Positions 1 through 64,000 of a DNA stretch of 64,000 bases are shown here, piece by piece. The stretch's first letter is position 1, and each line of letters opens with the position of its first letter. Origin of the DNA: Mycetocola manganoxydans (GTDB taxonomy: Bacteria; Actinomycetota; Actinomycetes; Actinomycetales; Microbacteriaceae); contig NZ_RCUV01000017.1 in NCBI RefSeq assembly GCF_003667545.1, positions 1 to 64,000 of the forward strand, written 5' to 3'. The translations under genes and the position numbers were made by a program. Below the pieces are notes generated by a model that worked only from the letters and a program-made list of their open reading frames with translations, ran no database searches and was not told the origin of the DNA.

Positions 1-1
1 G

Positions 2-202
2 CTAGCCAAACTCGCGACAGCGACCGTTGTCGTCCCTGCGGCCGGCAAGCTCGATCGCTCCGCCACCGTCTCGGCCCAGTACGCAGGAAGCCTGTTCGAG
101 CAGACGGTCATGCTGCTCGGAGATGCGCTCTTCCACAGCCTGTGGCTCCGTTCCGGGCAGACCGCAGACGAGCTCTGGCCTCGTCACTCCAATCTCGAAT
201 AA
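2..202 (+). CDS. hxlB: 6-phospho-3-hexuloisomerase, 3' end only
   Basis: The last 66 codons of a gene whose start lies outside the window, read in the frame beginning at base 2 and ending with TAA at 200-202. The piece contains a KLD segment, a QYAGSLFEQ stretch and a C-terminal LW tail. These match the conserved end of the SIS-domain isomerase that converts hexulose-6-phosphate to fructose-6-phosphate in the ribulose monophosphate pathway. The next gene, 65 bases downstream on the same strand, is the partner synthase, which strongly supports the call. The enzyme is cytosolic. The N-terminal SIS fold and catalytic residues are not visible here. Confidence 0.85.
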   Translation, partial: LAKLATATVVVPAAGKLDRSATVSAQYAGSLFEQTVMLLGDALFHSLWLRSGQTADELWPRHSNLE

Positions 203-267
203 CACTCGTTCGACATTCTCGGCCTGATCGCATCCGCGCGGGCCATCCCACAACCGAAGGAAACACT

Positions 268-891
268 ATGAAGTTGCAGTTCGCCATGGACACCCTGACC
301 ACCGAGGCCGCTCTCGAGCTCGCTGCCGCCGCCGCGCCGCACGTCGACATCCTCGAGCTCGGCACACCGCTCATCAAGAGCGCCGGTCTCTCCGCGATCA
401 CCGCGATCAAGGAGGCCCACCCGGACAAGATCGTCTTCGCCGACCTCAAGACGATGGACGCCGGCGAGCTCGAAGCAGACATCGCGTTCGCCGCCGGTGC
501 TGACCTCGTGACCGTGCTCGGTGTCGCTGGAGACAGCACCATCGCCGGAGCCGTCACCGCGGCGAAGAAGCACGGCAAGGGCGTCGTCGTCGACCTCATC
601 GGTGTCGCAGACAAGCCGGGCCGCGCACGCGAGGTCATCGCCCTGGGCGCTGAGTTCGTCGAGATGCACGCAGGACTCGACGAGCAGGCCGAAGAGGGAT
701 TCACGTTCGCGACGCTGCTGCGTGACGGCGAAGCATCCGGTTCACCGTTCTCGGTCGCCGGCGGCATCAACGCTTCAACGATCGCATCGGTGCAGAAGTC
801 AGGTGCACAGGTCGCCGTCGCCGGCGGAGCTATCTACGGCGCGTCCGATGTCGGCGCCGCTGCAGCTGAGCTGCGCGCCGCCATCGTCTAA
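268..891 (+). CDS. hxlA: 3-hexulose-6-phosphate synthase
   Basis: A 207-aa cytosolic enzyme of the ribulose monophosphate pathway. It condenses formaldehyde with ribulose-5-phosphate to give hexulose-6-phosphate, which HxlB then isomerises. It is a TIM-barrel member of the orotidine-phosphate decarboxylase superfamily. The metal and substrate motif D59-x-K61-x-x-D64 (in FADLKTMD) is present, as are the EMHAGLDEQ segment and the C-terminal phosphate-binding VAGGI and VAGGAIYG loops. Length is normal for the family. The ATG at 268 has an AAGGAAA purine run just upstream. It lies close behind hxlB, so both are probably one formaldehyde-detoxification or one-carbon operon. A strong palindrome follows the stop. 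Confidence 0.95.
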   Translation: MKLQFAMDTLTTEAALELAAAAAPHVDILELGTPLIKSAGLSAITAIKEAHPDKIVFADLKTMDAGELEADIAFAAGADLVTVLGVAGDSTIAGAVTAAKKHGKGVVVDLIGVADKPGRAREVIALGAEFVEMHAGLDEQAEEGFTFATLLRDGEASGSPFSVAGGINASTIASVQKSGAQVAVAGGAIYGASDVGAAAAELRAAIV

Positions 892-907
892 CAGCGACGC
901 ACAAACA

Positions 908-939
908 AGAGGGCCACGGGGAATTCCCCGTGGCCCTCT
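908..939. terminator. bidirectional terminator between hxlA and the reductase gene
   Basis: A 32-bp perfect palindrome centred on GAATTC (arms AGAGGGCCACGGGGAA and its complement). It lies between two convergent genes, hxlA ending at 891 and the minus-strand reductase ending at 954. T-rich tails are weak on both sides, so the role as a shared transcription terminator is inferred from symmetry and position. Confidence 0.75.
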
Positions 940-953
940 GTTCGTCGGGAGAG

Positions 954-1721
954 CTAGCGTCCCGTCCCGCGGTGCTCCTGCTCGACTCCTGCCACCCAGT
1001 CCGCGAAGGTCTGGCTGCCGAGCTCGGCCGAGGGGCCGGGCAGGAGGGTGCCGTCCCGCATGGCGGTGCCGAAGCCACCAGGCAGAGGAGCCTCGAGCAC
1101 CGGGCCGGGGGCACCGATCGCTTTTTTGTATCTCGTCACCATGTCTGCCATCCGGAGCACCTCCGGGCCGGCAATGTCGGTCGCCCGGCCGGACGGAGTC
1201 GCTTCGGCGAGTTCGACGAGGCGCTCGGCGACTTCACGTGCCGCCACCGGCTGCGACGTCATCGTGGGCACGATGTTGACCGGTCCGAGCTTGATCCGCA
1301 AGTACAGTTGCCCGGCGAACTCGTGGAACTGTGTGGCCCGAAGGATCGTCCACGGGACCTCGCCCCCGGTCACGAGTTGTTCCTGCGCGGCCTTCCCGGC
1401 GTAGTAACCGAACGGTGCCCGATCGCTGCCGACGATCGAGAGAACGATATGGTGGCCGACTCCCGCCGCCTTTTCCGCCTCGAGAAGGTTCGCCGTGACG
1501 ATGGAAAAGAATGCGCGGGATTTCGGGCCCGATTGCGTGAGGATCGAGGTGACGTCGATGACGGCATCCGTTCCTTCGAGTCTTTGATCGAGGCCGGTCC
1601 TCGTCAGCAGGTCGACTCCCGTGAACCGGGAGAGGATGACGACCTCGTTCCCGCGCTCGCGCGCGATGTCGACGACGTGGCGCCCGACGACCCCGGTCCC
1701 TCCAGCAACAGCGATTCTCAT
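954..1721 (-). CDS. NmrA-like NAD(P)-binding reductase (atypical SDR)
   Basis: A 255-aa protein with an N-terminal Rossmann fold. The dinucleotide-binding GGTGVVG is at residues 7-13. Later segments typical of NmrA/HSCARG-type atypical short-chain dehydrogenases follow: a YYAGKAAQE segment with the conserved Tyr-x3-Lys spacing, then WTILRATQFHEF. Substrate is unknown; many relatives are annotated as SDR-family oxidoreductases or NAD(P)H sensors. The open frame extends 21 codons further upstream, but ATG at 1721 is chosen because the Rossmann strand MRIAVAGG begins there. It is divergent from the metal ATPase, with about 114 bases between them that must hold both promoters. Confidence 0.85.
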   Translation of the reverse strand: MRIAVAGGTGVVGRHVVDIARERGNEVVILSRFTGVDLLTRTGLDQRLEGTDAVIDVTSILTQSGPKSRAFFSIVTANLLEAEKAAGVGHHIVLSIVGSDRAPFGYYAGKAAQEQLVTGGEVPWTILRATQFHEFAGQLYLRIKLGPVNIVPTMTSQPVAAREVAERLVELAEATPSGRATDIAGPEVLRMADMVTRYKKAIGAPGPVLEAPLPGGFGTAMRDGTLLPGPSAELGSQTFADWVAGVEQEHRGTGR

Positions 1722-1835
1722 GACCCCATCCTTGCCCAACCCGGACGGTGTTATCGAGAGAGCTCGCAAAGATGCTGCGCCCAATCAGAGCCGACAGCGG
1801 CTCTGAATCGGGTCGCCATCCGACAGACTGGTCTC

Positions 1836-3734
1836 ATGCTCCGCGTTGCTGGTTTGGCCCGGCGGTTCTGGCCGGTCACTCTCACGATCGCTGTGGGCAT
1901 TTCCGGGATCCTGCTGGCCGTTGCCGGTGCCGGCGATGTGGTCAAGTGGCTGTTCAGCGCATACTCCCTCGCCGTCGCGGCCTGGCAGGGCATCGGGATG
2001 GTGCGCGCCCTGCTGCGCAGGGAGTTCGGACTCGACATCCTCGCCGTCACGGCCATTGTCTCCACCGTTGTCGTCGGTGAGTACATCGCCGCCCTGCTCG
2101 TCGTGCTCATGCTGACCGGCGGTGAAGCGCTGGAGGCGTACGCGAACCAGCGCGCGAAACGCGAACTGGATGCCCTGCTCAGCCGGGCGCCGCAATTGGC
2201 GCACCTCGCTGTCGACGGCGGCTACCGCGACCTGCCGGTTTCGGAGGTGAGAGTCGGTGACGTCCTGCTCGTTCGGCCGTCGGAGATCCTGCCGGTGGAC
2301 GGGATACTGCTCTCCGCAGAGACGAGCCTCGACGAGTCCTCCATCACCGGTGAGAGCATCCCGGTGGAGAAACGCGCCGGCGACGCCGTGCTCAGCGGAG
2401 TGGTCAATGGGCAGGCCGCCGTCGAGATCCGCGCGACGGAAACAGCGGCGGCGAGTCAGTACCAGCAGATCGTCGCGCTGGTCGCGCATGCTGCCGAGAG
2501 CAAAGCACCCGTTGTTCGCCTCGCCGACCGGTACGCCGTGCCGTTCACGATCTTCTCCCTCATCCTCGGTGCGGTGGCGTGGTGGGTGAGCGGTGACCCG
2601 GTCCGGTTCGCCGAAGTGCTGGTGCTCGCCACCCCGTGCCCGCTGCTGATCGCCGCCCCTGTCGCGTTCATCGGCGGGATGAGCCGTGCCGCCCGCAACG
2701 GAGTCATCGTGAAGAGCGGTGGCGTGCTCGAGCAGTTGTCCGCGGCGAAGACGGTCGTTTTCGACAAGACCGGGACACTCACCCACGGAACCCCGGCCTT
2801 CTCCGGCGTACGCGCGGAGGCTCCGTTCACCGCCGACGAGGTCCTGAGCCTCGTCGCGAGCGTCGAACAATATTCCTCGCACGTGCTCGCCGCGTCGATG
2901 ATCGCCGCCGCCCGGGACCGCGGGCTGCCTCTGTACGAAGCAGAAGATGCGCGCGAAGCCGCCACCAATGGCGTCATCGCCCGGGTGCACGGCCGCGAGG
3001 TCGTCGTCGGCAAGTTCGCGTTCGTCGCTGAGCATGCTCCCGATGCCAGGCGCACCGAGATCGACGCGGGCGAACTTGCCGTCTATGTGGCGATCGGTGG
3101 ACAGTACGCGGGCGCACTCCTGGCCAGCGATCGCGTGCGCGCCAACGCGAAGTCCACGCTCCAGCGACTGGAGACGCTCGGGGTGCGGAACTCGATGATG
3201 CTGACCGGCGACGCCTCCGAAACCGCGCACCACGTGGCATCCGAACTGGGTATCACCCGAGTGCGCGCGGAGTGCCTGCCCGCAGACAAAGTGACCGAGG
3301 TCGCGGGTATCACCGAGCGGCCAGTGATCATGGTCGGAGACGGAGTGAACGACGCGCCGGTCCTCGCGGCGGCCGACGTCGGCATCGCCATGGGTGCCAA
3401 AGGCGCGACTGCTGCGAGCGAATCAGCGGATGCCGTGATCCTCGTCGACGACATCTCTCGCGTCGCGCGCGCCGTCCGGATCGGCCGCGACACGGTGCGG
3501 ATCGCGCTGCAGAGCATCTGGCTGGGGATCGCGATCTCGGTCGTACTCATGGTCATCGCTGCCTTCGGGATGATCCCGGCGACGGCCGGGGCGCTGCTCC
3601 AGGAACTGGTCGATCTTGCGACGATCCTCGCCGCGCTGCGAGCCGTCGGTGGCCGACTGGATCGGCGCCAATCGGCCGCCGATGCGGAGCAATTCGATGA
3701 CAGTACGCGGGTGATCGCCGGCTCTCGAACCTGA
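1836..3734 (+). CDS. heavy-metal-translocating P1B-type ATPase with TPC motif
   Basis: A 632-aa membrane pump that couples ATP hydrolysis to metal ion transport, probably efflux. In order: N-terminal transmembrane helices, the actuator TGES at 171-174, the transmembrane metal-site motif T266-P-C-P, the phosphorylated D310 in DKTGT, the ATP-hinge GDGVNDAP from 501, and two C-terminal helices. It has no N-terminal heavy-metal-associated domain. The TPC motif differs from the common CPC (Cu, Zn) and SPC (Co) motifs, so the metal cannot be assigned safely; TPC types have been linked to Ni and Fe. The frame is open for about 300 codons upstream on the strand opposite the reductase gene. The ATG at 1836 is chosen because protein-like sequence starts there. 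Confidence 0.9.
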   Translation: MLRVAGLARRFWPVTLTIAVGISGILLAVAGAGDVVKWLFSAYSLAVAAWQGIGMVRALLRREFGLDILAVTAIVSTVVVGEYIAALLVVLMLTGGEALEAYANQRAKRELDALLSRAPQLAHLAVDGGYRDLPVSEVRVGDVLLVRPSEILPVDGILLSAETSLDESSITGESIPVEKRAGDAVLSGVVNGQAAVEIRATETAAASQYQQIVALVAHAAESKAPVVRLADRYAVPFTIFSLILGAVAWWVSGDPVRFAEVLVLATPCPLLIAAPVAFIGGMSRAARNGVIVKSGGVLEQLSAAKTVVFDKTGTLTHGTPAFSGVRAEAPFTADEVLSLVASVEQYSSHVLAASMIAAARDRGLPLYEAEDAREAATNGVIARVHGREVVVGKFAFVAEHAPDARRTEIDAGELAVYVAIGGQYAGALLASDRVRANAKSTLQRLETLGVRNSMMLTGDASETAHHVASELGITRVRAECLPADKVTEVAGITERPVIMVGDGVNDAPVLAAADVGIAMGAKGATAASESADAVILVDDISRVARAVRIGRDTVRIALQSIWLGIAISVVLMVIAAFGMIPATAGALLQELVDLATILAALRAVGGRLDRRQSAADAEQFDDSTRVIAGSRT

Positions 3735-3859
3735 GTGCATTCGGCGAGAGCTGCCTGGGCACGCTCACTGTGACTGCCGGAGACGGACTACGGTCGAAGA
3801 ACGACAGGATCGCGAGTGAGCTCCGCGACGAAACGAGCATCAGCGAAGGGACGGCTTTC

Positions 3860-5053
3860 ATGAGAATTCTCCTCCTGACCGGCGGTTCCCGCGGCGACGT
3901 CGAACCCTTCGCCGCGCTCGCCAGAGCGGCGGCGGCACACGGTCACTCGGTGCGTCTGGGCGTGCCGGACAACTCAGGCGCTGACCTCAGCGGGATCGAC
4001 GCGGTGAGCCTCCGGATCGACTTCGCGACGCTCGCGCCGCAGGGTCTCTCAGCTCTGAGTGCAGCGAGAGCATTCACTGAGAGCATCCGGCCGGCGATGA
4101 AGCGGTTCCTCGCCACGGCGGTTCGGGAGGCACTCACCTTCGCACCCGACCTCATCGTCTACCACCCGAAGGTGCTCAGCGCGCCGCTCGTCGCCGACGC
4201 GCTGGGAGTCCCGCATGTCCTGGTCGAGATGGTGCCCTCCGTCACCTCCACGCGCGCCTTCCCTGCCCCGGCAATTTCGCGGGCAAACCTCGGGCCGCTC
4301 AACCGGGCGACGTACACGGCGGTGAACAGCGCCGGCGCACTCTTCCGCAGGGAGCTCGCTGCCGCGCGTACGCTGCTCCCCCGGCCGTCCACTCCGACAC
4401 CGACGCCGCCATCCGCGACGCTCTTGCCGATCAGCCCCCAACTGCTGCGCCGGCCCAAGGACTGGCCCGCGACCGTCCACCTGACCGGCGCCTGGCGTGA
4501 CGAGGACTCTCACGGCCATGACGATCCAGCGCTTGAAAGTTTCATCGCCGGTGGCCCGTTCCTCTATGCCGGATTCGGGTCGATGGTCGGCGGTGATCCC
4601 GTCGGCCGTGCGGTCGCCATCATCGAATCAGCCAGGACGATCGGATGCCGCGTGGTCGCCGCTGAAGGATGGGGTGGGCTCCGCGTTCCCGGATCGCACC
4701 GCACCGACGACGTGTTCGTCGCGCAAACCGTGCCGCACGGAAGCGTCCTGCCCCGGGCGACGGCGGCGATCCATCACGGTGGCGCCGGTACCGTTCATGC
4801 CGTCGCGCGCGCCGGCATCCCGTCGATCGTCGTACCGTTTCTCGCCGACCAGCCGTTCTGGGGTCAGCGCGTGCACACCCTGGGCCTCGGTCCGGCGCCG
4901 ATCCCGCGGAAGAAGCTCACAAAAACCCGGCTGGACGCAGCGCTGGCCCGGATGGACTCGTTCCGGGAACGCGCGGAACGCACCGGCGCACTGGTTCGGT
5001 CCGAGCGCGGGCTGGAATACAGCATCCGGGTACTCGAGTCTCTGGTGCGCTAA
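3860..5053 (+). CDS. UGT-like glycosyltransferase (GT1 family)
   Basis: A 397-aa GT-B fold glycosyltransferase. The N-terminal acceptor domain opens with RILLLTGGSRGDVEP, the glycine-rich loop typical of sterol and rifamycin glucosyltransferase relatives. The C-terminal donor domain has the signature HHGGAGT followed by DQPFWGQRV, which binds the nucleotide sugar. It most likely transfers a hexose to a small hydrophobic molecule such as a macrolide, rifamycin or sterol. ATG at 3860 is the first start in line with the conserved N-terminus, with an AGGGAC-type site ahead. Its stop overlaps the stop of the convergent downstream gene by three bases. Acceptor unknown. Confidence 0.88.
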   Translation: MRILLLTGGSRGDVEPFAALARAAAAHGHSVRLGVPDNSGADLSGIDAVSLRIDFATLAPQGLSALSAARAFTESIRPAMKRFLATAVREALTFAPDLIVYHPKVLSAPLVADALGVPHVLVEMVPSVTSTRAFPAPAISRANLGPLNRATYTAVNSAGALFRRELAAARTLLPRPSTPTPTPPSATLLPISPQLLRRPKDWPATVHLTGAWRDEDSHGHDDPALESFIAGGPFLYAGFGSMVGGDPVGRAVAIIESARTIGCRVVAAEGWGGLRVPGSHRTDDVFVAQTVPHGSVLPRATAAIHHGGAGTVHAVARAGIPSIVVPFLADQPFWGQRVHTLGLGPAPIPRKKLTKTRLDAALARMDSFRERAERTGALVRSERGLEYSIRVLESLVR

Positions 5054-5871
5054 CCCACCCGATGCGGTGAGACCACCGGTGCGGTGAACCCGCCGAGCAT
5101 CTTGAGCACCTCTTCGGTGATGGCATCGTGAATGGCTGACGCCCAGACACAGTTCCGGTGTTCCCGGAGCAACCAGTCCATGGCGTCGTCTTCTGCCATC
5201 CCGACCTCGTCCCAGTCGATCGCGGGGTTCGCGAACGTCGCGGGCAGCCCGGTCTCCGGCGACATGATGACGGCGCCGAGGTGGATGTGGTTTTCGGCGC
5301 CGGGCGGTGTCCACAGCAGCTCAGCGTCACCGTCGCGTTCCTCGTCGTGCAGGTGCCACGCGTCGCCGGTGCCGGTCCAGATCTGCGGTTCTGCCTGACC
5401 GGGAGCGGCAACACGGAACACCAGGAAGTCTTCCTTCTTGTACGACGCCCAGTCTTCGGGCTCGAGACCCGCGGCCGAGAACGGTGCGGACGTCGCTCCT
5501 GCCTCAAACAGGTCGATGGCGTCGAAGATGTCCTCGTCGATCGTCTCCATGCAGACGTGGACTTTGCTCGCGAACTCTTCCATCCACAGGAGCAGCGCCT
5601 CGGTGGTCTGCTCATCCCAGGGCGTGCCGTCCAGCGGCGGTCCGTCATAACCACCGACGTGCAGGTGCCACGACAGGTCCTCATCCGTGGTCTCGACGTG
5701 CATGGCGATGTCACCGATCTCGATGAAGGTGAGCGAGACGCCCTCATCCTCGATCCAGCGGGCGTGGAGCTTCGGAGTCGGCAGCGACGCCGGATAGACC
5801 TGTTCGACCGCTGGAACGTCCGGAATCAACAGCTCCGCCTCGAGAGTGACTGCGTTCGCTTCGGATGCCAT
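5050..5871 (-). CDS. uncharacterised acidic protein
   Basis: A 273-aa acidic, Trp-rich soluble protein without signal peptide or membrane segments. I do not recognise the family. It has several short beta-like segments containing HLHVGG and HLHDEERDG, and a C-terminal half with an ALLLWMEEF-type helix. ATG at 5871 is preferred over one eight codons upstream because a GGAAAGGG ribosome site lies directly before it. It is convergent with the glycosyltransferase and sits upstream of nothing obviously coupled. Codon use matches the neighbours, so it is a real but unassigned chromosomal gene. Confidence 0.8.
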   Translation of the reverse strand: MASEANAVTLEAELLIPDVPAVEQVYPASLPTPKLHARWIEDEGVSLTFIEIGDIAMHVETTDEDLSWHLHVGGYDGPPLDGTPWDEQTTEALLLWMEEFASKVHVCMETIDEDIFDAIDLFEAGATSAPFSAAGLEPEDWASYKKEDFLVFRVAAPGQAEPQIWTGTGDAWHLHDEERDGDAELLWTPPGAENHIHLGAVIMSPETGLPATFANPAIDWDEVGMAEDDAMDWLLREHRNCVWASAIHDAITEEVLKMLGGFTAPVVSPHRVG

Positions 5872-5926
5872 GTGGTTGCCCTTTCCGGCATTCATCTTCG
5901 CAGCAAAATCACCCGTGCGTAGCCAC

Positions 5927-6214
5927 TCAGCTCAGTCGCTCGCTGAGGTGAACGGTCACGTTGTCACCGATCTCCTTGCCGAGCTTCTTCCGCAGCTTCG
6001 CGCTGATCGAGAGCATGTGCCCGCCGGCGCCTGTGGGCATGAGGCCGGCGGTGAGGGGCTCATCGTCAACGGTCGCCGCCACTCTCACCGACTTGCCGGT
6101 GCCGAAGAAGTCGGTCGAGTCGGGCATCTCGACACACGACCACATCTCCCCCTTCACCTCCACTCCGATCGGCGCGGTGAACGTGTGGTCGAGCGGACCA
6201 GGAGCTTCGGCCAT
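5927..6214 (-). CDS. DUF1905 domain protein
   Basis: A 95-aa protein that is essentially one DUF1905 domain, a small beta-barrel-like fold. Hallmarks are a HTFTAPIGVEVKG opening strand, WSCVEMPD, and a C-terminal GGHMLSISAKLRKKLGK segment followed by GDNVTVHL. In other bacteria this domain often sits beside YdeI-type C-terminal domains; here it is alone. Function is unknown. It lies upstream of the gene for the uncharacterised acidic protein on the same strand (55-base gap), so the two may be co-transcribed. Confidence 0.85.
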   Translation of the reverse strand: MAEAPGPLDHTFTAPIGVEVKGEMWSCVEMPDSTDFFGTGKSVRVAATVDDEPLTAGLMPTGAGGHMLSISAKLRKKLGKEIGDNVTVHLSERLS

Positions 6215-6333
6215 GGGAAGACTCGCCTTCTTTCGATCGTGGCCTTCACCCTACAGAAATGTGAGTCCTGTCTCCCTGCGGCGTGACAGGAGGGATAGCC
6301 CTTACGTCATCGGAGATAGGCCAGACTGAGCGC

Positions 6334-7254
6334 ATGCCGAAACCTTTTGAGTGGGAGCCCGACATCTCGCGCGGTGAGTGGCTGCGCCCGATGGAGGCCG
6401 AGCCGCTGGGCAGCATCCTCTCTGTTGTTCCTCGCGGTTTCGAAGCCTATGCGCGCCTCTTCCACCCGGTTGAGCGTGACCGCCCGCGCGACACCCGCAC
6501 CTGGCACGGTGTCGACCAGATGACCCACTTCGACGACGTCGTTGACATCGGCGCTGCACTCGAGACCGAGCGCGCCACGTGGGCTGAGGTCGCGACCGCG
6601 TTCGGCACGACGATGCACGCCGAAGCGCAGTTCGCCCGACTCGCTCGACGCGACTACGGTGACGTCGGCGGAGTGATCGATGCTGCCGGCTGGCGCTACG
6701 GCGACACCGAAGAAGGTCGCCTCGATCCCACCTCGCTCGCCGTGGCATCCGCGGTTCTCGCTCGCCACACATCGACTCCGGATGCTGGGATCGCCGCGGT
6801 GTGGGAAGGATGGGGCGGACTCATCAGCGCAGCAGGGGTCGCCTACCTTCGCTTCGAGGCGGGCGACGACGCGCCGGCACCGGACATCCGCGACCCGCAG
6901 CCAGGGTCGGGTCTCCTTCGCCGCGAGGTCGCGGCAGGATCGCGCTTCGATCTGCACGGAAACACCGGGCGGCGCTATGTCCTGTTCGAAGCAGGAGCGA
7001 ACGATCTGGCGGATGCCGCGTGGCCCGGTCGAGCGCCCTGGGTCGCAGAGGTCATGTGGGCCCAGTCGCCGAGCATCCTTTGGCCCGACGATCATTCCTG
7101 GGTGCTCGCGACCGAGATCGACTTCGACTCGACCCTCATCGCTGGCTCTACTCAGCTCATTCGTGAGCTGGTGCAGACGCCGGGCCTTGAGGTGCTGCCC
7201 ATCCGCACCGACGCCGATCTCACGTGGGACGGCGATTCGCTGAACCGCCCGTAG
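6334..7254 (+). CDS. uncharacterised protein
   Basis: A 306-aa soluble protein with GC-rich codon use like its neighbours. No catalytic motif is recognised. It has a WEPDISRGEWLRPMEAEPLG-like N-terminus, a WEGWGG segment near the middle and a WPGRAPWVAEVMW region. These suggest one of the uncharacterised protein families common in actinobacteria. The ATG at 6334 is chosen over one 17 codons upstream because the protein-like sequence starts at MPKPFEW. It stands alone between a divergent gene and a lipoprotein gene. Confidence 0.8.
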   Translation: MPKPFEWEPDISRGEWLRPMEAEPLGSILSVVPRGFEAYARLFHPVERDRPRDTRTWHGVDQMTHFDDVVDIGAALETERATWAEVATAFGTTMHAEAQFARLARRDYGDVGGVIDAAGWRYGDTEEGRLDPTSLAVASAVLARHTSTPDAGIAAVWEGWGGLISAAGVAYLRFEAGDDAPAPDIRDPQPGSGLLRREVAAGSRFDLHGNTGRRYVLFEAGANDLADAAWPGRAPWVAEVMWAQSPSILWPDDHSWVLATEIDFDSTLIAGSTQLIRELVQTPGLEVLPIRTDADLTWDGDSLNRP

Positions 7255-7442
7255 CCCTTCCAGACCCGAACGACGACGGTTACGGTGCCGCGACCAGAAT
7301 GAGCAGTCTCCTGGCCGAAGAAACTAGCGATGTCACCGTCTGACCGACAGGAGTTCGCCGCCGACGATGTCATCCGCGAGCTCTACCCGGATACATCCGC
7401 GGACTGACGCCCCGTATCCGGTCGTTCGCGCACGATGGAGGC

Positions 7443-7889
7443 ATGAACAAGACTGCCCACCGTGCCCGCACTTTCGCCCTCCTCTCCACCATTCCGCTCG
7501 CGCTCGCTCTCACCGGATGCTCGGTGGTCGACGGGTTCAACCCCAAGGAGCAGAGCGTCTCTTTCGACACCGCGGCTGAGGTCACGGACCGGTGGAAGGG
7601 GGATGCCGCCTGGTTGCCCGCAGACGCCACTGCGATCGAAATCCGCGAGTCCACGATCGACGACACGGCGGTTCTCCTCGCCGCCAGCGACGCCGAGCTC
7701 GATCCCGAGCTCTGTGCCGTCGTTTCCCGCCAGTCCGCCCCTGCCTACCAGGTAGAGGGTTCTCCCGACCCCTACAAGGCTGGCGAGGTGTTCGCGTGTG
7801 GAACGTGGACGGTGATGGCGGCTGAGGACGGCTGGTTCGGCTGGAACCCGAATCACCCCGACGAAGCACAGCAGTCGCCGACACGGTAG
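7443..7889 (+). CDS. small secreted lipoprotein
   Basis: A 148-aa protein with a clear type II signal peptide: basic MNKTAHRAR, a hydrophobic core, and the lipobox LTGC with Cys26 as the lipid-modified residue. The mature part is about 120 residues with two further cysteines (in ELCAVV and VFACGTW), which could form a disulfide outside the membrane. Function is unknown. The preceding 188 bases (7255-7442) show no gene. Confidence 0.85.
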   Translation: MNKTAHRARTFALLSTIPLALALTGCSVVDGFNPKEQSVSFDTAAEVTDRWKGDAAWLPADATAIEIRESTIDDTAVLLAASDAELDPELCAVVSRQSAPAYQVEGSPDPYKAGEVFACGTWTVMAAEDGWFGWNPNHPDEAQQSPTR

Positions 7890-7900
7890 CCGGGCGGCTC

Positions 7901-9610
7901 CTAACCGCGGCGAGGTGCAAAGAGCGCGTGGAGCAGTGGCAGAACGGACGCCACCATCAGGACGGTGCCGAGCCCGGCATCGTCCGAACGAACCGCGGCG
8001 CCGGCGATGAGGAGTCCACCGAACAGAATTGCCGAGAGCAGTCTCTGCGCAAGGCGCTCGAGTCGCGCAACACGGCGTTCGAGGGCGAGGCTCTGCACCG
8101 AGAGGGTGCCGTCCTCGAGCCCGGTGATGACGTTGTCCAGCCGCCTCGGCAGTCGCACGGCGATACCGGCGATTTCGAGAGCCTGCTGCGTGGCATCCTT
8201 CACGACATTGCCGCCCTCGTCACGCAGCAACTGGGCCGCGTACGGCTCGACCGAGTCCCACAGGTTGAACCGCGGGTCGAGGGAACTGCACACACCAGAG
8301 GTGAGTGACATGGCGCGAACGATCAGCAGGAAGTTCTCCGGCAACTGGAACGGCAGCGAACGGATGACGTCGCCGAATTGTTTGGCGAAGTCGCGGAACT
8401 CCCGCGGGTCGACGTCACGTAACTCGGCGAATCCCATGCCGCCGAACCGCGCGAACAGCTCAACCATGGCCCGTTCGAGTTCGGTCGTCTCGGCGGTGGG
8501 CAGCAGCACGCCGAGGTCACGCATCGCGTTGACGAGGCCTTTGCCGTCGCGAGCTGCGGCAGCGATGAGCATCTTGCGCAGGCCACTGCGGGTGCTGGCA
8601 GGGGCCTCGCCCATCATGCCGAAGTCGATGAACGTCAGTTTCCACGGTCGCTCGCCCGGGCCGCCGACGACGGGAGTGACGAAGATGTTGCCCGGGTGGG
8701 GGTCGGCGTGGAAGAACCCGTGGGTGAACAGTTGGTCGAACATCACCGTGGCGAAGACCGAGGCGACCTCGCCCGGGTCGATTCCGGCGGCGAGCAGCGC
8801 CTCCCGGTCGGTGATTTTGATCGCCGTGACATCTTCGAGGGTGAGAACACGGCAGGTCGTCCGTTCCCAGACCACCGCGGGAACCGCCACCCTGTCGTCG
8901 CCGGCGAAGTTCGCCGCGAATCGCTCCGAGTTCGCCGCTTCGTGCAGGTAGTCGATCTCCTCGAGGCTCGTGACCGCGAACTCTTCGACGAGCGCGGGAA
9001 CGTGAACTCGATTCGAGACGATGCGCACGCGGCTGAGCCATCCGCCCACTTTGCGCAGGGCGGCGAGGTCGACGTCGACGATCTCATCGATGCCCGGTCG
9101 CTGAACCTTCATCACGGCCGCGGTCAGCCCGGTGTCGGCCATATCCAGGGCGCTCAAGGTCGCACGGTGCGCCTGGCCGAGGGATGCCGCAGCCACCGGC
9201 GACTCGCTGATCGTCGCGAATGCCTGTGCGAGCGGCACCCCCAGCTCTGCCTCCGCCAGCGCCCGGATCGCCGGGAACGGCACGGCAGGAACCTCGTCCT
9301 GCAGGCCCTCGAGTTCTTTCGTGATCTCGGGTGGGAGCACGTCGAGGCGCGACGACATGAACTGGCCGACCTTGATCATCAGGCCGCCGAGGTCGACGGC
9401 GAGCACATGGAACCGTCGTGCGAAGCGTTTCATCCGGCGCGGCCGGGTTCGCTCCGCGAGCCGGGTAAGCCCGATGCGGGGCAGGAACAGCTCGAACCAC
9501 CACGTCACCGCGAGGTTCCATCCCGCGAACCGAAGAATGCGACGGTAGCGGGCGCGCGTGTTTCCTGCCCCGGACTGCGAGTGTTGTTGCCTCTGCCGGG
9601 TCGGCGGCAC
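7901..9610 (-). CDS. ABC1/UbiB-family atypical protein kinase-like protein
   Basis: A 569-aa ABC1 (AarF/UbiB) family protein. The family signature KxGQ is at 80-83. The alanine-rich nucleotide loop is in AAASLGQAHRA, and the catalytic and metal segment HADPHPGN lies around 300-307, followed by FIDFGMMGE. Two hydrophobic helices at the C-terminus should anchor it in the membrane. Relatives support quinone or lipid metabolism; the substrate here is unknown. It starts with GTG at 9610, five bases after the stop of the PadR gene, so both are one transcript. Confidence 0.92.
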   Translation of the reverse strand: MPPTRQRQQHSQSGAGNTRARYRRILRFAGWNLAVTWWFELFLPRIGLTRLAERTRPRRMKRFARRFHVLAVDLGGLMIKVGQFMSSRLDVLPPEITKELEGLQDEVPAVPFPAIRALAEAELGVPLAQAFATISESPVAAASLGQAHRATLSALDMADTGLTAAVMKVQRPGIDEIVDVDLAALRKVGGWLSRVRIVSNRVHVPALVEEFAVTSLEEIDYLHEAANSERFAANFAGDDRVAVPAVVWERTTCRVLTLEDVTAIKITDREALLAAGIDPGEVASVFATVMFDQLFTHGFFHADPHPGNIFVTPVVGGPGERPWKLTFIDFGMMGEAPASTRSGLRKMLIAAAARDGKGLVNAMRDLGVLLPTAETTELERAMVELFARFGGMGFAELRDVDPREFRDFAKQFGDVIRSLPFQLPENFLLIVRAMSLTSGVCSSLDPRFNLWDSVEPYAAQLLRDEGGNVVKDATQQALEIAGIAVRLPRRLDNVITGLEDGTLSVQSLALERRVARLERLAQRLLSAILFGGLLIAGAAVRSDDAGLGTVLMVASVLPLLHALFAPRRG

Positions 9611-9615
9611 CGCCG

Positions 9616-10161
9616 TCAGTCCTGTGCGAGGATCGCGTAAAGCCGGCGACGCGCCTCGTCGAGCACCGTCACCGCCTGCTTGACCTGCTCAGGCGAACCG
9701 GAGCGGCCGACCTGCGCAGCGGCCTGCGCGAGTTCGACTCCCGCCTTCGGAAGGGCGGTGAATCCGGTCTTCTCGTCGGATCCCGAACTCTCCCACGGTG
9801 CCGCGGATTCCGACTCTGCGATCACTTCACGACCCGCTTCGGTCAGAGTGTAGGTCTTGCGGCCGTTCAGTTCTTCAGCGGTGATGAGCCCCTCGTCGGC
9901 GAGGAGCTGGAGCGTCGGGTAGACAGAGCCGGCGCTCGGCTTCCAGGATCCGTTGCTGCGTTCCTCGATCTCACGGATGATCTGGTATCCGTGCATCGGG
10001 TTTTCGGCGAGCAACGCGAGCACGGCGGCGCGCACGTCACCCTTGCCCATTCGACCCGAGGGTCGCTTGTCGAATGTCGACCTCAACTGGTCCATGATCT
10101 GCCACATACCGTCGGTGTGGATGCCGGCGCCGAATCCTCCAGTGGGGAATGAGTTACCCAT
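9616..10161 (-). CDS. PadR-family transcriptional regulator
   Basis: A 181-aa regulator with a winged-helix PadR domain in its middle: HGYQIIREIEER, then GSVYPTLQLLADEGLI and GRKTYTLTEAG. A C-terminal helical region follows that usually mediates dimerisation. ATG at 10161 is chosen over one ten codons upstream because GGGAGG lies nine bases before it. It is first in an operon with the ABC1-kinase gene and divergent from the ABC exporter operon, which it may repress. A 10-bp AT-rich palindrome in the shared promoter region is a natural operator candidate. Confidence 0.92.
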   Translation of the reverse strand: MGNSFPTGGFGAGIHTDGMWQIMDQLRSTFDKRPSGRMGKGDVRAAVLALLAENPMHGYQIIREIEERSNGSWKPSAGSVYPTLQLLADEGLITAEELNGRKTYTLTEAGREVIAESESAAPWESSGSDEKTGFTALPKAGVELAQAAAQVGRSGSPEQVKQAVTVLDEARRRLYAILAQD

Positions 10162-10195
10162 GATGACCTCCCGATTGTGTACGAACGACACTCAA

Positions 10196-10205
10196 CGATA
10201 TATCG
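10196..10205. promoter_or_regulatory. putative PadR operator palindrome
   Basis: The perfect palindrome CGATATATCG lies 35 bases upstream of the padR start, within the 200-base region shared with the divergent ABC exporter. Such short AT-centred palindromes are typical for PadR-family sites. The link to this regulator is inferred from position. Confidence 0.5.
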
Positions 10206-10361
10206 CTCGTGACGACACCGATAGGGATTGGGATGCGGTTCACAGCTTGCAAACGGACCCGGACAGTACCCCGGTACTGGTCGCCGAACACGGCGAGACC
10301 GTCGTGCACTGTGCCAGCGGCGGAACCTTCGTAGCCTCGTCACTATGCGAAGGGAAAGTAC

Positions 10362-11291
10362 ATGATCACAGCACAGGCTCTCGTCAAGCAATACGGAAAC
10401 AAGGTCGCCGTCGATTCGATCGACTTCACCGTCAGGCCCGGTCAGGTGACGGGGTTCCTGGGGCCGAACGGCGCCGGCAAGTCCACGACCATGAGGATGA
10501 TCGTCGGGCTCGACAAACCGACGTCGGGCCGGACCGAGGTCAACGGGCGCCCCTACCGGGAGCACCGTGCACCCCTCCGCGAAGTCGGCGTCCTCCTGGA
10601 TGCGAAGGCGGCGAACGGCGGACGGTCGGCCTACAAACACCTGCTCGCGATCGCCGCGACGCACGGCATCGGCGCCGCACGCGTGAAGGAGGTCATCGGC
10701 CTCGCCGGACTCGACTCCGTTGCCGGCAAACGTGTTGGCGGGTTCTCGCTCGGGATGGGCCAGCGACTGGGAATCGCCACAGCCCTGCTTGGAGATCCAG
10801 CAACCATCATCCTGGACGAGCCGGTCAACGGCCTGGACCCGGAGGGCGTCCGATGGGTGCGCACTCTGATGAGGAACCTGGCTGCCGAGGGCCGCACCGT
10901 GCTCCTGTCGTCACACCTCATGAGCGAGATGGCGCAGACCGCCGACCGGCTCATCGTGATCGGCCGCGGTCGAATCCTCGCGGATGACCCCATCGCGGAT
11001 GTCATCTCCGGCGCCACCCGCTCGGTGACGCGCGTCCGCACTCATGAATCCGAGCGCCTGATGGCGACGATCGCCGGTCCTGGCGTCGTCGTCTCCGTTC
11101 TCGCCGACGGTGCGATCGAGGTCTCGGGCCTCACCGCCGAACAGGTCGCCGTTGCCGCGTCCACCGCCGGCATCGTGCTGCACGAAATCGCCTCGATGTC
11201 GGGGTCGCTCGAAGAGGCGTACATCGCCCTCACCGCCGGAGAAGTCGAATACCGCTCGTCGAGCGCAGCGGGAACAGGAGCCCACAAATGA
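10362..11291 (+). CDS. ABC exporter ATP-binding protein
   Basis: A 309-aa cytosolic ATPase of the ABC-2 (drug or peptide export) type. Walker A GPNGAGKS is at 34-41. The signature is the slightly degenerate FSLGMGQRLGIA, and the Walker B and D-loop segment is IILDEPVNGLDP, followed by the switch histidine in SSHLMSEM. The ~100-residue C-terminal extension is typical of this group. It overlaps the permease by ATGA and forms an operon with it and the following two-component system, an arrangement often seen for antimicrobial-peptide or antibiotic resistance. Substrate unknown. Confidence 0.93.
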   Translation: MITAQALVKQYGNKVAVDSIDFTVRPGQVTGFLGPNGAGKSTTMRMIVGLDKPTSGRTEVNGRPYREHRAPLREVGVLLDAKAANGGRSAYKHLLAIAATHGIGAARVKEVIGLAGLDSVAGKRVGGFSLGMGQRLGIATALLGDPATIILDEPVNGLDPEGVRWVRTLMRNLAAEGRTVLLSSHLMSEMAQTADRLIVIGRGRILADDPIADVISGATRSVTRVRTHESERLMATIAGPGVVVSVLADGAIEVSGLTAEQVAVAASTAGIVLHEIASMSGSLEEAYIALTAGEVEYRSSSAAGTGAHK

Positions 11292-12133
11292 GTACTCTCG
11301 AAAAGTCACGTGCGACCTTCGTTCCCGGCCCGGACCGGTTGAGGTTTTCAGGCGTCCTGCGTTCGGAGTTCATCAAGCTCACGAGCCTTCGCTCCACCAT
11401 CGGGCTTCTCCTCGCGATTCCCCTGTTCGGCCTCGCCGTGAGTGCCGCGCTGGGTCTGACGCTCGAGGACGCCGGACTGCCAGGGCAGGCATCCGTTGGT
11501 TTCATGCTCGATCAGGTCACCATCGGAACGGTCCTCTTCGGCCAGCTCATCGCCGGGGTACTCGGAGTGCTCGTGATCAGCAGCGAGTATTCGAGCGGAA
11601 CGATTCAGTCGACGTTGATCGCTGTTCCGACCCGCCTGTCGGTTCTCGCGGCGAAGGCGGTCGTCCTGTTCCTGACGGTGACGGCATCCGCTCTCGTCGC
11701 CCTCTTCGGGTCGTGGGCACTGACCTACCCGATGTTCGAGAGATTTGGGATCGAGATCGGGCTGTCAGAACCGGGAGTGCTCATGGCGCTGGTCGGCGGG
11801 GCCGTGTACGTCGGCCTCTCGGCTATCCTCGGATTGGGAATCGGGGCGCTGCTTCGTGCCGTCGCTGCCGGCGTTGCAACCGTCATCTCAGTGATTCTTC
11901 TGCTGCCCATCGTGTTGTCGGTCCTCCCGGCATCACAACTGGTCAGGAACGTCCATCTTCTCTCAATGTCCAAGGCGGGTGACGCGATGTCGAGCGCTGC
12001 CGAGTTCGACGGCGGGTTCCTGAATCTCGCCAACGGCTATGTCAGCTCGGCTGCCGGATGGCTCGTGGCCGCGGTGTGGGCCGGTGCGTTCCTGGTGCTG
12101 GGCGCCATCCGGCTGCGTCGGGGGGACGCCTGA
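11288..12133 (+). CDS. ABC-2 type exporter permease
   Basis: A 281-aa membrane protein with about six hydrophobic segments: LLLAIPLFGLAVSAALGL, a second around the GVLGVLVI stretch, and four more toward the C-terminus. It includes the family-typical SSEYSSGTIQSTLIAVPTR loop after the second helix. It is the membrane partner of the preceding ATPase (four-base ATGA overlap). Its last codons run up to a large palindrome that separates it from the histidine-kinase gene. Confidence 0.9.
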   Translation: MSTLEKSRATFVPGPDRLRFSGVLRSEFIKLTSLRSTIGLLLAIPLFGLAVSAALGLTLEDAGLPGQASVGFMLDQVTIGTVLFGQLIAGVLGVLVISSEYSSGTIQSTLIAVPTRLSVLAAKAVVLFLTVTASALVALFGSWALTYPMFERFGIEIGLSEPGVLMALVGGAVYVGLSAILGLGIGALLRAVAAGVATVISVILLLPIVLSVLPASQLVRNVHLLSMSKAGDAMSSAAEFDGGFLNLANGYVSSAAGWLVAAVWAGAFLVLGAIRLRRGDA

Positions 12134-12148
12134 CTCCCCCGCTCAGCG

Positions 12149-12184
12149 GATCGCGCGGCACCTCGATCGAGGTGCCGCGCGATC
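12149..12184. repeat. 36-bp perfect palindrome between exporter and kinase genes
   Basis: Bases 12149-12184 are exactly self-complementary, centred on CGATCG, with arms GATCGCGCGGCACCTCGA and its complement. It starts 15 bases after the permease stop and lies inside the open frame that leads into the histidine kinase. It could act as a transcription attenuator, an RNA hairpin that lowers kinase expression relative to the exporter, or a protein site. No T-run follows. Confidence 0.8.
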
Positions 12185-13395
12185 GCGCTCCCCGGATCCG
12201 CCTGCAAGCCAGGAAGTCGTGGATCCCGAACGCGCTGATCATGGTGGTGTACGTAACGCTCGCTGTGCTCATGGGGTGGCTGTCGCTCGAGCCTCCGCAC
12301 GTCACGCCGCTGTGGCCGATGGTGGCTCTCGGCGTGGGCGGCATCGCGGTTCTCGCCGGACGCCACCGCTACCCGAGAATCGCGTTCGCCGGAGCGATGG
12401 TTCTGCCCGTGCTCTCGCTCGTCGGCGGATCGAGCGCCGAATCGCTGCTCGCGGTGGTGGCCGTCTACAGCGCGGGGGTGCGCTGCAACGCCCGGACCGC
12501 GTGGTTGTCCTTCACCATTGCGATGGCCTGCGGTGCGATCGGCGCGCTGGCGTTCACCGCTCGGGGAAGCCTCCTGCCCCCGATCCTCGGCCTCGCGCCG
12601 CGAATGGTGCCCGGTGGCACATCGCTGGACTGGGTAAACCTGTACTCGGTGATAGCCATGGTGCTTCTCATCGCGACACTCCTGGGCACGAACCGAGGAC
12701 ATCGTCAGCGTCACATCCGCGAGCTCGTGGACCGCGCCGAGCGACTCGCGCGTGAGCGTGACCAGCAGGCGGAGACGGCACGAATCCTCGAACGTGAGCG
12801 GATCGCGCGTGAGATGCACGACGTCATCGCGCACAGCCTCACCGTGATGATCGCCATCTCCGACGGCGCCCACGCTGCCGCGGATGAACGGCCCGACGAA
12901 GCGAAGAAAGCGATCGCCCGGGTGGCTGAGACCGGACGGAGGACACTCGGAGAAGTTCGCCGTCTGCTCGGCTCCGTCCGCGTCGACCAGGGCGCGCCCA
13001 CCCACGCACCGCAGCCTGATGCGTCACAACTGACGTCGCTCGTGACCGAATTCGCTGCAGCCGGCCTCCCGGTGCGTCTCGTCGTGACCGGCGCGCCATC
13101 CGTAGACCCGGCTCTCGGGCTGACGGTCTATCGAATCGTCCAGGAGTCGCTCACCAATGTCCTGCGCCACGCCCGGCGGGTGACGTCGGCGACGGTGATC
13201 GTGACGTGGCTGACGGATGCCGTGACGATCGTGGTCCGCGATCTGTCCTCGTCCGTCGCGCTATCCTCGAACACCGGCCGAGGGATTCTCGGAATGAGGG
13301 AACGGGTCGCGCTGTACGACGGCGTGATCGAGGCCGGGCCGCACGAGGATGGTGGATGGCGCGTCTTTGCGCGCCTGCAACGGGAGGATGGGTAG
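12172..13395 (+). CDS. NarL-type sensor histidine kinase
   Basis: A membrane histidine kinase of the HisKA_3 class. An N-terminal block of four to five hydrophobic helices forms the sensor. A coiled linker leads to the phospho-acceptor helix with His216 (EMHDVIAHS), and a C-terminal HATPase domain has VYRIVQESLTNVLRHA and GRGILGMRERV. It phosphorylates the response regulator that overlaps its stop by one base. The start is uncertain: the frame is open from 12058. GTG at 12172 lies inside the palindrome, ATG at 12241 is possible, and CTG at 12130 has the best purine-rich site. It likely senses the exporter substrate or envelope stress. Confidence 0.88.
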   Translation: MPRDRAPRIRLQARKSWIPNALIMVVYVTLAVLMGWLSLEPPHVTPLWPMVALGVGGIAVLAGRHRYPRIAFAGAMVLPVLSLVGGSSAESLLAVVAVYSAGVRCNARTAWLSFTIAMACGAIGALAFTARGSLLPPILGLAPRMVPGGTSLDWVNLYSVIAMVLLIATLLGTNRGHRQRHIRELVDRAERLARERDQQAETARILERERIAREMHDVIAHSLTVMIAISDGAHAAADERPDEAKKAIARVAETGRRTLGEVRRLLGSVRVDQGAPTHAPQPDASQLTSLVTEFAAAGLPVRLVVTGAPSVDPALGLTVYRIVQESLTNVLRHARRVTSATVIVTWLTDAVTIVVRDLSSSVALSSNTGRGILGMRERVALYDGVIEAGPHEDGGWRVFARLQREDG

Positions 13396-14057
13396 TGGGA
13401 GACAGCATCCGGATCCTTCTCGTCGATGACCAGGAGTTGGTGCGTTACGGCTTCCGGCTCATGCTCGGGTCAACGGCGGGAATGGTCGTCGTCGGTGAAG
13501 CGAGCGACGGGGCCGACGCGATCGGTGCCGTGGAACGGCTCAAGCCGGATGTCGTGTTGATGGATGTCCGCATGCCGGGTGTCGGCGGCATCGAAGCCAC
13601 CAAACGCATCATGAGCATGCGCCCCGACACGCGGGTTCTTGTGCTCACCACCTACGACCTCGACGAATACGCCTTTGGTGCCCTGACCGCCGGCGCCGCC
13701 GGGTTCTTGCTCAAGGACACCCGGCCCGAAGACCTCGTCGCGGCTGTACGCGCCGTTCACTCCGGGGACGCGGTCGTGTCACCGCGGATCACGGCAAAGC
13801 TCATCGAGGTCGCAGCTCCTCACCTCGGTGGCGGGCGTTCTGACACCGCCGATGATGCGCTCGCCGAGTTGACGGCGCGAGAACGTGAGATCTTCGTGCT
13901 CATCGGGCGGGGCGATACCAACGGTGAGATCGCCGCGCGGCTTCACCTGAGCGAATCGACGGTCAAGGCGAACGTCGGGCGGGTGCTGGCCAAGCTCGAC
14001 CTCCGCAACCGCGTGGAAGCGGTCATCCGGGCGTACGAGCTGGGCATCGTCGGCTGA
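13395..14057 (+). CDS. NarL/FixJ-family response regulator
   Basis: A 220-aa DNA-binding response regulator. The receiver domain has acidic residues in LLVDDQE, phospho-acceptor Asp57 (VLMDVRMPG), the Thr in VLTTYD and Lys in FLLKDTRP. The C-terminal LuxR-type HTH reads LTAREREIF and HLSESTVKANV. It begins with GTG overlapping the kinase stop (TAGTG), with GGGAGG eight bases upstream. Together with the kinase it probably controls the ABC exporter genes upstream in the same operon. Confidence 0.94.
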   Translation: MGDSIRILLVDDQELVRYGFRLMLGSTAGMVVVGEASDGADAIGAVERLKPDVVLMDVRMPGVGGIEATKRIMSMRPDTRVLVLTTYDLDEYAFGALTAGAAGFLLKDTRPEDLVAAVRAVHSGDAVVSPRITAKLIEVAAPHLGGGRSDTADDALAELTAREREIFVLIGRGDTNGEIAARLHLSESTVKANVGRVLAKLDLRNRVEAVIRAYELGIVG

Positions 14058-14076
14058 GCTGCCCGTGGCGCGGGCG

Positions 14077-14448
14077 TTACTCGGCCTGCAGACGCCGCCT
14101 GTCAGCTTCGGCCTCCAGCTGCCGGATGCGCGCCTGCTTTTCGTAGAACTCGATCTCACGTTCGACCCGCAGCAGCTGTTCCTCGGTCGACTCCGGTCGT
14201 GGGGTCGAGAAAGAAGGCTCGGGATGCTGTCGTGTCGCCTGCCGCGTCGCCGCCGGCCTGCGGGTGCGTTCGGGGTACTCCCGGCCGATGATGAACCAGA
14301 GGATGCTGCCGATCAGCGGGAGAAACACCACGAGCAGAATCCAGACCATCTTGGGCAGGTGCTTCACCTGCCCGTCCTGCCGCGTGATGATGTCGACGAG
14401 GGCGCCAACGACGAGGACGAGGGTCAGGGCCGAGACGACGACGTACAT
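14077..14448 (-). CDS. PLDc_N-domain membrane protein
   Basis: A 123-aa protein with two N-terminal transmembrane helices separated by DIITRQDGQVKHLPKMVWILLV. This is the layout of the PLDc_N (phospholipase D nuclease N-terminal) family, here without any nuclease domain. An RRP-rich linker and a C-terminal charged coiled-coil segment (EEQLLRVEREIEFYEKQ) follow. ATG at 14448 is preferred because the upstream extension is not membrane-like. It is convergent with the response-regulator gene and has no clear partner. Function unknown. Confidence 0.85.
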   Translation of the reverse strand: MYVVVSALTLVLVVGALVDIITRQDGQVKHLPKMVWILLVVFLPLIGSILWFIIGREYPERTRRPAATRQATRQHPEPSFSTPRPESTEEQLLRVEREIEFYEKQARIRQLEAEADRRRLQAE

Positions 14449-14673
14449 GGGCCACAGTCTATTGATCCGGCACGTCCGGGCAAGGAAAATGCGCGAACGG
14501 GGGGCGCGGCAGTCTCCGCCGACGGGCATACTCTGACAGCTGGCTCGCCCGCAACAGGGCGACCGCCGCTGGCGCAGAATTGCGCATTCATTCGCGGATG
14601 ATCAGACTATGCAGGTGAGCCATGCACCGATCCCCCAGGCTTCGCTGTCCGACCCCGTGAAGCCGTCGAACGC

Positions 14674-16515
14674 GTGACCGCTGGTTCCCCGGCTCAGTGG
14701 CGCGGATGGCAGGTCAGGTCGCTGTCTCAGTGGCTCGCCTCTCCACCGCCATCCGTCGTCACCCTGACCGGGGCCGGCGTCATCGTTCTCGGGCTCCAGA
14801 TCGTTGTCCGTCCGCTCACCTCCCTGCTCCTCCTGGGCATCTACGTCGGCATCGCCGCAATCGTGTCAGGAATCGCCAACGTCATCCCGAACGGCGAGCC
14901 CTCACGGTGGTGGCGGTGGTTACTCGCGATTCTGTGGGTGTCCGGCGGCGTCGTGGTGCTGATCTGGCTGGGAAGAAGTCTCGAACTCTTACCGCAGGCA
15001 CTCGCGGTGATGCTCGTCCTCGGAGGATTGGCATCCCTGGGCGACGCTCTCGCCCGCGGCAGGTTGTCGCAGCGTGTCCTCGCCGTGTGCTGGGGTGGGG
15101 CGCAGATCGTCTTCGGACTCCTGTCACTCACCTGGCCGGATGCCACGCTCCTCGCCGTCGCGGTCGCCTTCGGTGTCCGAACCATCGCCTTCGGTGTTGC
15201 CCTGTTCAGCCGCGGCGCACGGCAATGGACCGACCCTCACCCTTCGCTCGTCACCGTGGAACCGGACCCGAAGACCCGCCGTCGGCAGAACCGCCTGGCT
15301 GACGGCGCCCGCTATGCCCTCGCTCTCCTGCTGGTCGTCACCGCTTCCGCTGGCTGGTGGGTCAATGACTGGCTCGAGGACGGCGCAATCGTGGTCGACG
15401 CCTTCTACTACCCGCCAGGCGACATCCCTTCGGGTCACGGCCAGCTGATCCGTTCGGACGACTACCGGGGTGAGATTCCCGAGGGCGGGACGGTCGAGCG
15501 CATCCTCTACACGACCCGGGATGCCATCGGTGCGGATGCTGTCGCCAGCGGGCTCGTCATCCGCCCCGTCGACCCGCCGCCCGGGCCCCGGCCGGTGGTC
15601 ATCTGGAACCACGGCACGACAGGAGTCGCTCAGGGGTGTGCCCCCAGCCTTCGGAACAAGGCCGCGACAGAGTGGGACATCCCCGCGGTCGAGGAAGCGC
15701 TCGAGCGCGGATGGGTGGTCATCGCCTCTGACTACTCCGGGCAGGGCGCGCCCGGGGACTTCCCCTACCTGATCGGTAAGGGTGAGGCCCGATCCTCACT
15801 CGACGCGGTGCTTGCTGCCGGCGAACTCGAGGATCTTGTGCTTTCGCCGGACACCCTGGTGTGGGGTCACTCGCAGGGCGGTCACGCTGCCCTGTGGACC
15901 ACACAGATTTCCGAGAACTACACCCCAGGGCTGAATGTTCTCGGCACCGCTGCATTGGCCCCAGTGACAGATCCCTACGCGCTGGGTGACGTCTTCACCC
16001 GGGGCGACGCATCCCCCCAGCAGACGTTGCTGATCTCCTGGGTACTGGTCCCCTATTCAGAGACCTACCGGGAGGTCGACCTGCGCGATCATGTCGCGAC
16101 GAGTGGTCGGGTCATGGTGCGTGAGATGACACAACGGTGCCCGTCCGAGCCGGGACTGATGGTGTCCGTCCTCACCGCGCTCGGCATCGGGCTGGACCGA
16201 CCGTTGTTCGTCGGCGACCTCACCGGGGGTGCGCTGGGGAATCGCCTTCAGGAGAATGCGGTCACCGGACCGTTCGGCACTCCCCTGTTCGTCGCATGGG
16301 GCGCGAAAGACGAGGTCCTGCCACCGTCTCTCCAACACGACTTCGTAGAACAGCAGTGCCAAAACGGCGAGCAGGTGCGCTGGGAAGAGTACGCCGGTTA
16401 CGGCCACCTGCGCATCCTGCAACCGAAGTCTGTTTTCCTCCCCGCCTTGATCGACTGGTCCGAGGCGCTGCTGGAGCGCACCCCGGGCGCGCCCCTGAAC
16501 GACTGTTCGCGATAG
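14674..16515 (+). CDS. HdeD-like membrane domain fused to secretory-lipase-type hydrolase
   Basis: A 613-aa fusion beginning with GTG. Residues ~1-230 hold six or more hydrophobic segments resembling DUF308/HdeD membrane proteins. A further helix leads into an alpha/beta-hydrolase domain of the fungal-secretory-lipase-like type. That domain has WNHGTTG for the oxyanion region, nucleophile Ser400 in GHSQGGHA, an Asp in VAWGAKDEV and a His in GYGHLRI. The catalytic part is probably outside the membrane, acting on esters or lipids. No partner genes are obvious. The ORF frame and codon use are uniform, so the fusion is not an assembly artefact of two frames. Confidence 0.85.
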   Translation: MTAGSPAQWRGWQVRSLSQWLASPPPSVVTLTGAGVIVLGLQIVVRPLTSLLLLGIYVGIAAIVSGIANVIPNGEPSRWWRWLLAILWVSGGVVVLIWLGRSLELLPQALAVMLVLGGLASLGDALARGRLSQRVLAVCWGGAQIVFGLLSLTWPDATLLAVAVAFGVRTIAFGVALFSRGARQWTDPHPSLVTVEPDPKTRRRQNRLADGARYALALLLVVTASAGWWVNDWLEDGAIVVDAFYYPPGDIPSGHGQLIRSDDYRGEIPEGGTVERILYTTRDAIGADAVASGLVIRPVDPPPGPRPVVIWNHGTTGVAQGCAPSLRNKAATEWDIPAVEEALERGWVVIASDYSGQGAPGDFPYLIGKGEARSSLDAVLAAGELEDLVLSPDTLVWGHSQGGHAALWTTQISENYTPGLNVLGTAALAPVTDPYALGDVFTRGDASPQQTLLISWVLVPYSETYREVDLRDHVATSGRVMVREMTQRCPSEPGLMVSVLTALGIGLDRPLFVGDLTGGALGNRLQENAVTGPFGTPLFVAWGAKDEVLPPSLQHDFVEQQCQNGEQVRWEEYAGYGHLRILQPKSVFLPALIDWSEALLERTPGAPLNDCSR

Positions 16516-16699
16516 CCGGAGGGAGAGCCGATGGCATCCCACCTGGCCGGAACAGTGCATGCTATCGAGATTCCCGATTCGAGAAATCCCCCTAGACGCA
16601 AATCGCGGCCAAGCCTAACTTTTGTGAAGCAACTACTCGCCCGGTGGGTCATCCGGACCGGCCATTCCCGAGGACGAGCTCGACAAGTGGGGCAGGTCA

Positions 16700-17581
16700 A
16701 TGTTCTTTCACAGACAGGAACTCCAGCACAAAGCATCACCAGACAAAGCAGATCCCGCCTTCGCGCGAAAGTTGCAGGAAGTACTCGGCGGCCAGTACGG
16801 CGAAATCACCGTGGCCATGCAATACGGCTTCCAGGCGTGGAACTCACACTTACCCGGGAAGTACCGTGACCTTCTCTACGGCATCGGAGCCGAAGAGTTT
16901 GGGCACGTCGAGATGCTCGCGATCATGATCGCCCAGCTTCTCGAGAAAGCGCCCGCCGAGGACCTGGAGTCCGCGGTGAACTCGGACCCCACACTTGCCG
17001 CCGTCATCGGTGGCATGGATGTGCAGCACGCGATCGTCGCCGGCGCGGGAGCGCGACCGGTCGACAGCAACGGGAACCCGTGGCAGGGGTCGTTCATCAC
17101 GGCGAGCCGAAACCTGCTGGCCGACTTCACCGCGAACGCCAATGCGGAGATGCAGGGCCGCGTCCAGGTGGCGAGGTTGTGGCACATGACCGATGACCAC
17201 GGTGTTCGAGACCTGCTGTCGTTCCTTCTGGCGCGGGACACGATGCACCAGAATCAGTGGATCGCAGCGGCTCGTGAGCTGCAGGAAGAGGGGCTGGAGG
17301 GTCTGCCCGTGCCGAACAAGTTCCCGCTCGAGAACGAGGAGAGGGATGTGGCGTACACCTACCTCAACTTCTCTGATGGCAAAGAGGCAGCGAACGGATC
17401 GTGGGCGTCGGGTCCGACCCCCGATGGGCTTGGCGAATTCAGCTACGCCGAGGGTCCCGGTTCGAGCGTTCCGATGCCGCCGCCGACCCAGCCGGACGTC
17501 GGCCTCTATGGCACCATGCCCGTGCCCGGTCCGGTCGGTAAAGCGGCCGCTGCTGTGAAAGACGCGCTGACGGGCGACTAG
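16700..17581 (+). CDS. manganese catalase
   Basis: A 293-aa di-manganese catalase that converts hydrogen peroxide to water and oxygen in the cytosol. The four-helix-bundle ligands are recognisable: Glu35 (QYGEIT), Glu66 and His69 (AEEFGHVEM), then a Glu in NANAEMQGR and a His in RDTMHQNQW. The C-terminal tail has the family-type YLNFSDG segment and a proline-rich end. A GGGGCAGG site precedes the ATG. It is monocistronic, with a hairpin 23 bases after the stop. Confidence 0.93.
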   Translation: MFFHRQELQHKASPDKADPAFARKLQEVLGGQYGEITVAMQYGFQAWNSHLPGKYRDLLYGIGAEEFGHVEMLAIMIAQLLEKAPAEDLESAVNSDPTLAAVIGGMDVQHAIVAGAGARPVDSNGNPWQGSFITASRNLLADFTANANAEMQGRVQVARLWHMTDDHGVRDLLSFLLARDTMHQNQWIAAARELQEEGLEGLPVPNKFPLENEERDVAYTYLNFSDGKEAANGSWASGPTPDGLGEFSYAEGPGSSVPMPPPTQPDVGLYGTMPVPGPVGKAAAAVKDALTGD

Positions 17582-17603
17582 CCGAAAGCGGAAAACTGGC
17601 TGC

Positions 17604-17633
17604 CGCCGCGACCTCCGTGAGTCGCGGCGTTTT
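17604..17633 (+). terminator. rho-independent-like terminator after manganese catalase
   Basis: A nine-base stem (CGCCGCGAC at 17604-17612 pairing with GTCGCGGCG at 17621-17629) with an eight-base loop, followed by TTTTG. It lies 23 bases after the catalase stop. Confidence 0.7.
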
Positions 17634-18299
17634 GAAGCCCGCGACTTGTCCGCTTCGCCGGTTCCCTCCCGGCCCAATCCGTGGGGAACGATCGCGCTCG
17701 GCGTCCTGGTCACAGCGGTGGCGGCGGTCGTGCTGTCGCGCCGCTCGGCGAACCGCTTGTCGAGACGGTAACGCCCATTGAGAAGTACGTGCCGCGCTCC
17801 GCATACAAGATCTAGATCGCCAGCAATCCTCCCGACTCGAACAGGCGAGAAAAGTGCACGACCGTGCGAGCCGTCCGGTATGTCAGAGATCACGCGAGAG
17901 CGAACTGAGCTCCCTGATCTTCAGTGACGCAGGGCTCGCGCCCGGTCGGACACCGTCGGAGAGACAGGGTCAGGGTCTCCGGTCACGAGAACCCAGCTCA
18001 CGGTCGGAGAGACCATCCTCTTCCGCGGCGGCGGTGGGGGTGTCGGGACTTTTGTTATTCAAGATGCGAAATCGGTTTCCCCTGGCTCGCGCCCACCGCC
18101 GCCTGCTGGGCGTTCCATGTCGCCGCACGAATCAGGTCTCACACCCAACTAGAGAATGGACATCGTCGGGGATGCCGTCCTCGGGTGGTCATGGGGCTCA
18201 GCCGACTTGGGCTCCTGCGCTTCCTCAGCAGCACAGTCGTTCGTGGCCTGTATGTTGTTGACTCAAGGTGCGCGTCACGCTTTCAACAGGAAAATCTAC
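17634..18299. other. gene-poor stretch
   Basis: No gene is supported here. The only coding-like trace is a 41-codon frame from TTG 17646 to TAA 17769-17771. It is GC-rich at third positions and encodes one hydrophobic helix (GTIALGVLVTAVAAVVL) followed by an arginine-rich tail. It lacks a ribosome site and could be a tiny membrane protein or a gene remnant. The rest, up to the stop of the minus-strand aldolase gene, shows no recognisable ORF, RNA or repeat. Confidence 0.4.
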
Positions 18300-19457
18300 T
18301 CACTTGAGCCGCCGCTGCTCGAGTTCCCAGTACTCGAGCCCGAATGCCTGCCCTTCTGAGACGGTTTGGTATCCGCCCATTCGTTCAGCAGCGTGAATGA
18401 TTCGGATCGTGTGGCGGTAGATGTCCATCACGGCCAAGGCTGCCTTCTTGGAAGTACCGATGGCGAGAAGCCCCAGTTCTCGGTGCAGTATCACTCGCGG
18501 TGTGGGATCGAGCATTCGGAGGCCATCGCCCTCCGTCCGGTTTCGTTCGAAGTATGCGCGGTAATCTTGCACGTACTGAGCGATGTCGTCACCAATAAGA
18601 GGTACTCGCTTAGTGCGAATGACATGTTCAAGGGTCGTCGGTCCAAGGCTCGTCACCCGCTTGAGGTCCGGGCTCTCAACAAAAGCCCTGACCTCTGCGT
18701 CGTCACAACGAAGCACAACGAGGGCTTGCTCGGTGGATTGTGCCAACAGATCTTCAAGCAGGTACTTTGCGACCGGGCCTGCGTTGTCTTTCAGGTCGTC
18801 AACCGACGAATCGAACTGGGCACGAATGTTAACGCCCTGCGCCGCGATGTAAGCTTCGGCGCGATTTACGAGGGACAAATGGAGTTCGAGGGCCTCAGCG
18901 ACGGTGTCCCCCATAGTGAAAAGCCCGTGGTGCTGCAACACCATGGCCCGTGCCCGACCACCCGACCGACGCCACAGATCTGGCGCCAGCTTGGCGAGCT
19001 CGAACCCAGGCATTACATACGGGACCGCAACCACGTCGTCGCCGAACACTTCGGCGATAAGATCCAGCCCTCGAACCGTGTCAGTTAGTGTCACGATCGC
19101 GTCAGCGTGGGAATGCAGCACGGACGCGAAGGGCAGCGCATGGTGGAACATTGCTTCGATCGTTGGCGCTGGCTGATCCGGAAGCACCGTGGCGGAGGCG
19201 TAGCCATCCATCATGGCGATATCGCTTAACTCGTCTTGTTCGAGAAGCACGTTAAGGTCTTCTCGCCGAAGCTGCACGAGTCCCTCGGGCACGAGCGATC
19301 CAAGGTCGAAGCCCGAGGCTTTCGCCCAGATGAACTCGTCGTTCTTCACGGAGGTGTTTCCACCGCCGTGCAGAACCAGGAACGGATCGCCGCCAAGAAC
19401 TCTCGAGGCAACGACCGTCTCCGAGCGAAGCGCCTCCATGTCATCGTGTTTCGCCAT
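18300..19457 (-). CDS. class II aldolase/adducin-family protein
   Basis: A 385-aa zinc-dependent aldolase-type protein. The N-terminal segment LHGGGNTSVK and the metal-binding HSH (VLHSHADAIV), then the HHGLF site, define the class II aldolase fold. About 130 extra C-terminal residues resemble the aldolase half of RhaD-type rhamnulose-1-phosphate aldolase/dehydrogenase proteins, but the dehydrogenase half is absent. ATG at 19457 is preceded by GAGGGCG. It is last in the lsr-type locus, after a hairpin, and may cleave a phosphorylated sugar made by the pathway. Substrate is inferred only. Confidence 0.85.
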   Translation of the reverse strand: MAKHDDMEALRSETVVASRVLGGDPFLVLHGGGNTSVKNDEFIWAKASGFDLGSLVPEGLVQLRREDLNVLLEQDELSDIAMMDGYASATVLPDQPAPTIEAMFHHALPFASVLHSHADAIVTLTDTVRGLDLIAEVFGDDVVAVPYVMPGFELAKLAPDLWRRSGGRARAMVLQHHGLFTMGDTVAEALELHLSLVNRAEAYIAAQGVNIRAQFDSSVDDLKDNAGPVAKYLLEDLLAQSTEQALVVLRCDDAEVRAFVESPDLKRVTSLGPTTLEHVIRTKRVPLIGDDIAQYVQDYRAYFERNRTEGDGLRMLDPTPRVILHRELGLLAIGTSKKAALAVMDIYRHTIRIIHAAERMGGYQTVSEGQAFGLEYWELEQRRLK

Positions 19458-19499
19458 TTTTACGCCCTCTGCTCGCAATTCAACCGTTGCCCAAAAAGT

Positions 19500-19536
19500 G
19501 GGCGTGCAGTCGCTGCGAAGCACCGACTGCACGCCC
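19500..19536 (-). terminator. intercistronic terminator or attenuator between lsrF and the aldolase gene
   Basis: A 13-base perfect stem (19500-19512 with 19524-19536, arm GGGCGTGCAGTCG). On the minus strand it is followed by ACTTTTTGG, giving a rho-independent shape. It lies between the lsrF stop and the aldolase start, so the aldolase would be expressed less than the upstream genes or from its own start site. Confidence 0.75.
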
Positions 19537-19546
19537 GGCAATTAAC

Positions 19547-20431
19547 CTAGTCGTCGGCTCCACCCGAGAGCTCCTGGTACTCCGCGTGAGCGGCTTCGGG
19601 AGTGACGCCGCCGTGGACGACCGACCGCACAGCCTGAATCATCGCTGCGGGTGCTTGTCGCTGGAAGATGTTGCGTCCCATATCCACGCCAGCAGCACCT
19701 TCAGAGATCGCCTTGTAGGCCATCGTCAGGGCGTCAAGCGACGGAAGCTTCTTCCCACCGGCCATGATCACCGGGACGGGGCAGCCCGACGTGACCTGCT
19801 CAAAGCCTTCCTCGCAGTAGTACGTCTTTACCACCTGAGCTCCTAGCTCAGCGATGATGCGGGTTGCGAGGCCGAGGTAGCGCGAGTCACGGGTGAGCTG
19901 GGTGCCAACTGCAGTCACCCCGAGCACCGGGATGCCAAGGCGAAGGCCTGCGTCGATCTGCTGCGTTAGGTTATGCACCGACTGTGTCTCGTGCTCCCCG
20001 CCGACAAATACCTGCACGGCGACCGCTGCTGCGTCGATGCGTGCGGCATCCTCCATGGCCATCGCGATACGCTCGTCCGAAAGATCTTTGAGGATCGAGG
20101 GGCCGCCGGACGCGCGAACTACAAGAGCGGTGTCGAGCTGCGCCGGCACGACTGAGCGTAGGATGCCGCGGGTTGCCATGAGTGCGTCCGCCAGGGGAGC
20201 AAGCGGAACTATGTTGAGATCCACGCGCTCCAACCCGCTCGTCGGGCCTTGGAAATAGCCGTGGTCAAATGCGAGCATGACTGTGCGGCCGTCGTCCTTG
20301 AAGATCCGCGACAGGCGGTGGCGCATGCCGAAATCGAGCTGACCCGCACCCTTCACGGGTGAACCCTGCGTTACCTGCGGAGTGCCGATACCGAAATCCT
20401 TGGAATCGATGTTGCCTTCTAGATCTGCCAT
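19547..20431 (-). CDS. lsrF: LsrF-type 3-hydroxy-5-phosphonooxypentane-2,4-dione thiolase
   Basis: A 294-aa class I aldolase-fold enzyme. In the autoinducer-2 pathway LsrF transfers an acetyl group from the phosphorylated, isomerised autoinducer to coenzyme A. It closely follows the enterobacterial LsrF pattern: MRHRLSRIF, TVMLAFDHGYFQGP, TRGILRSVVP, the catalytic Lys202 in KTYYCEEGFE, and MAGGKKLPS and GVDMGRNIFQ phosphate loops. Length matches. It lies 48 bases downstream of the cupin gene. A strong hairpin follows, separating it from the aldolase gene. Confidence 0.92.
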   Translation of the reverse strand: MADLEGNIDSKDFGIGTPQVTQGSPVKGAGQLDFGMRHRLSRIFKDDGRTVMLAFDHGYFQGPTSGLERVDLNIVPLAPLADALMATRGILRSVVPAQLDTALVVRASGGPSILKDLSDERIAMAMEDAARIDAAAVAVQVFVGGEHETQSVHNLTQQIDAGLRLGIPVLGVTAVGTQLTRDSRYLGLATRIIAELGAQVVKTYYCEEGFEQVTSGCPVPVIMAGGKKLPSLDALTMAYKAISEGAAGVDMGRNIFQRQAPAAMIQAVRSVVHGGVTPEAAHAEYQELSGGADD

Positions 20432-20479
20432 TGTGTGGTCCTTTCTCTGGCTGTGAATGAGGTCTCGTGCGCGCGCGCG

Positions 20480-20881
20480 TTATGCCGCTGCGCCCTTGGC
20501 GGTCGAGATCGCGTCGGTCGGGATGGGGTCTCCCGGTGTCCAGGGCACTTGGACGCCGTCGGCGGGATCGTAGGGGGCCTTGACGAACACTGCACGGAAC
20601 ACGACGTCGGAATTGTTCACGAAGTAGTGCATCTCACCGGGATCGCAGCGCACGATGTCTCCGACGTTGAGGTCATGGCTTTGCTGGCAGTCGATCCACA
20701 CAGTGGCTTGGCCTTCGATGACGACGAAAGTTTCCTCGATGTTTGCGTGGTAGTGATTGGAAGCGTCATCTCCCGGCCGCAACTGAACTACACCGAAATC
20801 GGTGAGGGGGCCGCGCATGACATAACCTGGGCCGAACTCCCCGAATCGGAATTCGGCATTGGTGGTTTTCGTGAGTTCCAT
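20480..20881 (-). CDS. cupin-domain protein of the lsr locus
   Basis: A 133-aa single-domain cupin. The two metal-binding motifs are visible: H-Y-H with a following Glu in SNHYHANIEETFVV, and PGEMHYFVNN. ATG at 20881 has AAAGAGAAA ahead. It sits between the kinase and lsrF genes, the place where enterobacteria need an isomerase step (LsrG) before LsrF. No LsrG homologue is seen in the window. The cupin may replace it as a sugar-phosphate isomerase or act as a ligand sensor; this is inference from position. Confidence 0.85.
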   Translation of the reverse strand: MELTKTTNAEFRFGEFGPGYVMRGPLTDFGVVQLRPGDDASNHYHANIEETFVVIEGQATVWIDCQQSHDLNVGDIVRCDPGEMHYFVNNSDVVFRAVFVKAPYDPADGVQVPWTPGDPIPTDAISTAKGAAA

Positions 20882-20901
20882 CGTTTCTCTTTCTTGTTCT
20901 T

Positions 20902-22458
20902 TTAGCTGCCTGGCGCGCGCCAAAGTGGGCTGGTGATTCCGGAGTTCATGAGTTCGAGCTGAGGCGCGTACGCGGTGATCCAGCGCTCGCGGACCGCCCC
21001 GTAGGCCTTGTGTGCTTCCGTGTCGGGCACGACTTCTCGTTCCCACGAGAGCCAGCTTTGTGCCGCTGTCGAAGGCGTATCAAACACCCCTGCGCCTGCT
21101 GCCGCGCATGCGGCGGCCCCCTGCGCCGTGGACTCGGTCACCGCCGGGATGCGGATCGGTCTGCCCAGCACGTCGGCGACCAGCTGAGTCCACATCTCAC
21201 TCTTTGCGGAACCGCCGGCAAACACCACGTGGTCCGCCCGAGTGCCGCTGAACCCTTCGACCATTTCCAGGTTCAGTGATGCGACGATTGCTGCATTCTC
21301 AAGGAGCGAGCGGAACATAGCCGCGCGCAGCCTCGGCCCGCCATCCAGCGACAGGTTCAGGAACGAGGGCGCGGCATGCTTCCACTGCCGGTAGTTCATG
21401 ACGTCCGAGAAGATTGGGATGACACCGTCTGCCCCGATCGGGATGTCGGCTGCGGCCGCGGTAAGCAGATCAAGTGGATCGCGGCCCGTGGCACGGGCGA
21501 TCTCTGTCTCCTGATGAGCGAACGTGTCACGGAACCAACGGACTGCCGTTCCGGAGTGGAACGCAATCGCCTCTGCCTGCCACATGTTGGGGATAGCTGC
21601 CGCGTTCACCCGCACCCGCATGCTTGGGTCAACGGTGGGCGTCGGAAGGTTCACGAACTGTTGCCAGAACGTGCCGGCGACGATGGCCGCTTCCCCTGGT
21701 GCGGTCAGCCCCATGGAGAGGGCTGCCAGCTGCGCGTCCCCGCCGCCGAGCACGACGAATGTCGACGTGCTGAGACCGGTCTCGTAAGCGGATGCGGCGG
21801 TTACCTGTCCTATCACGGTGCCGGGCTCGGCTGTCTCGGGGAGAAGATCGTCGCGAAGCCCACACAGTCGCAACAGCTCGGGGTCCCCTGCGCGGCTCGC
21901 GAGCGATACGAAGCCAGAGGTGGATCCGTTTGAGGGCTCCATCGCGCGCACACCGCTGAGTCGGAACAGGACCCATTCGCTGAGCATCAGCACTGTGGCA
22001 GCGTTGTCGTACAAATCGGGGCGGTGCGTTTTGAGCCACAGAAGTCGCGGGCCGGCTGCCAATGCGAACATCTGCCCGGTTTGGGCGTAGATGCTCTCTT
22101 CCAGACCGGGATTCGCAGCCAGCGCTCGCACCTCCGTCTCGGCGCGGGCGTCGACGTTCGCGCAGGCCCAAATCTCACGGCCGTCTTGATCAAGAACGAC
22201 AATGCCTTCGCGCATCGAGGTCGAGCTCACCGCAGCCACATCGGATCCGGAGATGCCGGCCTTCGCAAGTGCCTCGCGAATGATCTCGCGGATAAGCGCC
22301 CAGTTCCGATCCGTCGCGAAGCTCATGGACCCGGGGATACCGGGCTCAGGATCGTGTTCCCAGCTACGCTGTGAGATCGCTACAGGGGTGCCGCCCATAT
22401 CGAATATGCATGCGCGCACCGAGCCGGTCCCTGCATCAATCGCCAGGACGTAGTTCAT
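20902..22458 (-). CDS. lsrK: FGGY-family autoinducer-2-type sugar kinase
   Basis: A 518-aa kinase of the FGGY carbohydrate kinase family. The N-terminal phosphate-binding loop is AIDAGTGSVRACIF, and later motifs VLGGGDAQLAAL and HVVFAGGSAKSEMW make up the ATP site. In the lsr context it should phosphorylate imported autoinducer-2 or a related sugar, trapping it in the cytosol and creating the inducer that relieves the LsrR-type repressor. Its start overlaps the stop of the regulator gene by four bases, so both are translationally coupled. The exact substrate is not provable from sequence. Confidence 0.88.
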   Translation of the reverse strand: MNYVLAIDAGTGSVRACIFDMGGTPVAISQRSWEHDPEPGIPGSMSFATDRNWALIREIIREALAKAGISGSDVAAVSSTSMREGIVVLDQDGREIWACANVDARAETEVRALAANPGLEESIYAQTGQMFALAAGPRLLWLKTHRPDLYDNAATVLMLSEWVLFRLSGVRAMEPSNGSTSGFVSLASRAGDPELLRLCGLRDDLLPETAEPGTVIGQVTAASAYETGLSTSTFVVLGGGDAQLAALSMGLTAPGEAAIVAGTFWQQFVNLPTPTVDPSMRVRVNAAAIPNMWQAEAIAFHSGTAVRWFRDTFAHQETEIARATGRDPLDLLTAAAADIPIGADGVIPIFSDVMNYRQWKHAAPSFLNLSLDGGPRLRAAMFRSLLENAAIVASLNLEMVEGFSGTRADHVVFAGGSAKSEMWTQLVADVLGRPIRIPAVTESTAQGAAACAAAGAGVFDTPSTAAQSWLSWEREVVPDTEAHKAYGAVRERWITAYAPQLELMNSGITSPLWRAPGS

Positions 22459-23444
22459 ATCGTGTTCTTTTCCGGTGAGACATGGACGCCCTCGGCGGCA
22501 AGCAGCGCTCGGGCAACCTCTTCGGTAGTGACCAGCACATCGAGATACCCACCGCGAAGTGCACCGAGAATCGCATCAACCTTGGAAATGCCGCCGGCGA
22601 TACCGACCACATTGGGGATGCCGCGAAGCTCGTCGATTCCGATGCCGATACGCCGTTCGTGGAGCGACACGTCCAGAACCTCGCCATTCGCGTCATAAAA
22701 GATTCCGAGGATGTCGCCGACGGCTCCGAGCTTCCGAAACTCAACGAGTTCCGCATCGGTCACGTAGCCCTGTTGCGCGAGGGTCGCCTGTTCAGCCACG
22801 CCGCCTATCCCCACGAGGGCCTGATCTGCTGTCCGCGAGCGCTCGAGAACACTCTGGATCATGGGCTCGGATCGCAGGTCCTCAGCAAGCTTTGCCGATG
22901 ACACCACGATCGGCGCCGGTATTGCAGCATCGAAGTGGATCCCCGGTGCTCCGTGTCCCCGGCGAGGGGTCGGGGCATAGGTATTCACGCCACCAGTCAG
23001 CGTTACCGTGCTGATCTTCTCGCGCTGTTCGACGGGTAGCCGCTGCATCGTGGCCTGTACCGTCTCGCCCCATCCGAGCGCGAGCGTTTGACCGGTTTCG
23101 AGCGTGTTCTGGAGGTATTGGGCACCGCCCCTGGCCAGACGTTGCGCAATAGCGTGGGGATCATTCGGCTGGTCCTCGAGCGCTGGGGGCACGAGCGCTT
23201 CCTTGAGATTGAACGTTTCACGAAGTTTGCGCCCCACCTGGAACGCGTCGAAGTTGCTCGAGCCGAGCGTGAAGGTGACGATGCCTGACTGGCGGCTTCG
23301 CTCGAGCAGACGCCCGGCGGTAGCCCGAGAGATCGAGAGACGCTTGGCGACCTCGTCCTGCGTGAGCTGATCGACGTAGTAGTACCAGGCGGCCCGTAGA
23401 ATCTGCTCCTGGGTCTCCCAGTTGTCACTGTCCGCGGTGTTCAT
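22455..23444 (-). CDS. lsrR: LsrR/SorC-family transcriptional regulator
   Basis: A 329-aa regulator of the SorC/LsrR family. The N-terminal HTH (LTQDEVAKRLSISRATAGRLLERSR) is followed by a sugar-phosphate-binding Rossmann-like domain with ETGQTLALGWGETVQ, TLTGGVN and GIAGGISKVDAI. It probably represses the locus until a phosphorylated sugar made by the adjacent kinase binds. It lies inside the operon, downstream of the binding-protein gene and an RNA hairpin, and overlaps the kinase by ATGA. The repeated GTGAGCA boxes upstream of lsrA are candidate targets. Confidence 0.9.
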   Translation of the reverse strand: MNTADSDNWETQEQILRAAWYYYVDQLTQDEVAKRLSISRATAGRLLERSRQSGIVTFTLGSSNFDAFQVGRKLRETFNLKEALVPPALEDQPNDPHAIAQRLARGGAQYLQNTLETGQTLALGWGETVQATMQRLPVEQREKISTVTLTGGVNTYAPTPRRGHGAPGIHFDAAIPAPIVVSSAKLAEDLRSEPMIQSVLERSRTADQALVGIGGVAEQATLAQQGYVTDAELVEFRKLGAVGDILGIFYDANGEVLDVSLHERRIGIGIDELRGIPNVVGIAGGISKVDAILGALRGGYLDVLVTTEEVARALLAAEGVHVSPEKNTI

Positions 23445-23484
23445 CGCGCATCCTCTCCAGCTCGTGTAGTGCGTATTTCAGGGT

Positions 23485-23518
23485 GTGTGGTGAGGGAGGT
23501 TTCACCCCCTCACCACAC
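23485..23518. repeat. 12-bp-stem hairpin between binding-protein and regulator genes
   Basis: GTGTGGTGAGGG at 23485-23496 pairs perfectly with CCCTCACCACAC at 23507-23518, loop ten bases. On minus-strand mRNA, lsrR precedes lsrK, and this hairpin lies just after lsrB if transcription runs through, or before lsrR in its own leader. No T-run follows. It may protect the abundant binding-protein message or reduce read-through. Confidence 0.75.
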
Positions 23519-23525
23519 GCGACGA

Positions 23526-24587
23526 CTAGAAGTCGAAGTCGTCGATGTTCTCGGCCGTGAAGATCGTGCGCTCCGGCATCACGATGATGCCGTTTCCGTC
23601 CGCCTCATAGTCATAGCCCTGGACTGAGTTCGGCTGGACTTCGAGCTCCCCAAAGCCGTCGACCTCGAATTTGTCGCCAACGTTGAGTTCTTTGCCCTCG
23701 ATGAGCATCTTCGCGATCTGAACCGAAAGGGCGCCCTGCGCCTGTGCGTCCCACAGCGCGAAGCGCTTGAGAGTCCCGTTGGCAATGTATTCCTTCATCG
23801 CATTCGGAGTTGAAAATCCAACCAGGGTGATATCAGTGCGACCGAGGTTCTCCAACGCCTGAGCGGTGCCCGGTAGAGCGTTTGCGTCTGGAGCGATGAT
23901 CGCCTTGAGGTTGGGGTTTGCGTTGATGAGTGCCTCAGCCTGCTGCACTGCCTGCTCCGTCTGGTTCTCGGAGAAGATGGTATCTACGACCTCCCAGTTG
24001 GTGTCTTCCGCGATGATCGACTTCGCCTCTTCAGCCCACTGGTTCTGATCTGTCACGGTCGGGCTGGAGTAGTGGAATGCCACCTGCGCCGCGTCGTCAG
24101 CGCCGATGTCTTCGAGGGTCATGTCCACGAGCATCTTGCCCAGCTGATCAGGAGTGCCCTGACTGATGTAGAACTGGCGGCACTCGGGATTCACATCGGA
24201 GTCCCACGTCAGGGTAACGAGGCCTTGCTCGCGTGCCTTGTCCAGTGACTGGCAGAGCCCGTCCGGAGTCGTCGATGACACGATGATCGCGTCGAACCCC
24301 TGGCCAACGTACGTGTTGATGAGCTCAACCTGCTTCGCAGCCGAAGCTTCCGGCGAGCCGAGATACTGCACATCGAGTCCCAGATCTTTTCCGGCAGCCA
24401 CAGCTCCCTCGCCGCCCGCTTCGAAGAAGCCGACGCCAGTGAGCTTCGGGATGAAGGCAATTTGAGCGCCGTCCGCGGTGCTCGAATCTCCCCCGCCCCC
24501 TTCGCCACCAGCTGCGCTACTGCAACCTGTAAGGGCGACCAAGCCCAGTGTCATTGCCGCAACCGCGACCTTCATTTGATTCCTCAT
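23526..24587 (-). CDS. lsrB: sugar/autoinducer-2 ABC transporter substrate-binding lipoprotein
   Basis: A 353-aa lipoprotein. The signal peptide ends in ALTGC with Cys22 lipidated. A Ser/Gly-rich linker and a periplasmic-binding-protein type I fold of the ribose/LsrB class follow: IAFIPKLTGVGFFEAGGEGA, DAIIVSSTTPDGLCQ, TLTWDSDV and NLKAIIAPDA. It should capture the extracellular sugar-like ligand and hand it to the two permeases. ATG at 24587 has GGAGAG nine bases upstream. It is part of the importer gene set lsrA-lsrC-lsrD-lsrB, 62 bases behind lsrD. The C-terminal DFDF tail is unusual but harmless. Confidence 0.88.
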   Translation of the reverse strand: MRNQMKVAVAAMTLGLVALTGCSSAAGGEGGGGDSSTADGAQIAFIPKLTGVGFFEAGGEGAVAAGKDLGLDVQYLGSPEASAAKQVELINTYVGQGFDAIIVSSTTPDGLCQSLDKAREQGLVTLTWDSDVNPECRQFYISQGTPDQLGKMLVDMTLEDIGADDAAQVAFHYSSPTVTDQNQWAEEAKSIIAEDTNWEVVDTIFSENQTEQAVQQAEALINANPNLKAIIAPDANALPGTAQALENLGRTDITLVGFSTPNAMKEYIANGTLKRFALWDAQAQGALSVQIAKMLIEGKELNVGDKFEVDGFGELEVQPNSVQGYDYEADGNGIIVMPERTIFTAENIDDFDF

Positions 24588-24649
24588 CGAATCTCTCCAA
24601 TCGTTAGGTGACAAGTTCTTGCCACGTAGGGGGGTTACACACTCGGGAT

Positions 24650-25705
24650 TTATACGAGAACGTCTGTGCGTTCGGCCGTCGCCGCGGTACCCATGCGTCG
24701 CAGATTTTCTCTGCGCACACGGCTGTTACGCACGCGCTCGGACCAGCGCCCACTCCACCAGCGGAGGCTCGCGACGGTGACAAGGATCACACCGGTGAAG
24801 ACGGCGACCTCATTCTCGGTGAGGTGCGCAAAGCGCAGTCCCTGCTGCAAGAAACCGATTACGAAGGTAGCCACGATGACGCCGAAGATGGTCCCCTCGC
24901 CGCCGTACATCGACACACCGCCGATGACCACGAGGGTGAGCACCGGCATGAGCAAAGCACTTCCCACGTCGGCACGAGCCGATCCGACGTAGGACGAGAG
25001 GAGCAGCCCGACAATTCCGGCAGCGAATGCGGTGAGCACGTAGGCCCCGATAAGCACAGCGTCGGAGCGGAACCCTGCGTAGCGCGCAGCGACCGGGTTC
25101 GCACCGATGAGTCGTGCCTGGCGGCCGAAGGTCGTGCGACTCAGCAGGATGGCAAAGAGGATCGCAAAGATGATGAACACGATCAGCATGTTCGGTAGGC
25201 CCAGAGTCCTGCCGCCCGCGATCGCAGTGAATTCTTCGGGGAGGCCGGAGACACCCTCGAATGCGGAGACACCACCGAGCCCCGATGCGGCAAGCGCCAG
25301 GCCGGCAAAAAGGAATTGGGTACCGAGGGTGATCACCATGGGATTTGCGCGCGTCAAGATGATGAGCAGGCCATTGATCAGCCCCGCCGCCAGTGCGGCG
25401 ATCAAACCCACGATCACCGCGACCCAGATATTCGCACCCGACTTGAACGTGACCCCCATCATGATGGCTGCCAGCGATGCGATCGACGCAAAGCTGATGT
25501 CGATTCCACCGGTGATCATGACGATGGCCAGCGGCAAAGCGATGATTCCGAGATATACGAAGTCGGACATCGAAAACAAGAGGCGGTTAGGATCAAGGAA
25601 CTTCGGGCTCAGCGCGCTGAACACGACGAGTTCAAGCACGAGCACTCCAATGAGGCTGACCTCCCAGCGAGCAAAGGGCTTCAACTTTGCTTGTAGCGCC
25701 TTCAT
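24650..25705 (-). CDS. lsrD: ABC importer permease (LsrD type)
   Basis: A 351-aa inner-membrane permease with about ten hydrophobic helices. The BPD_transp_2 family signature is ITGGIDISFASIASLAA near residue 65, and there is an EAA-like cytoplasmic loop before VLTLVVIGGVSMYGGEGT. It pairs with the preceding permease to form the channel for the lsr-type ligand. ATG at 25705 overlaps the lsrC stop (ATGA), which is why it is chosen over a start 53 codons upstream. The basic Arg-rich C-terminus faces the cytosol. Confidence 0.9.
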   Translation of the reverse strand: MKALQAKLKPFARWEVSLIGVLVLELVVFSALSPKFLDPNRLLFSMSDFVYLGIIALPLAIVMITGGIDISFASIASLAAIMMGVTFKSGANIWVAVIVGLIAALAAGLINGLLIILTRANPMVITLGTQFLFAGLALAASGLGGVSAFEGVSGLPEEFTAIAGGRTLGLPNMLIVFIIFAILFAILLSRTTFGRQARLIGANPVAARYAGFRSDAVLIGAYVLTAFAAGIVGLLLSSYVGSARADVGSALLMPVLTLVVIGGVSMYGGEGTIFGVIVATFVIGFLQQGLRFAHLTENEVAVFTGVILVTVASLRWWSGRWSERVRNSRVRRENLRRMGTAATAERTDVLV

Positions 25706-26721
25706 GAGCGCACCTCGCTTTCGACTAGTTCGGGATTCTTTCTTGGCACGTCGTCGAGTGCGGCATAGCGCGCAGAAAGACGTTTCTGAGAGACAAGTGC
25801 CCTCACCCGCGAGTCCGCGAAGAGTGCGATGAGCAGAATGGCACCGATCACTGTGTCTGACCATGAACCGGGAATCCGGAGAAAGCTCAACGAGCTTGTC
25901 GCCGTGCTGATGAAGAGGGCGCCAAAGGCCGCGCCTGTTACGGTGCCGACGCCACCAGTGAGGGAGACTCCGCCGATCACGGCTGCGGCGATGGCGCGCA
26001 TCTCGATTCCCTGGCCGGCCTGGTTTCCAATCGATCCAACCTGGGCAAGGAAGACGAGCGCAGCGAGGGCCGCGAACACTCCGGAGAGGGTGTAAGCGAG
26101 GATTACGAAGCGGTTTGTCGAAATTCCGACCAGGTATGCTCCGTCGGCGTTGTCTCCGGTTGCATAGAAGCTTCGTCCAAACTTTGTGCGGGCCATGAGG
26201 ATCGCGATGACGCCGATGAGCGCAATGGTCGCCCAGACGAGGACCGGCAGCCCTAGGAGCTCGACGCGCCCAATCTGGCGGTATGCGGCGGGAAGGCTCT
26301 CGATCGAGTACCCGCCGGTAACCAGGAAAGATATTCCGCGATAGGCGGCGAGTGTTCCGAGAGTCATCACGATCGAGGGGACGTGCCCGTAGGTTACGCC
26401 GATGCCGTTGATCGCGCCGAGTATGGCTCCGATGGAAATCACTGCCATCACCGCGAGCCAGATAGGTGCGCCATCTCGCATGAGCATGGCTCCGACGATC
26501 CCGGAAAGAGCGAGCGTCGATCCAACCGACACGTCAATGTTTTTCGTAAGTATTACGATCGCGCTGCCTGCGCCCAGCAGCGCAAGAATGACGGTTGAGT
26601 TGAGGACCCGCGCAATGTTCGACGGATCGATGAAGCTTCCATGAAACAGGCCGACAAACACGAACAGCAGGACGACGCCCCCGATAGTTATGAACTCTCG
26701 CTGCCTCAAAAAGGCCTTCAT
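25702..26721 (-). CDS. lsrC: ABC importer permease (LsrC type)
   Basis: A 339-aa permease of the same BPD_transp_2 family as its downstream neighbour. It has VILTKNIDVSVGSTLALSGIVGA, ten or so hydrophobic helices, and the conserved AAAVIGGVSLTGGVGTV loop. It overlaps both the ATPase gene upstream and lsrD downstream by ATGA, so the three subunits are translationally coupled in fixed order. The two permeases differ clearly and are likely a heterodimer, as in enterobacterial Lsr. Confidence 0.9.
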   Translation of the reverse strand: MKAFLRQREFITIGGVVLLFVFVGLFHGSFIDPSNIARVLNSTVILALLGAGSAIVILTKNIDVSVGSTLALSGIVGAMLMRDGAPIWLAVMAVISIGAILGAINGIGVTYGHVPSIVMTLGTLAAYRGISFLVTGGYSIESLPAAYRQIGRVELLGLPVLVWATIALIGVIAILMARTKFGRSFYATGDNADGAYLVGISTNRFVILAYTLSGVFAALAALVFLAQVGSIGNQAGQGIEMRAIAAAVIGGVSLTGGVGTVTGAAFGALFISTATSSLSFLRIPGSWSDTVIGAILLIALFADSRVRALVSQKRLSARYAALDDVPRKNPELVESEVRS

Positions 26722-28226
26722 GATTGGTTGTCCTCTCCTGCTGCTGACCCGAAAGACAGGTCTCGGACAGATTTCAAGCTGATCTCGTCCCCGGCAAGTA
26801 CCTCGCGAATGCGGCCCTCCCGCATCACCACAATTCGGTGGCTCAAGTCGACAACCTCTTCGAAGTCCGACGAGATGAGGACGACCGCGAGACCCTCCTT
26901 TGCGAGCTGGTCGATGAGAAGGTAGAGATCTTCGCGGGCCCCGACATCGACACCGCGTGAGGGTTCGTCGAGAATGACGACGGTGGGCTCTGCAGCGAGC
27001 GCTTTGGCGAGCGAGACTTTCTGTTGGTTTCCACCGGACAGGTTCGCGAGGCGACGCTTCGGGCTTCCGGCTTGCAGCGACAAATCTTTAGAGAAGCGGG
27101 CTGTCAGCTCGTTCTCCTTGCTCCGACTGATGAAGCCAGCGGTGCTCACCTTGTCGAGCACAGATGCCACCATGTTGTCGACGATGTCGCCAATGAGGAA
27201 GATGCCGTGGGCGTGTCGGTCCTCGGGTACGTAGGCGAGGCCTCGACGAAGTGACCTCCTCGGCGTGGGGTGATCGTAAGTCTTGCCGTTCAGTTCGATC
27301 GAGCCGGTCCCGGGGCGCAGGCCGTACAAAGTCTCCGCGAGTTCCGTACGGCCGCTTCCGACGACTCCGGCGATCCCCAGCACCTCACCTGGGAAGACGT
27401 CAAATGAGATGTTGGCGAAGCCCTGGCCCGTCATATTGGCCACCCGCATCGATGGCTCGCAGGCACGGTCGACTGTAATCGTGCTGTTACGACGCAGTTG
27501 CAGTTGCGCATCGGGGACCATCGCCTGCACGAGAGCGTCGATGTCGACGTCGGCGGTCTTCTCCTGCAGCACCATGTTGCCGTCGCGTAGGACTGTGACG
27601 CGGTGGCAGAGTTCGAAGATCTCGGACATGCGGTGGCTCACGTAGAAGATGCCGACGCCGTTCTCGGCAAGCCGTCTGAGCTGCGAGAACAATCGGTCCA
27701 CTTCGCGTGCGGTGAGTGCCGCTGTTGGTTCGTCGACGATAAGGAGGCGTGCCTCGCGGAGGATTCCGCGGACGAGTTCGATGAGCTGCTGATCTGAAAT
27801 CGACAGCTCGCCTGCCGGCTGGTCGAGATTGATCCGATGGCCGAGAGAGTCGATAACCTCGGCCACCTTGGCTTTGGTGACCTTGCGCTTGCCAAGCGCA
27901 AGAACGACATTCTCGTAAACCGAAAGGTTCGGGAAGAGTTTCGGTTCTTGGGGAACCATGTACACCGAGTTGGCGTGGGCAGCCTTTGGTGAAAGATTCT
28001 TGACTCGATTTCCACCGATGGTGATGGTTCCTGCGTCAGGATCGATGACCCCGGTTATCGCCTTCATGAGCGTCGACTTTCCGGCGCCATTTCCACCGAC
28101 GAGCGCGTGAATCTCTCCTTCGTGTACGTCGATGTTCACACCTTGAAGCACAGGGATGCCGCCGTAGGACTTCCAAAGGTGTTCCACCTGCGCGACCACT
28201 GGGCGCTGCGCCACTATGTCCGACAC
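26718..28226 (-). CDS. lsrA: ABC importer duplicated ATPase (LsrA type)
   Basis: A 502-aa ATPase with two tandem ABC cassettes, the usual arrangement for sugar importers of the ribose/Lsr class. The first has Walker A GGNGAGKS at 44-51, LSISDQQLIELVR as signature and LLIVDEPTAAL as Walker B. The second has the typical degenerate P-loop GVVGSGRTELAET, then LSGGNQQKVSLAKAL and VVILDEPSRGVD. GTG at 28226 is the chosen start, with AAGGAG five bases upstream; an ATG 12 codons earlier would place that site inside the gene. First gene of the locus; the putative promoter lies just upstream. Confidence 0.9.
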   Translation of the reverse strand: MSDIVAQRPVVAQVEHLWKSYGGIPVLQGVNIDVHEGEIHALVGGNGAGKSTLMKAITGVIDPDAGTITIGGNRVKNLSPKAAHANSVYMVPQEPKLFPNLSVYENVVLALGKRKVTKAKVAEVIDSLGHRINLDQPAGELSISDQQLIELVRGILREARLLIVDEPTAALTAREVDRLFSQLRRLAENGVGIFYVSHRMSEIFELCHRVTVLRDGNMVLQEKTADVDIDALVQAMVPDAQLQLRRNSTITVDRACEPSMRVANMTGQGFANISFDVFPGEVLGIAGVVGSGRTELAETLYGLRPGTGSIELNGKTYDHPTPRRSLRRGLAYVPEDRHAHGIFLIGDIVDNMVASVLDKVSTAGFISRSKENELTARFSKDLSLQAGSPKRRLANLSGGNQQKVSLAKALAAEPTVVILDEPSRGVDVGAREDLYLLIDQLAKEGLAVVLISSDFEEVVDLSHRIVVMREGRIREVLAGDEISLKSVRDLSFGSAAGEDNQS

Positions 28227-28246
28227 CCTGACTCCTTCACAACACT

Positions 28247-28334
28247 GTGAGCATTCGTGCAAGGCGAGATCATCTGCTCACCTGCGATGAGTATTACACA
28301 TGCTCACCCCCTAAGCAAATGTTGCGCAAGCATT
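28247..28334 (-). promoter_or_regulatory. putative lsr promoter with GTGAGCA operators
   Basis: On the minus strand, TTGCTT (28318-28313) and TAATAC (28296-28291) are spaced 16 bases apart, like -35 and -10 elements. GTGAGCAT occurs inside that spacer (28307-28300). GTGAGCA repeats 26 bases downstream (28281-28275), and an inverted copy lies at 28247-28254. An imperfect palindrome around TTGCGCAA covers 28318-28334. The arrangement fits repression by the LsrR-type regulator and is inferred from pattern only. Confidence 0.5.
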
Positions 28335-29022
28335 CCAGCCGCTTTGGTGAGCTCTGAAATGAGGAGCGCCATTCACCGGACACGCATTGCCTAAGTTCGA
28401 CCCCCGGCGCGCCGTTTCCTCCGAGCGGCGGTCGGCCGTTAATCCGAAGCCGAGTGGCGCTCGAGTCGGAACGCTAGCGTGAGCGCAAGCCCGTCATGAA
28501 GGTCGACCACGCCTGCAAACACCGGTTAATAGCCGCACCCGGGAACTGCAGTTGAAACAGTCGAGCGGACGCGGAGGAGGCCTGTGCCCCTGCAAGAGAT
28601 CCCTGTGACGGCCCGCGGAACCGATTCATGCGCCCTACTGCGTCCGAACGGGCTATTCGCCCTGGACGCGTCCTGCCGACGTGGACAGCAACCACGCCGA
28701 TGTGCGCCTTTATCAGGGCTTTATTGGTCGGGCTTACGCGATTTGAACCTGCGACCCCTTGGAGGCTCAGGGCCTATTTTGGTTGTTGCCGAATGTCTTC
28801 GAAAACTCGCGGGTTCCCTTGTGTTTACAGGGAACCGGAGGTTCGGTCACTCCGATTCTACCCGGTCGCGGGGGGTCCCTCACGAGTCAATCTGATGGGT
28901 AAATGATGGGAAAAACCAAATGCCATCGTCCCCTCTCCGTGCAGCAAAGCCCATTCTCGATGTATGCCGACGCGCCTGATGAGGGAGCAGAAGAGGAGCA
29001 CCATTCCACGTACAAGAGAACC
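28335..29022. other. junction region between lsr locus and defence island, no gene
   Basis: No protein-coding gene is supported in these ~690 bases. Codon bias is absent in all short frames. The region holds the tRNA-like 3' fragment at 28725-28761 and an eight-base-stem hairpin (GGTTCCCT 28812-28819 with AGGGAACC 28829-28836). It looks like the decayed left junction of an inserted element. Confidence 0.6.
28725..28761 (-). repeat. tRNA 3'-half-like fragment, possible attachment-site remnant
   Basis: Read on the minus strand, 28760-28740 is AAGGGGTCGCAGGTTCAAATC, the anticodon-stem-to-T-loop block of a tRNA (closest in look to tRNA-Pro). It continues into a CCCGACCA end at 28732-28725. The T-stem is broken (GCAGG faces CGCGT), and there is no acceptor 5' half, D-arm or anticodon arm. 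It is therefore not a working tRNA. Such 3' halves are left where tyrosine-integrase elements insert into tRNA genes. Confidence 0.55.
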
Positions 29023-30177
29023 TCAGGCACGCTCACATTCGCGAGCAGCACTGTCTCCGCAGCAACAAGCTTCCACCGAGCCACTAGCTTTGACGACGTG
29101 GGTATGCCAGCCGAGCTCTTCTAGTTGGGCCTGAATAGCTGCAAGAGTCAAGTACTGTGCACCGGTGCCCCGATACGCGCTCAAAAAGTTCGCCTTCGCT
29201 TCGCGCAAGGAACCCTGCAGGGAATCTAGTTGGGTACGAGACCGTGGCCGGAGCGCCACTAAACAGTCGCTGAGCACGGCCCGCCCGACATCCAATAGTG
29301 TCGGATCACTCCACCGGCCGACGCGGCTGATCATGATGAGCGGACCTTCATCAGCCAACGCAGCAGACGCCACCATATCGGGGGTCCGCATGCGCAAGTT
29401 GGTCGTATGTAGGAACGGCAGAGGGTCAGTTGGGACAGTGGCGCGCACGCTGTGCACGGGAACACGACCTCTGATCACCTCAACACAACGACAACCGTCG
29501 AGGGACGGCTCGAGGGCATCCCGACGGATCACTGCTGGCTGGTCGTAAGAATCTCCCGGCATCAGCCGAACCAACGAAGTAGAAACCCGTGCCCCATGAA
29601 AGGACGTGGTCTTGAACCGCTCCAGACGGGAAACCGTATAACGCCTTCGAATCGCTTCCCAAAGTGGCTGGTGCCGTTCAGCATCCACTGCACCATCGGG
29701 GAGGATCGCGTAGACCCCAACGCTGGGCTCGAGGTCGGACAACACCTCGACAAGAAATCTCATCGCGGGCGCGACTCGACCAGAAAACTCCTTATACCCG
29801 ATCCGGTCGCCCCCATTGCCCCGATATGAAAAGGGCGGATTCAGGACAACAGCCGCGATCTCCTCCCTTGCGGCCCGCCAGGCCCGACTCGCGGTTTTGG
29901 CCTTATTCTGCAACAGGTCAGCTTGGCTAATCACCCAGCCAGGCTGCGCCCGACGCAGGCCACGAACAACTGTTGCATCAACGTCAATCCCATAAAGCGA
30001 CACCTTCGTCCCGAACCGCTCTTGGACGGCCGATAGAAGTGCCCCGGCGCCGACGGCAGGATCGAGTACGCGTCCCGAGAAGTCCTCGGGCATCGCGGCG
30101 GCCACCCGTTCTGCAACAGCGCGCGGCGTGTAAAACGCGTCCACGGCACGCTTTCGCGAAGTCAAGGAGCTATCCAC
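29023..30177 (-). CDS. class I SAM-dependent adenine-type DNA methyltransferase
   Basis: A 384-aa protein of the gamma-class N6-adenine methylase type. AFYTPRAVAERV at 14-25 is followed by SAM-binding motif I VLDPAVGAGALL at 37-48, an acidic SAM-ribose site in YGIDVD, and catalytic motif IV NPPF at 113-116. The C-terminal half may hold target recognition. It is too small for a full type IIG enzyme and has no nuclease motif. It starts with GTG at 30177, overlapping the upstream gene by 16 bases, and is last in the four-gene leftward operon. It may mark self DNA for that system or act independently. The end is Cys-rich (EACCCGDSAA). Confidence 0.85.
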   Translation of the reverse strand: MDSSLTSRKRAVDAFYTPRAVAERVAAAMPEDFSGRVLDPAVGAGALLSAVQERFGTKVSLYGIDVDATVVRGLRRAQPGWVISQADLLQNKAKTASRAWRAAREEIAAVVLNPPFSYRGNGGDRIGYKEFSGRVAPAMRFLVEVLSDLEPSVGVYAILPDGAVDAERHQPLWEAIRRRYTVSRLERFKTTSFHGARVSTSLVRLMPGDSYDQPAVIRRDALEPSLDGCRCVEVIRGRVPVHSVRATVPTDPLPFLHTTNLRMRTPDMVASAALADEGPLIMISRVGRWSDPTLLDVGRAVLSDCLVALRPRSRTQLDSLQGSLREAKANFLSAYRGTGAQYLTLAAIQAQLEELGWHTHVVKASGSVEACCCGDSAARECERA

Positions 30178-31094
30178 CGGAGGAAGCTGCTCACTTCGTA
30201 GACGTACACGCCGCGGGATCCTCGCGTACGACCTTTTGAACGCACGGGGTGGTCATAAATGAGCTCCACGAGGGCCGAATGTTGAATAGCATAAAGCACA
30301 GCTCCGAGAGCATGAGGTTTGGTTCCGATTGGCGCAACACGGAGGTGCTTTCCTCCAGCCTTCGCGTGGATGCGTTCTATCGCCCGGTAGGCCTCAAAAG
30401 GGCAGCTGGCTCGCGCGTACTCTACACGGCGGTCCATGCGGTCATGCTCGAGGATGTCCCTATTGGCAAGATATGTGTAGGTCGGGTATTCGACTCGAAA
30501 TCCGGGAGAACCGATGATTGGGGATGTGCGGCGGAGTTCGACCTCCTCCTGATCAAAAATGTGCCCGAGCCGTGCTCCCTCGAATCCTAGTAAGGGTGCA
30601 AAGTAACCCTCGTCGTCACTTCTTCGCGCGAGACGAGCAAATCCAGGCAACGGTTCTATCCCCCGACCAGTGCTGAGGTCATACACAGCACCTGGAAGTT
30701 CGTCGCTCCGCCGATAGTCATTGGGTTCCGCATAGAGCGCTAGCACCTCGTCGTGGCAAGCCACGAGCGCCTTAATCAGGGGAGCCCACACCCTATGTTC
30801 CAGGCTCGTCAAGTCCACGGCGACTGGGCCAGCCAAACTGCGGGCAAAACCTTCCAAGTCCCCGAACTCGAACAGGTTCACTTCGATGTTAGGACCGTGT
30901 ATGAAGCACCGCGCCTCGTCCAACACCTCGAGTCGGCACAGTTGAATGTCTGCAACTTGGTTCAATTCCTCGACAATGGTCTCGGCGCGCTCTTCTTCTA
31001 TGTCTGCTCCGTACAGAAGGTGCGCTATCCCTAGGCTTGAAATCTGAGTTGACTGTAGGCGACGCGTGAAATCGGGTTCGGTGACATCGAGCAT
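30162..31094 (-). CDS. unrecognised protein of the PRTase/ORC operon
   Basis: A 310-aa protein I cannot place in a family. Visible features are a Rossmann-like alternation with VAVDLTSLEHRVWAPLIKAL near residue 92, and a GYFAPLLGFEGARLGHIF segment near 165. An SPGFRVEYPTYTYLANRDIL stretch follows, and a conserved-looking C-terminal block IGTKPHALGAVLYAIQHS then YDHPVRS. No signal peptide, membrane helix or known nuclease signature is seen. It starts three bases after the stop of the ORC-like ATPase and overlaps the methyltransferase, so it is an obligate operon member. It may be the effector or sensor of the system. Base composition is lower in GC than the chromosome. Confidence 0.8.
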   Translation of the reverse strand: MLDVTEPDFTRRLQSTQISSLGIAHLLYGADIEEERAETIVEELNQVADIQLCRLEVLDEARCFIHGPNIEVNLFEFGDLEGFARSLAGPVAVDLTSLEHRVWAPLIKALVACHDEVLALYAEPNDYRRSDELPGAVYDLSTGRGIEPLPGFARLARRSDDEGYFAPLLGFEGARLGHIFDQEEVELRRTSPIIGSPGFRVEYPTYTYLANRDILEHDRMDRRVEYARASCPFEAYRAIERIHAKAGGKHLRVAPIGTKPHALGAVLYAIQHSALVELIYDHPVRSKGRTRGSRGVYVYEVSSFLRWIAP

Positions 31095-31097
31095 GGG

Positions 31098-32969
31098 TCA
31101 CTCCCAAAACAGCAACTGGTCGGGTAGATCGCTGGACTCCGTACCCCGCGTTGCAAGGATTCGCCGTACTGTCGCGGCCGCGCGTTCACGCTGAGTGAGC
31201 GCCATGATGTCGTCCGCGCGAATTGTCATCCGCCGCTTCCGCCGAGCGCTATAGACGAAATACGGAGCGAGGACGGGATGTAACTGGAAATCCATTTCGC
31301 GTGTAGCGCCGGAGTGCCTAGCGTTCTTGTCTCCGTTGAAGCTCAGAAGTATGCCTTGCCCAACTGCTTCTCCGAGCAGCTGGTCCACGTCCGTCGCAGC
31401 GGCGAAACTGCCCGTGTAGCTAACACGGAACTGATTCACTTCAGGGGTTGCGAGAGCCATCTCCCTCGCTAGAGCGCCGAAGATGCTCCCCAATCCGAGA
31501 GCGAGCCTCGTCAACGATGCCCCTTGCCGCGACCATCCTTGGAGATCTCGAATTGTCGTCTCCCCTACGCGAGCCGCTGCACGGGTTTGATGGACAACTG
31601 AAACCGAGGTGTTTAGCTGGCCGCCTTCGATTACGTGGAGCCTCAAGGCCTCGTAAACAAGGCGGATCATGTAACGAATGTTGCCGTCCGCCAGTTGACA
31701 GTATGACTTCCAGCCCGCGTAGTACTTGCGGTCGCCTACTCGGTTCTCTCGAATAGCGAAGAGTGCGGCGTATCCATAGTTACCAACGCGGACAGCCCAC
31801 TTCTTCGGATGTCGCATCGCGAACCGTAGAACCTCAAGTACTTCCTCGTCATGCGATTCAGCCCACTTCAAAACGATGCAAGCACTGAGGTCGGAAAGCG
31901 ACTGCGCGAATTCAAGGTCCTCGGGCGAAGCGCCGGGGGCTCGAGAAAGCCGACTGAGCAAGTCCGCCTTCACGACCTTCGCGCCAAGAAGATCCGCTTC
32001 CTGCTCAATGCTCAACTGAGGTAGAAGCCGGCTCGGATCCATGTGATCTGGATCAATCAGAGCCAGCCTTTGTTCCAGAACGGTAGCGGCGAATCGTTCA
32101 AATGACTCACCTTTCAGATCCGTCACTATGTCCACGGTCGTGAAGTCCGCGGGCTCCTGCAACGGCTGGTCATTGATGAGGGTCGCACGGTCGATTGCGA
32201 CCGTGTTCCGAACGCCTATCTTGAACGTGTACGGCGCGTTCCCTACCTGTTTGATCAGCGTATTGACAAGCTTCTGTTGATATGCCGAGAGGTTTTCATA
32301 TTCGTCAAGGCAGAACATGAAAGGTCTTAGTCGACTCACTCCCAGATCGTCGATTGCACTGAACAGGTAATCGAGGGGCTTGCCCAACAGTGAGAGTGAG
32401 GAATCCGACAATGCCGAAATGTTCCCGTTTATCTTCGCCTCTACGTCAACGAGCGCGAGATCGATCGCGTTCGATAGCTCGTCAATGGACGTCGACTTTG
32501 CTAGATGAAGAGAACGAGTGAACAACGTGAGCTCGTGCTCTTTCAGCAGCACGACGTGAGAATTCCGAGACAGCCAGGCCGCGTAGTCCAGGACAAGCGA
32601 ACTGAGCTTCAAGTTCAAGTAGTGGGAGAAGACACGTGACCACAAATCCTCCGGGAGGCCCTTACCTCGAAACACGGAGACGACGTTCGGCTCCACCTTC
32701 CAGTAATTACCGACGACTTCCCACGCCTGTGGGTCCAGCGATTCCGTGATCCGCGCCTGTCCCCCAAATGACATCGACCGCAGCGTCGTGGTCTTACCCG
32801 TGCCGCGTCCGCCAACCAGAAAGGACGGCGAGATCCCGACGAGCTGTTTGAAGTACAGAGGAGCGGCAAACCGTCGGTACAGTTCGTCGTCGCTTTCATA
32901 CTCGGCACGCACCTGACCCAGTGCTCGATTGACGCGCTCCAGGAGATCCGGACTCGAAAGACTGTTCAT
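31098..32969 (-). CDS. ORC/Cdc6-like AAA+ ATPase of a putative defence operon
   Basis: A 623-aa ATPase. Walker A GGRGTGKT is at 53-60 and Walker B FCLDEYEN has Asp222-Glu223. A sensor-1-like segment TFKIGVRNT follows, and the long C-terminal region ends in a basic winged-helix-like part (YFVYSARRKRRMTIRADD). The layout resembles bacterial ORC/CDC6-type STAND-like ATPases found in conflict systems rather than replication initiators. ATG at 32969 overlaps the stop of the PRTase-like gene (ATGA) and is preferred over a start 23 codons upstream. It likely senses an infection signal and drives assembly or activation of the partner proteins; this is inference. Confidence 0.8.
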   Translation of the reverse strand: MNSLSSPDLLERVNRALGQVRAEYESDDELYRRFAAPLYFKQLVGISPSFLVGGRGTGKTTTLRSMSFGGQARITESLDPQAWEVVGNYWKVEPNVVSVFRGKGLPEDLWSRVFSHYLNLKLSSLVLDYAAWLSRNSHVVLLKEHELTLFTRSLHLAKSTSIDELSNAIDLALVDVEAKINGNISALSDSSLSLLGKPLDYLFSAIDDLGVSRLRPFMFCLDEYENLSAYQQKLVNTLIKQVGNAPYTFKIGVRNTVAIDRATLINDQPLQEPADFTTVDIVTDLKGESFERFAATVLEQRLALIDPDHMDPSRLLPQLSIEQEADLLGAKVVKADLLSRLSRAPGASPEDLEFAQSLSDLSACIVLKWAESHDEEVLEVLRFAMRHPKKWAVRVGNYGYAALFAIRENRVGDRKYYAGWKSYCQLADGNIRYMIRLVYEALRLHVIEGGQLNTSVSVVHQTRAAARVGETTIRDLQGWSRQGASLTRLALGLGSIFGALAREMALATPEVNQFRVSYTGSFAAATDVDQLLGEAVGQGILLSFNGDKNARHSGATREMDFQLHPVLAPYFVYSARRKRRMTIRADDIMALTQRERAAATVRRILATRGTESSDLPDQLLFWE

Positions 32970-33862
32970 TTGAGCAACGGCCTCCACGATTCGGCGCAAG
33001 GCGACCACTGCAATACAGGGAGTGTGTTGTTGGGGCAAGAGTGGTGGAAGGATAGCGCGAGTCCCAGATCGCCGTAGCCAACTGGGCCGTACTCATCTCT
33101 GCCGGTGCGAGGGGAGTACTTTGCGAAGAATTCCGGTAACGACGGCCGCAATGCAACCGGTACTAGCCGTGTGTTGGCGTCAAGAGCCTGATAATCCCGG
33201 TCCAGCGAATATGTCGGAGCAACGATCACACCGCACTCCGATTCGATCTTGGTTATTGCGTCTTGAGTAGCCACCACAGGCAGGTAATACGCCGAAGAGA
33301 TGAAATCTTTGGATTGAAGATCGGCAAGCGAAACCTTTCCACTATCGGTCTGGTAGCGCCGACGCCAATCCCGTGTGAATTGAGTCCCAGAAGCAGCGAG
33401 ATCATCTAGGAAGATAACGGAGCTTGGCCCGGATGTCAGAATCTTCTTGATGAGATGCTCGCTGTCGAGAATTCTGTTTTCCTCAAAACGAAGTCTCTTT
33501 GCGATCCGGGCGAACACATAACCGGACGCGGTAGGGTCACCCGACCGACTTAGCGGAAACGAGATGAGAACGTCGCGAACGAATTCTGACCAATTCGCAG
33601 CTCTGCTGATGCTGTCACCGAACTCAACTCGCGATGAAATGCCCCGGATCGTAGAAGCAACGGCGTACACGATCTGCTCTTCATCGATGTGAACGTGAGC
33701 CTCAAGCAAAGCAATCGCGATTTCCGAATCTAGACCCTGGTCAAAGTTGTCGAGCCAACCACCGAGATCCATGCGACTTGGGCTGGGCCATACCGCGACA
33801 TCGGAGAGATACCCCCGAGTCTCCAAGACTTCCTTACGGTCCAACTGCGGCTCCTTTTGCAT
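32966..33862 (-). CDS. phosphoribosyltransferase-like protein
   Basis: A 298-aa soluble protein with a type I PRTase-like core. The segment VIFLDDLAASGTQF at 149-162 matches the PRPP-binding DDxxxSGT loop. The preceding part is helical with an acidic N-terminus, and the C-terminal part contains YYLPVVAT and VVAPTYSL strands. Classical purine or pyrimidine PRTases are shorter and have other hood motifs, so a nucleotide-salvage role is unlikely. It is first in the four-gene operon with the ORC-like ATPase, and resembles the PRTase-type proteins paired with such ATPases in conflict systems. It may modify a nucleotide or protein, or bind a signal nucleotide. Confidence 0.78.
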   Translation of the reverse strand: MQKEPQLDRKEVLETRGYLSDVAVWPSPSRMDLGGWLDNFDQGLDSEIAIALLEAHVHIDEEQIVYAVASTIRGISSRVEFGDSISRAANWSEFVRDVLISFPLSRSGDPTASGYVFARIAKRLRFEENRILDSEHLIKKILTSGPSSVIFLDDLAASGTQFTRDWRRRYQTDSGKVSLADLQSKDFISSAYYLPVVATQDAITKIESECGVIVAPTYSLDRDYQALDANTRLVPVALRPSLPEFFAKYSPRTGRDEYGPVGYGDLGLALSFHHSCPNNTLPVLQWSPCAESWRPLLK

Positions 33863-34082
33863 TCCTCAGTCTGGAACTTATCCGATCAAGGCACCGCCGG
33901 GCGTGAGGCTCGTCGACCTAGCTCGTGTTTCTTCCTCAGGTGACACTTGCAGGCCGTGTCAAAGGTCATCAAGCGAATGCGACGCCCCAATTCGGGTCCT
34001 TTCGCACCGATTGGGTTATCGATGTCCGGGGGTGGCCATAGTTTGGTCGGGTATGCCGATCCTCGGTATTCCGGAGGGAACA
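33863..34082. promoter_or_regulatory. divergent promoter region between two defence modules
   Basis: 220 bases separate the starts of the leftward PRTase operon and the rightward 139-aa/nuclease unit. No ORF is supported. GGAGGG at 34073-34078 serves the rightward gene. Shared control of both modules is possible but no clear operator is seen. Confidence 0.5.
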
Positions 34083-34502
34083 ATGACACACGACAACTTG
34101 GGCCACGCCGGCGTGACCTACGGCGATTGGCTCGGGACTGCTGCCGCAGACGAGCACCAGACGATTGGGCATCTGAATCCGTATGAAGTTGCAGGACTCG
34201 ACCGAGACCGTTGGTGGATCCTGTCAATCGACATCACGGTCGTCGGCGTTGAGAAGGGCTACTTCTACGTTTATGCCGTCGATCGCGAAGCCACGTCGAT
34301 CACAGATTACGAGGCGCTGCAGATGTACGGCCGTGTTCACGGCAAGATTCCTGTCACCAGTTTTCTGGTGCACGATATTGCAGCCGAAACCCTCATCCGG
34401 GAATCGTTCACCCAGTTCCACGTGCAGCTGCGTCACCGCAGCCTGGGCGAACTCCCTTTGGCGGTCGAGGACACTCAGGACCTGAATTACACAGGCGACT
34501 GA
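34083..34502 (+). CDS. unrecognised 139-aa partner of a PD-(D/E)xK protein
   Basis: A small soluble protein of 139 residues with no family I recognise. It has an RWWILSIDITVVG strand near residue 50, a YFYVYAVDREATS segment, and a C-terminal helix with FTQFHVQLRHRSLGELPL. ATG at 34083 is well supported by GGAGGG five bases upstream, and it ends two bases before the next start. It is therefore co-translated with the 807-aa nuclease-like protein and probably its cofactor, sensor or antitoxin-like regulator; the role is inferred from linkage only. Confidence 0.75.
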   Translation: MTHDNLGHAGVTYGDWLGTAAADEHQTIGHLNPYEVAGLDRDRWWILSIDITVVGVEKGYFYVYAVDREATSITDYEALQMYGRVHGKIPVTSFLVHDIAAETLIRESFTQFHVQLRHRSLGELPLAVEDTQDLNYTGD

Positions 34503-34504
34503 CC

Positions 34505-36928
34505 ATGGTGAGGAAGTTGGGGCAGTCGCTTCACGATGGCCTCGCCCTTACAGCGAACGCCGGTGAAGAGAGAAGGAAGAGTCGGCACACTCCTTCACCC
34601 GTGCTCGCCATTGATAACGGAGCCGTCCTTCGAAAGTTAGGGAGTCATCGAACCTTCGTTAGCCAGGTTGAGAAGGGGCACACCACCCCAGCGGAAATCG
34701 TCGCCGGGCTAAAGTCGCGCATTGAAGACCGAGTACGGGAATTCTCTCAGGTTTCGTATGGTCTGCATCCCTTTGACGTTGTTGAGGCTCTCCGCAGGCA
34801 CGAGTTCCCCAGTGACCTCGAGGACTACCGGGAAACAGAGGATCCAGGATTGAGCGTGGCCATTGAGTTGGCCGCGATGCTAGTTCGAGAACCCGTAGAG
34901 GTGCGTGCCAGTACGATCGATTTCGTCGCGGACCTCGGGCCGGCCGTCGAACGGCTGTCCCAACTCGCTCACGAGATCATTTCCTGCATCGACCTGATAG
35001 CGCGGCACGAAACAAGTCATGGTAACGATGCCACGGCCTATCTTTCCTCGAATCTGTTCTCGCGAATGCTAATGCTCCGAGGCAACCAGTACTCCCACAT
35101 TGAGAGAAACCACTGCCGGCGGTTTCTCTCCGCGCCGCACATCGAGGTTCACGCTCGACAGGCTCTCGGGTTAACTTACGATGAGGCAACTATCGTTCTG
35201 GACGCGTCGGAGGCGCTCTACTCCGAGCGTCTGGAAGCTGCCCTGCATGAGCTCAATCAGTTAGTCGACACCAAGGGTGCGGACTTCGTCGAGCCGGCAT
35301 CACCCGCGGGATATCTTCTTCGTTCGCTCTACGCCGAAATGGGACGTCTCGGCTCGTTCACGGAGGGCGACCTCGTTACCGCGACCGGACTAAGCCCAGC
35401 TATCGTCCGTGCCGCACTCGACCTTCTGAGCCACCCGACAGGAAGTGTCGAACCGCTGAAAGTCGTGGAACGCATTGCCTCGGGTCGCGACCCCATGCGG
35501 GGCAAGGCCTACCTTCGACTAGATCAGCGATACGTGCTCGTAAACACGGCAGCGGCAACCGATCGTCTCAGGGACACGTTCGAGAACGCCCTCAAGTCAA
35601 ACCCGCGGGCGCAGAATTCCTACAACAAATGGCGAGGGAAGCAAGCTGAAGGAATCGCAGTCGAGCTCCTCGAACAAATCCTCGGTGTCCCCGCGACGTA
35701 CACGTCGCTGAAATACAGGAGCAAACCCTCGCCTTCAGATCCGGCTCCAGAACTCGCCGAGGCAGATGCCCTCTTCATTTTTGACTCCGTCGCCCTGATC
35801 GTCGAGGTGAAATCGGCTTCGTTCAGCAGTCAAGCGCGCGCAGGGGACCCGGTTCGGCTGGTAACCGATCTGCGAAAGACCGTCGGACACGGCGCCACAC
35901 AAGCAGCGCGTCTTGAGCAGCTCGCGAGAGAGGACGGAGGCGTTGTGTCCGCCGACGGGTCGTGGCTAGACCTGAGTCAGATCGTCGACGTCCATATGAT
36001 CGTCGTCTCGGCCGAGGAACTCGGTCGAGCTGCAATAGACATCGACGCGCTCGTCAGATCCGGCGTCATCCCGGAAGACACGCTGCCATGGGTCGTTTCG
36101 CTTCACGACCTCGCGGTGATCGCCGAAATTGACGAGCGGCCGCCGGCGTTTCTGCTGTATTTGCGGCAAAGGACATCACCGCAGATCTCGCGGCTGTTCA
36201 ACGCCGGCGATGAGTTGGATCTATACATCCTTTTCTTGCGTGGGCACCTATGGGCGATGGCTGATCCCCGAGTGCTCGCTGCGAAAAATCCGATGAGCGC
36301 ACATGTGACATCGGGAAAGATCGCTCGATACGAGAAGCAACCGGAAATCGTCGTGCAATCACAGACGGACGACCTCGCTGCATGGATGTACTACAAGCAA
36401 GGGCAACGATCAACACCAGCACCACGGCCGGCCCTGCACGCGAATCGACGCCTTCTCGAGATCGTCGACTTCCTGATCGAGGAGCACAAACCGGGCTGGT
36501 TCGAGTTTGGGGCCGATTTATTGGACGGCGGTCCGAAAGCCCAGAAGGTCCTCGCGTCTGCTCTCGACGAGTTGCTTCGGCGTGCGAATGCCGATGGCGC
36601 AGAACACAGTGTTGCGCGTGGTCTTTCCGGGCACTGGGGCTACTCGATGTTCGTCGCCACGGTGGCGCTGAATGGGGAGACATCGCGTGAGGGGATGGAG
36701 CGGATGGGCAAATACTTGCTCTTGAAAAAGTACCAAATGAGGGCGCCGAGGGCGCTGGGTCTCGTTTTCAGCCCCTCCGGACAATTGTTTGGCGCCGAAT
36801 ATGTCGGCGGCTCCTGGAAACACGACCCGGACGGTGAATCTCTGCTCGCCCACTTCAAACTGAAGAATCAACGCGGAGCTGCTCTGCCCCCTTCAGCCAA
36901 ACGACGCACCCGAAGGCTACGGGTGTAA
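34505..36928 (+). CDS. large protein with PD-(D/E)xK nuclease core
   Basis: An 807-aa protein. A restriction-endonuclease-like core sits in the middle: Glu382 in a helix (AEGIAVELLEQ), Asp421 (ADALFIF) and Glu434-x-Lys436 (IVEVKSA), the spacing expected for a PD-(D/E)xK active site. The N-terminal ~350 residues and C-terminal ~300 residues are helical and unassigned and may sense or oligomerise. It follows the 139-aa gene with a two-base gap. The setting in a defence island suggests DNA cleavage in response to phage. The basic C-terminus (KRRTRRLRV) could contact nucleic acid. Confidence 0.8.
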   Translation: MVRKLGQSLHDGLALTANAGEERRKSRHTPSPVLAIDNGAVLRKLGSHRTFVSQVEKGHTTPAEIVAGLKSRIEDRVREFSQVSYGLHPFDVVEALRRHEFPSDLEDYRETEDPGLSVAIELAAMLVREPVEVRASTIDFVADLGPAVERLSQLAHEIISCIDLIARHETSHGNDATAYLSSNLFSRMLMLRGNQYSHIERNHCRRFLSAPHIEVHARQALGLTYDEATIVLDASEALYSERLEAALHELNQLVDTKGADFVEPASPAGYLLRSLYAEMGRLGSFTEGDLVTATGLSPAIVRAALDLLSHPTGSVEPLKVVERIASGRDPMRGKAYLRLDQRYVLVNTAAATDRLRDTFENALKSNPRAQNSYNKWRGKQAEGIAVELLEQILGVPATYTSLKYRSKPSPSDPAPELAEADALFIFDSVALIVEVKSASFSSQARAGDPVRLVTDLRKTVGHGATQAARLEQLAREDGGVVSADGSWLDLSQIVDVHMIVVSAEELGRAAIDIDALVRSGVIPEDTLPWVVSLHDLAVIAEIDERPPAFLLYLRQRTSPQISRLFNAGDELDLYILFLRGHLWAMADPRVLAAKNPMSAHVTSGKIARYEKQPEIVVQSQTDDLAAWMYYKQGQRSTPAPRPALHANRRLLEIVDFLIEEHKPGWFEFGADLLDGGPKAQKVLASALDELLRRANADGAEHSVARGLSGHWGYSMFVATVALNGETSREGMERMGKYLLLKKYQMRAPRALGLVFSPSGQLFGAEYVGGSWKHDPDGESLLAHFKLKNQRGAALPPSAKRRTRRLRV

Positions 36929-37156
36929 TGGTGAGCGATGATCGGTACGGGTAGCCGGCTGGATGATGAAAGTCTTCTCTACTCCGGCTATTCGTGAGTC
37001 ACCCCAGGCGTTGATCTCTAGGACGATCGTCGGCAGCGCCCTAAGGCACACCCGAAGAGTCGCGCTGAGCTGCAAGCTGGTTCGAAGACCCAGCGTCCGT
37101 ACCGCTAGGCTCGGAAATACCCGGAAAAATCCGGCTCGATCCGCATGGGGGCGCGA

Positions 37157-37330
37157 ATGTCCGAGTCGTGGCTGTCAGCAGATGACATCGCCGAGCACCT
37201 TGGCGTGACCAAAGACACCGTCTACTCCTGGATCGCAGACAAAGGGATGCCCGCACACAAGGTCGGCCGTCTCTGGAAGTTTCAGCGGACAGAGGTCGAC
37301 GAGTGGGTCCGCCGTGGGGACGCTGGATGA
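37157..37330 (+). CDS. excisionase-type HTH DNA-binding protein
   Basis: A 57-aa protein consisting of one MerR-like/HTH_17 helix-turn-helix: LSADDIAEHLGVTKDTVYSW, then KVGRLWKFQRTEVDEWV. This is the full excisionase-family signature. ATG at 37157 follows a GGGGG run; another ATG four codons earlier is also possible. It sits 98 bases before brxA on the same strand. It could regulate the BREX operon, or be a recombination directionality factor of the mobile element. No BrxR-type domain is present. Confidence 0.85.
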   Translation: MSESWLSADDIAEHLGVTKDTVYSWIADKGMPAHKVGRLWKFQRTEVDEWVRRGDAG

Positions 37331-37428
37331 GATCCGTTTCGCCGCGGAGGGCCGTTTCCGGCCAAGATGTCGGCGGTCGGTCGTATCCTGATCGACTTGC
37401 CTGTTTCCGGACAAAGGGGTGTTGAACT

Positions 37429-38040
37429 GTGGCTGAAACCAGCGAGCTCCGCTATGCACTCTCTTTCACCGTGGGGTCCCTACTTACGCGCGAGGCCACC
37501 ATCGCGGCGCCCTTGTACCTGCAAGAACACGACTGGAGCCGTGTCCGTGCTCGGCTCGCTGCAGATAACTTGCTCCAAACCCGGACGACGTCGTCACGCA
37601 TCCGGCTCAACCGTGAGGTCGCCCAGCGTCTCGCGATGCTCTCCGATCCCGAACTGGACCTGGTGATCGACTCGACTGGCACCGAGCGGGCTCATCTCAT
37701 GTGGGTCGCCGCGTGCCGTCGGTACGAGTTCATCGGTGACTTCGCGGAAGAGGTGGTGCGCGAACGTTTTCTCCTTCTCACTCCCACCGTCAGCTACAAC
37801 GAGTTCGATGGATTCGTTCGCGGCAAGGCTATCTGGCACCCAGAGCTCGTTGAGCTAAAGGACTCAACTATGCAGAAGCTGCGGTCCACGATCTTTCAAA
37901 TGCTTGTCGAAGCCGGCCTTACGACGAAGCAGGGCAACATCGTTCGCACGGCGCTCTCCGATCGGCTCGCCGCACTCCTAGACGAGCGCAGCCCGAGTGA
38001 TATCCGATACTTCCCGACGAGCTTGGACATGATTGGATGA
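37429..38040 (+). CDS. brxA: BREX protein BrxA
   Basis: A 203-aa BrxA (DUF1819) protein, first gene of the type 1 BREX operon. Family landmarks are RYALSFTVGSLLTREA at the N-terminus, DSTGTERAHLMWVAACRRYEFIG in the centre and a C-terminal YFPTSLDMIG. BrxA folds like the antitermination factor NusB and binds DNA in characterised systems. It starts with GTG at 37429 behind an AAGGGG site and overlaps brxB by ATGA. The protein is soluble despite the older inner-membrane label of the family. Confidence 0.93.
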   Translation: MAETSELRYALSFTVGSLLTREATIAAPLYLQEHDWSRVRARLAADNLLQTRTTSSRIRLNREVAQRLAMLSDPELDLVIDSTGTERAHLMWVAACRRYEFIGDFAEEVVRERFLLLTPTVSYNEFDGFVRGKAIWHPELVELKDSTMQKLRSTIFQMLVEAGLTTKQGNIVRTALSDRLAALLDERSPSDIRYFPTSLDMIG

Positions 38041-38636
38041 CCGCCGCCGACGTGGCCCGCAATGAAGACCACCTGTTCTCGGTGCTCAGCGGCGATCGCT
38101 TCCTCCGCATGGAAGGGCTCAGCAACGAGGTGCCCTTCTTCATCTACCCGTACGACGCTGAGGATGCTCTCGCGGTTGCCGACTCGAAGAAGCGAGTCAA
38201 GAACAAGCTGCGCGCCAAGGGCATCGAGGTGAAAGAGGTCAACCTCTACGATCTCTCGGTCGAAGTTCTGAAAGAACGCGGCGTGTGGGAGCGCCTACTG
38301 GCGCTCGAAGTCGAACAGGACAAAGACGACTTCCGCCAGCTCTTGCAGGGCATGCTCGATCCGCAGCTTCACCTCGCGCCGGCCATCCGCGACAAGATCG
38401 CCGACGGCGGCTTCGACATCTTCTTCCTCACCGGCATCGGAGAGGTGTTCCCGTACGTTCGTTCGCACAACGTGCTGAATAACCTGCAAAGCGTCGTCAC
38501 CGGCAAGCCGATGCTCATGTTCTTTCCCGGCCGCTACGAGCAGTCCGACACCCTCGGTTCTTCGCTTGTGCTGTTCGGCCGGCTCAAGGACGACCAGTAT
38601 TACCGCGCTAAGAACATTCTCGAACAGGAACCGTGA
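38037..38636 (+). CDS. brxB: BREX protein BrxB
   Basis: A 199-aa BrxB (DUF1788) protein of unknown biochemical role, required in characterised type 1 BREX systems. It shows PFFIYPYDAEDALAV, VNLYDLSVEVL, GFDIFFLTGIGEVFPYVRSH and PMLMFFPGRYEQ, all typical. It overlaps brxA by four bases and ends three bases before brxC. Confidence 0.94.
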   Translation: MTAADVARNEDHLFSVLSGDRFLRMEGLSNEVPFFIYPYDAEDALAVADSKKRVKNKLRAKGIEVKEVNLYDLSVEVLKERGVWERLLALEVEQDKDDFRQLLQGMLDPQLHLAPAIRDKIADGGFDIFFLTGIGEVFPYVRSHNVLNNLQSVVTGKPMLMFFPGRYEQSDTLGSSLVLFGRLKDDQYYRAKNILEQEP

Positions 38637-38639
38637 CCC

Positions 38640-41600
38640 ATGCAGCTCAATGAGATCTTCGCCAAGGACGTTCAGCGTCCGATCGAGGGCGTCATCAAAG
38701 CGGATGACACCGCACACCTCGGCACCGAGGTCGACGAGTATGTCCTCACGAACGAGGCCGCGAAAGGCCTTGAACTCCTCCTAGAGGCATACACGAATTA
38801 CACCAACGCGAACGGCGTCTGGATCTCGGGCTTCTTCGGCTCCGGCAAGTCGCACCTGCTCAAGATGCTCGCTCACCTCCTTGGCGACGTTGCGGGTCAG
38901 GACTTTCCACGGGACAGAGTCTCGGCGAGCTTCCTCGACAAGGCGGATGACGCGTTCCTGCCGGCGCTGATCATCAAGGCTGATCGCATCCCGGCAAAGA
39001 GTCTGCTTTTCAATATCGATCAGAAGGCGACGCTGATTAGCAAAGACCAGTCGGATGCCCTGCTGAAGGTGTTCGTGAAGGTGTTCGACGAGTCCCGCGG
39101 CTACTTCGGAAACCAGGGACACGTCGCGCGGTTCGAGCGCGACCTCGACAACCGCGGGCAGCTCGATGAGTTCAAGTCCGCGTACATGCGTGTCTCGGGC
39201 CGGGATTGGGCTCAAGGGCGAGAGGAAGGCGTGCTCGAAGAGTCGAACGTCGCCCGGGCGTACGCCGAGATCACTGGCCACTCGGACGGTACGCCGACCA
39301 ACATCCTTACGAAGTACCGCACCGAGTACTCCGTGTCGATCGAAGACTTCGCAGACGAAGTGAAGGCATGGCTCGACAAGCAAGACCCCTCGTTCCGCCT
39401 GAACTTCTTCGTCGACGAGGTGGGGCAGTTCATCGGGTCGAACACGCACCTGATGCTCAACCTGCAGACGATAGCCGAGTCGTTGAACACAAAGTGCCAG
39501 GGCCGCGCGTGGATCTTCGTGACCTCGCAAGAAGACATGGACAAGGTCGTCGGCGATCGCACAAAGCAGCAGGGAAACGACTTCTCCAAGATCCAGGCAC
39601 GCTTCAAGACCCGGATGAAGCTGACCAGCGCCGATGTCGAGGAAGTCATCCGCAAACGACTACTCGAGAAGAGCATCAAGGGTGCGGAGGAGCTGCGCGT
39701 GATTTACGCGGCCGAGTCGGCGAACTTCAAGACCCTCTTCGACTTCGTCGACGGCGCAAAGTCTTACCGCAACTACACCGATGAGGATCACTTCATCGGA
39801 ACATACCCATTCGTCAGCTACCAATTCCCGCTGTTCCAAGCGGCGATCGAGGGCATCTCCGACCACAACGTCTTCGAAGGCCGCAACAGCTCCGTCGGCG
39901 AACGTTCCATGCTCGGGGTCGTGCAGCAGGTCGCCAAAGACATTGGAGATGTCAAGGTCGGCCGATTGGCCACTTTCGACCACATGTTTGCCGGCATCCG
40001 GTCTTCGTTGAAGTCGGCCGCGCAACGTTCCATCGACGTCGCCGAACGCAACCTCGACGACGAGCTTGCTGTCCGGATCCTGAAGGCACTGTTTCTGGTG
40101 AAATACGTGGACAGCTTCCAGGCGACCGCGCGCAACCTCACGGTTCTCATGTACGACCGGTTCGGCCTTGACCTGCCTGCGTTGTCGAAGCGCGTGCAGG
40201 AAGCACTCGCGAAGCTCGAGACCCAAACCTATGTGCAACGCAACGGCACCGTCTACAACTATTTGACCAACGAAGAGCAGGTCATCGAGGAGGAGATCAA
40301 GAACGTCGACATCGACGCATCCGAAGTCTCGGGTCGCCTAGTCAAGATCCTGCAAGAAATCATGCGTGCTACAAAGCTGCGGTACGCCAAGAACGGGCAG
40401 GACTTCGCGTTCGGATACAAGCTCGACGACCAGGTGTACGGGCAGCAGCGCGAGTTATCGGTGCACTTCATCACTCCCGAGTACCCGTACGGGCCGGTGG
40501 AGACTCGGATGCACAGTGCGGGCAAGGACGAACTTCGTGTCATTCTCGAGCCGGATGAGCGGGTGCTGTCCGACCTTAGGCTGCTGATCAAGACCGAGAA
40601 GTATACGAAGCGCAAGCAGACGACATCACTGTCGGCCATCGAAGACCAGATCCTGCGCTCGAAAGCAGCACAGAACGTCGAGCGCGAGAAGGAACTCGTG
40701 GAACGCGTCCGCCGTGCCGTCGGAAAGGCCGAGCTGGTCATCAACGCCGCTGATGTCATATCTGGGGCGCAGGACGCGGTAGCCCGCGTCACCGACGGCT
40801 TCCAGGACCTCGTGGCTCGCACCTACACGCAGCTCAGTTTGCTGGGCGGCATGAGCTACAGCGAACAGCAGATCACCGGTTTCGCCAATCCTGGACCGGT
40901 CGGGCTCATCGAGGACGCGTCAGTCTCGACGCTCGCGGTGCCGGGCGAGGAGGTCCTCTCGTATGTTCTACGCCGCGACCGTCTCGCCGAGCAGGTAACG
41001 GTGAAGTCGATCGTCGATACCTTCCAGGCCAAGCCCTACGGCTGGGATCTCGCCTCGATCGAAGTCGTGATCGCGTGGCTTGTTGGCGCCTCGAAGGTCA
41101 CCCTCTCAGTCGACAGCAATGCACTCAGGCGCAGCGAAGTCACCGCGGCGCTACGAAACACGCAGAAGCACGCCCACATCGTTGTCGCTCCGCAGAAAAT
41201 CTTCGACGAGCGAAAGGTCGCCGCGTTCCGCGCCTTCTGCACCCAGTTCTTCGACGAGGCCACTCCGATCAAGGACTCCCTCGAGCTCGCCCGCCACGGT
41301 CGTGACATGCTCCGCAGCAAGCTCGACGAGCTGAAGGCACTCGCGATCGGCTCGAAGTATCCGTTCGTGGGTCAGCTCGATGCGCCGATTGCCCTTCTCG
41401 AGCAGACGGTTGGCAAGCCCAACGAGTGGTACCTGTCGGAATTCGCTCTTGGCGATGAACTCCTCGACGCCAAGGAGAGCGTAATGGACCCGATCCAGGC
41501 GTTCCTCAGTGGCGGCCAGCGAGCGATCTATGAGGACGCGGCTGAGCTACTGCGCTCGAACGTCAGCAACCTGGGGTACCTCGCACCCCGCAGCGACGAA

Positions 41601-42125
41601 CAGATCACGACCCTTCTCGATGACCCGCAGGCGTTCCGCGGGAACCGCATGGCTCAACTCAAGCGGGCCGCCGACGCACTGCGGACCTCCATCGACACGG
41701 CTCTCACCGCTAATCGCGCGGCTGCTATGGCAGAGATCGAGTCACGCAAGTCAGCCCTCCTTGCCAGCATCATGTACCTCAACGCGACCGAGGAGGCGCA
41801 GCAGCGCGTCATTAGAGCTATCGACCAGGTCATCGCTCGAATCGGCGGCGAACGACAGATCGCACTCATCCGCGAACTAGGCAATGGCTTCGAGCAGACC
41901 GTCTACCCCGCGCTTCTCGACCAGCTTGCGGCCGCAGCCCGGCCCGACGATGAAGGCGACGATCCGGTAATTGCCCCGGTCAAGCAGACGGTTTCGGTCA
42001 AGACGATCTCGGCCGCCGGTGTGAACGGTGTGCTGGAGACAGCCAACGATGTCGATCGGTATGTCGCCGCACTCCGGGCAGCGCTCATCAACACACTCAA
42101 CGAAGGCAAGCGCATCGCGCTGTAA
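38640..42125 (+). CDS. brxC: BREX ATPase BrxC
   Basis: An 1161-aa ATPase, normal for BrxC/PglY proteins. Walker A GFFGSGKS is at 64-71, after the conserved N-terminal KADDTAHLGTEVDEYVLT. An acidic Walker B FFVDEVGQFIG and many helical segments follow. In BREX it is thought to act with PglZ and PglX in recognising foreign DNA and enabling methylation or exclusion. It is co-transcribed between brxB (three-base gap) and pglX (15-base gap). Confidence 0.94.
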   Translation: MQLNEIFAKDVQRPIEGVIKADDTAHLGTEVDEYVLTNEAAKGLELLLEAYTNYTNANGVWISGFFGSGKSHLLKMLAHLLGDVAGQDFPRDRVSASFLDKADDAFLPALIIKADRIPAKSLLFNIDQKATLISKDQSDALLKVFVKVFDESRGYFGNQGHVARFERDLDNRGQLDEFKSAYMRVSGRDWAQGREEGVLEESNVARAYAEITGHSDGTPTNILTKYRTEYSVSIEDFADEVKAWLDKQDPSFRLNFFVDEVGQFIGSNTHLMLNLQTIAESLNTKCQGRAWIFVTSQEDMDKVVGDRTKQQGNDFSKIQARFKTRMKLTSADVEEVIRKRLLEKSIKGAEELRVIYAAESANFKTLFDFVDGAKSYRNYTDEDHFIGTYPFVSYQFPLFQAAIEGISDHNVFEGRNSSVGERSMLGVVQQVAKDIGDVKVGRLATFDHMFAGIRSSLKSAAQRSIDVAERNLDDELAVRILKALFLVKYVDSFQATARNLTVLMYDRFGLDLPALSKRVQEALAKLETQTYVQRNGTVYNYLTNEEQVIEEEIKNVDIDASEVSGRLVKILQEIMRATKLRYAKNGQDFAFGYKLDDQVYGQQRELSVHFITPEYPYGPVETRMHSAGKDELRVILEPDERVLSDLRLLIKTEKYTKRKQTTSLSAIEDQILRSKAAQNVEREKELVERVRRAVGKAELVINAADVISGAQDAVARVTDGFQDLVARTYTQLSLLGGMSYSEQQITGFANPGPVGLIEDASVSTLAVPGEEVLSYVLRRDRLAEQVTVKSIVDTFQAKPYGWDLASIEVVIAWLVGASKVTLSVDSNALRRSEVTAALRNTQKHAHIVVAPQKIFDERKVAAFRAFCTQFFDEATPIKDSLELARHGRDMLRSKLDELKALAIGSKYPFVGQLDAPIALLEQTVGKPNEWYLSEFALGDELLDAKESVMDPIQAFLSGGQRAIYEDAAELLRSNVSNLGYLAPRSDEQITTLLDDPQAFRGNRMAQLKRAADALRTSIDTALTANRAAAMAEIESRKSALLASIMYLNATEEAQQRVIRAIDQVIARIGGERQIALIRELGNGFEQTVYPALLDQLAAAARPDDEGDDPVIAPVKQTVSVKTISAAGVNGVLETANDVDRYVAALRAALINTLNEGKRIAL

Positions 42126-42140
42126 GGACGAACCACAGAC

Positions 42141-45100
42141 ATGGAAACCGCACCCCTGAAGTCCTTCGCCACCTGGGCGCGCACGGCACTCATCCGCGAG
42201 GTGACGGCGCGTGTCGCGGCCGTGCTGGCACCGGCCTCGAAGGAGCGGGTCGAGAACGAAAGCGCAGTCGCCACACTCGAACAGGACATCACCGCCGCCG
42301 GAGGTGGTGACAAGGGGCGCGACGCAGTTGCCGATAAGGTCGCGTACACCTGGTTCAACCGCATCATCGCGCTGCGCTTCATGGATGCGAACGGCTACAC
42401 CGGCATCGGCGTGGTCTCGCCGCAAAGCGGTCACGCTGTGGGGCAGCCCGAGGTGCTGGCGGACGCCAAGCGTGGGACAATCGACTCCGCCGTCGTGACG
42501 AGCGCCCGCGCAATTGAAACGATCACCGCGTTGCTCGACGGAGCACGCCGCAGCGACGACCCGCAGGGCGAGGCGTACGCACTGCTCCTCACCGAGTATT
42601 GCCGTTACTGGAATCGCGCCATGCCATTCATGTTCGAGCGCGCGGGTGACTACACCGAGCTGCTCATCCCCGCCAACCTGCTCGCCGACGATTCTGTGCT
42701 CGCGCGGGTCGCCGCTGTGCTCACCGAGGATGTCTGCGCGGACGTCGAGGTGATCGGCTGGCTATACCAGTTCTATATTGCCGAGCGGAAACTAGAGGTC
42801 TTCACCCAGTTCAAGCAAAAGCTCAAGGCCAGCGCCACGGAAATCCCGGCCGCTACGCAGCTCTTCACACCACATTGGATCGTCCGCTACCTAGTAGAAA
42901 ACTCGATTGGCCGTCTCTGGCTTCTCAACCGCCCGACTTCGCGAATCGCCGAGCAAATGGACTACTACCTCGAGCCAGCTGACCAGGAAACTGAATTCAT
43001 AAAGATCCGCACTCCCGAGGACCTTAAGGTCATCGACCCCGCATGTGGCTCGGGTCATATGCTCACCTATGCCTTCGATCTCCTCTATGCAATCTACGAG
43101 GAGGACGGGTATGCGCCCGCCGACATCCCTGGCCTGATTCTGAGCAAGAACCTCTTCGGCACCGAGATCGATCCGCGCGCGGGTGCTCTCGCGGCCTTTG
43201 CGCTCGCGATGAAGGCTCGAGCGAAGCAACGTTCCTATTTCACCCGCTCGGCGGCAGCTGGCGGACTGCACCCACAGATATCCGTGGTACGGCCAATTTC
43301 GTTCGATGATGACGAACTGGACTACCTCGCGACGCTGAGCCAAGGCATTGCGGACCGTCAGCAATCGGATGCCTTCTGGCAGTCCTTCCGGCACGCTGAC
43401 ACAATTGGTGCACTAATCCATCCGCCGGAGCAACTCGTACCTTCATTGAAGCGGCTCATCGAAGAAAGTGTCTATTCGGATGGCGACCTCTTTGCGGCGG
43501 GCGTTCACACTAGAGCCACGATGGTTCTGCAGCAAGCAGACTTCCTTGTCCAGAAGTATTCGGTTGTAGTCGCGAACCCCCCATATATGGGGGGCAAGAA
43601 CATGGATGGCCTGCTCTCGGAGTGGCTTCGTGCCCATTATCCGACTGGAAAGCAGGATCTGTACGGGGCGTTCATCCTACGTGCCTCTCGGCTCGCGGTT
43701 CGCGGGGGTCTCGTGGCGATGATCACCGGCGACAGTTGGATGACCATCAAGACATTCGACCGCATGCGCGAGTGGGTTCTCGACCACACCACGTTGCACA
43801 GCGTTGTTCATCTACGGGACACTGCGTACCACTCGGACATTTTTGGTGCGAACGTTGCGTTCGTACTGACAACCGGGCCCGCTAGCCGCAGTCTGTGCAC
43901 GTTCATATATCTCGATCCGCTCGATGGACAACAGAAAAGGCAAAAGTTCATCGCGGCAGCGGCAGGCCTCGATGCTGCGATTGTTTTCGTCGCCGCGCCG
44001 TCTGACTTTCGAGCGATCCCGGGATCACCGATCGCCTACCAGCTCTCTGAGAAGACAAGGGCTGCCTTCTCAGAAGGGGTCCCGCTAGCAACCATTGCAC
44101 AACCGCGGCAGGGACTCGCTACTGGGGACAACAACAAGTTCCTTCGCAACTGGGCGGAAGTTTCGGTATCGCGATTGGGGCTTTCCGAGACCAGCCGAGA
44201 GTCCGCGATCGCCAGCGGACGCAGATGGTTTCCATGTCTGAAGGGGGGACCCTTCCGAAAGTGGTATGGGAACACAGATTTGGTCGTCAATTGGTATCGA
44301 GATGGGGACGAGATCCGCAACTTCAACGACGGAGGCGGGCGATTGCGATCCCGACCTCAGAACATGGACTATTACTTTCGTCCGGGAGCGACCTGGTCAA
44401 CGGTCACGTCGGGCGCGTTTTCCATGCGATACGCGCCACCAGGATTCATTTCGGAGACGAAGGGCGCTGTCTGCTACGCCGATGAGTTCACGGCGAAGTC
44501 GGTATTAGCCCTCGGGAACTCGCCAGTGATGGGCTCCATCTTGGCCGCTCTGTCTCCGACCCTCGACTTCCACGAAGGCCCCGTGGGCCGCGTACCATTC
44601 ATAGGCGAGCCGTCCGCCGAAACAAATCTCCTAGTCGAGCGCGCTATTCAGATTGCCGCGTCGGACTGGCATGACCAGGAAACATCGTGGGGCTTTTTGC
44701 GCAACCCAATCGTGGAGTACTCAAGATCGAGTTCGCTCCAGCGAAGCGTTGAAGGACTCGCTGAAGTGAGGGCGGAGCGGACACGGGAGCTTCAAGCCTT
44801 GGAAGAGCAGATCAACGAAAGACTTATAGAGAGCTACGGATTGCAGGACGAGCTGTCACCTGTGGTCCCTTTGGAACGTATAACTCTTTTCTCCAACATT
44901 GCCTTCGCATACCCCGGACAGGCTCCATCCGAACGCGCGAAGCGCGGGCAAGCAGACGCGGTGCGCGACCTGGTCTCTTACGCGGTGGGCTGTCATTTCG
45001 GTAGATTCAGCATCGAAAAGCCAGGGCTGATTCTCGCCAACCAAGGAGACACCTTGCGCGACTACCTCGCTGTGGTATCTGCCCCGTCTTTCCCACCCGA

Positions 45101-45686
45101 CCAAGACAACGTGATCCCGATCGTGGATGGCGACTGGTTCGAAGATGACATCGTGGCGAGATTCCGGCAGTTCCTGCGGGTCACGTTCGGCGAAGAGTAT
45201 TTTGAGGAGAACCTGCGCTTCGTCACTGAGTCGCTCGGTGTTAAAGACATGCGCGACTACTTCGTCAAGTCGTTCTATAAAGACCACGTTCAGCGGTATA
45301 AGAAGCGCCCGATCTATTGGCTGTTTTCCAGCCCACAGGGGTCGTTCAACGCGCTCATCTACATGCATCGATACACGCCGACGACTGTCTCAATCGTATT
45401 GAACGAGTATCTGCGTGAGTTCCGCGCAAAGCTGGATGCGAGCCGCCAGCACCACGAGCGCGTTGCCCTTAGTTCGGCCACGCCCCGCGAGAATGCTGCG
45501 GCCGAGAAGGAAGTCGATCGTCTTCGCAAGGTGCTGCTCGAACTGGACGAGTATGAGCACGACGTGCTCTACCCACTCGCCACTCAGCAGATCGCGATCG
45601 ACCTCGATGACGGCGTGAAGGTTAACTACCCGAAGTTTGGAGCCGCGCTCAAGAGGATTCCTGGACTGGAGACGAGCGATGAGTGA
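42141..45686 (+). CDS. pglX: BREX adenine DNA methyltransferase PglX
   Basis: An 1181-aa methyltransferase that places N6-methyladenine on host sites, marking self DNA for BREX. SAM motif I DPACGSGH is at 299-306 and catalytic NPPY at 479-482; the remaining parts carry target recognition. It has no nuclease domain, as expected. It lies between brxC and pglZ, and its last eight bases overlap the pglZ start. The target sequence cannot be read from the protein. Confidence 0.95.
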   Translation: METAPLKSFATWARTALIREVTARVAAVLAPASKERVENESAVATLEQDITAAGGGDKGRDAVADKVAYTWFNRIIALRFMDANGYTGIGVVSPQSGHAVGQPEVLADAKRGTIDSAVVTSARAIETITALLDGARRSDDPQGEAYALLLTEYCRYWNRAMPFMFERAGDYTELLIPANLLADDSVLARVAAVLTEDVCADVEVIGWLYQFYIAERKLEVFTQFKQKLKASATEIPAATQLFTPHWIVRYLVENSIGRLWLLNRPTSRIAEQMDYYLEPADQETEFIKIRTPEDLKVIDPACGSGHMLTYAFDLLYAIYEEDGYAPADIPGLILSKNLFGTEIDPRAGALAAFALAMKARAKQRSYFTRSAAAGGLHPQISVVRPISFDDDELDYLATLSQGIADRQQSDAFWQSFRHADTIGALIHPPEQLVPSLKRLIEESVYSDGDLFAAGVHTRATMVLQQADFLVQKYSVVVANPPYMGGKNMDGLLSEWLRAHYPTGKQDLYGAFILRASRLAVRGGLVAMITGDSWMTIKTFDRMREWVLDHTTLHSVVHLRDTAYHSDIFGANVAFVLTTGPASRSLCTFIYLDPLDGQQKRQKFIAAAAGLDAAIVFVAAPSDFRAIPGSPIAYQLSEKTRAAFSEGVPLATIAQPRQGLATGDNNKFLRNWAEVSVSRLGLSETSRESAIASGRRWFPCLKGGPFRKWYGNTDLVVNWYRDGDEIRNFNDGGGRLRSRPQNMDYYFRPGATWSTVTSGAFSMRYAPPGFISETKGAVCYADEFTAKSVLALGNSPVMGSILAALSPTLDFHEGPVGRVPFIGEPSAETNLLVERAIQIAASDWHDQETSWGFLRNPIVEYSRSSSLQRSVEGLAEVRAERTRELQALEEQINERLIESYGLQDELSPVVPLERITLFSNIAFAYPGQAPSERAKRGQADAVRDLVSYAVGCHFGRFSIEKPGLILANQGDTLRDYLAVVSAPSFPPDQDNVIPIVDGDWFEDDIVARFRQFLRVTFGEEYFEENLRFVTESLGVKDMRDYFVKSFYKDHVQRYKKRPIYWLFSSPQGSFNALIYMHRYTPTTVSIVLNEYLREFRAKLDASRQHHERVALSSATPRENAAAEKEVDRLRKVLLELDEYEHDVLYPLATQQIAIDLDDGVKVNYPKFGAALKRIPGLETSDE

Positions 45687-48174
45687 GACCGGCACAGTCA
45701 AGGAGCATCTCGCGCGGCGCTTCGAACGCCAACGCATCGTGTTTTGGCATGACCCTGCCGGCGAGTACGGGAGCTATCTCGATGACCTCCACCTCGATGG
45801 CGTGGAGACGGTGCGGGTCGTCAACGACGAGTACGCGGTGAAGAACCGGCTGTTGCACGTCGACCCCAAGTCCAAGTTCCTGGTCTATAGGCCGGGTGCG
45901 GTGCCGAACGGGGTGGAGAACTGGCTGCTTGACCTGGAACTCGCGTACGGAGTGTTTACCGCCGACCGCGCCTCCCTCGTGCAGCAAGAACTCGGCCTGA
46001 CCTCGAACGGGATCGACGTCGCTGTCCGCAAACACGAGAAGTTCTTCCGGTCCACGAAGCGAGTGCAGAGTATCAAGGCGCTGCTCAACCCGAGAGACGA
46101 CGCCGATACACTGCGAGCGAAGATGTCTGCTGTGCTGCTTGCGCAGCGTGAGCACAGCATGCTCGAACTCACGCGCGCGCTGCTGATGGAGAACGCTGCG
46201 GGCGGCGACACAAAGTATCGTGCGCTTGTCGAACATGACCTCGACGAGTTCCACTGGACCGGTGTCGCCGCGATCTACGGCTACACGTCGCCGAGCCCCA
46301 GCGTCGATGACTTCTCATTGTGGACGTTCCGGCAAGCGGCTGACGGCTTCACGTCGGACCGTCCGGGAGCGTTGCGCAACATCCAGCTCGACTTCGCCAG
46401 CCTCCGCAACGACCGGCGTAGTACGGGCGCGCTTGCAACGCTCGCCAAGCGTGCGGCATCCGACCTCGACTACGCCAGCGCAATCCAAGATCGCACATTC
46501 CGGGACCTCGCCGGCAACGACCTCTTCGAAGAAGTTGAACGCAAGATCATCAGCGACCTGGCCCGCGCCGTCTCGGAACGCTCTGTCAGTGCACGTGAGG
46601 TGAGCGAGGTCATTCGGAGTCGGCAAAGCAGCATGTGGATCGACGATTACCGAAAGGTCTACGTGGCGATCGGAGCTGCCGCTGAGCTTATGGGCGAGCT
46701 CGCGACGACGACGCTCTCGGTCTCATCCTTCGACGAGGGGCTTGAACGCTATCGGGGCGAGTGGTTCCGTATTGACCAGCTCTATCGCCACTTCGTGTTT
46801 GCCGCGCGAACGGCAGAGCACGTCGGCCCGCTTGAAGCACTTCGCGGCGATGTCGAGAAGCTCTACACAAACAAGTTCGTGTACGAGCTAGGCAACGTCT
46901 GGCAGCAACAGGTGGACAGGACGGATCGGTGGCGCTCATCCGCTCTACGACCGCAGACCGCGTTCTACGCAGAGCACGTGGCGCCCATCGTGCGAGATGG
47001 CCGCAAGAAGGCCGTCGTCATCATTTCTGACGCGCTGCGTTACGAGGTTGCCGAAGAGCTCGGCACGCGCATGCGCCGAGAAGACCGCTATGACGCGACC
47101 CTGGAAGCTGTACTTGGAGTACTGCCTAGTTACACTCAACTCGGTATGGCAGCGCTCCTGCCGCATAAGTCGATCGGCCACTCGAAGGGTGGCGACCCTG
47201 TTCTCGTCGACGGGCGGCGCTCGGACGGCACCGCGAACCGGAACAAGGTGCTCGCCGCGGTGGACGGAAAAGCAATTCAGGCCGAGGATGTACTCGGGAT
47301 GTCACGCGACGAGTTGCGCGAGCTGTATGCGCAGCACCAGGTGCTGTACGTCTACCACGACCGCATCGACTCGACTGGCGACAAGGCCCGCACGGAGCGT
47401 CAGGTATTCGAGGCCGCGGAGGAGACGCTGCGCGAGCTGGTCGATCTCGTCAAGCGCCTGACGAACGCGAACGCCACCAACATACTCATCACAGCCGACC
47501 ACGGGTTCCTGTTCCAAGACACGGCGCTTTCGGATTCGTTCTACCTCTCCACGCTTCCACAGGGCGACGAGATCGTCGCCACCAACCGTCGGTACGTGCT
47601 CGGGCGTGGAATGAAGGACGACCCCGCCTTTCGCACCTTCGCGCCGGAGAAGGTCGGCCTCGCCAGCGACCTCCAGGTGCAGATCCCGAAGTCGATTCAC
47701 CGGCTTCGGCTTGCCGGCGCGGGGTCACGGTTCGTCCATGGAGGAGCAGCTCTGCAGGAGATCGTTGTGCCCGTGCTGACAATCAACAAGAAGCGCAAGA
47801 GCGACATCCGGCTTGTCAACATCGAGGTGCTGCCCGAATCCGACAAGATTACGACCGGGCAGCTCGTCGTGAAGTTGTTCCAGTCTGAGCCGGTGGACGA
47901 CAAGGTGCAGCCGCGGACCGTGCGTGCGGGGCTCTATGTAGGCGAGACCCTAATTTCGAACGAACCCGAGGTTACCTTCGACCAGCAGTCAACCGACAAG
48001 CGGGATCGTTACCAGAGTGCACACATGCTGCTCAGCCAAGAAGCCAATGCGTTTAACAACCGATCCGTCGAGTTCCGACTCGAGGAGCGCATCCCGAACA
48101 CCAATCAGTGGCGCACGTATGCGAAGGCGCTCTACACGCTGAAGCGATCGTTCGCGTCAGACTTCGACTTCTAG
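45679..48174 (+). CDS. pglZ: BREX phosphatase-like protein PglZ
   Basis: An 831-aa member of the alkaline phosphatase superfamily, the signature protein of BREX. Metal-site landmarks are Asp451 in VVIISDALRYEV and Asp607-His608 in ITADHGFLFQD. The N-terminal EHLARRFERQRIVFWHDP and C-terminal IPNTNQWRTYAKALYTLKR fit the type A PglZ of type 1 BREX. The catalytic activity in BREX is unresolved. ATG at 45679 overlaps pglX; an upstream in-frame ATG lies within pglX and is not used. Confidence 0.94.
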   Translation: MSETGTVKEHLARRFERQRIVFWHDPAGEYGSYLDDLHLDGVETVRVVNDEYAVKNRLLHVDPKSKFLVYRPGAVPNGVENWLLDLELAYGVFTADRASLVQQELGLTSNGIDVAVRKHEKFFRSTKRVQSIKALLNPRDDADTLRAKMSAVLLAQREHSMLELTRALLMENAAGGDTKYRALVEHDLDEFHWTGVAAIYGYTSPSPSVDDFSLWTFRQAADGFTSDRPGALRNIQLDFASLRNDRRSTGALATLAKRAASDLDYASAIQDRTFRDLAGNDLFEEVERKIISDLARAVSERSVSAREVSEVIRSRQSSMWIDDYRKVYVAIGAAAELMGELATTTLSVSSFDEGLERYRGEWFRIDQLYRHFVFAARTAEHVGPLEALRGDVEKLYTNKFVYELGNVWQQQVDRTDRWRSSALRPQTAFYAEHVAPIVRDGRKKAVVIISDALRYEVAEELGTRMRREDRYDATLEAVLGVLPSYTQLGMAALLPHKSIGHSKGGDPVLVDGRRSDGTANRNKVLAAVDGKAIQAEDVLGMSRDELRELYAQHQVLYVYHDRIDSTGDKARTERQVFEAAEETLRELVDLVKRLTNANATNILITADHGFLFQDTALSDSFYLSTLPQGDEIVATNRRYVLGRGMKDDPAFRTFAPEKVGLASDLQVQIPKSIHRLRLAGAGSRFVHGGAALQEIVVPVLTINKKRKSDIRLVNIEVLPESDKITTGQLVVKLFQSEPVDDKVQPRTVRAGLYVGETLISNEPEVTFDQQSTDKRDRYQSAHMLLSQEANAFNNRSVEFRLEERIPNTNQWRTYAKALYTLKRSFASDFDF

Positions 48175-48186
48175 GACAGGACAGTC

Positions 48187-50331
48187 ATGACACTCGACAG
48201 CGTCACGGAGCCGGGCGTCGACGCGCCCGAAGGCGCCGTTATGGAAGGCCCACCAGCTAAGACTGACCTCGACCGGAAGATAAACAGGTTCTTTGCCGGC
48301 TCGGTCGTGCGCAAGGACTTGGTGAAGGCGGTCAAGGGCAACGCGATCGTGCCCTCGTATGTGCTGGAGTACCTGCTCGGCCAGTATGCGGCATCCGACG
48401 ACGAAGCAACCATTCAGGCCGGGATCGAGGCAGTACGGAAGATCCTCGCCGATCATTACGTGCAGCGAAACCAGGCGGAGTTGGTGAAGTCCACGATCAA
48501 GGAGCGCGGTCGTCACCGGGTGATCGACAAAGTGACGGTCACCCTCAACGAGAAGGACGATGTCTATCAGGCGGAGTTCGCGAACCTCGGCATCAAGGGC
48601 GTTCTAGTCGAAAGCGCAACGATCAAGGCACATCCGAAACTGCTTGTAGGTGGTGTTTGGTGCATCTGCGACGTCGAGTACTTCCACACGGATGACGCAC
48701 GCTCGGTGCCGTGGATCCTCGGCTCACTCAAGCCGATTCAGATGTCGAGCTTCGACTTCGACGGATATCTCGCCGGGCGCAGGGAGTTTACGACCGATGA
48801 GTGGATCGACCTGCTCATCCAATCGATCGGTTTCAATCCCGACATGTTCGGCCGGCGGGCCAAGCTCATCCAGCTTGTGCGCCTCATCCCGTTTGTGGAA
48901 CGCAACTACAACCTTGTCGAACTCGGACCGAAGGGCACCGGCAAGTCGCACATCTTCTCCGAGTTCTCGCCCCACGGGATGCTGATATCCGGCGGCGAGG
49001 TCACGGTGCCGAAGCTCTTCATCAACAATGCCAACGGTCGTCTTGGCCTCGTCGGCTACTGGGACGTCGTCGCCTTCGACGAGTTCGCGGGCAAGAAGAA
49101 GCGCACAGACAAGTCGCTGGTCGACATCATGAAGAACTACATGGCTAACAAGTCCTTCTCGAGGGGAACCTCAGTCGAAGGAGCCGAAGCTTCGATGGTT
49201 TTCGTCGGCAACACCTCGCACACGGTGCCGTACATGCTCAAGCACTCCGACCTTTTCGACGAACTCCCCGAGAGCTATCACGACTCCGCCTACCTCGACC
49301 GGTTGCACCACTACATACCGGGCTGGGAAGTTGACACCATCCGCAGCGAAATGTTCTCGAATGGGTACGGCTTCGTCGTCGACTACATCGCCGAAGTACT
49401 CAAGTCGATGCGGAACTCCGACCACTCGGACCGTTACCAGCAGCACTTCACCCTGGGCTCGGACATCTCAACGCGCGACCGTGATGGCATCCACAAGACC
49501 TTCTCGGGGCTGATGAAGCTGCTCTTCCCGCACGAAGAGGCGACGCAGGAGGAGATCGCGGAGGTCCTGCGCCTCGCTATCGAGGGACGCAAGCGCGTCA
49601 AGGATCAGATCCTGCGCATTGATTCGACGATGGCCGACGTGAAGTTCGGGTACTCGGACACTGCTGGCGTTTGGCACGCGGTCTCAACGCTCGAAGAAGA
49701 CGAGTACCCCGCGTATTACCACCGTCGCCATGCAGGAGCAGGCGACAATTCCGCGAGCGATGAGCAGGGCGAACCCTCGTCTAACAACACCGTCGTTGAG
49801 GAGCCACCTGCGGTTGCACCGCCGGTCGCGCAGACCCTCTTCGAGGGGCACCGGGAGTTCCAGGAGAACCAGCGCGGCGTCTCCTACGACACGATCCTGC
49901 TGCCGTACCTGCTCGGGTCCGGGGAGATCACGATCGTCGACCCGTACATCCGACTACCGCATCAGGGGCGAAACCTCGTCGACCTCCTCGCCCTCCTCGC
50001 GGCGGCAAAAGATCCCGCCGACGAGATCGCTGTCACCCTCGTGACGAAGGAAGACACCGGCGAGTTCCATAGGCAGCACCTCCTAATGCTGAAGGAGATA
50101 CAGGACGGGGCCGCGACCGTCGGGATCAACTTCTCGGTCACTTGGGACGAGTCAATCCACGACCGGTCAATCCGCGCCGACAACGGCTGGAAGATTCTGC
50201 TCGGGCGAGGCCTCGATATCTTCCAGAAGGGCTCCGGCAGTCAGTACGACCTCGGCGCTCGACGCCAGGAGTTCCGGCAGGTTGTCGCGTTTGGCGTTAG
50301 TTACTTCCGCAGTGGGACGGAGCCAGAATGA
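48187..50331 (+). CDS. brxL: BREX AAA+ protein BrxL with MITD1-like C-terminal domain
   Basis: A 714-aa BrxL. The BrxL-type N-terminal domain (residues 25-240) precedes an AAA+ core with Walker A GPKGTGKS at 247-254 and Walker B VVAFDEF (Asp298-Glu299). In place of a recognisable Lon protease Ser/Lys domain, an acidic low-complexity linker (515-545) leads to residues ~555-705. This part reads like the MIT C-terminal, phospholipase-D-type domain of MITD1: ITIVDPYIRLPHQGRNL, then IHDRSIRADNGWKI and GRGLDIFQ. BrxL forms ring motors on DNA and is needed for phage exclusion in several type 1 systems. It follows pglZ by 12 bases. Confidence 0.92.
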   Translation: MTLDSVTEPGVDAPEGAVMEGPPAKTDLDRKINRFFAGSVVRKDLVKAVKGNAIVPSYVLEYLLGQYAASDDEATIQAGIEAVRKILADHYVQRNQAELVKSTIKERGRHRVIDKVTVTLNEKDDVYQAEFANLGIKGVLVESATIKAHPKLLVGGVWCICDVEYFHTDDARSVPWILGSLKPIQMSSFDFDGYLAGRREFTTDEWIDLLIQSIGFNPDMFGRRAKLIQLVRLIPFVERNYNLVELGPKGTGKSHIFSEFSPHGMLISGGEVTVPKLFINNANGRLGLVGYWDVVAFDEFAGKKKRTDKSLVDIMKNYMANKSFSRGTSVEGAEASMVFVGNTSHTVPYMLKHSDLFDELPESYHDSAYLDRLHHYIPGWEVDTIRSEMFSNGYGFVVDYIAEVLKSMRNSDHSDRYQQHFTLGSDISTRDRDGIHKTFSGLMKLLFPHEEATQEEIAEVLRLAIEGRKRVKDQILRIDSTMADVKFGYSDTAGVWHAVSTLEEDEYPAYYHRRHAGAGDNSASDEQGEPSSNNTVVEEPPAVAPPVAQTLFEGHREFQENQRGVSYDTILLPYLLGSGEITIVDPYIRLPHQGRNLVDLLALLAAAKDPADEIAVTLVTKEDTGEFHRQHLLMLKEIQDGAATVGINFSVTWDESIHDRSIRADNGWKILLGRGLDIFQKGSGSQYDLGARRQEFRQVVAFGVSYFRSGTEPE

Positions 50332-50489
50332 CCGACCTGAGCTTTGCGGAAAGGGCTTCGACCTGGGACGAGGTGGACTCGTGGCGAATCCCTGCAGGCT
50401 TGCAGTTCGACTCGCGAATTCCTGAGTCGATGAGATTTCTGGTCAGAAGGGCGCGCCGACTCCATGCGCTCGTCTCTGACTGCGCGTAG
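50328..50489 (+). CDS. 53-aa ORF in ATGA overlap with brxL
   Basis: A small ORF starting at the ATG that overlaps the brxL stop (GAATGACC) and ending with TAG at 50487-50489, 18 bases before the first GTPase start. The product begins MTDLSFAERASTWDEVDSWR and ends with an Arg-rich helix (RFLVRRARRLHALV). It has no hydrophobic segment and no family I recognise. The exact stop/start overlap argues for real, coupled translation, but the size leaves room for chance. Confidence 0.5.
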   Translation: MTDLSFAERASTWDEVDSWRIPAGLQFDSRIPESMRFLVRRARRLHALVSDCA

Positions 50490-50507
50490 CGGCCCCGGTT
50501 TCATGCG

Positions 50508-52754
50508 GTGTCGGCTATTTCGCAATTACAGCGTGACCTGGGTTGGCCCGTGATCTGGCGCGTTTCCAGTCAACCTAGGACCACGGGGCAGGAGTGGGCG
50601 CGCGAGACTCTCTTTGGGGGCGATGTTGCGTCACGATCTTCCCCACGAGTCTTCAAGGAGCGTGTTGTGGCATGCGCTGGAGAGGCGGCCCGCGCTCTCG
50701 AGCTAGCGGCCGAAGAGTTGGAGGGGCTGACTGGCCACACCGAACTTCATCAGCTACACGTGGCTTTCATCGATGGGCTCCGGGAGAGTTCGTCGCAACT
50801 CGCGAGCGTCCGCGAGGACCTCGCAGGGCGGGATGTGGAGCGACCCTTTCGAGTCGTCCTCATGGGGCGGACTATGGCTGGAAAGAGCACCCTGTTCGAA
50901 TACCTGTCGGGTGGAGATGGAACACGTGTCGGGGATGGTGGCCAGCGTTATACCCGTGAGATCTCCATCCGGACCGCGATCGATCTCGACGTGGAAATCG
51001 TCGACACACCGGGTGTCGGCGCCATGGACGGCCAGGAGGACTATGAGACGGCTTTCAGCCAGGTCGCCGATGCAGACCTGATTCTTTGGGTCGCGACCAA
51101 TGAAGCCACCCAGGAGCAGACCGGTCGAGCACTCGAGCGGCTCTCAGATCTTGGGAAGCCCATCTTCGTTGCTCTCAATTGTCTCGCCGATGTTAGTGAC
51201 GAGATCGGCTTGATGGACATGCTCGAGGAACCAGAGCTTGTGTTCGGAGGCGATGCTGAAGGCAACCTGGCGCCCATTCGGCGCCACTTGTCAAAGGCAG
51301 GAGGGCAGGACCTCGGTGTTGTGGCGATCCACGCCCAGGCAGCGCGGCTCTCGATCTCGGGCGAACTGACCGACGACGAATCCCGGGTACTGCACCAAAA
51401 CAGTCGTATCGACTCGCTGATCACGGCGATTCGCCAGCAGCGGGATCGCACCGCGGAGCTGCGCAGGCTTGTAAGCATTGGCGACGTCTTGCGAGTTGAG
51501 CTCTTGGAGACGGCCAGTTCGCTTGCCGACGCAGTCCTTGTCGCACGTGCCGCGCTCGAAGCGAGTAGAGGCAGCCAGCGTGAGTTTCAAACGCGCGCCG
51601 ATCGGCGCATTGCGGACGCATACGAGGAGCTCAACGCCGCTTTTGCCGGCGCCATCACGTCCCGTGAACGGTGGATCGAGCTAGTTGAAGTGGACCAGAG
51701 CGACCGCAGGATCAATCAACAGTGGGACCAAGAAATCGCCCTGCTCCGCGCAGAAATTGAAGGGTCCGGGGCTGACATTGGTCAGCGTCTGGAAGCTGCG
51801 CTCAAGGTGATTGCACTCGATGTTGCCGATGACTGGTCCCAGTTGGACATCGGGGGCTTCCGTGATCTTGGAGGTCGGGGCGCGATCTGGGGCAATCGGC
51901 TGGTGAAGCTCGGTGGGCGGGTCGCTGCTGGAGTGGGCGTCGGTAGTCTCAGCGCGTGGGCTGGGGCTGCTGCCGGGGCCAAGATCGGCGCACTGGCCGG
52001 CACGGCTATTGGCCCGGGTCTTGGTACTGCTATTGGACTAGGCGCAGGCGCTCTCATCGGCCTTGTCGTAGGACTCCTCCCCGCCGGTCGGTTCTTCGAC
52101 TGGCTCGGGGACAAAGCGTTCCGGAGTTCGTCGGAAGTCCATGAGCGCCGACGTCAAAAGGTCCGAGATCAGTTGGCACCGTTACTCAAGGAACTCAACG
52201 AGAAGCTCAAATCCGCCAGTGGTGAAATGAAACGCACTTGGGTGCAGGCGGTGGAAGACGAGGTCGCACGTCAGTCTGCCGCTAGTGACTCCGTAGAGCA
52301 CTCATTGGCGGTCCTTTTGCGCATCTCATCCGAAGAACTTGATCCTGCCCTGACTCGGGTCGATACCGAACTCGCCCGCGAGATCCTGCGCAACATCGGT
52401 CGTTCTCGGGCAGCTTCAGCAGTCACGCGTGCCACGCGCTGGCGCGGAGCGGGTATGGCAGTCGAACTGCTCGAACCTGCATTCAGCGAGATGGTGCTCT
52501 TTCCCGTCGACGACGCCGTGGAGCGCATGCTGCCGACATCAGCGCTGGCCACCATGCCGGCCAGCGCGCTCCAGGTGATCCGGAGCTTGACGGATCGCGA
52601 GATAACCGTCCACACGATGCAACAGGACCGTCTTCTTCTCACCTTGGGTTCGCCCGCGACACCGGGCGTTCGGGAAGCTTGGGAAGCTCTCGCCCAAGCT
52701 CATACGAGTATCAAAACACGAATCAACGTATCGGTCGAAGGAGACGCAAAGTGA
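50508..52754 (+). CDS. dynamin-like GTPase, first of a pair
   Basis: A 748-aa GTPase with G1 GRTMAGKS at 120-127, switch region ending in DTPGVGAMDG at 166-175, and a G4-like LNCLAD. Long helical regions follow. The segment ~466-525 is glycine- and alanine-rich and hydrophobic (GAAAGAKIGALAGTAIGPG and similar), suggesting a membrane-inserting glycine-zipper element. The start is uncertain: GTG at 50508 lacks a strong ribosome site. It overlaps the next GTPase by GTGA. Such pairs may remodel membranes or sense phage-induced membrane stress. It shares direction and close spacing with the BREX operon upstream. Confidence 0.8.
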   Translation: MSAISQLQRDLGWPVIWRVSSQPRTTGQEWARETLFGGDVASRSSPRVFKERVVACAGEAARALELAAEELEGLTGHTELHQLHVAFIDGLRESSSQLASVREDLAGRDVERPFRVVLMGRTMAGKSTLFEYLSGGDGTRVGDGGQRYTREISIRTAIDLDVEIVDTPGVGAMDGQEDYETAFSQVADADLILWVATNEATQEQTGRALERLSDLGKPIFVALNCLADVSDEIGLMDMLEEPELVFGGDAEGNLAPIRRHLSKAGGQDLGVVAIHAQAARLSISGELTDDESRVLHQNSRIDSLITAIRQQRDRTAELRRLVSIGDVLRVELLETASSLADAVLVARAALEASRGSQREFQTRADRRIADAYEELNAAFAGAITSRERWIELVEVDQSDRRINQQWDQEIALLRAEIEGSGADIGQRLEAALKVIALDVADDWSQLDIGGFRDLGGRGAIWGNRLVKLGGRVAAGVGVGSLSAWAGAAAGAKIGALAGTAIGPGLGTAIGLGAGALIGLVVGLLPAGRFFDWLGDKAFRSSSEVHERRRQKVRDQLAPLLKELNEKLKSASGEMKRTWVQAVEDEVARQSAASDSVEHSLAVLLRISSEELDPALTRVDTELAREILRNIGRSRAASAVTRATRWRGAGMAVELLEPAFSEMVLFPVDDAVERMLPTSALATMPASALQVIRSLTDREITVHTMQQDRLLLTLGSPATPGVREAWEALAQAHTSIKTRINVSVEGDAK

Positions 52755-54469
52755 CAAAGGTTCTCATCCACGAGCTCCCTGAACAGACCCAGGAGTTACT
52801 GACCCGGTTACGAAGTGCCCTGCAGACGAGCTCGGGAGCGCTTGCTGAGCAGCTTCTTATTCGTGCGCGGATGGAACCAAGCCAGAAGCCAAGGATGGTT
52901 GTCACTGGTCAGTTCAGTAGCGGCAAGTCGAGCCTAGTCAGGGCTCTCACGGACGGCGACGTCGACCCGGTGATCGATGCGGACATTGCCACAGACGAAG
53001 TCACGGATTACCCCTGGGACGGCGCCGTCATACTCGTGGATACGCCTGGCGTTCAGTCGGGTCTGCGAAGTCACGATGAACTGGCTTTGGAAGCGATTGG
53101 CAGAGCCGACTTCATCCTGTTCGTCGTCACTGTAAATCTCTTCGATGACGCGTCCAGGGACTACTTACGGCACCTCGCGAACGAGCTTCAGCTCTTCGGC
53201 CAAATGCTCCTCGTGATCACGCGAGCTGGCACTCGGCCAGCAGCCGAGGGCGTGCGCGAGCAAGCGGTCAAAGATGCACTTGGCACAGCAACATTCAATC
53301 TCCCGGTGGCTGAGGTCGACTCCGTGCTCTACATGAGAAGCCTTGAAGGCGGCGCGAAGGCCGAACTCCTGCGGGATCGGTCTGGCATCGACGAGTTGCG
53401 CGCAGCAATCAACAAAATGAGCGAGGACCGTGGCGACCTAGCCCAGCTCAGACAGCCACTCCACCTGATTCGCCAACTGTGCGATGAGGCGCAGCAGCTC
53501 TTCGTGAAGGACGAACGCTCACGGTCCGCGCTTGCGCTGCTCTCCAAACAAAGGGCTGTCGTTTCCCATCGACGCTTCATGCTCGAGCGCGCGTTCGTTG
53601 GCGCCGAGGCGGAGTTCAAGTCGCAGTGCTTAGTAGACGTAACGGGGTTCGTTGACATTGTTACCCGTCTCGACGCAGCCGACGTGACGGCTCAAGACGT
53701 GCTGGACGCGGCCGAAGCGAGGCTCGTGGAATCGCTCGAGCGCCACGCAGGGCAGTTCGCGGGTGCGATCAACCGGCTGACACAGGCACAGTTAGACACG
53801 TTGTCCGAAGAGCTTCTGGAAATCAGTCAGAGCAACCGAGTTGAGCGCCTTCTCCGTCCGACCGGCGACATCTCGCTGGAGTCCCCGAATCAAGTGCGAA
53901 GCGAATCGTCGGATGGGGCAACGTCTCCTCTGCCCTCGCATGCCGTGGATTGGGACATGGTCCGTGACCTGCTCCAAAGAGGCCAGGGCTGGTGGGGAGC
54001 TGGTGACGGGCTCCAGCAGGCATCTGGATCCATCGGCCACAAGATCGTGAAGGATGTCGGCCATACATTCGGCCACAAGTTCAAGCCGTGGCAAGCAGTG
54101 AAGCTTGCCGACAAGATCGGCAAGGCAGCCAAAGTCGGCGGTTTTGTCATCCAGATCGGCCTGGCTGGCTACGAGGTTCTGAAGAACGAACGCGAGGCGC
54201 GCCAAGCTCAGATCGAAAGCGATCGCCAGCATTCGGCCCTCGTCACCGAGATCATGGGCCACGCCGACAAGATCGCAACAAGTGCGCGTCAGAAACTTCG
54301 GGCAATCGTTGACCCACCTATGGACGAGCTACTTGCAGACCTTCAGGTGGCCCAGGATTTGATTCTCAGCGCTGATCAGGCGCGCGGTGAAGCAGGAATC
54401 GAGCTTCGCGCGATTGCCACTGAGGCTGATCGCCTGCTGAGTTACAGCTCTGCGCAGGCGTGGCTCTGA
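52751..54469 (+). CDS. dynamin-like GTPase, second of a pair
   Basis: A 572-aa GTPase beginning with GTG in a four-base overlap (GTGA) with its partner. G1 GQFSSGKS is at 53-60, a threonine-containing switch in ATDEVTDY, and G3 DTPG at 97-100 follow. A long helical middle and an amphipathic segment (KLADKIGKAAKVGGFVIQIG) near residue 460 could associate with the membrane. The partner is larger and carries the stronger hydrophobic element, so the two likely form a hetero-oligomer. The pair follows the 53-aa ORF and brxL with no promoter-sized gap. Confidence 0.82.
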   Translation: MTKVLIHELPEQTQELLTRLRSALQTSSGALAEQLLIRARMEPSQKPRMVVTGQFSSGKSSLVRALTDGDVDPVIDADIATDEVTDYPWDGAVILVDTPGVQSGLRSHDELALEAIGRADFILFVVTVNLFDDASRDYLRHLANELQLFGQMLLVITRAGTRPAAEGVREQAVKDALGTATFNLPVAEVDSVLYMRSLEGGAKAELLRDRSGIDELRAAINKMSEDRGDLAQLRQPLHLIRQLCDEAQQLFVKDERSRSALALLSKQRAVVSHRRFMLERAFVGAEAEFKSQCLVDVTGFVDIVTRLDAADVTAQDVLDAAEARLVESLERHAGQFAGAINRLTQAQLDTLSEELLEISQSNRVERLLRPTGDISLESPNQVRSESSDGATSPLPSHAVDWDMVRDLLQRGQGWWGAGDGLQQASGSIGHKIVKDVGHTFGHKFKPWQAVKLADKIGKAAKVGGFVIQIGLAGYEVLKNEREARQAQIESDRQHSALVTEIMGHADKIATSARQKLRAIVDPPMDELLADLQVAQDLILSADQARGEAGIELRAIATEADRLLSYSSAQAWL

Positions 54470-55361
54470 CGCTGCACAAGGGGTTGGGCCAAGAACACTT
54501 CCGCCCCGGCCTTGCTATACCCGGCCATGACGTTGGTGACAGTCGAGAGTCTGATCTGAGGAGATCCTTCGTTCAGAAACCGCAACCCACGCTGCGGCAC
54601 GAGCGGCGCGGTTTGCGCCGGTCGGTGAAAGAGATCAGCTCTTTCGCCGCCCTAAACTTCGCGCGCTATATCAATTACCTCCCCTGGGGTGCCGGTGGTG
54701 CCTCCTACGAGTGAACGGGGCAGAGGCGGTTGCCAAAGGTCGATGCGAGATCCGGAGAAGTCTGCATGCTTCCGCGTTGCTCACCCCGTCGTGCATCAGC
54801 TGCCAATACGCGTCGCCCGCTCCACTCGGCGTTGCTGCGCGGCCGAGAGCACTGCACCGAGTCGCTGCTCGGCATGCCGGCGGTCAGTGACCCGGCCGAC
54901 GTCGGCTTCCGATACGAGCACTCGGGACGTGGTGAACCCGAGATCCGCGATTGTCTTGGCCGGCGTCTTGCCCGCCCGACGCAGGTGCGGGTACAACTCG
55001 CGCAGCCAGCGGTAGCCGACTTCCTTATCGATACCGGCGTCGCGGCCGGAGGGTCCGGAACCGCGGCCTTCTTCATTTTCGGCAAGAAGCCGAACCCCTG
55101 CTGCTGACCAAGAAATACGAAATTATTCCGAACCACTTAAGAAGTAGGTGTTGCTTCGATCAATAGAATCCCGCGTGCCTCATACGGCCGCTGCAATTAG
55201 TGATCCAGTCCTGGGAGTAGAGCAATGACTCCCCCGATTGTAGTTGGGCTACTTACTGGCCGTCGTCGCACTCGTTTGTGGACCTCGGCAGATCGAGCGT
55301 CAGACGGTATTGGAATGAAGAGCTTAACGCGTCGGCGGCGCTACCGGCTGCTAGCTCTTAG
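54470..55361. other. intergenic stretch with a fragmentary minus-strand frame
   Basis: No intact gene is supported over these ~890 bases. A minus-strand frame of about 100 codons ends at 54796 and reads GIDKEVGYRWLRELYPHLRR, then KTIADLGFTTSRVLVSEADV. It looks protein-like, with a helix-turn-helix flavour, but has only a TTG as possible start. It is probably the 3' remnant of a transposase or element gene. The rest shows nothing recognisable. Confidence 0.4.
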
Positions 55362-58300
55362 CTAGAACCGGAGGCCGACAGGCTTGCGTCCTGACCGAAT
55401 GACGACTCCTGATGTCTCGAAAGCATGTCCCTGTTCCGCGAGTTGCTGCGCCGCGCGGAGTGCGGCACGAGCACGGGCGGCGTCCCGTTCCTGGGCCATC
55501 GTTCGAGGTGACGGACCGAGGGCTCTCGCACTAACGACCCCGTAACGGTCCCGGTACGCGGCGACCGTGCATGCGGATCGCCGCCACGCGGCTGCGGCGG
55601 AGCCGCGCGGTGTCGGCCCCAACGTCAGGGCCCACGGGGCCCTGGTAAGCAATGCCGCATCTAGTACGACACTTGCTCGTGCCTCCATCATCTCGCTGCG
55701 CTCGTCGAGAGCGCGCCGCATGTCAGGTTCCATCGGTCCCAGCGCTGGCGGGATGAGCCCGACCAACAGGGCTGGCTCGCGCCCGGGACGACTGGCACCG
55801 CCGTTTCGGGCTATCGCTGAGGCGATCCGGCTGTGCAGGACGGCGGCGACGTCCTCGGCGTCGTCGAATCCGCGGGCCACAACGGTCCGCTGGAGGAGGC
55901 TTCTGACATTCAAGTGAAGTGCCTCGGCTCGACGGAGTTCTGCCGTCAGCGCCCCGAACGCGTCCGAATGGACGGCGTCGTTGGCCTGGCTTGGAGCGAG
56001 CCCGATGTCCCGCAGGATCGAAGCCCACCTCTCCCGTTGCGCGGCCGCGGCGATGGTTTCGTACTCTGCGGCGAGTTGCGCGATCGATCCCCATGCGTCC
56101 TGCTCCCCCGCGATCGTCGCGTGCGCAGACGATTCGGCACCGACGTGCTGCAGCACGCCATAGAGGACACTGCGCGCTGTCGGGTCGGTGTCATTGCCCG
56201 GGCGAGGTCCAACGTGCGCGACATCCGGCTGATCGACAGCCACGTAGGCCGTGTTTGTCTCGCGGCCTCGCGTCATGGCGACGTAGAAGTTCTCTCGCGT
56301 CATGCTGGAGGCGACGACGACGTGCGCGGTGTCGGTGGTGATGCCTTGCGCACGGTGAGAGGTGATCGCGTAGCCGAGTTCAATGTGGCGCTGGCTGTAT
56401 TCAGCGGGAAGTAACACGCTGCTTCTTCTCTCGTGCGGTCGGAGTTCGACCGAGCCGTTTCGGTGCACTGCGACCACGGTCCACTGGTCTCCATTGCGCA
56501 CCCACGACCGCCCCGCGCGAAGCCGCCGGTCATTCCGGCGTGTGATCACGGTGTCACCGACGCCCGCGCGGGTCCCGTCATGAAGGGCCACTTCACGGAG
56601 AGCATCGACACGACCCTCCAGAATCAGTTCCGTCCGCGCGCGCAGGTTCAGCGACGCCACCGCCTCGTTCGAATCACTGATCAGAAGCGTTCGCTTGCCG
56701 GCATGGGTGTCACTTCTCCAAGCCTCATATGCGGCATCCGCCATTACGTCAGTGCTGCCTTCGCGGATGCGATCATGTGCGACGTACAGCTCGATGGACT
56801 CGGGGTCGCCGTGACGCAGCCCGAGGGATGCCCCCTTCTCCCACTCTTCGGCAAACCGGTAGACGTCGACGAGCTCAGGCGCATCCGACCGATTATGAAC
56901 CAGTAGCGAGAACCCTCCGCCTGCATCGACTGACTGGAGCTGGGCGTGATCGCCAACCAGAAGGACTTTCGCGCCGGAGTCGGAAGCGAGCGCGGTCACC
57001 CTGTCTAGGGACAGTGTCCCTGCGAGAGACGCCTCGTCGATGATCGCGAGTTGACCGGAGCGGAAAGTCGCTCCGTGAACCAAGTGGTTCTGCCACCATT
57101 TGGCCAAGTTTTCGGTGGGGATGCCGAGATCCTCCCCCAGAACCTGCGCGGCGGCCGCCGAGGGGGCAAGCCCGATGACTGATCCCGCACCGTGTGCCGC
57201 CTCCCAGGCTTGCCGGAGCGCGTACATTGCCGTTGTCTTGCCGGCGCCGGCCGGGCCCACGAGGACATCGATGACGCGTCCGGACCCAGCGATTTTCTCG
57301 AGCGCCCCGAGCTGATTATCGGCGAGTACATCCACACCGGGCATCGGCGTCCGGGAAACCGAACGCAAGGTTGCCAGTGCGACTCGTGGTCCTTTCTCAT
57401 TAGCTGCGCGTTCAAGCAGTCGGGTCTCCGCGTCGAGCAGCTCCGACGACGTGAACACGAGGGAGCGCCTCGGGCGGAACACTGATGTCCCATCCTCTCG
57501 CCGGAATGCCTCCGGACTCGACGCCAGATCGGGCGGCGTGATCCTCAGCGACGCGCGTTCGGCGGCATCGACGACACGGTCGAGGACGGCTTCGCGCTCG
57601 GATGCCGACGCGAATCGGAGCCCCATGGTCTGGCGCGCCGCTTCGGCTACGAGGTTCCAATGCCGCCAGGTGGACCGCTTCTCGCTAACCGCCGTCATCA
57701 CGCTCAACCCCAGCGAATGGACGGCTTCGGGCGGCACCTCCTCTGCACGTATCAGCAGCGCCGGGGAGCCGGCGGAGGCGGTGCTCGCCCATGTCGTTGC
57801 ATCCCGTTCCAGCACCTGTTCCGCTCGTGCACGCCATTCTCTGGTGAGTTCTGTGAGCGAGCGCACTTGCTTTGACGGTCGTGTGGACAGCGCGGCCTGA
57901 GCGCGCAGCTTCATGATGGTGGCCGGCCCGGGACGACGACCGCGCCTTCCCACGTACGCCTCAATTAACTCGTCCGTCTCGACATCGATGTGTCGCGACC
58001 TGGTCGAGAATTCCGCGACGAGCGCCTCGGGAATGAAGCTGATCGCCCACGCGGGGTGGCGATCTCTCCCCCGCTCCCTCCTCTCCCACTGCACGCCGAG
58101 CGCTCGAGTGAGCGCGTCGGCGAACAGGGCTTCATGTAGTTCGGAAAGCGCAACCACTGCCGCGTGCATCGGTCGGCCGTCGAGAGAGCGCCACTTGCTG
58201 TCGAACACGGTTTGCACTTTGTTGCTGATCACCACGTGCGTGTGCAGGTGAGGGTCACTGGCCCGGCTGTCGAAATGGTCGAACGCCGTGGCGATCAGGC

Positions 58301-58853
58301 CGGTCACTTCGACTTGCGCAACGGCTCCGTCGTGCGCCGTGGTTCCCGTCCGCGTCGCCGCGATCTCGCGCTCCATGAATGCGACGACCTCGGCAACTGC
58401 CGCATGATGCACCTCCGCGATCCGCGACTGTGTCGCTGCGTCCGCCACACCCCAAAGGATGCTCGCCGACTTCGGAATCGAGAACGTGAAGTCGTATCCG
58501 GCGACCGCACGTCGCCGGGCACTCATCTCCTGGGACATGCCGGTCGGCGCTGGATCTGCTGGGCTTCGGTACACGGGATAGGCGCAACCAAGAGGCGAGC
58601 CGTCGACCGGGTCTCGCCCCAACCCGATCAAGCTCTGCAGATGTGGCTCCGTCACTTCATCGCCCTCGACGATGCGACCCGAGCCGAGGCCAGGGAGGCC
58701 GCTTCCCATCCATCGACCCGGCGGCGTTCCTTTCGCGCCGTAGTAACGAGTCAACGGCGTGGACAGCGACCGCTGCCCGTCTCCAGCAGCCACTGTGCGC
58801 AGCAGGTACTTGTAGCCATTGCCGGCGCTCATTACCCGCATCGACACCGTCAC
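55362..58853 (-). CDS. MobF-family conjugative relaxase/helicase (TrwC/TraI type)
   Basis: A 1163-aa relaxase that nicks oriT and unwinds the transferred strand. The N-terminal relaxase domain starts MRVMSAGNGYKYLL with the catalytic tyrosines (Tyr14, Tyr16) and has the three-histidine motif in HFDSRASDPHLHTH around 191-204. A RecD-like helicase follows, with Walker A VGPAGAGKTTA around 531-541, Walker B LAIIDEASL and motif VI-like VAMTRGRETN. A helical tail ends the protein. GTG at 58853 is chosen because GGAGG lies seven bases upstream and relatives start there. It marks the region as part of a conjugative or mobilisable element. No mating-pair genes are in the window. Confidence 0.93.
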   Translation of the reverse strand: MTVSMRVMSAGNGYKYLLRTVAAGDGQRSLSTPLTRYYGAKGTPPGRWMGSGLPGLGSGRIVEGDEVTEPHLQSLIGLGRDPVDGSPLGCAYPVYRSPADPAPTGMSQEMSARRRAVAGYDFTFSIPKSASILWGVADAATQSRIAEVHHAAVAEVVAFMEREIAATRTGTTAHDGAVAQVEVTGLIATAFDHFDSRASDPHLHTHVVISNKVQTVFDSKWRSLDGRPMHAAVVALSELHEALFADALTRALGVQWERRERGRDRHPAWAISFIPEALVAEFSTRSRHIDVETDELIEAYVGRRGRRPGPATIMKLRAQAALSTRPSKQVRSLTELTREWRARAEQVLERDATTWASTASAGSPALLIRAEEVPPEAVHSLGLSVMTAVSEKRSTWRHWNLVAEAARQTMGLRFASASEREAVLDRVVDAAERASLRITPPDLASSPEAFRREDGTSVFRPRRSLVFTSSELLDAETRLLERAANEKGPRVALATLRSVSRTPMPGVDVLADNQLGALEKIAGSGRVIDVLVGPAGAGKTTAMYALRQAWEAAHGAGSVIGLAPSAAAAQVLGEDLGIPTENLAKWWQNHLVHGATFRSGQLAIIDEASLAGTLSLDRVTALASDSGAKVLLVGDHAQLQSVDAGGGFSLLVHNRSDAPELVDVYRFAEEWEKGASLGLRHGDPESIELYVAHDRIREGSTDVMADAAYEAWRSDTHAGKRTLLISDSNEAVASLNLRARTELILEGRVDALREVALHDGTRAGVGDTVITRRNDRRLRAGRSWVRNGDQWTVVAVHRNGSVELRPHERRSSVLLPAEYSQRHIELGYAITSHRAQGITTDTAHVVVASSMTRENFYVAMTRGRETNTAYVAVDQPDVAHVGPRPGNDTDPTARSVLYGVLQHVGAESSAHATIAGEQDAWGSIAQLAAEYETIAAAAQRERWASILRDIGLAPSQANDAVHSDAFGALTAELRRAEALHLNVRSLLQRTVVARGFDDAEDVAAVLHSRIASAIARNGGASRPGREPALLVGLIPPALGPMEPDMRRALDERSEMMEARASVVLDAALLTRAPWALTLGPTPRGSAAAAWRRSACTVAAYRDRYGVVSARALGPSPRTMAQERDAARARAALRAAQQLAEQGHAFETSGVVIRSGRKPVGLRF

Positions 58854-59159
58854 CGGGACACCTCCCATATTGCTTAAGAGGTGCGCCACCTCGACCTGCA
58901 AGAGGCGTGGCAGTTCAGGTTTGGGTTTCGAACCGGTCGCTCAAGAGGCCGCTGAAGCCGGATCGTCGAGATCGCGGCCTCAACGCCGTCGCGGCGTCAG
59001 CGCCCTCATGACTACCGTTTGATTCCTCCTCGCCTCCTGCGTAGGGCTTTCGAGCCCGTTTCCGGCTGGCTAGCACAGGTTTTCGGACAACGCGGTACTC
59101 AAGTGTTCCCAGTCGAAAACAGCTCCGGCCTCCGAACGCGACACCGATATCGTTGGGAC

Positions 59160-60278
59160 ATGACCCACATTGATCCTGATCCGACCGCGCCAAATCTATT
59201 CGACCGCGTACTCACCGACGACGAGCTTGAGGACATCACGGCTGCGGAAGAGATTTCCTCCGCAGTCACGTTCTCGACCCAGTCCTTCGATGTGGCGGGC
59301 CTTGTTCTTCGCTTGGATCGCGGATCGATGCTTGTTCCGACCTACGGAAAGGACGATGCCAGAATCGACACAGACGGGTTCCAACGCGGATTCGTCTGGA
59401 CCAAGGCTCAGATGGACCGATTTATCGAATCGCTTCTTCTCGGGTTTCCGATCCCGGGCATATTCCTAGTCAAGCAAACGGCAAGCAATCGGCTGCTCGT
59501 GTTGGACGGGCAGCAACGTTTGCTCACTCTTCAAAGGTTCTATGAGGGGATCCACGCGAAGAAGGAGTTCTCTCTGAAAAACGTCAGCGAGCAGTTCAAG
59601 GGCCTGACGTACAAGACGCTCGGCGACTCTCTCCAGTTTCGTTTAGACGACTCCTATCTACACGCGACAATCGTGACGACAGACGGCTCAGCAGAGATGA
59701 ACGAGGCGATCTACCAAATCTTCGAGCGCCTCAATTCAGGTGGAACTCAACTGACCGCTCATGAGATACGGGTTGCACTTTCCGCGGGGCCCATCATCGA
59801 ACTCCTCGAACGGCTGAACTCGAATGAGTCCTGGCGTGGATTGTATGGCCCACGTAGCGCCCGCCTGCGCGACCAGGAGCTCACGCTCCGCATCATCGCA
59901 CTGTTCACCAATGCTGATAAGTACGCACGACCGCTGAAAACGTTCCTCAACAGCTTTGCGAGCACCGTGCGTCAGCCCACCGACACGGTGGTCGCCGCAA
60001 GCAAGTTGTTTGAACAGGCGGCCGAGGTCCTTTTGCCCCTTGGGCCTTCGGCACTTCGCAACCAAGGGGCTTCCCAGATCAATGCGGCCCGAACGGAAGC
60101 GATTTTCGTGGGTGCCATGCGCGCGATTGCTGATGGGAGGCTAACCACAAATCTTCAGCTAGCGATCGACGCGTTGGATAAGGACGCGGAATTTGTTACT
60201 GCCACCACGCGCTCCACAGCGGACAAGGACTTCGTACTACTCCGGCTAGACAAGGCAGCGAAGGCCTTCTCCGCGTGA
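59160..60278 (+). CDS. DUF262 (GmrSD N-terminal type) protein
   Basis: A 372-aa protein whose core is a DUF262 domain: DGFQRGFVWTKAQMDRFIESLLLG and the hallmark DGQQR at 116-120, followed by FERLNSGGTQLTAHEIRVAL. In GmrSD and SspE-type defence enzymes this domain is a ParB/Srx-like NTPase that couples nucleotide hydrolysis to DNA cleavage. The HNH (DUF1524) partner domain is missing here. ATG at 59160 is chosen because the upstream extension is not protein-like. Its stop overlaps the HEPN gene by GTGA, and the two likely act as a unit. Confidence 0.88.
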   Translation: MTHIDPDPTAPNLFDRVLTDDELEDITAAEEISSAVTFSTQSFDVAGLVLRLDRGSMLVPTYGKDDARIDTDGFQRGFVWTKAQMDRFIESLLLGFPIPGIFLVKQTASNRLLVLDGQQRLLTLQRFYEGIHAKKEFSLKNVSEQFKGLTYKTLGDSLQFRLDDSYLHATIVTTDGSAEMNEAIYQIFERLNSGGTQLTAHEIRVALSAGPIIELLERLNSNESWRGLYGPRSARLRDQELTLRIIALFTNADKYARPLKTFLNSFASTVRQPTDTVVAASKLFEQAAEVLLPLGPSALRNQGASQINAARTEAIFVGAMRAIADGRLTTNLQLAIDALDKDAEFVTATTRSTADKDFVLLRLDKAAKAFSA

Positions 60279-60802
60279 CCAGTTGGCCGCCGGCCGCCGT
60301 TCGGAGCCGCAAACAAGACCTGCTCGAGCTGACAACGGTGCTCCAGGGTCTTGACCCAAAGGCAGGTGATCTCACTGTGGCACTCTCCCGTTACACGATT
60401 GTGCGCGCTGCGGGGTATATCGAAGCGGTCCGCGACGACGTCGCCGATCTGTTCGTCAGTCGCGTAGCGATCGACCTCGTAACCAATCGCATCCGATCCG
60501 GACTGCGGGGCGGCCAGGGTGTGCGCCCCGCCCAATTGATCGATTTTGTGCAATCCTTTCATCCCGAGTGGGCAATCGAACTGACGGACTTTCTCGATGA
60601 CGATTCCGGCCTCCGGAACAGGCGCAGCGATCTGGGTGCGCTCGTGAATGCCCGAAAAAAGATTGCACACGGAGACGGTGATTCAGTTGGCCCTTCCCAT
60701 GCCCTTCGGTGGGCCTCCACAGCCCAGGAGGTCGGAGGCTGGCTCGTGAAGCGCTTCGATCCGAGTCGAGACTTCTACTCGCGAGTCTCAACGACACCCT
60801 AA
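60275..60802 (+). CDS. HEPN-domain protein (MAE_28990-like) paired with DUF262
   Basis: A 175-aa all-helical protein of the MAE_28990/MAE_18760-type HEPN family. The catalytic RNase motif R-x4-H is present as Arg127...His132 in NARKKIAHG near the C-terminus. HEPN proteins of this type cleave RNA and occur as toxins or effectors. It starts with GTG overlapping the DUF262 stop. The pair may be a toxin-regulator or abortive-infection module, where DUF262 controls the HEPN nuclease. Confidence 0.83.
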   Translation: MTSWPPAAVRSRKQDLLELTTVLQGLDPKAGDLTVALSRYTIVRAAGYIEAVRDDVADLFVSRVAIDLVTNRIRSGLRGGQGVRPAQLIDFVQSFHPEWAIELTDFLDDDSGLRNRRSDLGALVNARKKIAHGDGDSVGPSHALRWASTAQEVGGWLVKRFDPSRDFYSRVSTTP

Positions 60803-60927
60803 GGTGTTGGACGATCCGCTGACCGCGATCGGCAGCAGCGCCAGCCCAAGTTAGTGCGTCAGCCGCCGGGAGCGGCTTAATCGGCTTTCGTGGCTAGCTG
60901 TTCCTCGAAGCTGTCGAGGCCCTCTCT

Positions 60928-61382
60928 TCAACGACCGCGTGAAACGGTGCCGCCACCGCGGAGGCACCGTGAACCTTCGTCCTTCGCGAAGGCCCGATCG
61001 AGGAGCGCGGCGGTGGCCGGGTTCACCACCTCGCTGCGCTGAATGTAGTGCTGCCCCGTGATCTTGTGTCCGTGTGGCCGAGCATTTCTGAGGCGAGTTC
61101 AGTACCGGCGTTGGCGTTGACCGCGGTCGCAACCGTGCGACGGAACATGTGCGGGGTCACTGCCTTGATGCCGGCTCCTTCGAGTACCTGTCGCAGTTGT
61201 CTGCGCACGTTCGAGGTTGTCAGCGGGGTACCGTCCCGGGATTGGATAAAGCAATTCGTCCAGACCCAGACTCCCCACCTTGGCGAGCCGCCGGCGGACC
61301 GCGTCGGCGGTGAAGGTGTGGATGGCGACAGCACGGGTGGACCTGGCGGTTTTGGGGTGATCCTGCCAGAAAGTCTGCTCAC
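60928..61382 (-). pseudogene. frameshifted tyrosine recombinase (integrase) C-terminal fragment
   Basis: On the minus strand the catalytic domain of a phage-type integrase is readable only by changing frame. PKTARSTRAVAIHTF is in one frame; RDGTPLTTSNVRRQLRQ, then PHMFRRTVATAVN and LGHTD in a second; and KITGQHYIQRSEVVNPATAA with its stop at 60928 in a third. The R, H-x-x-R and H residues and the catalytic-Tyr region are thus present but the gene is broken at two places. The N-terminal half is absent. The element cannot be excised by this copy. Confidence 0.85.
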
Positions 61383-61543
61383 CTTTGCGCTGGCAATTTC
61401 AACTTGGGGTTGGAGGCAGGGTTCTAGGCAGTCACGCGGGATCCCTTACTGCATCGGAGTGAGGGAAGTACCGCCGACCCGCTCTCTACGACTTCGACAT
61501 CGTTTCTGGATAGGGTCGTTTTCATGGAGCGGGGCAGCAGATC

Positions 61544-62080
61544 ATGATCGAGTATCCACCAGGCCACGATCCCGATTTCTGGGAGCCGGACCCCGGCGTG
61601 CAGTCGCACCGATTCGCCCTCGGCAACACTTCCAGGTCGAGCGCAGGCGCTCCACCGCTCATCGCTATCGGCATGAACCCCTCGCACGCGCGGGAAGCAC
61701 AGGCCGACAGGACCGTTAACAGGCTCATCGAGGCCAGCGTGCGCCACGGCTACGCCGGCTGGGTCATGCTCAACCTCTATCCGGAGCGTTCGCCCAAGCC
61801 GAGCCAGCTCTCCGCGTTCGACGCGGCCCTATCGGCGCTGAACTGCGCCGCGATCGAACAGGTGCTGCTGAGATATGGCGCGACCGAGGTGCTCGGCGCG
61901 TGGGGAAACATGCCCCACCGCACGCTCAAGCGCGCGAAGACCGACGTCGTGGCGCTGCTCGACCAGATGGGAGTCCGGTTGTTCACTTGGGATCCTCTGA
62001 CCAACAAGGGCAACCCTCGCCACCCGAGCCCGCCGGGCAGACCCCTAGCGATGCTCGGCCCGAAGCAGTATCTGATCTGA
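61544..62080 (+). CDS. DUF1643 domain protein
   Basis: A 178-aa DUF1643 protein. The family pattern is clear: LIAIGMNPSHAREAQADRTV near 40-60, YAGWVMLNLYPERSPKPSQL, and EVLGAWGN followed by a C-terminal SPPGRPLAML. The family is found near mobile and defence loci and in phages, but its biochemical role is unknown. ATG at 61544 follows GGGGCAGCAG. It is intact and outside the decayed integrase, so it may be chromosome next to the island. Confidence 0.85.
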   Translation: MIEYPPGHDPDFWEPDPGVQSHRFALGNTSRSSAGAPPLIAIGMNPSHAREAQADRTVNRLIEASVRHGYAGWVMLNLYPERSPKPSQLSAFDAALSALNCAAIEQVLLRYGATEVLGAWGNMPHRTLKRAKTDVVALLDQMGVRLFTWDPLTNKGNPRHPSPPGRPLAMLGPKQYLI

Positions 62081-62138
62081 TCCTGACTCAGGCGGGATAG
62101 TTCATGTCTTCCTCTAGAGTCATTGGCATGGAGCATGG

Positions 62139-62675
62139 ATGAGTGAAGATTCTTGGTACTCGGAGCGCCGCGCTCGTTGGAAGCCTGATCATGTCCGGCT
62201 GCTACTCATCGCGGAGAGTGCGCCTGACGACGGTGGCGACATTGCCAAGCGGCGCTTCTTCTACGACGAAAACTTGACCGGCAAGGACGGACTATTCCGT
62301 GAAGTCGTCCGAGCCCTCATCATCAATCCAGCGCTGGCGACGGGGCCGAACGCAAAAGTGCCCTGGCTAGAGAAGCTCAAGGCCGGGGGCGTTTACCTAA
62401 TCGATCTCGCTTCGGTGCCGGTCAACCATCACTCACCATCAGAGCGAGCCGTCGCGTTGCAGCGCAACATTGCCGCGACCGTCTCGCTCGCCGCCGAGCT
62501 CAAGCCGGACGGAGTCGTTCTGGTGAAGCAGAATGTCTTTGAGCTTCTGCAGGGCCCGATCCTCGAGGCTGGCCTACCGTTGCTCCATGACGAGTTCATC
62601 CCATTTCCGGGCAGCGGACAGCAGAAGCGCTTCCGAGAGCGGTTCGCGACAGCCATAGAGAAGCTACCGGTCTAG
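62139..62675 (+). CDS. uncharacterised protein, possibly UDG-like fold
   Basis: A 178-aa soluble protein. The N-terminal VRLLLIAESAPDDGGD and RRFFYDENL, a central GGVYLIDLASVPVNHHSP and the C-terminal HDEFIPFPGSGQQKRFRERF resemble small proteins with a uracil-DNA-glycosylase-like Rossmann fold. Catalytic residues cannot be assigned by eye, so this is tentative. It follows DUF1643 by 58 bases on the same strand, and the two could share a transcript. Confidence 0.7.
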   Translation: MSEDSWYSERRARWKPDHVRLLLIAESAPDDGGDIAKRRFFYDENLTGKDGLFREVVRALIINPALATGPNAKVPWLEKLKAGGVYLIDLASVPVNHHSPSERAVALQRNIAATVSLAAELKPDGVVLVKQNVFELLQGPILEAGLPLLHDEFIPFPGSGQQKRFRERFATAIEKLPV

Positions 62676-62938
62676 GTCTCCGATCACTCGCTAGCTTGAC
62701 GCGGCACGACCGTAAGCGCCAGGACAGGAACGGGTGCAAAGCAGTCCTTCCGCTTGCAACAGGCTTTGTGCCCCCCAGCCGAGAGGCTGAGGGGAGACAG
62801 GGCGCCCGCACGGTCGGGGGCAGATTCCAGCGGTAGCACCACCGTTGCTTCGCCGCCCGGTTACCAAGGCTGCCTTCGACGCTGTGGTCGCTGCGTTCTC
62901 GCCCGGCACGACCGTATGTGTCCGACAGCGTCACTCGT

Positions 62939-63394
62939 TCAAATGCCGGGCCCAGCGTCATCCGGATACCGGACCTCCCGCGCGAGCTGTGCGATTCGCT
63001 CCCACGGGAGATGCTTGCGCAGCAGCCCTGAACGTTTCCTGGCGCCCGGCTCGTCCCTCGCTGCATCGGCAGCTTCCTGCACAACGACGGGGTGCTCCCC
63101 TAGCGCCTCTGCCATCCAAACGACCGCCGCCGGGCACAGCAAGCGGTTGTACGTTTTTCGCGCGCTCGTGTTGGGCTCCGCACGCGTGAACGCCCCCGAG
63201 CCGCGGCTGTCCTGGTCACTGAACCAGCGGACCATGTGCTCTTTTTGACTCGACCACCAAGTACCCCTGAGCTGGGGCAGGTCACGCTCGTAGGCGTCTG
63301 AGACAGGAAGGTGCGGCTCCAGCCGCCTGAGTACGCGGGCGAAGTCGCGCACGTGCATGTCGTCGCTCAGAGATCTGCCGGCCATGATCACCAT
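62939..63394 (-). CDS. uncharacterised small protein
   Basis: A 151-aa soluble, charged protein. It contains MHVRDFARVLRRLEPHLP, SQKEHMVRWFSDQDSRGSGAF and CPAAVVWMAEALGE, suggesting a helical protein that occurs in several actinobacterial genomes. No known motif is seen. The start could be ATG at 63394 or the next Met three codons in. It lies opposite to and downstream of the preceding gene, with ~260 empty bases between. Confidence 0.7.
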   Translation of the reverse strand: MVIMAGRSLSDDMHVRDFARVLRRLEPHLPVSDAYERDLPQLRGTWWSSQKEHMVRWFSDQDSRGSGAFTRAEPNTSARKTYNRLLCPAAVVWMAEALGEHPVVVQEAADAARDEPGARKRSGLLRKHLPWERIAQLAREVRYPDDAGPGI

Positions 63395-63464
63395 GTTCCC
63401 ATCAGTAGGAGAAGAGAGTGGGAGATGAACGCGCCTCTGCCACCTGACCCGCGAGGTCCGTCTG

Positions 63465-64000
63465 TCAGCGACTTCGCTGGTCCTCGCACGGTCTCAGTAC
63501 CGTATCCACGGCGAGCGCCGCGGATACCATAAGCGAAAGCAGAGGATCTTCAAGCGTTCGATGCATTTGAAGCACATAGTCCGATTACATCCGAAAGCGA
63601 ATGTTGAACCGGCCCCCGAACGGGGATGCCATCAAACCAAGGTTCTCCTGCACGATCTTACCCACGGGCGTACCATCGTGACGCATGACGGTCACTTTCG
63701 ATTTCAGAACTGTGGCCGGCTTGATGAGCGTCAAGATCGGGCGGCCCGACGCGTCGACGATCTCGAGCCGCTTGGTGGCGTTGTCCCGCCCGACGACCAT
63801 TCGCGACATGCCCGTGCCGAACTGCCGGACGCCGCCAACCTTGTGTGCGTGCTGACTGAAGACCGAATACTCAGCTTTCCTTTCGAATAACTTGGCTTTT
63901 TGGTTCACAACGAGGATCTGCTCGCTGATCAGTGTGCCGCCACCTGCGTGCGCGGCATCCGCGACGCCAAGCTTGCGGACCTGCCGCTGCACATCTTTGT
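63465..64000 (-). pseudogene. phospholipid scramblase/LURP-one-like gene with internal deletion and stop
   Basis: Minus strand. The frame entering from beyond the window reads VQRQVRKLGVADAAHAGG, LFERKAEYSVFSQHAHKVGG and ENLGLMASPFGGRFNIRF, the N-terminal half of a scramblase-related protein. A TAA follows at 63587-63585. In the same frame directly after it comes SDYVLQMHRTLEDPLL and SLMVSAALAVDTVL, the usual C-terminal end of this family, stopping at 63465. About 40-50 residues normally found between them are missing. The gene therefore suffered an internal deletion with a stop at the junction and is probably non-functional, unless the stop is a sequencing error. Confidence 0.8.

Follow-up and report, generated by a model that had tools for sequence, protein, structure and literature searches.

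The 807-aa gene in this region of Mycetocola manganoxydans is probably a horizontally mobile gene that stands alone and encodes a single-polypeptide PD-(D/E)xK nuclease, most likely serving as an anti-phage or anti-plasmid effector. It lies within the window, as we call the whole 64,000-nucleotide stretch of DNA analysed here, two bases downstream of a gene for a 139-aa protein, and an earlier note based on the sequence alone had read the two as a two-gene unit flanked on both sides by defence modules. Both open reading frames were found where that note had placed them (Table 1), and the existence of homologues for each indicates that both are genuine genes. The flanking modules were likewise recovered, with a CARF6/PRTase-CE operon on the left and a BREX locus followed by LeoBC/LeoA on the right. 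Taken as a whole, the earlier reading survives in part: the PD-(D/E)xK assignment and its catalytic triad stand, whereas the two-gene unit does not, and the large protein appears as a single-gene module.

The segment of the window between positions 22000 and 41900 is strain-specific: in the five other genomes of the genus nothing beyond about 240 bp matches it, and the short matches that do exist fall mostly on ABC transporter genes. The G+C content, about 66% in the left part of the window, drops to 55-62% around this region.

Table 1. Features of the locus, with window coordinates and, for parts of the 807-aa protein, residue ranges
Feature	Position	Strand	Residues	Basis or remarks
N6-methyltransferase gene	29023-30177	-		Pfam/PADLOC
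CARF6 protein gene	30162-31094	-		Pfam/PADLOC
ORC-CDC6-like ATPase gene	31098-33038	-		Pfam/PADLOC
PRTase-CE gene	32966-33862	-		Pfam/PADLOC
139-aa small ORF	34083-34502	+		ATG shortly 3' of GGAGG (strong ribosome site)
807-aa large ORF	34505-36928	+		ATG two bases past the TGA of the small ORF; no clear Shine-Dalgarno
Disordered basic N-terminus			1-37	AlphaFold model
All-helical N-terminal region	34616-35479	+	~38-325	helices H39-56 to H317-325
Beta-hairpin and PD-(D/E)xK nuclease domain	35480-36142	+	~326-546	conservation, fold matches, hhalign
Helical segment	36143-36409	+	~547-635	model and A3 conservation
C-terminal alpha/beta domain and basic tail	36410-36925	+	~636-790 (domain)	model
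BREX locus	37157-50331	+		HTH_17 protein (57-aa), brxA, brxB, brxC, pglX, pglZ, brxL
LeoBC and LeoA (two genes)	50508-54469	+		PADLOC models; directly after BREX
RecD-like/PDC-S68-like helicase protein, 1179 aa	55362-58901	-

Architecture of the 807-aa protein and its kinship with GapS1

The 807-aa protein returned no meaningful match to Pfam, PADLOC or NCBIfam models, and PDB sequence searches gave nothing above chance. An alignment of 72 full-length large proteins (A3) was used to build an AlphaFold model (m7ddf83a1875e; pLDDT 87.7, pTM 0.89), in which residues 351-545 adopt a PD-(D/E)xK core fold. This prediction, suggested as a check in the earlier note, places the triad named there (Glu382, Asp421 and Glu434-x-Lys436) inside the fold, and the accompanying check on catalytic residues points the same way, all four being invariant in A3 together with R377, E419 and Q466 (72/72 sequences). 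The PDB structures matching residues 376-555 are nucleases (Can2, Cdn1, McrC and SduA), and the nuclease part of the model superposes on N.BspD6I (Z 10.8, rmsd 4.0, 184 residues) and on McrBC (Z 7.6). The presence of a conserved, complete active site in a PD-(D/E)xK fold, and with it the prediction of a nuclease part, is well supported by residue conservation and the model taken together.

Outside this domain, conservation is uneven. The N-terminal helical region is the least conserved folded part of the protein and may be a putative sensor or oligomerisation domain, while the helical segment that follows the nuclease is conserved to the same degree as the nuclease itself (R556, D569, E570, D572 and W627). 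The C-terminal domain was also modelled separately (mf99b938c2993; pLDDT 88.1) and, searched alone, has no clear fold counterpart, the best VIA Z being 5.6. Cas4-like and tRNA-splicing endonuclease folds were considered for it on the basis of Foldseek E values of 0.003-0.02 and set aside, given VIA Z scores of at most 5.6. Comparison of the large-protein model with viral structure models yielded no match with E <= 0.001.

Among known systems, the longest structural match is to Upx (PDB 9wuf), in which a helical region likewise precedes a nuclease and which covers residues 40-533 of the model with a Z of 12.2 over 402 residues, but with an rmsd of 9.1 that makes the match uncertain. We regard it only as a lead because of this high rmsd, and because helical parts may reach such Z scores by chance. 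The Upx chain has 1212 residues, and a search of the PDB with profile A3 up to E 10 found no sequence match. Shedu SduA also combines a PD-(D/E)xK domain with a separate N-terminal part (Z 7.0, rmsd 4.5, 153 residues), but its fold match is no better than those of other PD-(D/E)xK nucleases, and no Shedu/DUF4263 model was detected in the window protein with either Pfam, searched to E 1, or PADLOC, searched to E 0.1. The CRISPR ancillary nucleases Can2 and Cdn1 share the nuclease-domain fold (Z of about 8, rmsd 2.9, 121 residues), the good alignment being confined to that domain.

Another of the closest known systems is GapS1 (NF047931), which has been reported to protect Klebsiella pneumoniae from many phages (PMC12908700). 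A GapS1 set was assembled from one protein that passes the cut-off together with two strong and two remote relatives. Against it, hhalign aligns residues 326-554 with GapS1 residues 225-451 at E 9.7e-9 (alignment A7) and 2.5e-5 (A3), and restricting the set to the three closest GapS1 proteins still gives 1.7e-6 (A7); reversed and 20 column-shuffled control alignments gave E values of 0.19 or higher. The module common to GapS1 and the large family includes an 'NP...P' hairpin as well as the E, D, (D/E)xK and Q residues of the active site. The NCBIfam GapS1 model weakly matches 4 of 12 family members (best E 9.7e-7, 28 bits) and does not match the window protein at E 0.1, the curated cut-off standing at 320 bits. 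Judged from these profile alignments, the nuclease module of the large protein is a distant homologue of anti-phage GapS1, and the link is limited to that module. Like the window protein, GapS1 is a single protein with the homologous NP-hairpin and PD-(D/E)xK module of about 200 residues. Unlike it, GapS1 is about 500 aa long, with a curated cut-off that the window protein falls far below; in the latter the helical N-terminus is longer, and a conserved helical segment and a C-terminal domain are present in addition.

Distribution, mobility and genomic company of the large gene

Relatives of the large gene were found in 41 plasmid records and on 88 genome contigs, mostly of Actinomycetota (including Leucobacter, Microbacterium, Agromyces and Pseudolysinimonas), and 80 of the 88 contig relatives were retained. 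Within the family, presumably the Microbacteriaceae, the gene is patchy, occurring in 9 of 400 genomes with the window genome included. More distant plasmid relatives come from Photobacterium, Shewanella, Vibrio, Agrobacterium, Pontibacter, Halobaculum and Exiguobacterium, and span Gamma- and Alphaproteobacteria, Bacteroidota, Bacillota and Haloarchaea. These distant relatives keep E382, E419, D421, K436, Q466, R556 and E570; in four of them, belonging to a SEC-C-bearing subgroup, QxK replaces ExK. Five carry a SEC-C motif at the C-terminal end, and two (L118 and L119) match NERD (PF08378) above the gathering cut-off, a domain for which Pfam finds no match in the window protein. The NERD/SEC-C plasmid proteins (WP_068840302, WP_086368691 and others) are distant relatives encoded by genes of similar size, alignable with the window protein over the nuclease and further. 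They differ from it in their SEC-C end and, in several cases, in the QxK motif, whereas the actinobacterial branch has ExK and lacks SEC-C. That the family might be phage-borne was also considered and rejected, with no match in phage records or viral contigs.

Two actinobacterial relatives (L008 6638-9139 and L009 6374-8839) carry the annotation 'preprotein translocase subunit SecA'; since the SEC-C motif is not seen in this branch, the label is likely a misannotation. In two other loci, L101 8001-10229 (Actinomadura sp.) and L111 8001-10311 (Ornithinimicrobium murale), the large gene is split into two reading frames, and these copies are possibly frameshifted or pseudogenes.

The plasmid homologues of the large gene are single genes with varied neighbours. 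To characterise its surroundings, 120 proteins encoded within two genes of it at 34 loci were searched with PADLOC. Their matches include AbiU, PifA, Tmn, ThsB, type II restriction enzymes, AriA/GajA/Old-type proteins and Avs1b, as well as a caspase-like protein, RT-TIR, PDC-S28 (two) and PDC-S66. For comparison, 16 chromosomal regions were chosen arbitrarily from genomes that cover a narrower phylogenetic range than the test set; among their 120 proteins PADLOC recognised, besides generic ABC-type ATPases, a single JetD and a single DNA methyltransferase. The enrichment of defence genes near the large gene is modest, and the comparison behind it is small and uncalibrated.

The plasmid location of many relatives, together with the transposase and integrase genes close by, would also suit a nuclease that serves mobile elements in a selfish or a housekeeping role, for instance in plasmid competition or DNA repair, and is not directed against phages. 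We consider this unlikely, however, in view of the many defence genes among the neighbours and of a nuclease module related to that of GapS1, for which phage protection has been reported in Klebsiella pneumoniae (PMC12908700). Judged from these neighbours and relatives, and from the place of the window copy between the CARF6/PRTase-CE operon and BREX, the large protein probably has a role in defence. Our search of the literature found no defence assay of any member of the large family.

The flanking modules and the 139-aa gene

The large gene also lies upstream of the BREX genes and on the same strand, and auxiliary PD-(D/E)XK nucleases have been reported near BREX loci and loci related to them (PMC12839542), which would be compatible with the 807-aa nuclease acting for the adjoining BREX system as an auxiliary or a backup effector. 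A relative on Gordonia plasmid pGKT2 (L006 3432-16181) offers some precedent, as it is embedded in a BREX-related operon with the order helicase, nuclease, DUF1156, DUF499, directly beside the helicase gene, and such a setting has been described for auxiliary nucleases of this kind (PMC12839542). Against this, a separate HTH gene lies between the large gene and brxA, no BREX protein is among the 25 top neighbour families listed for genes within two positions at the 34 sampled loci, and the large-gene family is otherwise stand-alone. We therefore hold a BREX effector to be quite unlikely and retain the stand-alone nuclease as the preferred reading.

On the left, the CARF6/PRTase-CE operon of four genes (29023-33862) recurs with its gene order unchanged in two further genomes of the family, and also on a Moraxella osloensis plasmid and a Paraburkholderia plasmid. 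Both the small and the large gene are missing from all four of these occurrences, and the two genes can thus be discarded as parts of that module, which looks like an independent system, putatively for CARF-dependent defence. Relatives of its ORC-CDC6-like ATPase are common on Klebsiella conjugative plasmids.

The 139-aa protein was described in the earlier note as unrecognised, and it indeed has no Pfam, PADLOC or NCBIfam match. Its homologues share 31-51% identity (seven-member alignment A2), and they adjoin transporters, oxidoreductases or unrelated plasmid genes, with no relative of the large protein beside them. The search for co-conserved pairs that the note had proposed finds the small gene in 6 of 400 family genomes and both genes in the window genome only. 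At the large-gene loci the outcome is similar: a six-frame hmmsearch of 88 loci with the small-family profile recovered only the window copy, and tblastn found no homologue in the examined flanks of the other loci either, so that within these flanks the small gene is absent beside the large one at 87/87 loci outside the window. This is the outcome that the note had named as refuting a two-gene unit. The gene upstream of the large gene is on the same strand at 48 of 87 loci and within 30 bp at 7 of 87, these seven being the window, the two split copies (L101 and L111), two helicases (L006 and L110) and two unrelated ORFs. The adjacency of the two ORFs is real, and the two genes are possibly read on one transcript; a functional two-gene unit is without support and, as a candidate, is rejected on the missing co-occurrence across the 87 other loci and the 400 family genomes. 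Even as a pairing specific to this lineage, with the small gene encoding a sensor or immunity protein for the nuclease, a functional pair is very unlikely, for although the two-base spacing and a large ORF devoid of a clear Shine-Dalgarno fit translational coupling, and the small gene does belong to a real conserved family, its relatives are found among unrelated genes and no other of these loci or genomes combines the two. The 139-aa protein represents a small orphan family, and its gene is an adjacent, unrelated accessory gene and not a conserved partner.

Proposed mode of action and significance

Taken as a stand-alone nuclease gene, the 807-aa ORF would encode a metal-dependent enzyme that is predicted to be held in check until an infection cue is received. 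The variable N-terminal helices, the C-terminal domain or both might sense this cue or engage DNA and so release the nuclease, which may then degrade the DNA of the invader or of the host, leading either to destruction of the invader or to abortive infection. The 139-aa gene would be dispensable for such a system. More specifically, we put at about even the chance that the large gene constitutes a distinct and hitherto unnamed single-gene anti-phage system, with a GapS1-type nuclease joined in one polypeptide to a helical sensor and a new C-terminal domain, which would be common in Actinomycetota and have relatives in several phyla and in Haloarchaea.

The actinobacterial branch of this family is unnamed in Pfam, NCBIfam and PADLOC 2.0, and its members are accordingly annotated as 'hypothetical' or even as the SecA subunit mentioned above. 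With the homology described here, large plasmid proteins that were unannotated, or annotated only through NERD and SEC-C, now become linked to the anti-phage nuclease GapS1. What had appeared as an odd gene pair in M. manganoxydans becomes a single-gene candidate for a defence system that is open to testing, its active site defined, its structure modelled with confidence and its relatives numbering at least 88.
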